Assembly (NCBI GenBank): GCA_017482945.1
Contig: JAFUMF010000154.1
Location: forward strand, 1-39,919
DNA length: 39,919 nt
Direction: 5' to 3'
Origin: Lachnospiraceae bacterium
Lineage (GTDB): Bacteria > Bacillota > Clostridia > Lachnospirales > Lachnospiraceae
The notes under the pieces were generated by a model. The model made no database searches. It saw nothing but the letters and a program-made list of their open reading frames with translations, and had not been told where the DNA came from. Positions 1-39,919 of this stretch are shown here, piece by piece. A program made the position numbers and the translations under genes. Positions within the stretch are counted from its first letter, which is position 1. Every line of letters begins with the position of its first letter.

Positions 1-107
1 ATCTGTTGCCGAATGAACAGGTGGTTACCAGACTGCCGGGCGGCAGTGAAGAAGAGTATGAACGGTATGCAAAACCATGGCTCATGGGATTCCGGACGGA
101 ACAATGA
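1..107 (+). CDS. C-terminal end of an unidentified protein (5' truncated)
   Basis: Reading from base 3, an open frame gives about 34 residues of protein-like composition, with the run GGSEEEYERYAKPW, and ends at TGA 105-107. The rest lies left of the window. It is followed after 54 bases by the LuxE-like gene on the same strand, so it is probably the preceding gene of the same operon. The frame starting at base 1 is also open, up to a stop overlapping the next start codon, but its composition (several Cys, Asn and Trp) looks less like a real protein. I cannot name a family from so short a tail. Confidence 0.4.
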   Translation, partial: LLPNEQVVTRLPGGSEEEYERYAKPWLMGFRTEQ

Positions 108-161
108 TCTGCCCGGGCCATGGGAAGCCGTATCAAATGAGCGAGGAGGTGAGGTTGCGGC

Positions 162-1238
162 ATGACTTACGATGATTTACTGAAAATCGGTCCTTATGAC
201 CTGAAAGCCGGTGAGAAACGAAAAATCTATGCAGAACTTCTGAGCGGGCTGACTGACCATCACCGCGAACATTGCGCGCCCTATGAGAGGGCTTGCAGTT
301 TGTTGGGAGATAAAAAGGGATCGCTTCGATCCGTGGAAGAGCTTCCGATGGTTCCGGTATCATTGCTGAAAAAGGCGGATCTGATGAGCATTCCCAAAGA
401 GGATATCTTTAAGACCATGACCTCTTCAGGAACGACAGGACAACGTCCATCGAAAATTTATCTGGACAGGAAAACCGCCGAGTGGCAGCAGAGAACATTG
501 GAACGGATCGTCAGTCATTTGATCGGAGAGAAGAGACTTCCGATGCTGATCATTGACTCTCCGGACGTTTTGCGCGACCGGAATCTGTTCTCAGCCAGAG
601 GAGCCGGAATTCTGGGTTTTTCGATTTTTGGGACTAAACGCAGATATGCGCTGACGAAAGAAATGAAGCTGGATCTGGAGACAGTCGAGGCGTTTTTAGA
701 GGAAACAAAGGGAGGACCTGTTCTGGTCTTCGGATTTACTTATATGATCTGGCAGTTTTTCTATAAGGAACTGAAAAGACTGGGAAGAAAAATTCCGCTG
801 GAACATGGGATTCTGATTCATGGCGGCGGCTGGAAGAAACTGCGGAATGAGGCGGTGTCAGCAGAGGAATTTAAAGACGGCTTGAACGATGTCTGTGGAA
901 TCAGCCAGGTGCGAAATTACTACGGAATGGCAGAGCAGACCGGATGTATTTCTATGGAATGTTCCTGTGGACATCTGCATGTGAGCAGTTATTCCGATAT
1001 TTTCGTCCGGAATATGGAAGATTTCTCCTGTTGTGAGCATGGAACCGAAGGTGTCATTCAGGTAGTGACGCCAATGGCTGCGTCCTATCCGGGACATTCG
1101 ATCCTTACGGAAGACAAGGGAATCATTCTTGGCGAGGATGACTGCCCGTGTGGAAAAAAGGGAAAGTATTTTAAGATAACCGGCCGGATCGCAAAAGCGG
1201 AAGTCAGGGGATGCAGCGATACATATGAGAGTCTGTAA
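162..1238 (+). CDS. LuxE-like acyl-protein synthetase
   Basis: The 358-residue protein resembles the LuxE acyl-protein synthetase family, which adenylates a fatty acid and holds it as an acyl-enzyme for reduction by LuxC. Visible signs are the ANL-like phosphate loop TSSGTTGQRPSK (about residues 87-98), the YGMAEQ motif near 254, and a late Cys-rich segment (CSCGH, CPCGKKG) before a TGR motif. Start ATG 162 is preceded by GAGGAGGTGAGG. The LuxC-like gene follows immediately, with its coding start 28 bases past this stop, and an AMP-ligase comes next, so the three probably form one acyl-activation and reduction pathway. LuxE of luminous bacteria works in a complex with LuxC; the partner here is inferred from adjacency. 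The natural acyl substrate is unknown. Confidence 0.8.
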   Translation: MTYDDLLKIGPYDLKAGEKRKIYAELLSGLTDHHREHCAPYERACSLLGDKKGSLRSVEELPMVPVSLLKKADLMSIPKEDIFKTMTSSGTTGQRPSKIYLDRKTAEWQQRTLERIVSHLIGEKRLPMLIIDSPDVLRDRNLFSARGAGILGFSIFGTKRRYALTKEMKLDLETVEAFLEETKGGPVLVFGFTYMIWQFFYKELKRLGRKIPLEHGILIHGGGWKKLRNEAVSAEEFKDGLNDVCGISQVRNYYGMAEQTGCISMECSCGHLHVSSYSDIFVRNMEDFSCCEHGTEGVIQVVTPMAASYPGHSILTEDKGIILGEDDCPCGKKGKYFKITGRIAKAEVRGCSDTYESL

Positions 1239-1266
1239 GTCTGATAAAGAGAATGGAGGAGTAACG

Positions 1267-2517
1267 GTGATAAACATCGGAAACGAGGCGGATCGAAATC
1301 GAGAGGTAACAGGTGGAATGTACATTTGCGTCCCGCAGCCCGGAGTGGCTTTGCTTGCGGGAGCGAAAGAACTTTCGACTGTGGCAGTGGAGTCATTTGA
1401 AGAAGAGGCGATGGAATTTCTCACAGAACTCTCGGATCGAATCAGAGAGATTCCAAGAATGCAGGCCAGTGAAGAGTTGAAATCGCTGGGATTCTGGTTG
1501 CGGCGGCCCCATTTGTTGGAGATGAAAAGCAGCCAAACGAAAAACAATTCCCGCCGTGGTCTCGGGCTCTCCTTCCATATCGCCCCGTCCAACGTCCCAC
1601 TCATGTTCTTTTATTCCTGCGTCATGGGGCTATTGGCGGGAAATACCTGTCTGGTCCGTTTGTCAGACCGACGCACAGAGACAGACATGGAACTATGCAG
1701 ACTCATCGACGAAGTACTGTCTGAGGAGCGCTTTTTTAACATGAAGAACCGCCTTTCGTTTATCAGTTACAACAGAACCAGAATAGACCTGACAGAGTAC
1801 TATAGCACGAACTGCGATGCCAGAATCATCTGGGGCGGAGACCGGACAATCGAAGCGATCCAGAACGTTTCGATCAAGCTCACCGCGTCGGAACTGGTCT
1901 TTCCCGACCGGACATCGATGGCGGTTTTGGATGCAAAATCCGTGCTGGCATTGTCGGAGGAAGAACTGAAAATCCTGGCAATCCGATTTTACAACGATAC
2001 ATACAGCATGGACCAGAATGCATGCTCCTGCCCAAAACTGATTTTCTGGAGGGAACCGGATTTGGAGACAGGAGCATATGCTGCAGAGCGATTCTGGGCC
2101 GCGTTGGCGGAGGCGGCGGAGCGCTACAACCTTTCAGAAAACAAAATAAGCATGAAATATGGATATTTATGGGAATGTATGTGCTTTGGACCGGAAATCT
2201 GCCAGATCAAGCGATGGAAAAACCGCCTTTACGTTGCGGAACTTGCGGGTATTCCAAAAGAAGAAATGGAATTGGGACAACAGTTTGGAAACTTTTATGA
2301 ATACCATATGAAAAATAGTGATGACTGGGCCATGGCAGTCACGGAACGAACACAGACGTTGACATACTTTGGCGTGAGCCGTGAGGAACTGCGGAATACC
2401 GTTTTGCAGAAAGAGCTGAAAGGCGTATCCCGCATCGTGCCGGTCGGTCAGGCGCTTTGGATGGAATTAAACTGGGACGGAAATGACTTGATCAGTCAGT
2501 TGTCCCGATTGCAATAG
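1267..2517 (+). CDS. LuxC-like acyl-CoA/acyl-protein reductase
   Basis: This is a 416-residue member of the LuxC family (aldehyde-dehydrogenase fold), which reduces an activated acyl group to an aldehyde with NADPH. The segment MDQNACSCPK holds the probable acylated cysteine (Cys253), and the preceding ARIIWGGDRTIEAI and ELVFPDRTS stretches fit the nucleotide-binding part. I chose GTG 1267 because GGAGGA lies at 1255-1260, six bases upstream. The in-frame ATG 1225 overlaps the luxE-like gene and has no ribosome binding site. The luxE-luxC pairing is the fatty-acid reductase arrangement, but no luxA, luxB or luxD is visible, so the aldehyde is presumably an intermediate or end product of another pathway. 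The protein is somewhat shorter than classical LuxC (about 480 residues). Confidence 0.82.
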   Translation: MINIGNEADRNREVTGGMYICVPQPGVALLAGAKELSTVAVESFEEEAMEFLTELSDRIREIPRMQASEELKSLGFWLRRPHLLEMKSSQTKNNSRRGLGLSFHIAPSNVPLMFFYSCVMGLLAGNTCLVRLSDRRTETDMELCRLIDEVLSEERFFNMKNRLSFISYNRTRIDLTEYYSTNCDARIIWGGDRTIEAIQNVSIKLTASELVFPDRTSMAVLDAKSVLALSEEELKILAIRFYNDTYSMDQNACSCPKLIFWREPDLETGAYAAERFWAALAEAAERYNLSENKISMKYGYLWECMCFGPEICQIKRWKNRLYVAELAGIPKEEMELGQQFGNFYEYHMKNSDDWAMAVTERTQTLTYFGVSREELRNTVLQKELKGVSRIVPVGQALWMELNWDGNDLISQLSRLQ

Positions 2518-2561
2518 AGACGATGATTCGTGAAATGATTAGAGAGAGTAAGGAGAACATC

Positions 2562-3977
2562 ATGGGATTTTATGAGGCAAAACCGGAATATCGGGATCAT
2601 CTGATGTTAATGGACGACAATGGAATGCGGGTGACTTACGGCGGGTTTGAGGTGTTCTGTGATACCGTGGGAAAGAAGCTGGAGACGGGTACCCTGATGG
2701 TGATTTTCTGCGAAAACTCCATCGGGTCCGTGTTTTTCTACCTGACCTGTCTGAATAAAGGAATCGTACCGCTTCTTCTGGATAAAAATATGGATTCAAA
2801 GCTGGCAGAGGGACTGATTCAGACGTACCGGCCGGATTACGTGGCGATGCCCGCAGGAAGTTCACCTGCGAGTGAGACTTGCACCGGGAAACCGGTGGCA
2901 GCAGGATACGGATATGTGGTCATACAATGTGAAAAAGAGGAGAAGACCAGGCTCCATAAGGATCTGGCCCTGCTCCTCACAACCTCAGGCAGTACCGGAA
3001 GTCCTAAACTGGTGCGCCAGAGCAGAGAAAATATTATCTCCAATGCGGAGGCAATCGCGGCGTATCTGGAACTGGACGAATCAGAACGTCCGATCACAGT
3101 ACTTCCGATGAATTACACATATGGCCTCTCTATTATCAACAGCCATCTCCAGGTCGGAGCCGCCATTCTTCTTACAAATCATACGTTGTTCGATCAGGAG
3201 TTCTGGACCTTTGCCAGAAAGGCCGGTGCCACTTCACTCAGCGGCGTTCCGTACACCTTCGAGATGTTAAAGCGACTGTCCTTTTTTAAAATGGAACTTC
3301 CGGCACTGAAAACACTGACTCAGGCTGGAGGAAAATTATCAGAGAAGCTCCACCGGGAATTCGCTGAGTACGCAGAAAAACACGGAAAAAAGTTCGTAGT
3401 CATGTACGGTCAGACAGAAGCGACGGCCAGAATGGGGTATCTTCCGGCAGAAAAGGCGATCACAAAATGCGGAAGCATGGGAATTGCGATTCCGGGTGGA
3501 ACGTTCCGGCTGATGGAAGATGAAAGGACGGAAATCACAGCGCCGGATACCGTGGGTGAGCTGGTTTATGAAGGAAAGAACGTGACCATGGGATACGCGC
3601 AGTGTTGCGAAGACTTGGCGAAGGGCGACGAGCGAGGCGGTATTTTGTATACAGGAGACATGGCAAAGCGCGATGTAGACGGATATTATTACATTACAGG
3701 AAGAAAAAAGCGATTCCTGAAAATGTTCGGAAAACGAGTCAATATGGATGAAATCGAACAGATGGTAAAATCTGAGTACGACGGAGTCGGCACTGCATGC
3801 ACCGGTGTAGACGACCATATGAAGATCTATGTAGAAGGGGAAACGGAGGGATTGTGTACCCGGATCGAAACCTGGCTTGCGGAAAAAACAGGAATTCACC
3901 CGCGTGGCATTCAAGTTATTTCAATCGCAGAAATTCCGAAAAATGATTCGGGAAAGACGCTGTATCACGCACTGTGA
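2562..3977 (+). CDS. AMP-forming acyl-CoA/acyl-ACP ligase (ANL superfamily)
   Basis: The ligase carries all core ANL motifs: TTSGSTGSPK (from about residue 140), YGQTEA (about 282), GELVYEG, YTGD (about 363), ITGRKKRFLKMFGKRV, and the C-terminal catalytic lysine in PKNDSGKT. Such enzymes adenylate a carboxylic acid and pass it to CoA, a carrier protein or another acceptor. I prefer ATG 2562 because AAGGAG (2550-2555) sits six bases upstream. ATG 2523 is in frame and would add 13 residues, but its site is weak. It is the third gene of the LuxE/LuxC-like set, 44 bases after the reductase. With LuxE already present, there are two acid-activating enzymes in one operon, which suggests either two acyl substrates or sequential steps. 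No carrier protein gene is in view. Confidence 0.85.
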   Translation: MGFYEAKPEYRDHLMLMDDNGMRVTYGGFEVFCDTVGKKLETGTLMVIFCENSIGSVFFYLTCLNKGIVPLLLDKNMDSKLAEGLIQTYRPDYVAMPAGSSPASETCTGKPVAAGYGYVVIQCEKEEKTRLHKDLALLLTTSGSTGSPKLVRQSRENIISNAEAIAAYLELDESERPITVLPMNYTYGLSIINSHLQVGAAILLTNHTLFDQEFWTFARKAGATSLSGVPYTFEMLKRLSFFKMELPALKTLTQAGGKLSEKLHREFAEYAEKHGKKFVVMYGQTEATARMGYLPAEKAITKCGSMGIAIPGGTFRLMEDERTEITAPDTVGELVYEGKNVTMGYAQCCEDLAKGDERGGILYTGDMAKRDVDGYYYITGRKKRFLKMFGKRVNMDEIEQMVKSEYDGVGTACTGVDDHMKIYVEGETEGLCTRIETWLAEKTGIHPRGIQVISIAEIPKNDSGKTLYHAL

Positions 3978-4157
3978 CCAGGAGATGGAAGGAAATCCCT
4001 GAAATAACATAATAGAGTGAAAAACAAAAGAACAAAAGAGGTCCCACTGTCTGAGGTGCGGATGGCTGTCGATTTATGATATAATTTGTAATGATATAGC
4101 CAGGCGCAAAGAACGCCCGCCCGAAGGTATCGGGTGTGGAAAGGCAGGGGGATTTTT

Positions 4158-4699
4158 TTGGATATTAAGGTAGATGTTTCACTGCAGACCAAACAGGTCT
4201 TGTCGCAGGTACAGATGCAGTCCCAGTCTCTGGAGGACATGATTATCACACAGCTCTCCTGGGGAAGACTTGGTGAACAGGAAAATTTTCATCGAGTCTG
4301 GAAGAGTGCCGGAGTCTCCAGGTAGAGGGCATGGACCGGGAAGAAATGCTGAAAAAAGTGATCAACGGCCACTTGAGCGATGTGGCGGGAGGTAAGATCA
4401 GTAGCATATCAGTACGTTTTCCCGGATATCTTCTGGCGCCGATTGGCTGCCTGTTGATCCGGAATCTTTTTACCTCAGGAATTTCATCCGGCGGTGGAAA
4501 TGGCGAGGACGTGAGCCGCAATACGGTCAAAGACCGGCTGAAGGCATTGGTGGATGGCGAAAATAAGAAGAAACCATACAGCGACGAACAGCTTGCCGGT
4601 ATGTTGGAGAGCGAAGGAATGCCGATATCCAGGCGAACGGTAGCTAAATACCGGATGGAAATGGGAAGCGGAGGTGCGTTCCAGAGGCGGGAAGAATAA
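4158..4699 (+). pseudogene. rpoN: Decayed sigma-54 factor gene (rpoN remnant)
   Basis: The translation beginning at TTG 4158 (LDIKVDVSLQTKQVLSQ) matches the N-terminal activator-interacting region of RpoN, with its KQ-rich SLxTKQ start. After a frame change near 4275 the second reading frame resumes inside the core-binding region (EEMLKKVI, PIGCLLIRNLFTSGIS), continues through SRNTVKDRLKALVDGE and ends with the RpoN box SRRTVAKYRMEMG. Full-length sigma-54 is about 450 residues; only about 180 are left, so most of the middle of the protein is missing and the two parts are in different frames. The RpoN box itself is well conserved. The second part could still be translated from ATG 4331 as a 122-residue DNA-binding fragment, but I see no ribosome binding site for it. 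A terminator follows directly. Confidence 0.8.
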
Positions 4700-4702
4700 T
4701 GG

Positions 4703-4733
4703 GGATCTGACTTTTATAGTCAGGTCCTTTTTT
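4703..4733 (+). terminator. Rho-independent terminator after the rpoN remnant
   Basis: The arms GGATCTGAC (4703-4711) and GTCAGGTCC (4719-4727) pair over nine bases with one G-U pair and a 7-base loop, followed by six T. It lies four bases after the stop of the rpoN remnant, so the transcription unit itself is still recognisable. Confidence 0.85.
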
Positions 4734-4791
4734 ATGCCCCGCGAGCTGGTGAGGATTGGATGAAATCTCTGAAGTTGCTTTGCGGGGCATA
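4733..4791. repeat. 10-bp inverted repeat with 39-base spacer
   Basis: TATGCCCCGC (4733-4742) and GCGGGGCATA (4782-4791) are perfect inverted copies. They lie between the rpoN terminator and the convergent end of the lacI-type gene. There is no U-tract on the downstream side for either direction, so it does not look like an ordinary terminator. It could be an RNA 3' structure of the lacI transcript or the scar of a small element. Confidence 0.5.
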
Positions 4792-4800
4792 GGATATCTA

Positions 4801-5781
4801 TTAGATGCGGTAACATGTATTGCCCGGAGAGAAGGAGACTGGAAGAATCTTCGTTCCGGCAAACTCTCTTTCCTGATGGTAAAAAATATATTCGAAGGCT
4901 TCCTCTGCAATTGCTTTGGTATCCTGGTGGATAGAGGTAATCTTTGGAATGAACGAATCGTTATCAACAGCATCAATGCCGCAGATGGAAATATCCTCTG
5001 GAATTCTTACGCCTAGCACATTTGCACGGATAATAAAACCTTTCGCCATTTCATCATTCGAAGAAAGAATTGCGGTAGGCATGTTTGGCAGTGCATAGAA
5101 GTGATCGAAAGCTCCAAGTCCGCTGCTGATCGAGTAATCTCCCATATAAATATATTCGTCCGGGATGTCCAGTCCGAGTGAATTCATATAATTGCAGAAT
5201 ACTTCCCTGCGTTCTTTTCCGGCGATACAGTGCTTTTCGGCAGAAATGAAGCCGATTTTCTGATGATTCAGGCGAACCATGTGGTCTACGAGCATGCGGA
5301 TTGCACTTTCATTATCAGAACTGATTCGGTAAAAGTTTCCGGTAGCAGCATGAGGACCATCGAGAAGAACTGTAGGTATTGCGGAGGAAATGGAATTTAA
5401 CTGGGAAAAACTGGTCAGGATAATGCCCGCACAGTTGATGGATTTACAATACTGATAAAGATTCTGCTCCAAATCTTGTCTGCCATTGGTGTAAAAAACT
5501 GCAACAAAATAATTCTTTTCGGTAGCAAAGGATGTCAGGTAGTGCAGAATATCACAGTAGAACATGTTTTTAGGGCTGTCCATAATAACACAAATGACAT
5601 TTGAATATGGTGAAGAGGTTCTGGGACTATAGGAAGTCTCTTCAATGACTTTTAAAACTTTCTGAAGTGTTTCTTCCTGCAATTTTTCCGGAGTGCGAAG
5701 CGCTCGGGAAACAGTAGCGGTAGAAACTCCGGCAAGTCTTGCAATTTCTCTGATGTTAATTTTATCTCCGGATTGATTCAT
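4801..5781 (-). CDS. LacI-family transcriptional regulator
   Basis: The 326-residue protein has the standard LacI layout: an N-terminal helix-turn-helix and hinge (IREIARLAGVSTATVSRAL, about residues 10-28), then a periplasmic-binding-protein-like effector domain (SNDEMAKGF, ISICGIDAVDND near the C-terminus). Start ATG 5781 has AAGGAG upstream on the minus strand. It is divergent from the symporter-led operon and separated by about 400 bases that hold its own promoter, an operator touching it, and a second palindrome downstream of the operon promoter. It therefore probably represses both itself and the sugar/cyclitol operon, released by a substrate or metabolite. The effector is unknown. Confidence 0.9.
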   Translation of the reverse strand: MNQSGDKINIREIARLAGVSTATVSRALRTPEKLQEETLQKVLKVIEETSYSPRTSSPYSNVICVIMDSPKNMFYCDILHYLTSFATEKNYFVAVFYTNGRQDLEQNLYQYCKSINCAGIILTSFSQLNSISSAIPTVLLDGPHAATGNFYRISSDNESAIRMLVDHMVRLNHQKIGFISAEKHCIAGKERREVFCNYMNSLGLDIPDEYIYMGDYSISSGLGAFDHFYALPNMPTAILSSNDEMAKGFIIRANVLGVRIPEDISICGIDAVDNDSFIPKITSIHQDTKAIAEEAFEYIFYHQEREFAGTKILPVSFSPGNTCYRI

Positions 5782-5819
5782 GTTTCATACTCCTTTATGT
5801 AAAACGATGTAATTATTTG

Positions 5820-5832
5820 TGTAACAATTACA
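5820..5832. promoter_or_regulatory. LacI-type operator at the regulator's own promoter
   Basis: TGTAA-CAA-TTACA is a perfect odd-centre palindrome. It abuts the -10 element of the minus-strand lacI-type promoter, covering the start-site region, which is the expected place for autorepression. It shares TGTAAC and its complement with the palindrome at 6096-6107. The surrounding stretch also holds two further TGTTACA half-sites at 5941-5947 and 5972-5978, 31 bp apart. Confidence 0.65.
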
Positions 5833-5860
5833 TTATAAGGCGGATTTGATAAAAAATCAA
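5832..5860 (-). promoter_or_regulatory. Promoter of the LacI-family regulator
   Basis: On the minus strand, TTGATT (5860-5855), a 17-base spacer and TATAAT (5837-5832) form a near-consensus sigma-A promoter about 45 bases upstream of the start codon. No other gene lies between it and the regulator. Confidence 0.7.
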
Positions 5861-6036
5861 TAGAAAAAACAGCCAAAAATGAAAGAATTTATTCCGATAA
5901 AAGGAATTTAATGTTTATCCGAAACAGCAAACAATGCTTTTGTTACATTGTTATTAGAATTTGATGAAATGTGTTACATGTCATAAATTGTAAAAAGTGT
6001 ACAAAAAAGACCTAGTAAAGATGTATAAAACGTACA

Positions 6037-6065
6037 TTGACAAATGATGAAGGGTGTCTTATGAT
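6037..6065 (+). promoter_or_regulatory. Promoter of the symporter/IolN-type operon
   Basis: TTGACA (6037-6042), a 17-base spacer and TATGAT (6060-6065) make a strong sigma-A promoter. It is the only good plus-strand promoter I see in the roughly 400-base gap between the LacI regulator and the symporter. The remainder of that gap (5861-6036) is AT-rich and holds only the TGTTACA half-sites. Confidence 0.75.
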
Positions 6066-6095
6066 GTAAATGTATCATAAATGAGCGAAAATAAA

Positions 6096-6107
6096 TGTAA
6101 CGTTACA
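6096..6107. promoter_or_regulatory. LacI-type operator downstream of the operon start site
   Basis: TGTAACGTTACA is a perfect 12-bp palindrome with the central CG typical of LacI/CcpA-family operators. It lies about 25-35 bases downstream of the expected start site of promoter 6037-6065, so binding there would block elongation or hold a loop with the site at 5820-5832. Confidence 0.7.
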
Positions 6108-6128
6108 CAAAAAACGGGAGTGGAAGAA

Positions 6129-6179
6129 ATGAAACAAACCGGGGCAAAAGAAAAAGTTGATACAAATAACGAAAGGTAG
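6129..6179 (+). CDS. Possible 16-residue leader ORF before the symporter
   Basis: An ATG with GGGAG eight bases upstream opens a 16-codon frame (MKQTGAKEKVDTNNER) that ends with TAG at 6177-6179. This is two bases before GTG 6181 and 13 bases before ATG 6193 of the symporter. The peptide is hydrophilic and resembles nothing I know. Its position suggests translational coupling, because ribosomes ending here would be placed on the symporter start, but it may also be chance. Confidence 0.35.
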   Translation: MKQTGAKEKVDTNNER

Positions 6180-6192
6180 GGTGAAACAAATT

Positions 6193-7818
6193 ATGGCAAT
6201 CGTATTTATCGTATTTTTACTTTGTACGGTAGCAGTCGCGGGAATCGGATATGTAAAATCGAAGGGCGGCGACACGAGTACGTCGGATGGTTACTTTTTA
6301 GCTGGACGTGGACTTTCAAGTATTGTAATTGCGACATCAATGCTTCTGGCCTGTCTCTCAACGGAGCAGATCTCCGGACAGGCAGGTATCGCATTTATGA
6401 GTAATATGAGTGGTGCGGTATGTTGGGAGGTTGGATGTATCATCGGTATCGTGGCAATGGCACTGTTTTTTGCACCACGATATTTAAAGTATGGTGTTAC
6501 TACCATGCCGGAGTTCTTAGGAAAATCTTATGACAAACCGACACAGACTCTGGTTTCTCTCTTGCTGATGCTTTCTTATGTGGCTACTGCAATGCCGACT
6601 GTACTGTACTCCGGAGCAATCGTTTTCAATGGAGTATTTGATATCGGCGGTTTATTAGGAATCTCTGATTTTGCAGCAATCACACTGATCTGTGCGGCAA
6701 TCGGAATCATCGGCTTACTGTATACCGTATTCGGCGGTTTGAGAATGGTTGCTTTTACAGATACCGCATATGGAGTACTTCTTCTTTTAGGCTGTGTGTC
6801 TGTTCCGTTCTTCGCACTGTATGCTCTGGGCGATGGAAGTATTGCAGGTGGCTTTACAAATTTACTGGCAAATGTCCCGGCTGAAAAACTCAGTGCAATT
6901 TCCCCGGCAAATGCGTCTGCACCGGAGTTCCCGTGGCCGACTCTCTTCCTGGGTGTTGCAACCATGTGGTTCTACTACTGGTGTACAAGCCAGATGATCA
7001 TTCAGAAAACATTTGCGGCGAAATCTCTGAAAGAAGCGCAGAAAGGTATTCTCGTCTGTGCGGCATTTAAACTGGCTGGTCCGCTTTATCTGGGTGGATG
7101 CGGTATCCTGGCATACGCATTATTCGTTGGCACAGATACCTTTGATGTAATCGTAAATTCCAACGGCGATCTTGCATACACCATGCTGATCCAGAATGTT
7201 ATCCCGAAACCGATTTTAGGTTTTGTATGTGCAGCGATTTTCGGTGCTGTACTCAGCTCCTTTAACGGTGCGGTAAATGCAACAAGTACGCTGTTCTCAC
7301 TCGATGTGTATAAAAAATACATCAATCCGAACGCAGAGGAAAAGAAAGTCGTAAAAGTTGGACAGATTGTTAGCTTCGTTCTTGCAGCAATCGCAGTTTG
7401 CATCGCGCCGTTTATCATGTTTGCATCTGGCGGATTATACAATCTGATGCTCGATTTAACTGGATTTATCAACGCACCGATTCTTGCAGCAGTATTATTT
7501 GCAATGATTTTCAAAGGCAAATGCCCGCCAAAAGCTGTAAAAACTGTTATTCCGTTCCACATGGTGATGTATCTGGTGCTGATGTACATCGTAAAACTTC
7601 CGATTCACAGCAACTATACAATCGGTATCATGTTCTGGATCGATATGTTACTCATGTATGTGATCATGAAGAAGCAGCCGCGTAATGATTATGTGATTGA
7701 AGCAGATAACGTAGTAGATGTTACTCCGTGGAAACACGCAAAGACAGCAGCAGGTGTTCTGCTTATGTGTATCGTAATTTACTACATTGTATTCTCTCCG
7801 CTTGTACTGGCAAAATAG
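6193..7818 (+). CDS. Sodium:solute symporter (SSS family)
   Basis: The protein of about 541 residues is a polytopic membrane protein with roughly 13-14 hydrophobic segments, and it carries SSS/SLC5 features near the N-terminus: DGYFLAGRGLSS and the following STEQISGQAG stretch. Later GAVLSSFNGAVNA and TGFINAPILAAV fit the conserved transmembrane core. Such carriers import sugars, inositols, carboxylates or amino acids with sodium. ATG 6193 is preceded by AGGGTG; GTG 6181 and TTG 6157 are alternative in-frame starts. As the first gene of the operon with a cyclitol-type dehydrogenase and hydrolase, it probably imports their substrate, for example an inositol or a related polyol. That assignment is inference. 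Confidence 0.85.
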   Translation: MAIVFIVFLLCTVAVAGIGYVKSKGGDTSTSDGYFLAGRGLSSIVIATSMLLACLSTEQISGQAGIAFMSNMSGAVCWEVGCIIGIVAMALFFAPRYLKYGVTTMPEFLGKSYDKPTQTLVSLLLMLSYVATAMPTVLYSGAIVFNGVFDIGGLLGISDFAAITLICAAIGIIGLLYTVFGGLRMVAFTDTAYGVLLLLGCVSVPFFALYALGDGSIAGGFTNLLANVPAEKLSAISPANASAPEFPWPTLFLGVATMWFYYWCTSQMIIQKTFAAKSLKEAQKGILVCAAFKLAGPLYLGGCGILAYALFVGTDTFDVIVNSNGDLAYTMLIQNVIPKPILGFVCAAIFGAVLSSFNGAVNATSTLFSLDVYKKYINPNAEEKKVVKVGQIVSFVLAAIAVCIAPFIMFASGGLYNLMLDLTGFINAPILAAVLFAMIFKGKCPPKAVKTVIPFHMVMYLVLMYIVKLPIHSNYTIGIMFWIDMLLMYVIMKKQPRNDYVIEADNVVDVTPWKHAKTAAGVLLMCIVIYYIVFSPLVLAK

Positions 7819-7911
7819 ATCGTGAACCATTCTGCTAAACAGGAAAAGTAGTGGAGATATTATAAAAGATATTGAAAACTGAATAGCATTTCGAAGAAAA
7901 GGAGAATTGTA

Positions 7912-8970
7912 ATGAAAGCAAATATCGCATTTATGTATGGACCGAAAGACTTAAGAATTGAGAACGTAGAAGTTCCGGAATTAAAACCGAATCAGGTGCT
8001 TGTAAAGACAAAAGCCTGTGGTATCTGTGGATCTGACGTGCATTGCTTCCTCGGCGAATCTGCTGAGGGAAGATACGATATCGCTCCGTATACACCGGGT
8101 CATGAAGTTGGCGGTGAGATTATTGCAGCAGGCAGTGAGATTAAAGGATTAAAGGTTGGCGACAAAGTAACTGCTGACTGCGTAATGGCTTGTGGAAAAT
8201 GCTACAACTGTAAAGAAGGTTTGATGCCGTCTGCATGTCTCAACATGAGAGAACTTGGTTTCCGTCCAGACTCCCCGGGCGGTTTTGGAGAGTACATGGT
8301 AATCGAAGAAGAATATGTACATAAGATTCCGGATGACTGGTCCTATGATATGGGCGCTTGGGTAGAGACTTTCTCCATCGGTTACTTCGGTATCTGGGGT
8401 AACGGTGGTTACATTGACGCTTCTGATTACTGTCTGGTTATGGGTGCAGGCCCGGTTGGTTTATCCGCAGCTATGGTTGCAAAGACATCTGGTGCGAAGG
8501 TTATCGTGTCTGATATGAACGCAGTGAGAAGAGAGCGTGCATTAAAATATGGTGCAGACGTTGTTCTGAATCCGGCGGATCCGGACTACTACGCACAGAT
8601 TAAGGCTGCTACAGACGGTCACGGTCCGAGCGTAATCGCAGAGGCATCCGGAAGCAATGCAGCATTACAGGCAATCTTTGATGTGGCAGGACACAGCTGC
8701 CGAGTAAATTTAATCGGTCATTCTATCGGTAGAAAGGTTCCGGTAGAAATCGGAAAAACAATCTGGAGCACATTAAAGATCAAAGGATCCGGCGGAACAA
8801 AGGACTGGGCTCAGAGAACGATCCGTTTCATGAGTGCAATTAAAGATAAATATGATTTTGACGCTTTGAATTCCCACCACATTCCGTTTAAAGATCTGGA
8901 TAAAGCGATGGATCTTGCAGTAAATCATCCGGAAGAGGCATTCAAGGTAATGCTGACATTCGAGGACTAA
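7912..8970 (+). CDS. Zinc-dependent medium-chain dehydrogenase, IolM-like candidate
   Basis: The 352-residue MDR alcohol/polyol dehydrogenase has the catalytic zinc site CGICGSDVH (Cys39) with GHE (His64, Glu65), a structural zinc lobe CGKCYNC with a further Cys, and the NAD-binding MGAGPVGLSAA motif near residue 177. The final spacing in the zinc lobe is one residue longer than the usual CxxCxxCx7C. It would oxidise a secondary alcohol with NAD(P). In Thermotoga-type inositol catabolism a zinc dehydrogenase (IolM) oxidises scyllo-inosose just before the creatininase-like IolN. The IolN-type gene here follows after 44 bases, so that role fits. A sorbitol- or other polyol dehydrogenase is the alternative. 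AAGGAG precedes ATG 7912. Confidence 0.8.
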   Translation: MKANIAFMYGPKDLRIENVEVPELKPNQVLVKTKACGICGSDVHCFLGESAEGRYDIAPYTPGHEVGGEIIAAGSEIKGLKVGDKVTADCVMACGKCYNCKEGLMPSACLNMRELGFRPDSPGGFGEYMVIEEEYVHKIPDDWSYDMGAWVETFSIGYFGIWGNGGYIDASDYCLVMGAGPVGLSAAMVAKTSGAKVIVSDMNAVRRERALKYGADVVLNPADPDYYAQIKAATDGHGPSVIAEASGSNAALQAIFDVAGHSCRVNLIGHSIGRKVPVEIGKTIWSTLKIKGSGGTKDWAQRTIRFMSAIKDKYDFDALNSHHIPFKDLDKAMDLAVNHPEEAFKVMLTFED

Positions 8971-9014
8971 TTTGTTACCCATCAAAGAATTAATATAGAA
9001 AAAGGAGAACGAAT

Positions 9015-10148
9015 ATGGCTAGAACAACTTACAAAAAAGAAGTTATGGGCGAGACCTGGTATACAACGGATTACCCGACAATCCATTTTGATAACAGTCC
9101 GGTTGGTCTTATGAAAAAGGAAGTATGGGAGGCCTCTGAGGAAGAAATCGACAAAATCCTTGAGGAGTATGGTCTTCCGGCAGAGTCCGAGCTTGGTAAA
9201 GCTGGCTGCTACATCCAGAATACACCAAGACATATTGCAATGGAAAAACGCCGTAAAAACGACGTAGTTCTTATTCCGATTGGAACAACTGAGAATCATG
9301 GTATTCACAATCCGTCCGGTCTTGATACATACATGGTTACACAGATTTGTGAAGGCGTTCGCCGTTACACAGCTAAAAAAGGTTATGAAGTAGCACTTGC
9401 ACTTCCGCCGATCAATTATGGTGGTCATCCGTACCATCACGTAGCAATGCCGGGAACTTACATGGTTACAGAAGAAGTGGTAAGAGAGACTTTAATTTAC
9501 ACCATGCTCGGTCTTTGGGATGATGGCTATAGAAAATTCATCCTTGTAAACAACCACGGACATAAGTGGATGCTTGAATCCGCAGTTCAGGAATTCTTCA
9601 AACGTTACCAGCTTCCGGCAATCGTTTCCGAGCTTGAGTGGCACCGTGCGATCCGCGAATTCTGGGTACCGATCGATGAGCCGGATTCCTTAACAACACA
9701 TTTTGTACATGCTGATGAAGCTGAGACAGCAGTTGCGAACCTTCTCTTTGGTGACATGGTTGACATGAGCGTTTGTGTAGATGCGCAGCCGAAAGCTATG
9801 GCATTAAAAGGCCATTATGACACTTCTGTAGACTCCTATGGTCGTCCGCATACTTGGTCTGAAGGTGAAGGTCATAACGTGATTGAGCGCTACGGTACTC
9901 CGGAAGGTGTTGTAGGTTATCCGTCCCGCGGTGACGCTTACAAAGCAAAACGTCCGATCGCTGCAATCTGCAAATATATCACTATGATGATTGATGATAT
10001 GCTTGAGAGCTTCCCGGCAGGCACAGCTCCGGTAGAGGGATTCACAACTCGTCCGAAGGAAGAAGTAGAAGGATGCTTCAAAGAGCCGCTTAGCGAGGGT
10101 TGGGTATCTGTTCATGAGCTTCCGAAACGTGGTATCTTTACTCGTTAA
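9015..10148 (+). CDS. iolN: Creatininase-family hydrolase, probable 3-dehydro-scyllo-inosose hydrolase
   Basis: This is a 377-residue creatininase-fold metal hydrolase. Metal-binding motifs are GTTENHG (Glu93, His95), the following GLDTYM aspartate, NNHGHK (about residues 179-184) and the HADEAETA acid near 235. The long N-terminal extension with MGETWYTTDYPTIHF and the C-terminal EPLSEGW resemble what I recall of the IolN group, which opens the ring of a diketo-inositol to give a linear keto-hexonate. Its position behind a zinc dehydrogenase and a sodium symporter supports a cyclitol pathway. Neither a Gfo/Idh-type inositol 2-dehydrogenase (IolG) nor a tagaturonate epimerase (IolO) is in this operon, so the substrate may differ or those steps are encoded elsewhere. 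Confidence 0.72.
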   Translation: MARTTYKKEVMGETWYTTDYPTIHFDNSPVGLMKKEVWEASEEEIDKILEEYGLPAESELGKAGCYIQNTPRHIAMEKRRKNDVVLIPIGTTENHGIHNPSGLDTYMVTQICEGVRRYTAKKGYEVALALPPINYGGHPYHHVAMPGTYMVTEEVVRETLIYTMLGLWDDGYRKFILVNNHGHKWMLESAVQEFFKRYQLPAIVSELEWHRAIREFWVPIDEPDSLTTHFVHADEAETAVANLLFGDMVDMSVCVDAQPKAMALKGHYDTSVDSYGRPHTWSEGEGHNVIERYGTPEGVVGYPSRGDAYKAKRPIAAICKYITMMIDDMLESFPAGTAPVEGFTTRPKEEVEGCFKEPLSEGWVSVHELPKRGIFTR

Positions 10149-10162
10149 TTAAGACATATACC

Positions 10163-10200
10163 GATGAGGCCAGAAGTAGAGAAAAGCTTTCGGCCTCATC
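10163..10200 (+). other. Intercistronic RNA hairpin between iolN and transketolase genes
   Basis: GATGAGGCC (10163-10171) and GGCCTCATC (10192-10200) pair perfectly, with partial inner pairing of GAAG to CTTT. The stem is followed by a run of C, not T, so it is not an intrinsic terminator. It more likely stabilises or processes the polycistronic mRNA and separates expression of the two halves of the operon. Confidence 0.55.
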
Positions 10201-10233
10201 CCCCCCTTAAAAATGGAGAAGGAGAGAATAGTT

Positions 10234-11079
10234 ATGATGGATGATGCAAAGAAAAAAGCGCTGAAGCGTTTTTCAATCCAGACCCAAATGGAAATTGTAA
10301 AGATGATTTCCCGTGTACCGGCAGGTCATATCGGCGGTTCTCTTTCCATCACCGATTTGCTGTCCGTACTTTATAATAAACATATGAAAATTGACCCAAA
10401 GAATCCAAAGTGGGAGAACAGAGACTGGTTGGTACTTTCAAAAGGTCACTGCGGTCCTGCGTTATATGCCACTCTGGCACTGAAAGGATATTTCCCGATG
10501 GAACAGCTGGAAACATTAAACTCTCCGGGAACGAATCTTCCGAGTCATGCAGACAGAAATCGTACAGTAGGTATTGATATGACGACAGGTTCCTTGGGGC
10601 AGGGTGCATCTACCGCAGCCGGTGTGGCGGTTGGCATGAAAATGGATGGAAAAGATAACAAAGTATATCTGATTCTGGGCGATGGAGAGCTGAATGAAGG
10701 CCAGGTGTGGGAGATGGCCATGATGGCCAGCACAAAGAAACTGGACAATTTGATCGCTTTTGTAGACTATAATAAACTGCAAATCGATGGACGTACAGAT
10801 ACAGACGAGGTCTGTAATTTGGGCGATATCTGCGCAAAATTTGCTGCGTTCGGCTGGTATGCACAGAGAGTGGACGGTCACGATATTGAGGCGATTGATG
10901 AAGCAATTGCCAATGCAAAAGATCATAAAGGAGATCCGTCTGTGATTGTTCTGGATACGGTGAAAGGAAATGGCTGGAGCAGAATTGCCGATACCGCAGG
11001 AAGTCATAGCAGAGGTGTATCTCCGGAAGAACTGGAAGAGGCACTGGCTGAGATGCAGACAGTGATGGACAATATTTAA
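10234..11079 (+). CDS. Transketolase, N-terminal (TPP-binding) subunit
   Basis: The 281-residue protein is the thiamine-diphosphate-binding half of a split transketolase. It shows the GHIGGSLSITD substrate/TPP segment, SKGHCGPALYA, TGSLGQG, and the TPP motif running from GDGELNEGQ to the following DYNKLQIDG. ATG 10234 is chosen because AAGGAG at 10217-10222 lies in front of it; the in-frame ATG 10213 falls before this site. The C-terminal half is encoded 13 bases downstream, and the two should form a heterotetramer. Transketolases move a two-carbon ketol unit between sugar phosphates. The duplicate, operon-borne copy suggests the substrate carbon enters the pentose/hexose phosphate pool or that the pair has a specialised donor. 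Confidence 0.88.
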   Translation: MMDDAKKKALKRFSIQTQMEIVKMISRVPAGHIGGSLSITDLLSVLYNKHMKIDPKNPKWENRDWLVLSKGHCGPALYATLALKGYFPMEQLETLNSPGTNLPSHADRNRTVGIDMTTGSLGQGASTAAGVAVGMKMDGKDNKVYLILGDGELNEGQVWEMAMMASTKKLDNLIAFVDYNKLQIDGRTDTDEVCNLGDICAKFAAFGWYAQRVDGHDIEAIDEAIANAKDHKGDPSVIVLDTVKGNGWSRIADTAGSHSRGVSPEELEEALAEMQTVMDNI

Positions 11080-11092
11080 GGAGGGCGATGTC

Positions 11093-12061
11093 ATGAGTAA
11101 AATTATACTTTCGAAAGAACGTGGAAAAGATGTATCTGACATGCGTACTGCTTACTGTGAAGCGATGATAGAAATGGCAGAAAATGATGAGCGAATCGTT
11201 GCACTGGACGCGGATCTTATGACAGCTATGGGAATGAAGCCTTTTGCGAAAAAGTTCCCGGAGAGAACTGTTGATTGCGGAATTCAGGAATCCAATATGA
11301 TTGGTGTTGCCTGTGGACTCTCCGTATGGGGAAAAGTTCCGTTTGCACATACATTTGGACCGTTCTGTACCAGAAGGGCATGTGACCAGATTTTTATGTC
11401 AGGTGCATATAACAGAGCGAATGTAAAAGTGGTTGGTTCAGATCCGGGTATTACTGCTGCATATAACGGTGGTACTCATATGCCATTTGAGGATATGGGA
11501 ATTATGCGCGGAATTCCGACAATGACTGTTGTAGAGCCTACTGATATTGTAATGTTGAAAAATCTTCTTCCGAAGATTGCCGACCAGTATGGCATGTTTT
11601 ATATGAGACTTGTGCGAAAAGGCGTGCGCAAGGTTTACGAGGAAGGTTCTGAATTTGAAATTGGAAAAGCTGTAAAACTGTCAGATGGAAATGATGTGAC
11701 GATTATTGCCAGCGGATACTGCGTGGCAGAAGCGCTGGATGCAGCAGAACTGTTAAAAGCAGAAGGAATTAGTGCCCGAGTATTAAATATGTTTACCTGG
11801 AAACCGTTAGACGAAGAGGCAGTGCTTGCTGCGGCAGCAGAAACAGGAGCAATTGTGACAGCAGAGAATCACAATGTAATCAATGGTCTGGGAAGTGCAG
11901 TCAGCGAGTTATTGGCAAAGAAGAACCCAACAGTGATGGAGATGGTTGGTGTTCAGGATGAATTTGGTGAAGTTGGTCCGGAAAGTTATTTAAGAGAGCG
12001 CTTCGGATTGACAGCAGAGTATATTGCTGAGGCAGTAAGAAAAGTATTGAAGAGAAAATAA
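11093..12061 (+). CDS. Transketolase, C-terminal subunit
   Basis: The 322-residue partner of the preceding gene holds the pyrimidine-binding domain (residues about 10-175), with the catalytic glutamate in DCGIQESNMIG, and the C-terminal transketolase domain (about 190-320, VTIIASGYCVAEALDAA). The length and order are those of split transketolase/DXS-like pairs common in Firmicutes and Archaea. AGGAGG stands just before ATG 11093, and the short gap to the N-terminal gene supports balanced expression of the two subunits. Substrate specificity cannot be read from the sequence. Confidence 0.88.
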   Translation: MSKIILSKERGKDVSDMRTAYCEAMIEMAENDERIVALDADLMTAMGMKPFAKKFPERTVDCGIQESNMIGVACGLSVWGKVPFAHTFGPFCTRRACDQIFMSGAYNRANVKVVGSDPGITAAYNGGTHMPFEDMGIMRGIPTMTVVEPTDIVMLKNLLPKIADQYGMFYMRLVRKGVRKVYEEGSEFEIGKAVKLSDGNDVTIIASGYCVAEALDAAELLKAEGISARVLNMFTWKPLDEEAVLAAAAETGAIVTAENHNVINGLGSAVSELLAKKNPTVMEMVGVQDEFGEVGPESYLRERFGLTAEYIAEAVRKVLKRK

Positions 12062-12145
12062 GTCAATTTTAATAATATACCGCATGTACCGGTTATCGTC
12101 GTGGAAATGCAGCTTGATCAGGTTTATTAGTCAGGAGGGCAAATA

Positions 12146-13120
12146 GTGAGCAGTAAAATAAATACAATTGGTGTTTTGACTAGCGGCGGCGATGCGCCCG
12201 GTATGAATGCAGCGGTACGTGCAGTAGTACGCCGTGGCATTGCCAAAGGTAAACTGATTAAGGGAATTAACCGGGGCTACGCTGGTATGCTCAAAGAGGA
12301 AATCCAGGATATGGATGCGCGAAGTGTCTGCAATATTCTCCAGAGGGGCGGTACGTTTCTGGAATCGGAACGGTGCCCAGAGTTCGAACTGGAGGAGATG
12401 CAGGATAAAGCGATTGATATATGTAGAAAACATGGGATTGATGCACTGGTAGTCATTGGCGGTGATGGTTCGTTTCGAGGAGCACAAAAACTTGCAGGAA
12501 AGGGCTTAAATGTCATCGGAATTCCAGGAACCATTGATGGTGATATCGGATGTACCGATTATACTATTGGTTTTGATACTGCAGTCAATACAGCGATGCA
12601 TGCCATCGACAATATTCGCGATACGGCTTCATCCCATGAAAAGTGCAGTATCATTGAAGTGATGGGGAGAAATGCCGGACATATTGCACTCTGGTGCGGC
12701 ATTGCAAATGGTGCCGAACAAGTATTGATTCCGGAAAAATTTGATTATAACGAAGTGAAGGTTCTCCAGAAGATTGTGAAGAATCGAGAGAATGGAAAAA
12801 AGAACAATATCATCATAAACGCAGAAGGTATCGGTGACACACCGAAGATGGCGAAGCGAATCTCTGCAATTGGAAACATTAGTATTCGGACAACGATATT
12901 AAGTTATATTCAGCGAGGTGGCGTGCCTACCTGTAAAGATCGTGTATTTGCCTCCGTCATGGGAGCAAAGGCGGTTGACCTCCTTTGCGAAGGTGCCTGC
13001 AACCGGGTGGTCGCGTACAAGGACGGACAGTTTGTGGATTTTGATATTGATGAAGCACTGGAAATGAGAGGAGGAATCTCGGAGTATATGTACGAGATTC
13101 TTGAAGATCTTTCGATGTGA
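12146..13120 (+). CDS. pfkA: ATP-dependent 6-phosphofructokinase
   Basis: The 324-residue PfkA-type kinase starts at GTG 12146 after AGGAGGGC. It has the ATP loop LTSGGDAPGMNAAVR, GGDGSFRG (glycine at the position that separates ATP-using from PPi-using enzymes), the active-site PGTIDGD (Asp131), TDYTIGFDTA, VMGRNAGHIAL and the substrate arginine in SYIQRGG. In the E. coli enzyme the catalytic motif is TIDND; here Asn is Gly, next to the catalytic Asp, so kinetics or substrate (for example another ketohexose or ketose phosphate) could differ. It lies between transketolase and an iron alcohol dehydrogenase, so it is probably a pathway-dedicated copy, not the housekeeping one. Confidence 0.85.
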   Translation: MSSKINTIGVLTSGGDAPGMNAAVRAVVRRGIAKGKLIKGINRGYAGMLKEEIQDMDARSVCNILQRGGTFLESERCPEFELEEMQDKAIDICRKHGIDALVVIGGDGSFRGAQKLAGKGLNVIGIPGTIDGDIGCTDYTIGFDTAVNTAMHAIDNIRDTASSHEKCSIIEVMGRNAGHIALWCGIANGAEQVLIPEKFDYNEVKVLQKIVKNRENGKKNNIIINAEGIGDTPKMAKRISAIGNISIRTTILSYIQRGGVPTCKDRVFASVMGAKAVDLLCEGACNRVVAYKDGQFVDFDIDEALEMRGGISEYMYEILEDLSM

Positions 13121-13200
13121 AGGGCCAGCAATCATGTGTTCTCTGGTCAAGATATTTAAGGGTTTGGAGAGCATTCGCGAAGATACGAGGATGTGAAATT

Positions 13201-14316
13201 ATGATTCAAATTATTATGAAACCTGAATTACATAAATTCAGTACATGCAAAGAATTTGCCGAGGAGTTTCAGATTGGGGAGAATGATCTAATTCTGACCA
13301 ATGAATATATTTACCAGCCGTTTTTTGGACAACTTGATTTGAAGTGCCACACGGTGTTTCAGGAGAAGTACGGAATGGGCGAGCCGAGCGACGTGATGGC
13401 AGAGGCGATTCTAAACGACATCGCAAAACTGAACTGTAAGCGCATCATTGCCATCGGCGGTGGTACAATTATTGATCTGGCGAAGGTGTTTGCTGTAGCT
13501 GATACGACTGACATCGATGCATTGTATGCGAAGATGCCGAATTTGACAAGAACCATGAAGCTCGTTATGGTTCCGACCACATGTGGCACCGGCAGTGAGG
13601 TGACCAGCATTGCAGTACTTAATCGTACTCGTATGGGAACCAAGATGGGCCTGGTAGCGCCGACCATGTATGCGGATAGCGCAGTTCTTATTCCTGAATT
13701 ACTACAGAGCTTGCCGCTCAAGGTGTTTGCGACCAGTTCGATTGATGCCCTGGTTCATGCAGTAGAATCCTGTTTATCTCCGAACGGAACATCTTACACG
13801 AAAGCGTTTGGCTATAAAGCAATTGAAATGATTATCAACGGTTATCGTAAGCTGGTGAAAAACGGACTGGATACCCGCAAGGAGCTAATGGAAGATTTTC
13901 TGATTGCCTCTAATTTCGCCGGTCTTGCATTTGGCACCGCTGGTTGCGGCACAGTGCATGCGATGGCTTATCCACTGGGGGGGCAGTATCATGTAGCACA
14001 TGGGGAAAGTAACTATGCTGTATTTACCGGTGTCATGAAAGAATACATGCGTCACAGAGAAGATGGTGAAATCGCTGTTATGAACGACTTTCTGGCAAAA
14101 TTACTTGGCTGCGATGTGGCAAAGGTGTATGATGCACTGGAAGATTTATTGAACATGGTGTTACCGAAGAAGGCGCTCCGGGAGTATGGTGTGAAAGAAG
14201 AAGAACTGGCTGAGTTTGCTAAGTCTGTCATTGACAACCAGCAGCGGTTACTTAAGAATAGTTTTATTCCAATGACGCAGGAAATGGTTTGTAAAATTTA
14301 TAGAGATTTATATTAA
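13201..14316 (+). CDS. Iron-containing alcohol dehydrogenase, 4-hydroxybutyrate-dehydrogenase-like
   Basis: The 371-residue group III alcohol dehydrogenase shows the NAD-binding IGGGTIID, PTTCGTGSE, and metal ligands in SSIDALVHAVE (Asp, His) and TVHAMAYPLGGQYHVAHGE (two His). Length and sequence style closely follow the clostridial 4-hydroxybutyrate dehydrogenases, which interconvert succinate semialdehyde and 4-hydroxybutyrate. ATG 13201 gives that family length; an upstream in-frame GTG 13117 would add an unsupported extension. It is the last gene of the LacI-linked operon, 80 bases after pfkA and before a terminator. A near paralogue occurs at 18967. The true substrate may be another aldehyde formed in this pathway. 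Confidence 0.85.
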   Translation: MIQIIMKPELHKFSTCKEFAEEFQIGENDLILTNEYIYQPFFGQLDLKCHTVFQEKYGMGEPSDVMAEAILNDIAKLNCKRIIAIGGGTIIDLAKVFAVADTTDIDALYAKMPNLTRTMKLVMVPTTCGTGSEVTSIAVLNRTRMGTKMGLVAPTMYADSAVLIPELLQSLPLKVFATSSIDALVHAVESCLSPNGTSYTKAFGYKAIEMIINGYRKLVKNGLDTRKELMEDFLIASNFAGLAFGTAGCGTVHAMAYPLGGQYHVAHGESNYAVFTGVMKEYMRHREDGEIAVMNDFLAKLLGCDVAKVYDALEDLLNMVLPKKALREYGVKEEELAEFAKSVIDNQQRLLKNSFIPMTQEMVCKIYRDLY

Positions 14317-14361
14317 GAAAGAATAGGGTTGTTAACAAGTATCATTTGGTACCTCCTATAG

Positions 14362-14417
14362 AAATCCCCTCGCGAAGCATCGGTTGAAACAATCGATGCT
14401 TTTGCGTAGGGATTTTT
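14362..14417 (+). terminator. Terminator of the symporter-to-dehydrogenase operon
   Basis: AAGCATCG (14375-14382) pairs with CGATGCTT (14394-14401), extended by AAATCCC (14362-14368) with GGGATTT, and is followed by a T-run. It lies about 45 bases after the dehydrogenase stop. Confidence 0.85.
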
Positions 14418-14482
14418 TGGATATGTGTTGGGAGCAGAGACTGTTCTGATAGATTGGCTTCTCATAGAATAGCTAAGCATAT

Positions 14483-14527
14483 GAAAAAGCCCGTGTCGGG
14501 GGAAAGGATTCCGACACGAGCTTTTTC
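14483..14527. terminator. Bidirectional terminator between convergent units
   Basis: The arms GAAAAAGCCCGTGTCGG (14483-14499) and CCGACACGAGCTTTTTC (14511-14527) pair over 17 positions with one mismatch. A-runs on one side and T-runs on the other allow termination in both directions, which suits the minus-strand carrier gene ending at 14580 and read-through from the plus-strand operon. Confidence 0.85.
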
Positions 14528-14579
14528 TTACAAGGGGGTATATCAAACAAATAGGAGGTTTGTCAAAACTCACATTTCA

Positions 14580-15896
14580 TTATACAAGGAAATTCATTAC
14601 TACAAATCCCCAGATCGGCACGAATGCCAGCATGATGAAGGATGTGATCCATCCTGCAATCAGGAGAGTCTTCATATCATTGGATCTTGCGAATCCAAGG
14701 TGAGCCGCATAGTTTGCAGACGGATAAACGATGGAGGTAATACGAACTGCTGCGATCAGTACGATTGCCCACGCTGTCATCGGGATTCCCATACTGGATG
14801 CGATATCCCAGAATGCGCTCTGGATGATCTGCATCTGAGTTACTACGGCACCTTCAACACCGAAACCACCTACGAAGGAAGCAATTACCATTAACAGGTA
14901 CTTGCCGTTTCCGCCGATGAGGCCAAGGATCAGTTCAGAAAGAGCTTCCCAACCGCCGCCGAGGGTGATGGTATCGATCATAACACCTGTGAGCAGGAAG
15001 GAGAAGAACATACCGCCCATCTTGCCCATGCCCTGACCGAACATTTTGATGGTCTTTTCAAACGGCTGGTCAATGAATAATCCTACAACAACGCTTAAAA
15101 GAAGGATTACGAACATTACGTATTTCATATTGCTGCCTGTCATTAAACCGTAAACGAGACAGCCGATAAAGGTTACAAGGAAACCGATACATGCATTGCG
15201 CTGACGTGCAGTTGCATGGAACTCTGCCGGAACATCGATCGCTTCGTATTTTTCACCGGCAGCTTTTGTTTTCTTCTGAATAAAGAAGGAAAGGATTAAG
15301 CTAACGATAGACCATGCAATGGAATACGGGAGTGCGGAATAGAGCATATAATCCTGATAGCTTAATCCACTAACACCAAGGGCAGCAGCTACTGCGGAAC
15401 AGAAAGGACCGATTGTTACACCAACGAGACCTGCGTTGAACATCAGGAAACATACGGTTGTCGGTGTAAGACCTGCAGCAGCAACGATTGGAAGGATAAT
15501 CGGAGCAACAACTGCGTTACCGCCGTTTAATGTACCGATTAAACAAACCATGATAAGGGAAACGAGGTAGCAGGCGAAGATACCTTTCTTTTCACTGTCT
15601 ACGCCGATTTTCTTCACTACGAAATTAACAATAACTTTGTTGATACCGGCTGCGTCCATGACAAGTCCAAGACCGCTGCCGAACATGATGATGAGGCCGA
15701 CCTGGCCAAGTGTACCGCCCAGGTTATCTACGAGGATACCTGCGAATTCCTTCGGACCCTGTCCCATAAGAACACATCCAAGGAGGGCTGCAATTCCAAC
15801 GCTGAGTGTGTAGTTTTTTCCTCTTAATGTGAGAACTAAGAAGAGAAGCATAGGAATCATCGCCAAGAGTGATGGTGCTGTTACGATAGCTGGCAT
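14580..15896 (-). CDS. Ion-coupled organic-acid carrier (ion-transporter superfamily)
   Basis: The 438-residue protein has about 11-13 hydrophobic segments and the layout of carriers in the ion-transporter superfamily (GntP/CitMHS/DctM-like): an N-terminal half with MFGSGLGLVMDAAG and GTLNGGNAVVAPIILP, a soluble loop near residue 230, and a second half with GGFGVEGAVVTQMQ. These families import gluconate, citrate or other carboxylates. I chose ATG 15896 because AAAGGAG precedes it; ATG 15941 has no such site. It is divergent from the LysR regulator, and its promoter carries the same operator as the lactonase/aldolase operon. It is therefore the likely uptake system for the acid or lactone handled by that operon. 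Confidence 0.8.
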   Translation of the reverse strand: MPAIVTAPSLLAMIPMLLFLVLTLRGKNYTLSVGIAALLGCVLMGQGPKEFAGILVDNLGGTLGQVGLIIMFGSGLGLVMDAAGINKVIVNFVVKKIGVDSEKKGIFACYLVSLIMVCLIGTLNGGNAVVAPIILPIVAAAGLTPTTVCFLMFNAGLVGVTIGPFCSAVAAALGVSGLSYQDYMLYSALPYSIAWSIVSLILSFFIQKKTKAAGEKYEAIDVPAEFHATARQRNACIGFLVTFIGCLVYGLMTGSNMKYVMFVILLLSVVVGLFIDQPFEKTIKMFGQGMGKMGGMFFSFLLTGVMIDTITLGGGWEALSELILGLIGGNGKYLLMVIASFVGGFGVEGAVVTQMQIIQSAFWDIASSMGIPMTAWAIVLIAAVRITSIVYPSANYAAHLGFARSNDMKTLLIAGWITSFIMLAFVPIWGFVVMNFLV

Positions 15897-15991
15897 AATA
15901 CATTCTCCTTTGTGATTTTTGTTTACCTTTTCATTTTTCACGATGCTTGTGAATTTCCGGAATTCAGATGCATGTTTCTTTTGATGAGCTT

Positions 15992-16020
15992 AGTATACTC
16001 CATAAGTTATTAGGTGTAAA
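15992..16020 (-). promoter_or_regulatory. Carrier promoter
   Basis: On the minus strand TTTACA (16020-16015), 17 bases, and TATACT (15997-15992) form a sigma-A promoter with start site near 15985. The -35 overlaps an inner palindrome, AAATATG-N7-CATATTT (16019-16039), the expected activation site of a LysR-type regulator. The same TTTACA-N17 arrangement recurs at 18517-18545. Confidence 0.75.
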
Positions 16021-16039
16021 ATATGTGATTCGCATATTT

Positions 16040-16057
16040 CCATAGGCAACACCTATG
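16040..16057. promoter_or_regulatory. LysR-type operator upstream of the carrier
   Basis: ATAGG-N5-CCTAT (15-bp dyad at 16042-16056 with a T-N11-A core) is centred near -64 from the carrier start site, the canonical LysR recognition position. A second inverted pair, TAGGTGT (16011-16017) with ACACCTA (16049-16055), ties it to the -35 region. It is also about 60 bases upstream of the regulator's own expected start site. Confidence 0.75.
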
Positions 16058-16073
16058 AAAGATCGGATTATCA

Positions 16074-16102
16074 TTGAAAAAATATTAGAAAACGAGTATA
16101 GT
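16074..16102 (+). promoter_or_regulatory. Promoter of the LysR regulator
   Basis: TTGAAA (16074-16079), a 17-base spacer and TATAGT (16097-16102) lie about 60 bases before the regulator start codon, back to back with the carrier promoter. Confidence 0.7.
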
Positions 16103-16164
16103 AATAGTATAACAAAGATGCGAAAAAAAGAAAGCTTTGTCAGAAAAGAAAAGGGGATTATGGT

Positions 16165-17064
16165 ATGCGTCTGGAACAGTTACGATATATTATTGAAATT
16201 GCAGACACAGGCTCGTTTACGATGGCCAGTGAACGATTGTTTATTGCTCAGCCCAGCATTAGCCAGGCGGTGACAGCTCTGGAAAAAGAACTGAATGTCA
16301 CACTGTTTACCAGATACCGCACCGGCGCAGTGCCGACGCAGGTGGGACTTCAGGTCATTGCCCATGCGAGGGAGATCATGCGGTCTGTGGGGGAGATTGA
16401 AAAGCTTTCTGTCAATGATTACTCGAAGATTAATACGATTATCAATGTTGGCGTTATTCCGACACTGAGTGCCGTTGTCCTTCCACATGTAATTTCTTCC
16501 TATAGAAGTATTTTTCCGAATGTGGCGATCAAGACTAAAGAGGAAGGCACACAAAAAATCGTAAAAGACTGTCTGAAAGGCGATATTAACCTGGGACTGA
16601 TCGCAACCCATGGAAAAAGAATTCAAGAGCCGGATATTTTGTACCAGCACTTGTTTGATGGAAGATTGATGGCGTATGTGGGGGCGAGATCTTCGCTTGC
16701 AAGTCGACAGAAAATCACGTTCAGGGAACTATTGCCGTTTCAACTGTTCTTATACGGAGAAGAATTCTCCCTACATAAATATTGCCTGGAGCAGATCAGC
16801 CAGTATGGTCAGCCGAATGTCATGTCAACGACTCATAATCCGGAATCCATCAAGCGATTTGTTTCACAGACCGAGGCCGTTGGATTTGGTCCGGATATTT
16901 CCCTGATGGGAGATATTTATGTGAAATCAAGAACCATTTTCCCGATTGAGATCACGGACGCATCGGAGATTGAGTTTGGATTAGTGACCAGTAAGAAGAG
17001 AAAGCCGGATGTGGCAGTGGATGCGTTTATTAAGGAAATCTTGGCTTATCTGCCGAGACAATGA
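16165..17064 (+). CDS. LysR-family transcriptional regulator
   Basis: The 299-residue protein begins with the typical winged helix (MRLEQLRYIIEIADTGSF and the following ASERLFIAQPSISQAVTALE, about residues 1-45) and continues with an effector-binding domain. AAGGGG precedes ATG 16165. It is divergent from the carrier. Two T-N11-A dyads of identical architecture, one in front of the carrier and one in front of the operon starting at 18634, make these its probable targets. The inducer is likely an intermediate of the lactone/keto-acid pathway; LysR proteins usually activate when bound to it. Confidence 0.9.
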   Translation: MRLEQLRYIIEIADTGSFTMASERLFIAQPSISQAVTALEKELNVTLFTRYRTGAVPTQVGLQVIAHAREIMRSVGEIEKLSVNDYSKINTIINVGVIPTLSAVVLPHVISSYRSIFPNVAIKTKEEGTQKIVKDCLKGDINLGLIATHGKRIQEPDILYQHLFDGRLMAYVGARSSLASRQKITFRELLPFQLFLYGEEFSLHKYCLEQISQYGQPNVMSTTHNPESIKRFVSQTEAVGFGPDISLMGDIYVKSRTIFPIEITDASEIEFGLVTSKKRKPDVAVDAFIKEILAYLPRQ

Positions 17065-17092
17065 AATATTCTTGGTATAGTAATGGCGAATT

Positions 17093-17140
17093 AAAATCTC
17101 TACATTTTGTCGATTATACTCGACAAAATGTAGAGATTTT
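17093..17140. terminator. Perfect 21-bp hairpin after the LysR gene
   Basis: AAAATCTCTACATTTTGTCGA (17093-17113; outer four A included) is exactly complementary to 17120-17140, with loop TTATAC, ending in a T-run. It can terminate in both directions. The -35 of the next gene begins three bases further on. Confidence 0.85.
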
Positions 17141-17142
17141 TC

Positions 17143-17171
17143 TTGTTTGTCCAGTATAAATGCGATATAAT
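17143..17171 (+). promoter_or_regulatory. Promoter of the AAA/DUF4143 ATPase gene
   Basis: TTGTTT (17143-17148), a 17-base spacer and TATAAT (17166-17171) lie directly behind the hairpin and 35 bases before the start codon, so the ATPase is its own transcription unit. Confidence 0.7.
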
Positions 17172-17205
17172 AAATGTGAAAATAAGAAAGAAGGGGCTGA
17201 TTGGT

Positions 17206-18420
17206 ATGATTAAACGTGAATTATATATGAGTCAGATCCGTCCATTTATTGGTAATGAGTTGATTAAGGTTCTGACCGGTATCCGACGTAGTGGAAAATC
17301 TGTGATGTTGGAACTGATTCAGGAAGAACTTTTGGAATCCGGCACGTGCGCGGATCAGTTCATCTCATTTAATTTTGAGCAAATGAGAAATGAGCATTTA
17401 TGTACAGCACAGGCGCTTCATGAAGAAGTTATGCGTCGCTGTGCTAATATTAAGGGAAAAGTCTACCTGTTTTTTGATGAGATTCAGGAAGTTACAAATT
17501 GGGAAAAGTGTGTAAACTCACTCCGTTTGGATTTAGATTGCGATATTTATATTACTGGATCCAATGCAAAACTTCTTTCCGGCGAATTGGCGACCTATCT
17601 TGGTGGACGTTATGTTGAATTTGTGATTTATCCGTTTTCCTTTTCTGAATTCATCGAGCTGTATCAAACGATTGATTCTGATACAACACTGGCTCAATGC
17701 TTTCAAAAGTATTTGCTTGCGGGCGGAATGCCGTATCTGGCAAATCTTCGGTATGAAGAGGAACCGGGAAAAAAATATCTGGAAGACTTGTTCAATTCAG
17801 TTGTTCTGAAGGATATCGTTAAAAGAAATAAGGTCAGAGATGTCGATTTACTGGAACGTATTATTTCATATGTAATGGCAAATGCAGGAACAACATTCTC
17901 TGCAACTTCTATTTCCAAATTTCTCAAAAATGAGCAACGCACTGTGTCGAAGGACACTGTTTTAAACTACCTGAAATATTGTGTGGATGCATACCTGTTC
18001 TATCAGGCCAGTCGTCAGGATGTTCAGGGAAAGCAGATTCTTGCAACAAATGAGAAGTATTATATTGCAGACCATGGTATTCGTGAGGCAGTTTATGGAG
18101 GCAATATGAAGGAAATCAACCTGATCCTGGAAAATATTGTTTACATGGAGTTAAGGAGACGCGGCTTTACGATTACTGTAGGAAAAGCAGGCGATAAAGA
18201 AATTGACTTTGTATGTGAAAAGCGAGGACAAAAATTATATATTCAGGTAGCGTATCTCCTGGCATCTGAAGAGACAATTGCGCGAGAGTTTGGTGTTTAT
18301 GATATGGTTAGAGATAATTTCCCTAAATATGTTGTATCGTTGGATGAGTTTGATATGAGCCGTAATGGGATTAAGCATCGCAATATTCGGGATTTATTAA
18401 TAGAAACAGAATGGAATTAA
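17206..18420 (+). CDS. AAA-family ATPase with DUF4143 domain
   Basis: The 404-residue protein has an N-terminal P-loop domain with Walker A GIRRSGKS (residues 25-32), Walker B LFFDEIQEV and the sensor-like ITGSNAKLLS, then a C-terminal DUF4143-type domain with DRxxxE-like elements (ENIVYMELRRRGF, KEIDFVCEKRG). This two-domain family is abundant in gut bacteria and Archaea; the C-terminal part resembles nuclease-fold domains. Its cellular role is not established. ATG 17206 follows AAGAAGGGG; the longer frame from 17143 starts inside the promoter. It has its own promoter and terminator and separates the LysR gene from its target operon, which suggests independent insertion unrelated to the catabolic pathway. 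Confidence 0.85.
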   Translation: MIKRELYMSQIRPFIGNELIKVLTGIRRSGKSVMLELIQEELLESGTCADQFISFNFEQMRNEHLCTAQALHEEVMRRCANIKGKVYLFFDEIQEVTNWEKCVNSLRLDLDCDIYITGSNAKLLSGELATYLGGRYVEFVIYPFSFSEFIELYQTIDSDTTLAQCFQKYLLAGGMPYLANLRYEEEPGKKYLEDLFNSVVLKDIVKRNKVRDVDLLERIISYVMANAGTTFSATSISKFLKNEQRTVSKDTVLNYLKYCVDAYLFYQASRQDVQGKQILATNEKYYIADHGIREAVYGGNMKEINLILENIVYMELRRRGFTITVGKAGDKEIDFVCEKRGQKLYIQVAYLLASEETIAREFGVYDMVRDNFPKYVVSLDEFDMSRNGIKHRNIRDLLIETEWN

Positions 18421-18435
18421 AAATGAATGGGTGTA

Positions 18436-18476
18436 CTGCCAGAGTTCTTGTAAATAAGGGCTCTGGCAGATTTTTT
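18436..18476 (+). terminator. Terminator of the AAA ATPase gene
   Basis: CTGCCAGAG (18436-18444) pairs exactly with CTCTGGCAG (18461-18469), followed by A and a T-run. It ends directly before the LysR-type operator of the next operon. Confidence 0.88.
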
Positions 18477-18480
18477 ATAT

Positions 18481-18496
18481 ATAGGCGCCGCCTATG
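18481..18496. promoter_or_regulatory. LysR-type operator upstream of the lactonase/aldolase operon
   Basis: ATAGG-CGCCG-CCTAT is a 15-bp dyad with a T-N11-A core, centred near -64 from the expected start site. From this dyad to the -35 hexamer the sequence and every distance match the carrier element at 16015-16056 read on the opposite strand (31 of 42 positions in my hand alignment). Confidence 0.75.
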
Positions 18497-18516
18497 GTTT
18501 CATCATAATCGCATAT

Positions 18517-18545
18517 TTTACAACAATCCTCCAATCCGATACAAT
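18517..18545 (+). promoter_or_regulatory. Promoter of the lactonase/aldolase operon
   Basis: TTTACA (18517-18522), a 17-base spacer and TACAAT (18540-18545) lie 22 bases after the LysR dyad. The weak -35 is typical of an activator-dependent promoter. The leader to the first gene is about 80 bases. Confidence 0.75.
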
Positions 18546-18633
18546 AAAACCAAGCAAACAAACACGGCATGCGCAGCCCGTTCCATTAACGAGAGGTTAC
18601 ATTTATTATTAATCGGAAAAGGAGAATATGAAT

Positions 18634-18948
18634 ATGGCAAGAAATCACTGGACAATCCTCGGAGAATTAGATCCGGAGTTAAACGACAAGATCACAGCAT
18701 GGAGAACTCATCTTGTAAACGATAACGACAAATTAGAGCGTAAAACACGTGAGCTGATTAATGTGGCTATGGCTACAATTTTAAAACAGGACGCTGTGAT
18801 TGTAGCACACGCAAAGATGGCGTACCAGTTCGGCGCAACCAAGAATGAAATCCTTGCAACAGTAGAACAGGCACTGACAATGGGAGGTTTCCCTTCTTTC
18901 AGATGTGCAATGTTAGCGTTGGATGAGTTCTTCAAAGAAGCAGAATAA
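18634..18948 (+). CDS. Carboxymuconolactone-decarboxylase (CMD/AhpD)-fold protein without the redox CxxC
   Basis: The 104-residue protein has the all-helical CMD/AhpD layout (TRELINVAMATIL, then HAKMAYQFGATKNEI). Redox-active family members have CxxCxxxH at the start of the second conserved helix; here only the His remains (DAVIVAHAK) and the single Cys sits near the C-terminus. It is therefore not expected to be a peroxidase. A lactone-, isomerase- or decarboxylase-type role, or a subunit role, is possible but unproven. ATG 18634 gives proper spacing to AAGGAG; ATG 18628 is too close. It is the first gene of the LysR-controlled operon, 18 bases before the dehydrogenase. Confidence 0.78.
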   Translation: MARNHWTILGELDPELNDKITAWRTHLVNDNDKLERKTRELINVAMATILKQDAVIVAHAKMAYQFGATKNEILATVEQALTMGGFPSFRCAMLALDEFFKEAE

Positions 18949-18966
18949 ACGAACGGAGGGGTAGCG

Positions 18967-20091
18967 ATGCTGCAGCTTGTATTTAAGCCTGAGTTACATC
19001 AGTTTGATACAGTCAAAGAATTTGCAAAGGAATTCGCTCTCGGTGAGGGAGACCTTGTAATCACAAACGAATATATTTACCAGCCATATTTTGGCGATCT
19101 TGATTTAAAGTGCGATGTTCTCTACCAGGAGAAATACGGAAGAGGCGAGCCAAACGACGAGATGGTCGAGGCCATGATCGCAGACATGAACAAGATGGGA
19201 GCCCACCGCCGAGTCATCGGCATTGGCGGTGGTACCGTTCTCGATATTTCCAAAATTTTCGCACTGAAGTACTTAAGCCCGATTGAAAAGCTGTATGATA
19301 GAGAGCTTCCGGTGGAAAAAGACAAAGAACTGCTTCTGGTTCCGACCACTTGCGGCACCGGCTCTGAGGTGACCAATATTGCGATCCTTGCATTTTTAAA
19401 GAGAAATACAAAGTTTGGACTCGCGGACGATGCGATGTATGCAGACAAAGCGGTTTTAATTCCGGAATTTTTAGCAAACCTTCCATACCCGGTATTTGCG
19501 ACCAGCTCCATCGACGCACTGGTGCATGCTGTCGAGTCCAGCCTTTCCCCTAAGGCAACTCCGTTTACTAAGTTATTCGGATATAAGGCGATCGAAATGA
19601 TCTTAAAAGGATATCTTAAGATGATCGAGTATGGTCCGGAGGCAAGAATTCCACTGTTGAATGAATTTCTCATTGCTTCCAATTACGCAGGACTTGCATT
19701 TGGTACGGCAGGATGTGCAGCGGTTCATGCCATGAGCTACCCGCTTGGCGGAACTTTCCATGTGGCACACGGAGAATCCAACTACGCGATCTTCCGCGGA
19801 GTCATCGATAATTACCTGGAAATCAAGAAAGACGGCGCCATCGCAGAGTTGGCTTTGTTCATCGGCGGAGTTCTCGGTTGTACGGCGGATGAGGCATATG
19901 ATAAAATGTTTACAGTGCTGGACAAGATTCTCACAAGAAAGACACTCAAAGAGTACGGCGCAGATGAGGAACTGCTAAAGGCATGGACCGATGAGGTCAT
20001 GAACGGCCAGCAGAGACTGATGAAAAATAATTTTGTAACATTGGATGCGAATCGTGTCCTTAAAATTTATCGTGAATTGTACGAGAGATAA
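18967..20091 (+). CDS. Iron-containing alcohol dehydrogenase, 4-hydroxybutyrate-dehydrogenase-like (second copy)
   Basis: The 374-residue protein has the same motif set as the enzyme at 13201: IGGGTVLDISK, PTTCGTGSEVT, SSIDALVHAVES and AVHAMSYPLGGTFHVAHGE for NAD and metal binding. Long stretches are nearly identical to that paralogue (TNEYIYQP, DLDLKC, QEKYG.GEP), so the two arose from one ancestor. It probably reduces an aldehyde or semialdehyde released by the aldolase encoded downstream, or oxidises the corresponding alcohol. GGAGGGG precedes ATG 18967. The 4-hydroxybutyrate assignment of the family should not be taken as its substrate here. Confidence 0.85.
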   Translation: MLQLVFKPELHQFDTVKEFAKEFALGEGDLVITNEYIYQPYFGDLDLKCDVLYQEKYGRGEPNDEMVEAMIADMNKMGAHRRVIGIGGGTVLDISKIFALKYLSPIEKLYDRELPVEKDKELLLVPTTCGTGSEVTNIAILAFLKRNTKFGLADDAMYADKAVLIPEFLANLPYPVFATSSIDALVHAVESSLSPKATPFTKLFGYKAIEMILKGYLKMIEYGPEARIPLLNEFLIASNYAGLAFGTAGCAAVHAMSYPLGGTFHVAHGESNYAIFRGVIDNYLEIKKDGAIAELALFIGGVLGCTADEAYDKMFTVLDKILTRKTLKEYGADEELLKAWTDEVMNGQQRLMKNNFVTLDANRVLKIYRELYER

Positions 20092-20119
20092 TTCGTTAAG
20101 GAAGAAAAAGGAGATAGCT

Positions 20120-21460
20120 ATGAGTGAAAAGACAGTAACCATGCAGTTGGCCGAATATTCAGTGGCAGACCATTGGGATACTTTTACAGAAAGAGATATC
20201 CAAATGACGAGACTTTCTTACGTTGACTGGGTGGCATCTGCCATCACTGGTGTGACAGAAGAGAGTGCGTTAAAGCTTATGGAGCTGGCAGAGGAAGAAC
20301 ACGTGAGCGGTGATTGCGTGATCATCGGTCAGGGCAAGAAAACATCCCCGGCCAATGCGGCTCTGATCAACGGAACCGAGTCCCATGCCATTGATTTTGA
20401 TGATATCCATGATTTCCTGTCCTTACATCTTTGCTCCCCGGTTCTTCCGGCAGCATTGGCAGCAGCAGAGTATAAGAAGGCAGACGGAAAATCCCTGATT
20501 AACGGTACCATCAATGGTATGCAGATTATGGTTGCGCTTTCTGCAGGAATTATGCCGGAGCATTATAACAACGGGCGCTGGCATGCGACCGGCACCATCG
20601 GTGTATTTGGCGCAGCGGCAGCGGCTGGTGCGATTTTAGAACTGAATCCGGAGCAGATGTGTAACGCGTTTGGTATTTGCGCGGGTCTTTGCTGCGGAAT
20701 CCAGCTGAATTTTGGAACTATGGCAAAGCCGATGGCGGCAGGTATGGCAGCGAAGAACGGTGTCATGGCAGCAATTCTTGCAAGCCGTGGATTTACCGGA
20801 AGAGCAGACATTTTTGATACAGACTTCCTTGACAATATCGCGACCAAGAAAGTCGACCTGAATCAGATCATCGAGCGCTTAAAAGGCGGCTACGGTGTTC
20901 ACGAACTCCGCTTTAAGAGATACCCATGCGGTGCCCCGACCCACAGCGGAATCATCAACTGTAAGAAAATCCTCGCTGAGCATCCACATGCGATCGAGGA
21001 TATTGAAAAAATCGTATTTGAACCGTATCCACGTGCGATTCGTCTTGTAGGCAACATGGATCCACAGACTGGTCTTCAGGGCAAATTCAGCATCGGCTTT
21101 ACAGCAGCAGCACAGATTGTTTTCGGACAGGTTACCATTGAGACATTCACAGACGAGAATGTAAAGAATCCGCAGGTTCAGTACTTGCTCCCACGCATGG
21201 AACTGGTGGCATGTGACGAGTTTACACCGTCCCGCGGCGGCCGGGCGACCATGTACTTCAAAGATGGAACCAGCTATACCAACTCTACATATCTGCTTGG
21301 GCACGATCTGGACCTGAACGAGGCAGAGGCAGATGTATCCGGCAAATATGCGGAAATCATGAATGCGAGAGTTGGTGTGGAGAAGGCAGAGAAGATTTAT
21401 GATTTTCTGATGAAGCTGGAGACACTGGATAGCGTAACTGAATTGAGTGAAGTCCTGTAG
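20120..21460 (+). CDS. MmgE/PrpD-family protein
   Basis: The 446-residue protein belongs to the MmgE/PrpD fold, which includes 2-methylcitrate dehydratase, cis-aconitate decarboxylase and iminodisuccinate epimerase. Recognisable parts are the NGTESHAIDFDDIHD segment, HATGTIGVFGAAAAAG, KPMAAGMAAKNG and the RFKRYPCGAPTHSG stretch around residues 275-290. It probably dehydrates, isomerises or decarboxylates a polycarboxylate or sugar acid. ATG 20120 follows AAAAGGAG; the in-frame extension upstream overlaps the dehydrogenase gene. No citrate synthase or methylisocitrate lyase is nearby, so a propionate (methylcitrate) role is unlikely. Confidence 0.85.
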   Translation: MSEKTVTMQLAEYSVADHWDTFTERDIQMTRLSYVDWVASAITGVTEESALKLMELAEEEHVSGDCVIIGQGKKTSPANAALINGTESHAIDFDDIHDFLSLHLCSPVLPAALAAAEYKKADGKSLINGTINGMQIMVALSAGIMPEHYNNGRWHATGTIGVFGAAAAAGAILELNPEQMCNAFGICAGLCCGIQLNFGTMAKPMAAGMAAKNGVMAAILASRGFTGRADIFDTDFLDNIATKKVDLNQIIERLKGGYGVHELRFKRYPCGAPTHSGIINCKKILAEHPHAIEDIEKIVFEPYPRAIRLVGNMDPQTGLQGKFSIGFTAAAQIVFGQVTIETFTDENVKNPQVQYLLPRMELVACDEFTPSRGGRATMYFKDGTSYTNSTYLLGHDLDLNEAEADVSGKYAEIMNARVGVEKAEKIYDFLMKLETLDSVTELSEVL

Positions 21461-21524
21461 ATCGGTCGAAAGAGCCGCAGAGGAGACGGCGAGGCCGATT
21501 TGGCAGGAGCTGGAGGCAACGAAA

Positions 21525-22184
21525 ATGACTTTAGAAGAAAAGAAGTATTGGATAGAAGCCTATAAAAAATATCCGACCGGCAATGTGTCCGATGCCATGG
21601 ATAATCTCGAAATCCGCCGGGGAGTGGTTCTGGGACTCCATGCATTGGACAACCACCAGCCGAAAGCAGCCGGATTTGCGCTGACGGTCCAGCAGATGAG
21701 AAGAAAAACAGCTTATGACGGAAAGAATCTGGCGCGTCAGGGCGGAATCATCGATTCCGAGACACAAGAAGGTGACATTCTGGTCATCGACATGGGCGGC
21801 ATCATGGACGTGTGTACCGGCGGAGCACTGCTTGCAGTCCGTGCTCAGATGCGCGGCGTAAACGGTGAACTGACTAACGGCTGTCTGCGTGATGCGGACG
21901 AGATCGCGGAGCTTGGTTTCCCGGTTTATTGTGCCGGGACCGTCCCGGTGAAGAGCGCAAGGGATGTGGAGACCATTGGCGTGAATGTTCCGGTCATGAT
22001 GGGCGGTGTGCAGATTTGTCCGGGTGATCTGATTCTCATGGATCGCACTGGTGTTGTGTGTGTGCCGCAGGATCGTCTGGAAGAAGTTCTGGCGGAAGCT
22101 GTGAAAATCAATGAGCGAGAAGACAAAATGGGAACATTGATCCGGGCAGGTCATTCCATTAAAGAAGCCAGAATGATTAAGTAG
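21525..22184 (+). CDS. RraA-like aldolase/decarboxylase
   Basis: The 219-residue protein is of the RraA-like family, whose catalytic members are class II pyruvate aldolases (4-hydroxy-4-methyl-2-oxoglutarate aldolase) and oxaloacetate decarboxylases. The metal/substrate segment NGELTNGCLRDADEIAELGF contains the family Gx(5-6)RD motif, and GDILVIDMGG and CPGDLILMDRTGVVCVP are typical. I chose ATG 21525 because GGAGGC is seven bases ahead; the in-frame GTG 21447 overlaps the upstream gene. In this operon it would cleave a keto acid to pyruvate or a similar acid and an aldehyde, the latter being a logical substrate for the dehydrogenase two genes upstream. The mRNA-inhibitor role of E. coli RraA is unlikely here. 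Confidence 0.85.
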   Translation: MTLEEKKYWIEAYKKYPTGNVSDAMDNLEIRRGVVLGLHALDNHQPKAAGFALTVQQMRRKTAYDGKNLARQGGIIDSETQEGDILVIDMGGIMDVCTGGALLAVRAQMRGVNGELTNGCLRDADEIAELGFPVYCAGTVPVKSARDVETIGVNVPVMMGGVQICPGDLILMDRTGVVCVPQDRLEEVLAEAVKINEREDKMGTLIRAGHSIKEARMIK

Positions 22185-22236
22185 GGATAAACCGAAATTT
22201 GCAAGAAAATCGATATATATTGAGGAGGAAACAAAT

Positions 22237-23118
22237 ATGTTATTCGAAGTAATCGATCCGAGATTTGAAGAATTAGTAGATGTAAATGCGGTTCTGGAAC
22301 CAATTTCCGTAGGCCATAAAGTTACCGAAGGCATCATCTGGTGGCCGCAGCAGAACAGCCTGATCTTCTCTGACATGGGAGTTGGCAAGGTGTATAAGTG
22401 GGATCCAAAAACATACGAGACCACAGCAATCAAGTATCCGAGTAATATTTCCAACGGCAATTTCGTTGATCCGGAGGGACGTATTGTAACATGTGAACAT
22501 GCGACAAGTTCTATCACACGTATGGAGCCAGATGGACGTTATATCAAGACTCTGGCAACACACTATGACGGCAAAGAGTTCAACAGCCCGAACGATGTGA
22601 TTGTTGACTCCAAAGGCCGTATCTGGTTCACAGACCCGACATTTGGCCGTACAAGCCCGCTTGTGGGTGTAAAACGTGACCTTGTCATGGGATTCCAGGG
22701 TGTATACTGTGTGAAGGAAGATGGAGAAGTGGTGATGGCCCGCAACGATTTTGAGCAGCCGAACGGCCTCTGTATGGAGATCGGTGAGAAGACCATGCTA
22801 GTAAATGACACGCCGAAGCTTTGCATTCGCCGTTTTACAGTAGAAGATGACTGCACATTAAGCGGCGGTGAAGTGGTTTGTAAGTGTGACGGACGTCCGG
22901 ACGGAACAAAGATCGATAAGGATGGAAACATCTGGACAACTATCAGTGGAAACATGCAGGTATTTGACAAGAACGGCGTATTACTTGGAAACATCAAGGT
23001 GCCAGGCACATGCCGTAACTTCTGCTTTGGCGGCGAGAATAATGATGAACTGTATTTTGCGTGTGAGACCATTTATCGTATTAAGCTGAAAACACAGGGC
23101 GCAGAATTCTTTAAATAG
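22237..23118 (+). CDS. SMP-30/gluconolactonase-family lactonase
   Basis: The 293-residue protein is a six-bladed beta-propeller hydrolase of the SMP-30/gluconolactonase family. Metal-site signatures include the N-terminal TEGIIWW glutamate, SNGNFVDPEGRIV, and NSPNDVIVDSKGRIWFTDPT with its Asn and Asp ligands. It should open a sugar or polyol lactone to the free acid with a divalent metal. No signal peptide is visible, so it acts in the cytoplasm. GAGGAGG precedes ATG 22237. It is the last gene of the operon and is followed by a terminator. A lactonase placed with a carrier for organic acids suggests that the substrate is oxidised or taken up as a lactone. Confidence 0.87.
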   Translation: MLFEVIDPRFEELVDVNAVLEPISVGHKVTEGIIWWPQQNSLIFSDMGVGKVYKWDPKTYETTAIKYPSNISNGNFVDPEGRIVTCEHATSSITRMEPDGRYIKTLATHYDGKEFNSPNDVIVDSKGRIWFTDPTFGRTSPLVGVKRDLVMGFQGVYCVKEDGEVVMARNDFEQPNGLCMEIGEKTMLVNDTPKLCIRRFTVEDDCTLSGGEVVCKCDGRPDGTKIDKDGNIWTTISGNMQVFDKNGVLLGNIKVPGTCRNFCFGGENNDELYFACETIYRIKLKTQGAEFFK

Positions 23119-23175
23119 GAAAGATAGAGGTGAAGCGGTTTAGGCTTCTAAATAAAGGAGAATGTATATACTTTG

Positions 23176-23207
23176 GAGCGGAATTCATAAGAGTTCCGCT
23201 CTTTTTT
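23176..23207 (+). terminator. Terminator of the lactonase operon
   Basis: GAGCGGAA (23176-23183) pairs with TTCCGCTC (23194-23201), extended inward with one G-T pair to a four-base loop, and six T follow. It lies just upstream of the first LexA box. Confidence 0.88.
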
Positions 23208-23217
23208 AAAATAAAAG

Positions 23218-23231
23218 AGAACATATGTTTG
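23218..23231. promoter_or_regulatory. LexA (SOS) box 1
   Basis: AGAACATATGTTTG matches the Firmicute SOS box CGAACNNNNGTTCG in the GAAC and GTTYG halves. It lies 10 bases upstream of the -35 hexamer of the polymerase promoter. Confidence 0.75.
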
Positions 23232-23241
23232 TTTTTGCCAA

Positions 23242-23270
23242 TTGACAAAGGAGGTGTGTGGTGTTATTCT
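23242..23270 (+). promoter_or_regulatory. Promoter of the Y-family polymerase gene
   Basis: TTGACA (23242-23247), a 17-base spacer and TATTCT (23265-23270) are placed between two LexA boxes. A start site near 23277 leaves a leader of about 70 bases to the preferred start codon. Confidence 0.75.
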
Positions 23271-23275
23271 AAAAG

Positions 23276-23289
23276 AGAACAAATGTTCG
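23276..23289. promoter_or_regulatory. LexA (SOS) box 2
   Basis: AGAACAAATGTTCG is a close match to the Firmicute LexA consensus and covers the expected start site. Two boxes around one promoter imply tight SOS control. Confidence 0.8.
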
Positions 23290-23348
23290 AATGCGAACGA
23301 TGTGAAGATAAATCAACAATACTGGAGCGTCATAAGGATGGTGATCGT

Positions 23349-24614
23349 TTGGAGCGGGTAATTTTTCATATTGATGTGAATTCTGCATTTTTAAGTTGGG
23401 AAGCCGTTTACAGGCTTTATCATCTGGGTGGGAAGCTGGATCTCAGGACGATTCCCAGTGCCGTCGGCGGAAATCAGGAAAAGCGCCATGGAATTATTTT
23501 GGCCAAGTCTATTCCTGCGAAGCAGTTTCATGTGCGGACGGGGGAGTCGATTGTGGAGGCGAAACAAAAATGTCCGGAGCTGGTGATCGTTCCGCCTAAT
23601 TATGAGTTGTATAATCGGTCTTCGAAGGCATTTATTGACCTTTGCAGAGAATTTTCTAATAAAGTTGAGCAGTATTCCATTGATGAGGCTTATGTGGATA
23701 TGACCGGATGCATGGGGGATCCGGTTGAGCTCGCGAAAGAATTGAACCGGAGGTGTAAGAAAGAACTTGGGGTGGCTGTGAATGTGGGCGTTTCTAATTG
23801 CAAATTGCTTGCGAAAATGGGCTCCAGTTCAGGAAAAAAGGACAGTGTCCATACGTTGTGGCCGGAGGAGATTGAAGAAAAACTGTGGCCGCTGCCGGTG
23901 GAGGAGTTGTTTTTTATCGGAAATGCGACGAAAAGGAAATTGAATGGATTTGGGGTCAGGACGATCGGGGAGCTGGCAAAGCTGGATGACCGGTTTTTGT
24001 ATGCGAACATGAAGTCTCATGGCCTTTTGATCAAGCAGTATGCCAATGGACTCGACAATAGTGAAGTGATCACTGAGTCGCCGGCGAATAAAGGGTATGG
24101 AAATTCGCTGACGACACCGCGGGATGTCTGTGATTCTGTGGTTGCGAAGCAGTATCTGCTTTCGCTGGCGGAGACGGTGTCTGCAAGGCTTCGGGCAGAA
24201 GGGGCGAAGATCCGTGTGGTCTCGGTCAGTATCAGGGATTATGATCTGAAGTTCTGCGGGCACCAGAGGACGCTTATGACGCCGACGGATCTGACGGTGG
24301 AAATCTATGCGGAGGCCTGCAGATGTTTTGACGAGCTATGGAATGGGACTCCGATCCGCCATTTGGGGATTCACACGTCTCAGGTCACAATGGAGGAGAC
24401 CAGACAGATCAGCTTTTTTGACCGGGTCGATTATGAGAAGCAAAAGAAGGTTGAGACAGCGGTAGACATACTTCGGAAGCGGTTTGGGCAGGATATTGTA
24501 AAACGGGCCTGCTTTGTGTCTACGAAAGAAAAGACCTGCGAGATTGACCATATGAGCGGCGGAATCAGCCGGGATAAGCGGACGGTGGACTATTCGAAAG
24601 AAGAAATTAGATAG
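23349..24614 (+). CDS. Y-family translesion DNA polymerase (DinB/UvrX-like)
   Basis: The polymerase of about 421 residues carries the Y-family catalytic motifs FHIDVNSAF near the N-terminus (first metal Asp at residue 9) and YSIDEAYVDMT (SIDE at about 110-113), plus the helix-hairpin-helix segment FGVRTIGELAKLDD and a little-finger domain. It bypasses DNA lesions. I prefer TTG 23349 (LERVIFHID), which follows AAGGATGG and gives the usual family start. ATG 23283 is in frame but lies inside LexA box 2, only a few bases from the start site and without a ribosome binding site. The SOS boxes and the neighbouring sbcDC genes make a DNA-repair context. It is closer to the DinB/UvrX group in gut Clostridia than to replicative polymerases. 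Confidence 0.87.
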   Translation: MERVIFHIDVNSAFLSWEAVYRLYHLGGKLDLRTIPSAVGGNQEKRHGIILAKSIPAKQFHVRTGESIVEAKQKCPELVIVPPNYELYNRSSKAFIDLCREFSNKVEQYSIDEAYVDMTGCMGDPVELAKELNRRCKKELGVAVNVGVSNCKLLAKMGSSSGKKDSVHTLWPEEIEEKLWPLPVEELFFIGNATKRKLNGFGVRTIGELAKLDDRFLYANMKSHGLLIKQYANGLDNSEVITESPANKGYGNSLTTPRDVCDSVVAKQYLLSLAETVSARLRAEGAKIRVVSVSIRDYDLKFCGHQRTLMTPTDLTVEIYAEACRCFDELWNGTPIRHLGIHTSQVTMEETRQISFFDRVDYEKQKKVETAVDILRKRFGQDIVKRACFVSTKEKTCEIDHMSGGISRDKRTVDYSKEEIR

Positions 24615-24646
24615 GAAGAGATAAATTAGGAAGAGAGGGATGTTAC

Positions 24647-24973
24647 ATGGCAGGATTTGCAGACGCATCGAAAGTACCGGATGGGATCGACAGTGGCATC
24701 CCGAAAGGAAAAATGTACCACATTGCATGCAATACATGGTTCACGTCTTCCGGTGAGATCATGCCATTATCTTTTAAATTTGAAGGGATGGATGGGATGA
24801 TTCATCGGGTCGGAGATTTGAAGATTGAGTATGTGGAGGATAAGCGGTTTTCCGGGATTTCATCGAAGGAATTTTGCTGCAAGGCTATTATTGGCGGTAT
24901 TTTGCATGAATTTAAATTGATTTTCTTTTGTGAAGCCTGCAAGTGGGTCATGATGATTGGGGAGGAGGCGTAA
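24647..24973 (+). CDS. Hypothetical protein, 108 residues
   Basis: I do not recognise this family. The protein has an N-terminal polar part (ADASKVPDGIDSGIPKG), a central beta-like stretch and four Cys, two adjacent (FCCKA) and one near the end (CEACKW), which could bind metal. AAGAGAGGG lies before ATG 24647. It begins 32 bases after the polymerase gene, so it is probably co-transcribed with it under LexA control and may act in the same DNA-damage response. No transmembrane segment or signal peptide is visible. Confidence 0.65.
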   Translation: MAGFADASKVPDGIDSGIPKGKMYHIACNTWFTSSGEIMPLSFKFEGMDGMIHRVGDLKIEYVEDKRFSGISSKEFCCKAIIGGILHEFKLIFFCEACKWVMMIGEEA

Positions 24974-24981
24974 TTCGTTTG

Positions 24982-25009
24982 TTGAAAAGCGGTGGTTTTA
25001 TGGTAGAAT
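24982..25009 (+). promoter_or_regulatory. Possible promoter before the small protein/sbcDC genes
   Basis: TTGAAA (24982-24987), a 16-base spacer and TAGAAT (25004-25009) lie 41 bases before ATG 25050. No LexA box is seen, so sbcDC may be expressed constitutively, apart from read-through from the polymerase promoter. Confidence 0.5.
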
Positions 25010-25049
25010 AGGGAAAACGGAACCGTCATTGTGAAGGAGGCAGAGCAGA

Positions 25050-25280
25050 ATGAGAGAAATCGTATTTAAAATGGAGCGTCCGGGGCTCGTTGAGGAAGGA
25101 CAGATCGTGGATGTCAGCGAGTCCGTGACTCCGATCAATGTGAATTATATGATCGAGCCGGCGGTCGCAATGTCTGGGTTATTTAAGTTCAATGAGAGGC
25201 TGAAAAGCCGCCAGGGCGTGGTAAAGTCCATTATTCAGAATGACCGCGGATATTATGTGACTGTGGAGTTTGATGAGTAA
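25050..25280 (+). CDS. Hypothetical protein, 76 residues
   Basis: A small acidic, mostly beta-like protein that I do not recognise (start MREIVFKMERPGL, end YYVTVEFDE). The pattern of short beta strands without Cys or membrane segments suggests a single small domain. GGAGG precedes ATG 25050. It lies 37 bases before sbcD on the same strand and behind its own possible promoter, so it is probably co-expressed with the nuclease genes. Nothing in the sequence shows a catalytic site. Confidence 0.7.
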   Translation: MREIVFKMERPGLVEEGQIVDVSESVTPINVNYMIEPAVAMSGLFKFNERLKSRQGVVKSIIQNDRGYYVTVEFDE

Positions 25281-25317
25281 AATTTGACTTATTTGTAGGG
25301 CAGAAAAGGAGACCTGA

Positions 25318-26481
25318 ATGAAATTTTTTCATCTTTCGGATTTACATATAGGAAAACAGCTGCATGGTTTTTCGCTGATTGAGGACCAGAAGTATATTTT
25401 GAATCAGATTTTGGGATTGATCAAAGAGAGGAGGCCGGACGCGTTACTGGTTGCCGGTGATATTTATGATAAATCGGCACCAAGTGCGGAGGCAGTGGCT
25501 GTATTTGATGAATTTCTGACGGAATTGGCTGGGATTCAGGATGGCCCGGTCGTGTGTATGGTTAGCGGAAATCATGATTCAGGAGAGCGGCTTTCTTATG
25601 GCAGCCGTTTGTTTGCTGAACACAAAATCCATATCGTGGGAAATGCGCCGGGGAAAGACGATCCGGAAGTACAGAAGATTATGTTAGCGGATGAAGAGGG
25701 AGAGGTGGCTGTGTACCTTCTGCCATTTTTCCGACCGTCGTATATCAGGGAAATTCCGGGGATGGAAGAGGTAAAGTCCTATGAAGATGCAATGCGGGCA
25801 CTGGTTGCAGGGGTGGAGCTTGAGGACGATGTGAGAAATGTTCTGGTGTGCCACCAGTTTTTTACAAGCAGTGGAAAAGAGCCAGAACGGTCGGATTCGG
25901 AGATAATAAACGTTGGCGGACAGGATCATATTGATGTGTCTGCAGTGGCAGCCTTTGATTATGTGGCAGCCGGACACATTCATCGTCCGCAGAATATCGG
26001 ACCTGGGAATGTGAGATATTGCGGTTCTCCTCTTAAATATTCTGTCTCGGAAGCCGGATGGGAGAAATCTGTGACAGAAGTCGTACTGGGGAGAAGGGGA
26101 GATGTGACGGTGGAAAAGATTCCTCTGGTTCCGCTTCATGACGTGCGGAAGATTCAGGGAACGCTTGCGGAGCTGACTTCTCCGCTGGTGCTTGCCGCGG
26201 CGGATCCGGAAGATTACGTGAGTGTGGTCCTGACAGATGAGGAAGATCTTTATGAGCCAGGCCAGGCATTGATCCGGGCATATCCGAGACTATTGGAATG
26301 GCGCGTGGAAAATTCCAGAACGAGACATGAAATGCAGGATGTCATTTTAAAAGAAGAGAAAAAAAGTGTTCTGGAGCTGTTCGGGGACTTCTACGAGCAG
26401 ATGCGCGGAGTTCTGATGAACGAGAAACAGGCGGAAGTGATGGAGAAGGTTGTAAGGGCAGTGGGAGGTGACAAGGAATGA
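25318..26481 (+). CDS. sbcD: Exonuclease subunit SbcD
   Basis: The 387-residue metallophosphoesterase is the nuclease subunit of the SbcCD (Mre11-Rad50) complex, which cuts hairpins and protein-blocked DNA ends. Mn-binding motifs are visible: LSDLHIG (Asp8, His10), GDIYD (Asp48), GNHDS (Asn85, His86), a later CHQFF His, and AAGHIHRPQ. A C-terminal capping region follows from about residue 280. AAAGGAG precedes ATG 25318. It overlaps sbcC by four bases (ATGA), which couples production of the two subunits. Confidence 0.93.
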   Translation: MKFFHLSDLHIGKQLHGFSLIEDQKYILNQILGLIKERRPDALLVAGDIYDKSAPSAEAVAVFDEFLTELAGIQDGPVVCMVSGNHDSGERLSYGSRLFAEHKIHIVGNAPGKDDPEVQKIMLADEEGEVAVYLLPFFRPSYIREIPGMEEVKSYEDAMRALVAGVELEDDVRNVLVCHQFFTSSGKEPERSDSEIINVGGQDHIDVSAVAAFDYVAAGHIHRPQNIGPGNVRYCGSPLKYSVSEAGWEKSVTEVVLGRRGDVTVEKIPLVPLHDVRKIQGTLAELTSPLVLAAADPEDYVSVVLTDEEDLYEPGQALIRAYPRLLEWRVENSRTRHEMQDVILKEEKKSVLELFGDFYEQMRGVLMNEKQAEVMEKVVRAVGGDKE

Positions 26482-29117
26482 AGCCATTGAAGCTTACTAT
26501 GAGCGCGTTTGGCTCTTATGGAAAAGAGACTGTGATTGATTTTACAAACGTGGACCATGGCCTGTTCCTGATCACCGGAGATACCGGTGCCGGAAAAACG
26601 ACGATTTTCGACGGAATTACGTTTGCGATTTATGGGGAGACCAGCGGCGGGAAACGAGATGGAAAGATGATGAGGAGCCAGTATGCTTCTCCTGCGGATG
26701 AGACATTTGTGGAGCTTACATTTTCTTATCGCGGAGAGGTTTATACCGTGCGCCGCAGCCCGGAGTATATGAGAGAGAAGAAGCGGGGCAGCGGGCTTGT
26801 GAAAGCGGCGGCCACTGTGGAACTGACACTTCCGGATGGAACTGCGTTCCGCGGGAAGATGAAGGAGACGGATAAAAAGCTGTGCGAGATCATGGGAATT
26901 GACAGGGAACAGTTTACCCAGATCGCCATGATCGCCCAGGGAGATTTCCTGCGTCTGCTTCACGCAAAATCAGAAGACAGAAAGAAAATTTTCTCGACGA
27001 TTTTCCATACGGGGCTATATCGAAAAGTAGAAGAGGAGCTTTGGGAAAAGAGGAAAGAGCTGAAAGAAAAGATCGGCGGAACAGGGGAGCGGATGCGTGC
27101 CCATGTACAGGGGATTCAGGTGCCGGAGCTGGTGGATGGTTTAGAAGAAATCGCGGCGGCCAGGGAACAGCTTGTTGGGATTAGAAAAGAAGAGAATCCG
27201 GATATTTCTGCCGTTAGGGAGATTCTGGAACTGTTCTTGACCGTCGATCTGGAGCAGCTTAGCCATCTGGAGAGACCATTGACGGAAGTAGAGGAGCAGT
27301 GTGGAAGACTGCTTGAAAAGCGTGGTCTGGCAAAGAGCGATAATGATATCCTGGAGTCGTATGAGAAGGCGAAATTACAGTTGGTTGAGAAAAGCTGTGT
27401 GGAACAGAATTATAGAGAACAGAAGCGTCTTTTGGAACGATCAGAGCGCGCCTATCAGGTGAAAGGATATGCAGATCGGGCAGTGCAGGCAAAGAAACTG
27501 GCTGACACGGCAGGTCGTTCGGTGGAAGCTGCGAGAAGGTGCGTGGAAGAGGCTAAAAGTATTTTGGAGAACCACAATGGTGCGGCTTTTTTCAAGGAAC
27601 CAGAACGATACAGTCAGCAAGAAAGCAATTCTTTTATTTCTGAGTGGAAAGCGGATTTAAAAAATCTGGAAGCGCTGGAAAAAAAGAAAATGGAGCTGGA
27701 CAGACAGGAAACTCAGTTAAGGAAGGCCGAAGAAAACTGCCAAAGGAAGGCGGAGCAGTTGGAAAAGCATCTGATAGTGATGGCAAAGTCCAGAGAGCAT
27801 TATGGAATTCTTCAGGAGCGATTCCTCTGTGAACAGGCAGGAATTCTGGCGAAAGAGCGGTTGATCCCGGGTGCGCCGTGTCCGGTCTGTGGTTCCATCG
27901 AGCATCCGGCCCCTGCGGTACTGCCTGAAGATGCGGTGACTGAACTTCAGGTAAAAGAGGCCCAGAATGCCTGGGAGAGAACGCGAAGTGAGTGCGAACG
28001 GATGAGTCTTGCGCTTCAGGGCGAGAAATCAAGGCTGGAAGAAGCAAGGGCGCAAATAGAAAGAACCAGATTGGACATCCCTGAAAAGTTAAAGGAGAAG
28101 AAAGAGGCAATCGCGTCTGCGGTTTCGGCTGCAGAACGTTTTGTCGCGGAAAGAGGGAACTTCGAAAAGAAACAGACCGAATATCTTCATGTTAAGGAAA
28201 ACTGGAAATTGGCAGAACAGGAAAGTCTGGCCGCAAGAAAAGAGGCTGGATTCGAAGAAGAAGCCGATTATCTGGAAGCAATATCCAGGTGGAAGACAAG
28301 AAGCGAACTGGCGGATCAAAAGAGGGAAAACGAACAGTATTTCTCGGAGCTTCATGGAATTCGGACAGCAGTACAGACGTTGAAAGAGCAGTCGGAAGGA
28401 AAAGAATACACCAACCTTTCTGCGCTGGACGAGGAGTTGGATGGCTGGAAAAAGAAGCAGTCCGAGCTTCTTACAAAGAAAGAAACGGTTTCCGCTCTTA
28501 AAATGAGCCATGAGAAACTTTTGAAAACACTGGATGCTGAAGAAAAAGAATATAGTGGGCTTTTGGAAGAATTCCTTTTATATGACGGTCTGTGGCAGGC
28601 CGCAGGCGGCAAAATCAAAGGACAGGTCCGCATGGATTTTGAGACCTATGTACAAAGAATGTACTTTGAAAAGATCCTGGCGGCGGCAAATCGGCGTTTT
28701 CTGACCTTTACCGATGGAAAAATGAAACTCAAGAATCGTCCGGTGGAGGAAATGGGACTTGTAGGTGCTTCTGGTCTGGACTTGAATGTATATGTGATGG
28801 CGACGGGAAAAGAACGTGACGTAAAGACCTTATCCGGCGGCGAATCGTTCCTTGCATCGCTGGCATTGGCGCTCGGACTTTCTGATGTGGTCCAGAGTCA
28901 GGCTGGTTCGATCCGATTGGAGTCCATGTTCGTGGACGAAGGTTTTGGAGCCCTCGATGATGGAACGAGAGACCAGGCAATGAAGGTATTGAATGATCTG
29001 GCTGGAGATGATCGTCTGGTCGGAATTATTTCCCATGTGAATGCCCTGAAAGATGGTATAGAAAGAAAGCTGACCGTAACAAGAGGTCTGCAGGGAAGTG
29101 CAGTATCCTGGAATTGA
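26478..29117 (+). CDS. sbcC: Exonuclease subunit SbcC (SMC-like ATPase)
   Basis: This is the 879-residue SMC-like partner of SbcD. It has Walker A GDTGAGKTT (from about residue 34), the Q-loop MIAQGDF, two coiled-coil arms, the zinc hook CPVCGS near residue 467, the ABC signature LSGGESF (about 785) and Walker B MFVDEGFG (about 817) with the D-loop. The protein is shorter than the roughly 1,050 residues of E. coli SbcC because the coiled coils are shorter; the hook is centred as expected. The start overlaps the sbcD stop. The hook lets two complexes tether DNA ends. Confidence 0.92.
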   Translation: MKPLKLTMSAFGSYGKETVIDFTNVDHGLFLITGDTGAGKTTIFDGITFAIYGETSGGKRDGKMMRSQYASPADETFVELTFSYRGEVYTVRRSPEYMREKKRGSGLVKAAATVELTLPDGTAFRGKMKETDKKLCEIMGIDREQFTQIAMIAQGDFLRLLHAKSEDRKKIFSTIFHTGLYRKVEEELWEKRKELKEKIGGTGERMRAHVQGIQVPELVDGLEEIAAAREQLVGIRKEENPDISAVREILELFLTVDLEQLSHLERPLTEVEEQCGRLLEKRGLAKSDNDILESYEKAKLQLVEKSCVEQNYREQKRLLERSERAYQVKGYADRAVQAKKLADTAGRSVEAARRCVEEAKSILENHNGAAFFKEPERYSQQESNSFISEWKADLKNLEALEKKKMELDRQETQLRKAEENCQRKAEQLEKHLIVMAKSREHYGILQERFLCEQAGILAKERLIPGAPCPVCGSIEHPAPAVLPEDAVTELQVKEAQNAWERTRSECERMSLALQGEKSRLEEARAQIERTRLDIPEKLKEKKEAIASAVSAAERFVAERGNFEKKQTEYLHVKENWKLAEQESLAARKEAGFEEEADYLEAISRWKTRSELADQKRENEQYFSELHGIRTAVQTLKEQSEGKEYTNLSALDEELDGWKKKQSELLTKKETVSALKMSHEKLLKTLDAEEKEYSGLLEEFLLYDGLWQAAGGKIKGQVRMDFETYVQRMYFEKILAAANRRFLTFTDGKMKLKNRPVEEMGLVGASGLDLNVYVMATGKERDVKTLSGGESFLASLALALGLSDVVQSQAGSIRLESMFVDEGFGALDDGTRDQAMKVLNDLAGDDRLVGIISHVNALKDGIERKLTVTRGLQGSAVSWN

Positions 29118-29137
29118 GAAAAGATTTAGGAGTCAAT

Positions 29138-30205
29138 ATGAAACGTATTTCGAGTTTTGAATTAAAGGAGTATCTGGATGAAATTATATCTTGTGATGCT
29201 TTTGAACTTCATAAATCAGAAACACACGATGGAAAACAGAATTTTTACATTCCCTACATGATGAATGATGCCCTTGAGTGCTATTTGGTTCTTGAAGATG
29301 GTACGATGACCGGGACGTACCGGGAAGATCTGGACGCTGAAATGTCAGTAGACCATGTCAACGCAGACCATGGGCTGGCCCTCATCTTCCGTCAGGGAAT
29401 GGAAAATATTTTTACGATCTGGTATGAAGGCTGTTATTGCGAGCAAAAATGTTACCGCTATGACCAGATCGGCCATTTCTGGGTGGAGGGAGAGGAACAC
29501 TGGCGCCGCCTTGTTTATATCATCGGAACCATTTATGACAAATATCGCTATATGGGAGAAAGGGTCTGCAATGAAAAGGAAATGGAACTAATGCCATTGA
29601 TGGAGTTTGCTCCGTTCCGCTATTTTTCGCCAATCCACGAAGCACTGGATGAGTATTATGATGAGAGCGAAGAGGGGTTCCTTTGCATGCAGAATCTGGC
29701 GAGAGAAGCCGGAGATGAGGACTTCCTGCGGATGATGAAATTATATGAACTGACTCCGTTCAAGCGTCAGGGGGTGGCAGCTCTTGTGAATGCAATGATG
29801 AGCCCGAAACGCAATACTTTATATGAAGTAATATTTGAAAAAGTGCGCCAGGCTTCTTTGGAATACTCGGAAAGGGTTTATCCTGCCGAGCTGTCAGAAG
29901 AGATTCAGAAAAAAAGGATGCAGGTGGACGAAATCCTGAGGGCACATGGGTTTTCGGGAAGCTATCCTTATTTTTACAAAGGTACGATGCAGATCCTTGC
30001 GATGGAAGAGCATCCGTTTACGATCCTGGAGTCGGAACACTATGGATTTAGAATTCAGTACATGGTTTCAGAATGCAGCGCACCGGATAAATACATAAAA
30101 CGTGCAGGTCAGCCGGGAGTTAAGCTAAATGCTGGATTTTTCAAAAAGAAGGGCAATCGCGGATGGATTGCCCGAAATCTGGAATTTCTAGATGTAAAGA
30201 ATTAG
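29138..30205 (+). CDS. Hypothetical protein, 355 residues
   Basis: I do not recognise this protein with certainty; it looks like one of the uncharacterised DUF families restricted to Lachnospiraceae and relatives. It is rich in Tyr, Glu and Met, with acidic N-terminal half (DGTMTGTYREDLDAEMS) and a basic C-terminal end (FFKKKGNRGW). No membrane segment or signal is visible. ATG 29138 follows TTAGGAG; the longer frame from TTG 29114 overlaps the sbcC end. It directly follows sbcC (20 bases), so it is probably in the same transcript, but there is no evidence of a DNA-repair role. Confidence 0.7.
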   Translation: MKRISSFELKEYLDEIISCDAFELHKSETHDGKQNFYIPYMMNDALECYLVLEDGTMTGTYREDLDAEMSVDHVNADHGLALIFRQGMENIFTIWYEGCYCEQKCYRYDQIGHFWVEGEEHWRRLVYIIGTIYDKYRYMGERVCNEKEMELMPLMEFAPFRYFSPIHEALDEYYDESEEGFLCMQNLAREAGDEDFLRMMKLYELTPFKRQGVAALVNAMMSPKRNTLYEVIFEKVRQASLEYSERVYPAELSEEIQKKRMQVDEILRAHGFSGSYPYFYKGTMQILAMEEHPFTILESEHYGFRIQYMVSECSAPDKYIKRAGQPGVKLNAGFFKKKGNRGWIARNLEFLDVKN

Positions 30206-30227
30206 AGGGCGGTTTTACCTCCTTCTT

Positions 30228-31757
30228 CTATTGTCTGATATTTACAGAAGGACTTGCCGGATATTTTTCCTGATGAAACAAAAACAGCATGAGGCCGTAA
30301 CACACGCAGACAAATCCAATCTGAACTGCAGTCCCCACAAAAACAGGAATGCCAGAAGGAAGCGGCAATGTCTCAGGAAGAAGATGAAAGATTCCCAGTG
30401 CGATCATCAGGCAAAACGCCGGTTTCACAATCACATTCCACACATTAGGGGAAAAAGAAATTAGTTTCTTCAGAGAATTTAAATGTAAGAGCGCCAGCAT
30501 AATCTCCGACACCAGCATTCCCCAGAGACAGGCATGGATTCCGAAGTGAGGAATTCCAAAGAACACAAACAACAGCCTGACTAGCAGCGATGCTAAATTG
30601 TGCAAAAAGGTCACGGTAGTTTTCCCCAGACCATTTAAGATACTGCCCATGGTCGTCGCCAGATACAGAAACGGACAAAGCCATGCCAGAATCGTAATAA
30701 ATGTTCCGGCATCACGATTCTGAAAGACAGCCATACCGAGTGCATCGCCGAACATGGTAAAAATACCAATGCAAAGAATCCCCATGTACAGACTATACCG
30801 AAACGACATGGAAATATTCTTCATAATCCCGGAATCATTGTTCGCTGCCTGCTGCCTGGCAACGGTGGGAAGCAGAACAACCGCCAACGAGTTCACGATG
30901 GCTGACGGAAACATAATAAACGGCATCGCCATACCAGTGAGAATACCATAGATGCTGACTGCCTGGGAATTGGTAAGTCCGAATTGCTCCAATTGGTTTG
31001 GAATCAAAATTGCCTCCGCACTCTGAAGCACATTCATGACCAATCGATTTGCCATTAGGGGCATTGCCAGAGCCATTAACGGTCGTGCAGTAGATAGAAA
31101 GCCTTCCGAAAGCCGACCTGAGCTTCGTCCACCACTCACAAAAAACATAGTCAAAGAAAACAATGCTGACCCGGCTTCGCCTGCAAGAAGTCCCAGCGCC
31201 GCAACAAGAGCTGTGACCTCCTTTCCCTGCTGCTGCCAGATATCGGCGACCAAGAACACTGAAAAAATCCGAATGCACTGTTCTACTAACTGTGCGATCG
31301 CCGGAACATGAACCTTCTCTCTTCCATAATAATATCCACAGATACAAGCATGAAGAGAGGAAAAAGGAATCGCCAGTGCAAGCGCCGGAAGAAGCGGTGC
31401 ACACCGCGCCTCCATCAAGATATGTACAGCAATGAACTCCGCCTGGTTCCAGATGACCGCAGCCAGAAGCAGAGAAATAGAAAATGAGATTACAAAACCG
31501 GTGAACAGAGTCTTTTTTGCCCGCCCTTGTTCCGCCGCCGTAAATCTGGAAATCGCAGTCTGAATAGATCCGGCGCACAGAGAAAAGCAGATTCCGTAAA
31601 CCGGAAAGATCATCTGATAAATACCGAGTCCCTCGGCCCCAATGGCACGGGACAAAAAGATCCGATAGAAAAAACCGAGGATCCGCGACAAAAATCCGGC
31701 CCCGGTCAGAAAAAGCGTGCCAAAAATCAGCGTATGGTTCTTGATAAAATCGTTCAT
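30228..31757 (-). CDS. SpoVB-like polysaccharide flippase (MOP/MVF superfamily)
   Basis: The 509-residue integral membrane protein has about 14 hydrophobic segments and N-terminal features of the SpoVB/MurJ/Wzx group (LFLTGAGFLSRILGFFYRI, then GAEGLGIYQ). Members flip lipid-linked wall or glycan precursors; SpoVB is needed for spore cortex in Bacillus. Several similar paralogues occur in clostridia, so a precise assignment to SpoVB, YkvU or YtgP is not possible. GGAGG precedes ATG 31757 on the minus strand. It converges on the 355-residue unknown gene and diverges from nifS. Confidence 0.85.
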   Translation of the reverse strand: MNDFIKNHTLIFGTLFLTGAGFLSRILGFFYRIFLSRAIGAEGLGIYQMIFPVYGICFSLCAGSIQTAISRFTAAEQGRAKKTLFTGFVISFSISLLLAAVIWNQAEFIAVHILMEARCAPLLPALALAIPFSSLHACICGYYYGREKVHVPAIAQLVEQCIRIFSVFLVADIWQQQGKEVTALVAALGLLAGEAGSALFSLTMFFVSGGRSSGRLSEGFLSTARPLMALAMPLMANRLVMNVLQSAEAILIPNQLEQFGLTNSQAVSIYGILTGMAMPFIMFPSAIVNSLAVVLLPTVARQQAANNDSGIMKNISMSFRYSLYMGILCIGIFTMFGDALGMAVFQNRDAGTFITILAWLCPFLYLATTMGSILNGLGKTTVTFLHNLASLLVRLLFVFFGIPHFGIHACLWGMLVSEIMLALLHLNSLKKLISFSPNVWNVIVKPAFCLMIALGIFHLLPETLPLPSGIPVFVGTAVQIGFVCVCYGLMLFLFHQEKYPASPSVNIRQ

Positions 31758-31793
31758 ACGGCCTCCATGGCAGGAATATCTCTACACTATATG

Positions 31794-31808
31794 TAGGAAT
31801 CATTCCTA
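31794..31808. promoter_or_regulatory. 15-bp perfect palindrome in the flippase-nifS intergenic region
   Basis: TAGGAAT-C-ATTCCTA is a perfect odd-centre palindrome between two divergent genes, 36 bases upstream of the flippase start codon and about 40 bases upstream of the nifS -35. It fits an operator for an unidentified dimeric regulator, more likely of the flippase gene because of its position. Confidence 0.45.
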
Positions 31809-31845
31809 ATATTATTATATTTTTCTTAAATCTTCCATCTTTCGG

Positions 31846-31874
31846 TTGAAATAAGTGGCGTACACATATATAAT
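31846..31874 (+). promoter_or_regulatory. Promoter of nifS-nifU-mnmA
   Basis: TTGAAA (31846-31851), 17 bases, and TATAAT (31869-31874) are a near-consensus sigma-A promoter. A short hairpin, GTCCC-N8-GGGAC (31883-31900), lies at the start of the transcript leader. Confidence 0.78.
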
Positions 31875-31954
31875 GTAGGATAGTCCCCACTAATCGGGAC
31901 ATAAAATATATAGTAGATGAGGCTTTTAACCTGTATTTACAGAAAGGCGGATTT

Positions 31955-33154
31955 ATGAAAAAGGTAATTTATCTTGACAATGCGGCCACAACAAAGGTAC
32001 GCCCAGAGGTTGTGGAGGCGATGCTTCCATATTATACGGAGCATTATGGAAATCCATCTTCCGTGTACGCGTTCTCAACACCGTGCAAGAAGGCAATGGC
32101 CCACACAAGAGAAATCATCGCAAATGCTCTCGGAGCAAAAACTGAAGAAATTTACTTCACAAACGGCGGTACAGAGTCCGATAACTGGGCACTGAAGGCC
32201 GCAGCAGAAGCTTATGCTTCCAAAGGAAAACACATCATCACAACAAAAATCGAGCACCATGCAATTCTCCACACCGGTGAGTATCTGGAAAAGAACGGAT
32301 ACGATGTGACTTATCTTCCGGTTGATGAGATGGGTGTTGTGGATTTAAAGGCGTTAAAAGAAGCAATTCGCCCGGATACAATCCTGATTTCCGTGATGTT
32401 TGCCAATAACGAGATCGGTACGATCCAGCCGATCAAAGAAATCGGTGAAATTGCCAAGGAACATGGAATCCTGTTCCACACAGATGCCGTTCAGGCATTC
32501 GGTCACGAACCGATCAACGTAGAAGAACTTCATATCGATATGTTAAGTGCAAGCGCACATAAGCTCCATGGCCCGAAAGGTGTTGGTTTCCTTTACATCA
32601 GAAAAGGCCTGAAACTTCGTTCCTTCATCCATGGTGGTGCACAGGAGAGAAAACGTCGTGCCGGTACAGAAAACGTTCCGGGCATCGTTGGTCTTGGAAA
32701 GTGCGTGGAAATCGCTGTTGCCTCCATGGACGAGACAAAGAAAAAAGAGACCGAGCTTCGTGATTACCTGATCGGTCGTGTGATGAGCGAAATTCCGTTC
32801 ACAAGACTCAACGGTCATCCGACTCAGAGACTTTCCAACAACGCAAACTTTGCGTTCCAGTTCATCGAGGGTGAATCCCTTCTTATTATGTTAGACATGG
32901 CTGGAATCTGTGGTTCTTCCGGTTCTGCTTGTACATCCGGTTCTCTTGATCCGTCCCATGTACTGCTTGCGATCGGACTCCCGCACGAAATCGCACACGG
33001 TTCCCTCCGTCTCACATTAAGCGATGAGACAACAAAGGAAGAAATCGACTACACAGTGGATAATCTGAAAGCAATCGTGGAAAGACTCCGCTCCATGTCC
33101 CCGCTTTACGAGGATTTTGTAAAGAGCAGAGAAAAGAAAGAGATTCAGGGATAA
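31955..33154 (+). CDS. nifS: Cysteine desulfurase (NifS-type)
   Basis: The 399-residue PLP enzyme transfers sulfur from cysteine to Fe-S and tRNA-thiolation pathways. It shows LDNAATTKV at the N-terminus, the PLP lysine in SASAHKLHGPKG (Lys203) and the catalytic cysteine loop SGSACTSGS (Cys326), whose short loop is of the IscS/NifS type. It is followed by the NifU-like scaffold and mnmA, the usual consumers of its persulfide. Ribosome binding site AAAGGCGG lies before ATG 31955. Confidence 0.93.
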   Translation: MKKVIYLDNAATTKVRPEVVEAMLPYYTEHYGNPSSVYAFSTPCKKAMAHTREIIANALGAKTEEIYFTNGGTESDNWALKAAAEAYASKGKHIITTKIEHHAILHTGEYLEKNGYDVTYLPVDEMGVVDLKALKEAIRPDTILISVMFANNEIGTIQPIKEIGEIAKEHGILFHTDAVQAFGHEPINVEELHIDMLSASAHKLHGPKGVGFLYIRKGLKLRSFIHGGAQERKRRAGTENVPGIVGLGKCVEIAVASMDETKKKETELRDYLIGRVMSEIPFTRLNGHPTQRLSNNANFAFQFIEGESLLIMLDMAGICGSSGSACTSGSLDPSHVLLAIGLPHEIAHGSLRLTLSDETTKEEIDYTVDNLKAIVERLRSMSPLYEDFVKSREKKEIQG

Positions 33155-33228
33155 TTGAGAACAACAACGTGGCCGTCTGCCGGGAAGGCAGAAAGCCCAT
33201 ACATCTGATAGAGAAGGAGACGTGAAAT

Positions 33229-33669
33229 ATGTATTCAGAGAAGGTTATGGACCATTTCCAGAATCCGAGAAACGTAGGTGAAATTGAAGGTGCCAGCGGT
33301 GTTGGTACTGTAGGTAATGCAAAATGCGGCGATATCATGAGAATTTATCTGGATATCGATGATGAAACACGTATCATCAAGGATTGCAAGTTTAAAACAT
33401 TCGGCTGCGGCGCAACAGTAGCTACAAGCAGCATGGCAACAGAGCTGGTGATTGGCAAGACGATCGAAGAGGCAATGAAGGTGACAAACAAGGCAGTTAT
33501 GGAAGCACTCGATGGACTTCCGGCTGTAAAAGTACACTGTTCCCTGCTTGCTGAAGAGGCGATCCATGCAGCACTGTGGGATTACGCAGAGAAGAACGGA
33601 ATCACAATTGAAGGATTAGAGAAACCGAAGTCTGATATCAGTGAGCACGAAGAGGACGAGGAATATTAA
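33229..33669 (+). CDS. nifU: Fe-S cluster assembly scaffold (NifU N-domain/IscU type)
   Basis: The 146-residue scaffold has the three cluster-binding Cys in [20 protein letters not shown] and [11 protein letters not shown]. It starts with [14 protein letters not shown], typical of the family. AAGGAG precedes ATG 33229. It builds Fe-S clusters with sulfur from the NifS encoded 75 bases upstream. The frame ends five bases before the mnmA start codon, so translation is probably coupled. Confidence 0.93.
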
Positions 33670-33673
33670 TTCT

Positions 33674-34750
33674 ATGGCAAAAAAGGTAGTAGTAGGCATG
33701 TCTGGCGGCGTCGATTCATCGGTTGCCGCCTGCCTTTTAAAAGAACAGGGATACGATGTCATCGGTGTCACCATGCAGATCTGGCAGGAGGAAGATCCTG
33801 AAGAGGTGGAAGAAAACGGCGGATGCTGTGGCCTTAGCGCTGTGGACGATGCGAGACGGGTGGCCTGGTCATTGGGGATTCCCTACTATGTGATGAACTT
33901 CAGAAGAGAGTTCAAAGAGTCGGTCATGGACTATTTTGTTGATGAATATCTCCATGGCCACACGCCGAATCCATGCATCGCATGCAACCGGCATGTAAAA
34001 TGGGAGGCTTTGCTTGCCCGTAGTCTGGAAATCGGTGCGGATTACATCGCCACCGGCCACTATGCGAGAGTGATGCAGCTTCCAAATGGCAGATATACGA
34101 TCCAGAATTCTGTCACAGCGGCGAAGGACCAGACCTACGCCCTCTACAATCTGACCCAGGAGCAGCTGAGCCGCACTCTGATGCCGGTCGGCGCCTATAC
34201 CAAGGATGAGATCCGTCAGATTGCCGAAGACCGCGGCCTGGCAGTTGCAAAGAAGAAGGACAGCATGGAAATCTGCTTTATTCCTGACAATGATTATGCA
34301 GGATTTATTGAACGGACGGTGGAAGGTGTTCCGGGTCCGGGAAATTTTGTGGATAAAGACGGAAATATTTTAGGCCGCCACAAAGGTATCACCCACTACA
34401 CGGTAGGACAGAGAAAGGGACTGAATCTTTCTATGGGCCGCCCGGTATTCGTGACAGAAATCCGTCCGGAGACCGGAGAGGTCGTGATTGGTGATAATGA
34501 AGATGTCTTTTCGGATTATCTGGTATGCGGAGACGTGAACTGGATGGCGGTGGACGGACTTCACGGCGAAGAGCGGACTGTTATGGCGAAGATCCGCTAC
34601 AGCCACAAAGGTGCACCGTGCGTGATCCGCGAACTGGGAGACGGACGTGTGGAATGCCGGTTTGAGACTCCGCAGAGAGCGATCACACCGGGACAGGCGG
34701 TTGTATTTTATGAAAACGACTATGTGTTCGGAGGGGGTACGATCCTATGA
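33674..34750 (+). CDS. mnmA: tRNA 2-thiouridylase
   Basis: The 358-residue enzyme thiolates U34 of tRNA-Lys, -Glu and -Gln with ATP and sulfur relayed from the desulfurase. Evidence is the PP-loop [12 protein letters not shown], the NPCIACN motif (Cys104) and [11 protein letters not shown] (Cys201), which form the catalytic pair, and the [11 protein letters not shown] segment. ATG 33674 gives the family start; an in-frame upstream codon would overlap nifU. The stop overlaps the following amidase start by four bases. Confidence 0.93.
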
Positions 34751-36066
34751 GCAAGTTTCGATTAGGAGAGAAGCCCCTCCGGCTTCTTATTTTGGCGGCA
34801 GTGACCGTGCTTATGCTTGGTGGATGTGCAGGGAGACAGTACGAGCCGGTGGAGCAGGGCGCCGTTTTTGAAACGACTGCAGCTGCTGAGAATACCGAAA
34901 GAATGGCATTTACCATCGGTGAGACTACAGAAGCGGCCGTCGGTGCGGACCAGGCAAATGCCGGAGAAGACACCACAGAGGCTTCAGAGACGGAGGCCCG
35001 TGTGTACGAAGAAGTCCATGACTGGGTCGTTGTGACTGCGGATGTATTGAATGTGCGAGAGACGGACAGCACGGACGCAAGAATTTACGTTCAGCTAAAG
35101 AACGGCGATGTATTAGAGCGGACCGGATACCATGAGGAATGGAGCCGCGTGATCTACGATGATGGAGAGGCATACGTTGCTTCCGATATGATCGAAGTGA
35201 CCGAAGAACCGGCACCGGAGGAGACCACGGCCGAAGAAACTGCAGAGGCAGCGACAGAAGATGGAGCTGTAGTGGCAGCAGCCGTCGGTGCAGAAGCAAG
35301 TGCAGCGTTTCCAGGCGATGGAAGCGGTTCAGAATCCGATGGTAAGTCTGAAATGTCCGGATCGGAATCCGACATCCCGAAATATGAAAAGACGGGTACA
35401 TCTCAGCAGGAAGTGGCGGCAGTTCCGCTAAACGGCCATGTCGTAGCCATCGATGCAGGCCATCAGGCGAAAGCCAACGCGGAAAAAGAGCCGATCGGTC
35501 CTGAATCTTCGACCATGAAAGCCAAAATGCCGGAGGGTGCAGTTGGCACTGCGACCGGTGTGAAAGAATATGAACTGACCCTGACAGTCGCAAAGAAGCT
35601 GGAAACAGAATTAAAAGCCCGCGGTTACGAAGTTGTCATGATCCGTACCGGCCATGACGTAAACTTAAGCAATGCGGAACGCTCTGTGATCGCCAACGAA
35701 AGTGATGCGGAAATTTTTATCCGTCTTCATGCAAATTCTATGGATAACTCCGGAATCTACGGTGCGCTGGCCATGTGCATGACCGAGTACAACCCGTACA
35801 ATTCCGAGCTCCACGCGAACAGTTATGATCTCTCGAAAAAGATTATCAACAACATCTGTGCACTGACCGGTACGAAAAACCGCGGTGTCCAGCAGGTCGA
35901 TAATTCCAGTGCCATCAACTGGTGCGAGATTCCAGTGTCCGTGGTAGAGATGGGCTTCCTCACAAACCCGGATGAGGACCGCTGGCTTCAGAGTGAAGAG
36001 TACCAGGGAAAAATTGTAGAAGGAATTGCAAAAGCGATAGACTCCTATTTCGCAGAAGAAAACTAA
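34747..36066 (+). CDS. Lipoprotein N-acetylmuramoyl-L-alanine amidase with SH3b domain
   Basis: The 439-residue protein begins with a lipoprotein signal peptide (hydrophobic core, lipobox LGGC near residue 27), so it is anchored to the outside of the membrane. An SH3b domain spans roughly 92-150 ([10 protein letters not shown]), then a linker rich in Glu, Thr, Ala and Ser (about 155-225), then an Amidase_3 zinc domain (about 233-437) with IDAGHQ, the metal Glu in [13 protein letters not shown] and VVEMGFLTN. It cleaves the amide between muramic acid and the stem peptide. It overlaps mnmA by ATGA, an unusual partner, but common in this lineage as far as I recall. Confidence 0.9.
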
Positions 36067-36187
36067 AACTTTGCCGGCAAGGTATCTTTCCGGCCGGATG
36101 GTTTAAAAAAATAAATTTCCTACTACACAAATTAAAAAATTCATGTATAATATAGAATAGTTGCCCGAACGATGCGGGCACTATCCT

Positions 36188-36273
36188 GGAGACGTAGCGA
36201 AGTGGTCATAACGCGGCGCACTCGAAATGCGTTTGCCCGCAAGGGCACGGGGGTTCGAATCCCTTCGTCTCCG
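36188..36273 (+). tRNA. tRNA-Ser (anticodon CGA)
   Basis: The acceptor GGAGACG (36188-36194) pairs with CGTCTCC (36266-36272), with discriminator G at 36273. The anticodon loop CTCGAAA places CGA at 36223-36225, reading TCG. A long variable arm with the stem TGCCCGCAAGGGCA and the TTCGAAT T-loop are class II serine features. CCA is not encoded. TATAAT at 36146-36151 is a possible -10 for it. Confidence 0.93.
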
Positions 36274-36308
36274 CGCGATACTTGTCTGACGTGCAGACAT
36301 GGTATGAG

Positions 36309-36352
36309 AAAAGGCTTGCAGACTTACGGGAGGAGGTCTACGAGCCTTTTTT
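36309..36352 (+). terminator. Terminator after tRNA-Ser
   Basis: AAAAGGCTTGCAGAC (36309-36323) pairs with GTCTACGAGCC plus T-run (36336-36352) through G-T pairs, and the T-tract is six bases long. Confidence 0.82.
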
Positions 36353-36397
36353 GAATTTAAAAATAGTGTTTCTATTTCTTCTTGTGTTCATTTGTGA

Positions 36398-36425
36398 TAC
36401 AATACATTTGATGGTCTATGACCAT
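36398..36425 (+). promoter_or_regulatory. MFS gene promoter with overlapping operator
   Basis: TACAAT (36398-36403) is a good -10 with only a weak -35 (TTTCTT at 36375-36380). At the expected start site lies the perfect palindrome ATGGTC-TAT-GACCAT (36411-36425), so expression is probably repressor-controlled. No regulator gene is adjacent. Confidence 0.55.
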
Positions 36426-36454
36426 AAAATCTGGGGGATTTAAAGGAGAGTAGT

Positions 36455-37687
36455 ATGAATTCCAAAGCAAAAGAGAAAAAAGGAATGGACATGCATTTGA
36501 TGATGTTCTATCTTGGCTGTATTATTTTAAACGTGGCAGCCAGCACGGCGCACCCGGTAACCCCGACCCTGTTCACGACTCTCGGTCTCGGAAGCTATAT
36601 GTTCGGCGTGGCTCTTGCGTCCCAGCTGGTGACAAACTTCCTGTTTTCACCGTTCTGGGGATGGCTCAGTTCTTATGTGTCCAGTAGGACCGTTCTTCTG
36701 ATCACTTGTATCGGCTATGGCCTCGGCCAGGTATTGTTTGGTCTGGCAAAGACCGAGATGGGCTTTATCGTCGCGAGAGTCCTGACCGGCGTAGTCTGCG
36801 GTGGTTGTTTTGTTTGTATGATGACATATGTGGTAAACACAGCGAAGGATGCTGTGAGCCGTGCCCAGCAGCTGGCAGTGACTGCAACGATCCAAATGGT
36901 GGGCAGCGCCTTCGGTTATTTCCTGGGCGGCATGCTGGGTGAGGTGTTCACACATCTGGCAATTATTGTTCAGGTCATCATGCTGTTTATTTCCGGCGTG
37001 GTATTTTACGTGGGATGTCTGGATGATAAACGATATTCCATCCATGACCTGAAAGGCAAAAATGTGGTTTCAGAGTTCAACCCGTTCCACAGCTTTATTT
37101 TAGCAAAAGCATTCCTGACTCCGTTATTTATGGTGCTGTTCATTTCTTGTCTGCTTCAGAATCTGGGATATACCTGCTTCGACCAGACCTTCAACTATTA
37201 TATCCGTGACCAGTTTAACTTCTCATCCGGATACAATGGAATTTTAAAGGGCATCATGGGCGTGATCACGATGGTGGCAAACAGTACGATCTGCATCTGG
37301 CTGGTTCGAAAGACCAATACGAGAAAGTCTGTGATCGGCGTTCTCGGAATCTGTTCCGCAGCGATGTTCGGTGTTATCTGGTTTGAGGAGATCGTTCCGT
37401 TCGTTATCGTGTTCGTCATCTTCTTCGCCTTCAACTCCATCAGCCTCCCGCTGTTACAGGATCTGGTGGCCAGCGGCGGCCCGGAAGAACAGAACAGCCT
37501 GATCATGGGCTTCTACAATGCCATGAAATCTCTGGGCGGTATCATCGGCGCACTGTTTGCAGGTCTTCTGTATACCGTGAATCCGAAACTTCCGTTTATC
37601 TTCGGTTTCGCCTCCTTCGTACTGGCGACCGTGCTTTCAGCGATTTATCATCGTTTCTATAAAGGAAAAGCAGTGGCAAAAGCATAA
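36455..37687 (+). CDS. Major facilitator superfamily transporter
   Basis: The 410-residue protein has 12 predicted membrane segments and MFS features: the loop 2-3 region FWGWLSSYVSSRTVLL, the conserved Arg/Gly-rich segment IVARVLTGVVCGG in helix 4, and a repeat-like second half. The family is drug/metabolite efflux-like (DHA1 type) by length and topology, but the substrate is unknown. AAAGGAG precedes ATG 36455. It stands alone between two terminators and has its own promoter and operator. Confidence 0.85.
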   Translation: MNSKAKEKKGMDMHLMMFYLGCIILNVAASTAHPVTPTLFTTLGLGSYMFGVALASQLVTNFLFSPFWGWLSSYVSSRTVLLITCIGYGLGQVLFGLAKTEMGFIVARVLTGVVCGGCFVCMMTYVVNTAKDAVSRAQQLAVTATIQMVGSAFGYFLGGMLGEVFTHLAIIVQVIMLFISGVVFYVGCLDDKRYSIHDLKGKNVVSEFNPFHSFILAKAFLTPLFMVLFISCLLQNLGYTCFDQTFNYYIRDQFNFSSGYNGILKGIMGVITMVANSTICIWLVRKTNTRKSVIGVLGICSAAMFGVIWFEEIVPFVIVFVIFFAFNSISLPLLQDLVASGGPEEQNSLIMGFYNAMKSLGGIIGALFAGLLYTVNPKLPFIFGFASFVLATVLSAIYHRFYKGKAVAKA

Positions 37688-37697
37688 AACGACATAG

Positions 37698-37752
37698 AAA
37701 AAGACTCGCAGGTCTGATGGTGAAAATCACCGAAGACCGCGAGTCTTTTTTT
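37698..37752. terminator. Bidirectional terminator between MFS and M20 genes
   Basis: AAAAGACTCGC with GGTCT pairs with AGACC and GCGAGTCTTTT, with an inner GGTG/CACC stem. T-runs on both strands serve both convergent genes. Confidence 0.85.
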
Positions 37753-37756
37753 GCCA

Positions 37757-39061
37757 CTATTTCATCAGCTCTTCCCAAGCTGCCAGATATTCTTCCTTGT
37801 TTGCATATACTGGCTTGAAGTTCTTCTTGATCTCAAGCGCTTTTTCTGCACCGTTTGCAAGAAGATCGATCGTAGTCATTGCCATTGCCTTTGCAGCTAC
37901 GATATAAAGCATTTCTGGATTTTTAATTGCATAGCTGGAACCATGCTCAGTACCGATCGCACCGCCAACGTACGGATGAATACCAGGAACCAGATGCTGG
38001 ATATCGCCGTAGTCGGAGGAACCTGTGGAGTGCTCAGTATAGGTACAATTTTCAGCACCAATCAGTTCTGCACAGTTTGCTGCGAACAGAGCGTTCATTT
38101 CTTTGTTGTTGATTCGCGGCATGTAGCCCGGGATTTCAACGATATCTACCTGTGCACCAACGGCCATAGCGCCTGCCTCGAGAGCACGATTTACTTTTTT
38201 AGATGCATCGAGAACGCTAGGCATTGTTTTGCCGCGTACATATGCTTCGATGCGCACGTCTGCCGGCACGATGTTTACGAGGTCGCCGCCTTTTGTGATG
38301 ATCGGATGAACACGGATGGTGTCTTCATCGCGGAATGTCTCACGGTTGGCATGGATGGCCATGAGGCCGATCTGAGCCGCGTTGAGGGCGTTGATTCCGT
38401 TGTGCGGAGCGCCGCCTGCATGAGCTTCTTTACCGGTGTACTTTACAAATTTGCTCACAAAGCCAACGGATGTGCCTGCAGTCTTACAGGTCTCGCCCGG
38501 CTGGCTGTGGATCATAAGAGAAAGGTCTACGTTGTCAAGATAGCCAAGTTTGATCATTTCCTGCTTACCGCCGAGGAAAGAGATGGTTCCGTTTGCGCGG
38601 AGCTCATTTCTCCATTCGATTTCTACACATTCCTCCGCCGGAACTGCCCAGAATTCGATGTCGCCGTCCAGTTCGTTGATGACGCCGGAGGCTTTGAGGC
38701 CGAGGGCTGCACCGAAGGTTGCTGCGATCTGTGCGAAGTGGCCGCAGGAATGTGCTGCGCCTGTCTGCGGATCAGCGTACGGGTGGTCCGGGCATACAAC
38801 TGCATCCAGCTCGCCCATGAGAGCCAGGTTTACTTTATGATCGCGGCCCGGCATTTTTCCGATGATACCGGTCAGTGCGATCTCGCTCTCGTACGGCATG
38901 CCGATCTTCTCATCGATGAATTTTTTTACCTTGGCAGCGGTCTTATATTCTTTGTATCCCAGCTCCGGCTCCTGAAAGATGCTGTCACCGAGGGCCATGA
39001 TTTCTTCACGATGTTCATCAATGGCCTTACATACGCGCTCTTTTAAAATCTTTGTGTCCAT
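37757..39061 (-). CDS. M20-family metal-dependent amidohydrolase
   Basis: The 434-residue protein is an M20 peptidase/amidohydrolase of the AbgB/aminoacylase type. Metal ligands appear in GELDAV, AAHSCGHFAQ and PAEECVEIEW, and the dimerisation segment has KEAHAGGAPHNGINAL. It would hydrolyse an amide such as an N-acyl amino acid, aminobenzoyl-glutamate-like compound or peptide. ATG 39061 follows GGAGGATTTGACT; the TTG two codons upstream is less likely. It has no signal peptide, so it is cytoplasmic, and its substrate is not known. Confidence 0.88.
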   Translation of the reverse strand: MDTKILKERVCKAIDEHREEIMALGDSIFQEPELGYKEYKTAAKVKKFIDEKIGMPYESEIALTGIIGKMPGRDHKVNLALMGELDAVVCPDHPYADPQTGAAHSCGHFAQIAATFGAALGLKASGVINELDGDIEFWAVPAEECVEIEWRNELRANGTISFLGGKQEMIKLGYLDNVDLSLMIHSQPGETCKTAGTSVGFVSKFVKYTGKEAHAGGAPHNGINALNAAQIGLMAIHANRETFRDEDTIRVHPIITKGGDLVNIVPADVRIEAYVRGKTMPSVLDASKKVNRALEAGAMAVGAQVDIVEIPGYMPRINNKEMNALFAANCAELIGAENCTYTEHSTGSSDYGDIQHLVPGIHPYVGGAIGTEHGSSYAIKNPEMLYIVAAKAMAMTTIDLLANGAEKALEIKKNFKPVYANKEEYLAAWEELMK

Positions 39062-39094
39062 AGTCAAATCCTCCGTTCATATTCTATTAAAGAA

Positions 39095-39123
39095 AGTATA
39101 CCATGACGACTATGAAAAATCCA
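39095..39123 (-). promoter_or_regulatory. Promoter of the M20 amidohydrolase
   Basis: On the minus strand TGGATT (39123-39118), 17 bases, and TATACT (39100-39095) lie about 35 bases upstream of the start codon. Confidence 0.5.
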
Positions 39124-39129
39124 TTTTAA

Positions 39130-39639
39130 TCAATGAATTCTGAGGATTTTTTCTGCTTTTTCCAGGGACTCGGAAAGCTGTCCCGGCTCGTAGGTGCAGC
39201 TGATCAAAAACAGCGCATCAGAGAGGAACTGGCAGGTCTCCAGGGAGAGTGTTTCCGGTGCAGACACGGCAATTTTTCCAAGGGAAGTGAGCAGACGCAG
39301 CTTCGCTTCGCGAAGGGCCTCGGATGCTCCATAGAGCTCTTCCATATCATAATCCGCTGTCCGTCCGCATGGATACTGGCAGGCCGCACAGTCCGGAGCC
39401 ATCAGTCGTTTTTCAACATGAAGGCGTTCGATCATAGCCCTCACTTCCTCATCAGAAGCAGTCAGAGAGACATCCTGGAAGTGTTCGACATCTTCCACAG
39501 AAACATTTTCATGACCGGAAAATGCCATTGCAAGTCCCATAGCCATGGCCTTTCCCGAACTTTCTAACAATTCTTTGCTCTCAGATGCTCTGGAAAGCCC
39601 CACCAGAGCACCAAGCAGTTCATTCTTTAACGGATTCAT
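39130..39639 (-). CDS. Hydroxylamine-reductase-associated, CxxCxxxC protein
   Basis: The 169-residue protein contains CAACQYPCGRTADYDM near residue 90, a cysteine cluster that I recall from small clostridial proteins annotated as hydroxylamine reductase-like. It is too short to be a complete hybrid-cluster protein. ATG 39639 follows GAGGAG; the in-frame TTG 39654 overlaps the neighbouring gene. The ferredoxin-type gene upstream ends four bases before this start codon, so the two probably work together in Fe-S redox chemistry. The function is unproven. Confidence 0.65.
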   Translation of the reverse strand: MNPLKNELLGALVGLSRASESKELLESSGKAMAMGLAMAFSGHENVSVEDVEHFQDVSLTASDEEVRAMIERLHVEKRLMAPDCAACQYPCGRTADYDMEELYGASEALREAKLRLLTSLGKIAVSAPETLSLETCQFLSDALFLISCTYEPGQLSESLEKAEKILRIH

Positions 39640-39643
39640 CCCA

Positions 39644-39919
39644 TTACTCCTCAATCTTCACAATACTTCCGTCTGTATCAATGGTTACGATCTTCACCGG
39701 GATCTCTTTACCGCACGCAGCGACCGCCTGCAGAACAGCACCGCTCATGCCGCCGCAGCACGGAACAGTCATACGTGTCACAACGATTTCCCTGATCTCG
39801 TTCTGGCGGAAAATTTCAGCCAGTTTATCAGCGTAATTTCCAGCATCCAGCTTCGGACATCCAATCAATGTCACATGATCTTTGATGAAATCATTGTGGA
39901 AATTTCCGTATGCATAAGC
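39644..39919 (-). CDS. C-terminal part of a 4Fe-4S ferredoxin-type protein (5' truncated)
   Basis: The minus-strand frame stays open to the right edge, giving about 91 residues. It contains FHNDFIKDHVTLIGCPKLD and the segment VTRMTVPCCGGMSGAV, which match the C-terminal domain of clostridial 4Fe-4S proteins whose N-terminus carries two ferredoxin cluster motifs. Those motifs lie beyond the window. It leads directly into the CxxCxxxC gene, so both probably form one operon. Confidence 0.75.
   Translation of the reverse strand, partial: AYAYGNFHNDFIKDHVTLIGCPKLDAGNYADKLAEIFRQNEIREIVVTRMTVPCCGGMSGAVLQAVAACGKEIPVKIVTIDTDGSIVKIEE

Follow-up and report, generated by a model that had tools for sequence, protein, structure and literature searches.

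What compound do five adjoining enzyme genes of a gut Lachnospiraceae bacterium act on, and what is it turned into? The window, the whole stretch of 39,919 nucleotides analysed, carries genes for a CMD-fold protein, an Fe-ADH, an MmgE/PrpD enzyme, an RraA-like protein and an SMP-30 protein at 18628-23118 of its forward strand, forming one transcription unit with terminator-like hairpins on both sides (Table 1). All five ORFs were confirmed at the positions given in the first-pass annotation, whose family assignments are borne out by Pfam scores far above the cut-offs; orthologues indicate 18634, rather than 18628, as the probable CMD start. Each of the enzyme families is known, but the complete pathway seems not to have been described: as previously claimed for exactly this set, a literature search on the gene combination found no description.

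Table 1. Features of the operon and its surroundings, in window coordinates; scores are bits against cut-off.
Feature	Position	Strand	Evidence or remark
Second 4-hydroxybutyrate dehydrogenase-like Fe-ADH	13201..14316	+	adjoins inositol genes; absent from first-pass annotation
DcuC/GntP-like carboxylate carrier, 438 aa	14580..15896	-	Pfam DcuC 39.8/23.1
Putative composite operator facing carrier	16015..16056	-	dyad ATAGG-N5-CCTAT 16042-16056, N18, TATTTTACA 16015-16023
LysR-type regulator	16165..17064	+	Pfam HTH_1 and LysR_substrate
AAA/DUF4143 ATPase gene, unrelated	17206-18420		between LysR and operon; absent from first-pass annotation
Terminator-like hairpin, 5' of operon	18436..18469	+	
Putative composite operator of operon	18481..18522	+	dyad 18481-18495, N18, TATTTTACA 18514-18522
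Promoter-like hexamers ahead of operon	18517-18545	+	
CMD-fold protein without CxxC	18628..18948	+	Pfam CMD 60.5/23
Fe-ADH, Clostridium-type 4-hydroxybutyrate dehydrogenase-like group (predicted)	18967..20091	+	Pfam ADH_Fe_C 136.6/27
MmgE/PrpD family enzyme	20120..21460	+	Pfam MmgE_PrpD_N 190/32
RraA-like metal-dependent lyase (aldolase or beta-decarboxylase)	21525..22184	+	Pfam RraA-like 107.5/24.5
SMP-30/gluconolactonase-family lactonase (predicted)	22237..23118	+	Pfam SGL 156/26
Terminator-like hairpin, 3' of operon	23175..23202	+	

The SMP-30 protein, a predicted lactonase by family, retains its metal and catalytic residues (E31/N119/N176/D222), including the Glu, Asn and Asp ligands of the SGL domain. 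The MmgE/PrpD enzyme has both the N and C domains (Pfam) and an intact His/acid/His/Tyr/His/Lys/Lys set (H89/D92/H103/Y149/H155/K203/K266), matched by eye to the residue set of PMC12290011. Its nearest solved relatives are the IDS epimerase 2hp0 and the B. subtilis 'IRG1' 7bra. Assignment as 2-methylcitrate dehydratase (PrpD proper) was rejected, the TIGR02330 score being 40.9 against 458 bits. About 50,000 homologues of this family are known, the majority without an assigned function, and its known substrates (2-methylcitrate, cis-aconitate, iminodisuccinate and methylsuccinate) have an enolate mechanism in common (PMC12290011).

The RraA-like protein carries the catalytic Arg-Asp of the G-x-x-R-D motif (R122/D123). 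It had been expected to cleave its substrate to pyruvate, or an equivalent keto acid, plus an aldehyde. Such aldol cleavage is not established: the protein lies far below the cut-offs of the curated CHA/HMG aldolase (LigK/PcmE) models (TIGR02798, 66.1 against 304.5; PRK09262, 72.9 against 179), and beta-decarboxylation, an extrapolation from relatives that decarboxylate oxaloacetate, is an equal option. It belongs to a PRK08245-like subfamily whose RraA-like proteins are uncharacterised.

The operon Fe-ADH keeps its metal ligands (D183/H187/H254/H268) and is 57% identical over its whole length (E 2e-136) to PDB entry 30sm, 'Cvir-Hbd2', whose deposited name suggests a 4-hydroxybutyrate dehydrogenase. 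This close homology points to a Clostridium-type 4-hydroxybutyrate dehydrogenase-like enzyme; a fold search confirmed the Fe-ADH fold and nothing further, 30sm being absent from its listing. The CMD-fold protein has a single Cys and lacks the CxxC motif, and is therefore not an AhpD-type peroxidase.

That the five enzymes form one functional unit with a linked carrier and LysR regulator, as first proposed, is supported by a shared putative operator. This composite element, ATAGG-N5-CCTAT-N18-TATTTTACA with a spacing of exactly 18 bp, faces both the carrier gene and the operon; the window holds these two occurrences of its dyad and no others, where chance would give 0.02. Orthologous loci were found in only two further genomes, those of C. 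transplantifaecale and Ca. Enterocloster faecavium. The three genomes together hold 10 non-redundant composite sites of spacing 18, nine exact and one with a single mismatch, and none with up to three mismatches was found in 1.14 Mb of their other sequence. Exact dyads at L053:10468 and L087:11985 were taken as chance occurrences because they lack TATTTTACA. The element lies upstream of an SMP-30 gene unlinked to the operon in C. transplantifaecale; in E. faecavium it precedes the carrier, ALDH, operon and AbfD genes (the last with a site at 10459-10501 and an ATG at 10566 of locus L019) and, with one mismatch, an NHL-ADH pair. For the genome under study, the regulon list covers the scanned contigs, and members on further contigs may be missing from it. 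Carrier and operon could be coordinately controlled by LysR through this operator. The second Fe-ADH of the window, 56% identical to that of the operon, has no composite operator upstream and so possibly serves a different supply route.

With the composite operator ahead of the carrier, the operon and, in E. faecavium, AbfD (4-hydroxybutyryl-CoA dehydratase), the gene set is tied to the sequence from succinate semialdehyde (SSA) through 4-hydroxybutyrate to crotonyl-CoA. AbfD, recognised by sequence type (HpaB fold) rather than by a curated model, is present in all three genomes (89-92% identical) and adjoins the locus in two of them. It stands under the operator in only one of the three, E. 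faecavium; the composite site is not present at the AbfD promoter of the genome under study. There, the AbfD-type protein (92%) is encoded on a short contig, C73, with a CoA-transferase-like ORF (putative AbfT) adjacent; the pair adjoins a gene whose C. transplantifaecale counterpart precedes the LuxE-like gene that stands at the opening of the window. This link to 4-hydroxybutyryl-CoA dehydratase was absent from the first-pass annotation.

Orthologues of the PrpD protein are scarce: a co-occurrence survey found one in a single member out of 299 from the family, 391 from the class, 3 congeners and 8 from the C. transplantifaecale genus, respectively. Among 17 genomes of the genus of E. faecavium, its own copy is the sole orthologue, other matches being 26-30% identical. 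Neither RraA nor SMP-30 adjoins the further PrpD loci of the family and of the latter genus, and the enzymes were not seen scattered singly in relatives, which mostly lack the genes altogether. All matches in plasmid searches were below 60% identity, and no consistent substrate emerged from plasmid SMP-30 neighbourhoods. Verticiella and Sinorhizobium have unrelated sets of lactonase, RraA and MmgE/PrpD genes, which adjoin genes for tripartite tricarboxylate transporters.

In the two orthologous loci the carrier is 84-85% identical, LysR 76% and 54%, MmgE/PrpD 80% and 68%, and SMP-30 83% and 75%. C. transplantifaecale has two RraA copies (66% and 60% identical); no close copy was found in E. 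faecavium, whose set additionally comprises an IDH variant and an ALDH and keeps the remaining genes other than ADH and LysR at 75-85% identity. That exactly the five-enzyme set first described is the unit finds no support: one relative lacks RraA and the other has SMP-30 unlinked, though co-regulated. The second RraA copy of C. transplantifaecale, at locus L031, sits with an aconitase (aconitate hydratase, 830.8 against 612 bits), a PF10282 lactonase, a MatC/CitMHS carrier and two LysR genes. This is the same functional kit, with the RraA 60% identical, but its hydratase and lactonase come from unrelated families and the composite operator is absent.

Our proposal draws on gene order, intact catalytic residues and the shared operator, and on AbfD being co-regulated in one relative and co-located in the other genomes. 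From these we infer the substrate, the order of steps and the reaction types of a LysR-controlled regulon that would take a lactone-forming acid resembling citrate, isocitrate or itaconate through SSA, 4-hydroxybutyrate and crotonyl-CoA to butyrate, an explanation to which we give slightly less than an even chance. The carrier would import the carboxylic acid or its lactone, and SMP-30 would open the lactone; MmgE/PrpD would dehydrate the succinate unit, by way of an enolate, to a beta-oxo acid, whose beta-carboxyl RraA (the IDH variant in E. faecavium) would remove, unless it cleaves the acid. The operon Fe-ADH would convert SSA to 4-hydroxybutyrate, and AbfT/AbfD would carry this to crotonyl-CoA and butyrate; the CMD protein may add a further decarboxylation. 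The sequence suggested earlier, of lactone opening, dehydration or isomerisation, cleavage and aldehyde reduction, stands as one option among others and is not established.

For two candidate substrates the mass balance would close with no redox step. Itatartarate, derived from 2-hydroxyparaconate, would give SSA directly (C5H8O6 - H2O - CO2 = SSA), and hydroxycitrate, derived from its lactone, would give 2-oxoglutarate first (C6H8O8 - H2O - CO2 = 2-oxoglutarate, minus CO2 = SSA). The C6 substrate would need a 2-oxoglutarate decarboxylase. An AlsS-like ThDP enzyme near the E. faecavium locus was rejected for this role, having neither the composite operator nor an orthologue in the other two genomes. 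A literature search on hydroxycitrate and oxalosuccinate found nothing relevant. A narrower version we hold to be rather unlikely: an undescribed anaerobic pathway under a single LysR regulon would start from a carboxylate lactone of fungal, plant or host origin, either 2-hydroxyparaconate/itatartarate or the lactone of hydroxycitrate, and would lead to butyrate through SSA, formed by dehydration with MmgE/PrpD and beta-decarboxylation with RraA or the IDH variant.

The sugar lactones, aldonates and aromatic lactones named in the first-pass annotation are less likely substrates in view of the carriers and neighbouring genes. The evidence favours a citrate/itaconate-type lactone because RraA is inconstant and its second copy sits with aconitase, lactonase and a MatC/CitMHS carrier; the DcuC-like carrier also counts in favour of a carboxylate, as do the tricarboxylate transporter genes beside the unrelated sets and the substrate- and metal-binding residues kept by the extra IDH of E. 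faecavium. A sugar-acid (aldonate or aldarate) lactone, opened by SMP-30, dehydrated by PrpD, and split by RraA into pyruvate and an aldehyde, for instance tartronate semialdehyde, that the Fe-ADH would reduce, is an improbable starting point. Most SMP-30 proteins are lactonases of sugars, the relatives of RraA are pyruvate aldolases, and the nearest plasmid SMP-30 homologues (40-46%), from marine bacteria, adjoin TRAP transporters and HpaI-type or KDGal genes; however, the known MmgE/PrpD substrates are all substituted succinates (PMC12290011), E. faecavium conserves its other genes without RraA, the carrier is DcuC-like, and 4-hydroxybutyryl-CoA dehydratase belongs to the regulon.

Fermentation of isocitrate lactone or aconitate is distinctly improbable. 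Here SMP-30 would open the lactone, PrpD would replace aconitase, and IDH with a ThDP decarboxylase would yield SSA in E. faecavium, RraA being auxiliary in the other two genomes. The extra E. faecavium IDH homologue, located between CMD and PrpD, does retain its substrate- (tricarboxylate-) and metal-binding residues, and the ThDP enzyme is encoded nearby. Yet the catalytic Tyr139 of this IDH is replaced by Phe, whereas the housekeeping copy retains Tyr; no operon-type IDH was found in the genome under study or in C. transplantifaecale, and no composite operator at the ThDP gene.

Very doubtful, too, is a non-orthologous 4-oxalomesaconate route, in which a lactone such as 2-pyrone-4,6-dicarboxylate would be opened, PrpD or aconitase would hydrate the product to 4-carboxy-4-hydroxy-2-oxoadipate, and RraA would cleave this to pyruvate and oxaloacetate. 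The 66-bit match of RraA to the LigK/PcmE models, which is below the curated cut-off, and the recurrence of lactonase, hydratase and RraA, once with aconitase replacing PrpD and in aerobes too, speak for it; but it leaves 4-hydroxybutyrate dehydrogenase, CMD and AbfD superfluous, E. faecavium manages without RraA, and it is not obvious where a gut anaerobe would obtain the substrate. Degradation of an aromatic-derived or muconolactone-type compound is scarcely credible: the CMD model is nearest (Z 14.0, rmsd 6.0, 93 aligned) to 2af7, which bears the name of a gamma-carboxymuconolactone decarboxylase, but the PcaC equivalog TIGR02425 rejects the protein as 4-carboxymuconolactone decarboxylase (26.9 against a cut-off of 155.7), the regulon has no ring-cleaving or aromatic-activating genes, and the lifestyle is presumably anaerobic.

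The preferred route, from a citrate/itaconate-type lactone to butyrate, resembles known systems in part. The 4-aminobutyrate/succinate route to butyrate (AbfH, AbfT, AbfD) shares the Clostridium-type 4-hydroxybutyrate dehydrogenase-like Fe-ADH and the AbfT/AbfD genes adjoining the locus, and in E. faecavium the regulon's operator also stands ahead of AbfD; that route obtains SSA from GABA or succinyl-CoA, whereas here SSA would arise from a lactone via SMP-30, PrpD and RraA. In P. aeruginosa, the itaconate/methylsuccinate cluster PA0878-0886 places an MmgE/PrpD gene (PA0881) beside the 2-hydroxyparaconate lactonase gene (PA0880) and acts on branched C5 dicarboxylates (PMC9875883, PMC12290011). 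That cluster, in contrast, follows an aerobic CoA-thioester route with Ict/Ich/Ccl, its lactonase is small and ring-cleaving-dioxygenase-like, and it lacks RraA, SMP-30 and 4-hydroxybutyrate dehydrogenase. The lower pathway of gallate/protocatechuate 4,5-cleavage (LigI-LigU-LigJ-LigK) likewise has lactone opening, hydration and an RraA-family aldolase in sequence, but with a lactonase and hydratase of other families and no 4-hydroxybutyrate link, and the present RraA is below the LigK cut-off.

MmgE/PrpD, RraA-like and non-Cys CMD, three of the five families represented here, are large, and most of their members are uncharacterised. Their chemistry can be tested directly in a co-regulated set as small as this, since its end point is defined (SSA/4-hydroxybutyrate) and its operator can serve as a reporter; the narrower version of the pathway, if true, would add to the activities of both the MmgE/PrpD and the RraA family. 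In this rare gut bacterium an unusual carboxylic-acid lactone is probably fermented, first to 4-hydroxybutyrate and from there to butyrate. If true, this would represent a further gut-bacterial route to butyrate from an organic acid, perhaps an antimicrobial one, of dietary, fungal or host origin.

The five genes form a single unit with small intergenic gaps in the ORF reading of the window, and Pfam places their products in the CMD, Fe-ADH, MmgE/PrpD (PrpD), RraA-like and SMP-30 families, as the first-pass annotation had claimed; the adjacent carrier is DcuC/GntP-like and the regulator LysR. None of the five products reaches any NCBIfam equivalog cut-off. At the sequence level, SMP-30, RraA, Fe-ADH and PrpD retain their catalytic and metal residues. 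The CMD protein has a single Cys, which rules out an AhpD-like peroxidase; the structure nearest to its model is 2af7 (Z 14.0, rmsd 6.0, 93 aligned). LysR and the operon are separated by an AAA_14/DUF4143 ATPase gene, probably an insertion, since it is missing at the corresponding position in Clostridium transplantifaecale. A further cluster in the window, for inositol catabolism, comprises a Na+/solute symporter, an IolM-like scyllo-inosose dehydrogenase, IolN, a split transketolase and a 6-phosphofructokinase; IolN, a creatininase-family 3-dehydro-scyllo-inosose hydrolase, scores 264.7 bits (cut-off 245).

Coordinates of features in the window and in related loci
Feature	Position	Remark
LuxE-like, LuxC-like, AMP-ligase genes	162-3977	window
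LacI regulator	4801-5781	with inositol cluster
Inositol catabolism cluster	6157-13120	window
Hairpin	17093-17140	flanks ATPase gene, as does 18436-18469
AAA_14/DUF4143 ATPase gene	17206-18420	between LysR and operon
Terminator-like hairpin, strong	18436-18469	5′ of operon
Five-gene operon	18628-23118	+ strand
Terminator-like hairpin	23175-23202	3′ of operon
Operon-borne NADP-IDH homologue	L012:8755-9969	E. faecavium
AbfD operator	L019:10459-10501	E. faecavium; AbfD ATG at 10566
Second RraA locus	L031:9868-16884	G299:C9, C. transplantifaecale
Carrier and Fe-ADH genes	L064:8169-10955	G271
MmgE/PrpD gene and neighbours	L097:4753-9603	Variovorax plasmid

The gene set is rare. Among 299 family members, and again among 391 class members, a single genome carries a PrpD orthologue, each time the window's own; none was found in its congeners. 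A collection scan gave two further orthologous loci, in C. transplantifaecale and Ca. Enterocloster faecavium, with identities to the window proteins of 84-85% (carrier), 75-77% (CMD), 59-69% (Fe-ADH), 68 and 80% (PrpD) and 75 and 83% (SMP-30). The former has carrier-LysR-CMD-ADH-PrpD-RraA in the window's order, with SMP-30 on a separate contig. The window's genome is a draft in 250 contigs, 93.6% complete and with 3% contamination; the matching gene order in the whole-genome assembly of C. transplantifaecale argues against a chimeric window. The E. faecavium locus comprises LysR, an NHL protein, ADH, carrier, ALDH, CMD, an NADP-IDH homologue, PrpD and SMP-30; a close RraA is missing from the whole genome. 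In another family member, a 40%-identical carrier is divergent from an adjoining 30%-identical Fe-ADH gene.

The window contains exactly two copies of the dyad ATAGG-N5-CCTAT (0.02 expected), one in the carrier/LysR intergenic region and one 5′ of the operon, which strengthens the proposed linkage of carrier and LysR to the operon. In all three genomes the sites also include TATTTTACA, spaced exactly 18 bases downstream of the dyad and overlapping the likely -35 region. Non-redundant sites number two in the window, three in C. transplantifaecale (carrier, CMD operon and, 134 bp upstream, the unlinked SMP-30) and five in E. faecavium (NHL-ADH with one mismatch, carrier, ALDH, CMD operon, AbfD); the other 1.14 Mb of sequence from these genomes contains zero at ≤3 mismatches. 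SMP-30 is therefore part of the system, though unlinked in C. transplantifaecale. AbfD, which we take from its sequence type (HpaB fold), with no curated model behind the name, to be 4-hydroxybutyryl-CoA dehydratase, belongs, by operator placement in E. faecavium, to the system in at least one species; the operator was not found at the AbfD promoter of the window's genome.

Over its full length the operon Fe-ADH shares 57% identity with PDB 30sm, deposited as Cvir-Hbd2. All three genomes encode AbfD (89-92% identity): in C. transplantifaecale it is about 8 kb away from the operon, and in E. faecavium it shares a contig with the locus. In the window's genome AbfT-AbfD lie on contig C73, beside a gene syntenic with that preceding the LuxE-like ORF at the window start, which suggests a contig break between the two. 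The Fe-ADH identity and the presence and location of AbfD make it most likely that the pathway ends in succinate semialdehyde (SSA) → 4-hydroxybutyrate → 4HB-CoA → crotonyl-CoA. The genes opening the window, presumably LuxE-like, LuxC-like acyl-CoA reductase and AMP-ligase as identified by eye, are kept near AbfD in relatives.

The lactonase-dehydratase-aldolase-dehydrogenase order and the substrate proposed in the first-pass annotation are not established; the evidence favours catabolism of a carboxylate lactone, with 4-hydroxybutyrate as its end point. Characterised MmgE/PrpD enzymes all act on substituted succinates, probably by an enolate route (PMC12290011), and the carrier belongs to a carboxylate family. 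A second RraA in C. transplantifaecale, 60% identical to that of the window, lies in a functionally equivalent kit whose hydratase and lactonase come from unrelated families: aconitate hydratase (830.8 bits, cut-off 612), a PF10282 lactonase, a MatC/CitMHS carrier and two LysR genes. Beside tripartite tricarboxylate transporter genes, Verticiella sediminum and Sinorhizobium sp. RAC02 carry lactonase, RraA and MmgE/PrpD, only 25-38% identical to the window. The operon-borne IDH of E. faecavium, which has a second, housekeeping IDH, likewise bears on the substrate, keeping S94, N96, R100, R109, R132, K211, D251 and D274; it has Phe at the position of catalytic Tyr139, where Tyr is found in the housekeeping copy and in three solved IDHs.

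Judging from sequence, RraA and this variant may fill one and the same step, which would be β-decarboxylation; RraA may be either an aldolase or a decarboxylase. Assuming β-decarboxylation, the arithmetic allows two candidate substrates: itatartarate (from 2-hydroxyparaconate), which would give SSA directly, and hydroxycitrate (from its lactone), which would pass via oxalosuccinate to 2-oxoglutarate and then SSA. In Pseudomonas an MmgE/PrpD gene adjoins that of a 2-hydroxyparaconate lactonase, although this enzyme is of a different family from the window SMP-30 (PMC9875883). A C6 substrate would also have to lose its second carboxyl, and the window organism lacks an orthologue of the ThDP enzyme seen in E. 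faecavium. On a Variovorax plasmid, an MmgE/PrpD gene has tricarboxylate-transporter receptor genes on one side and, on the other, a TcuA-type tricarballylate dehydrogenase. The system is real, rare, coordinately regulated and catabolic, and is built from known families.
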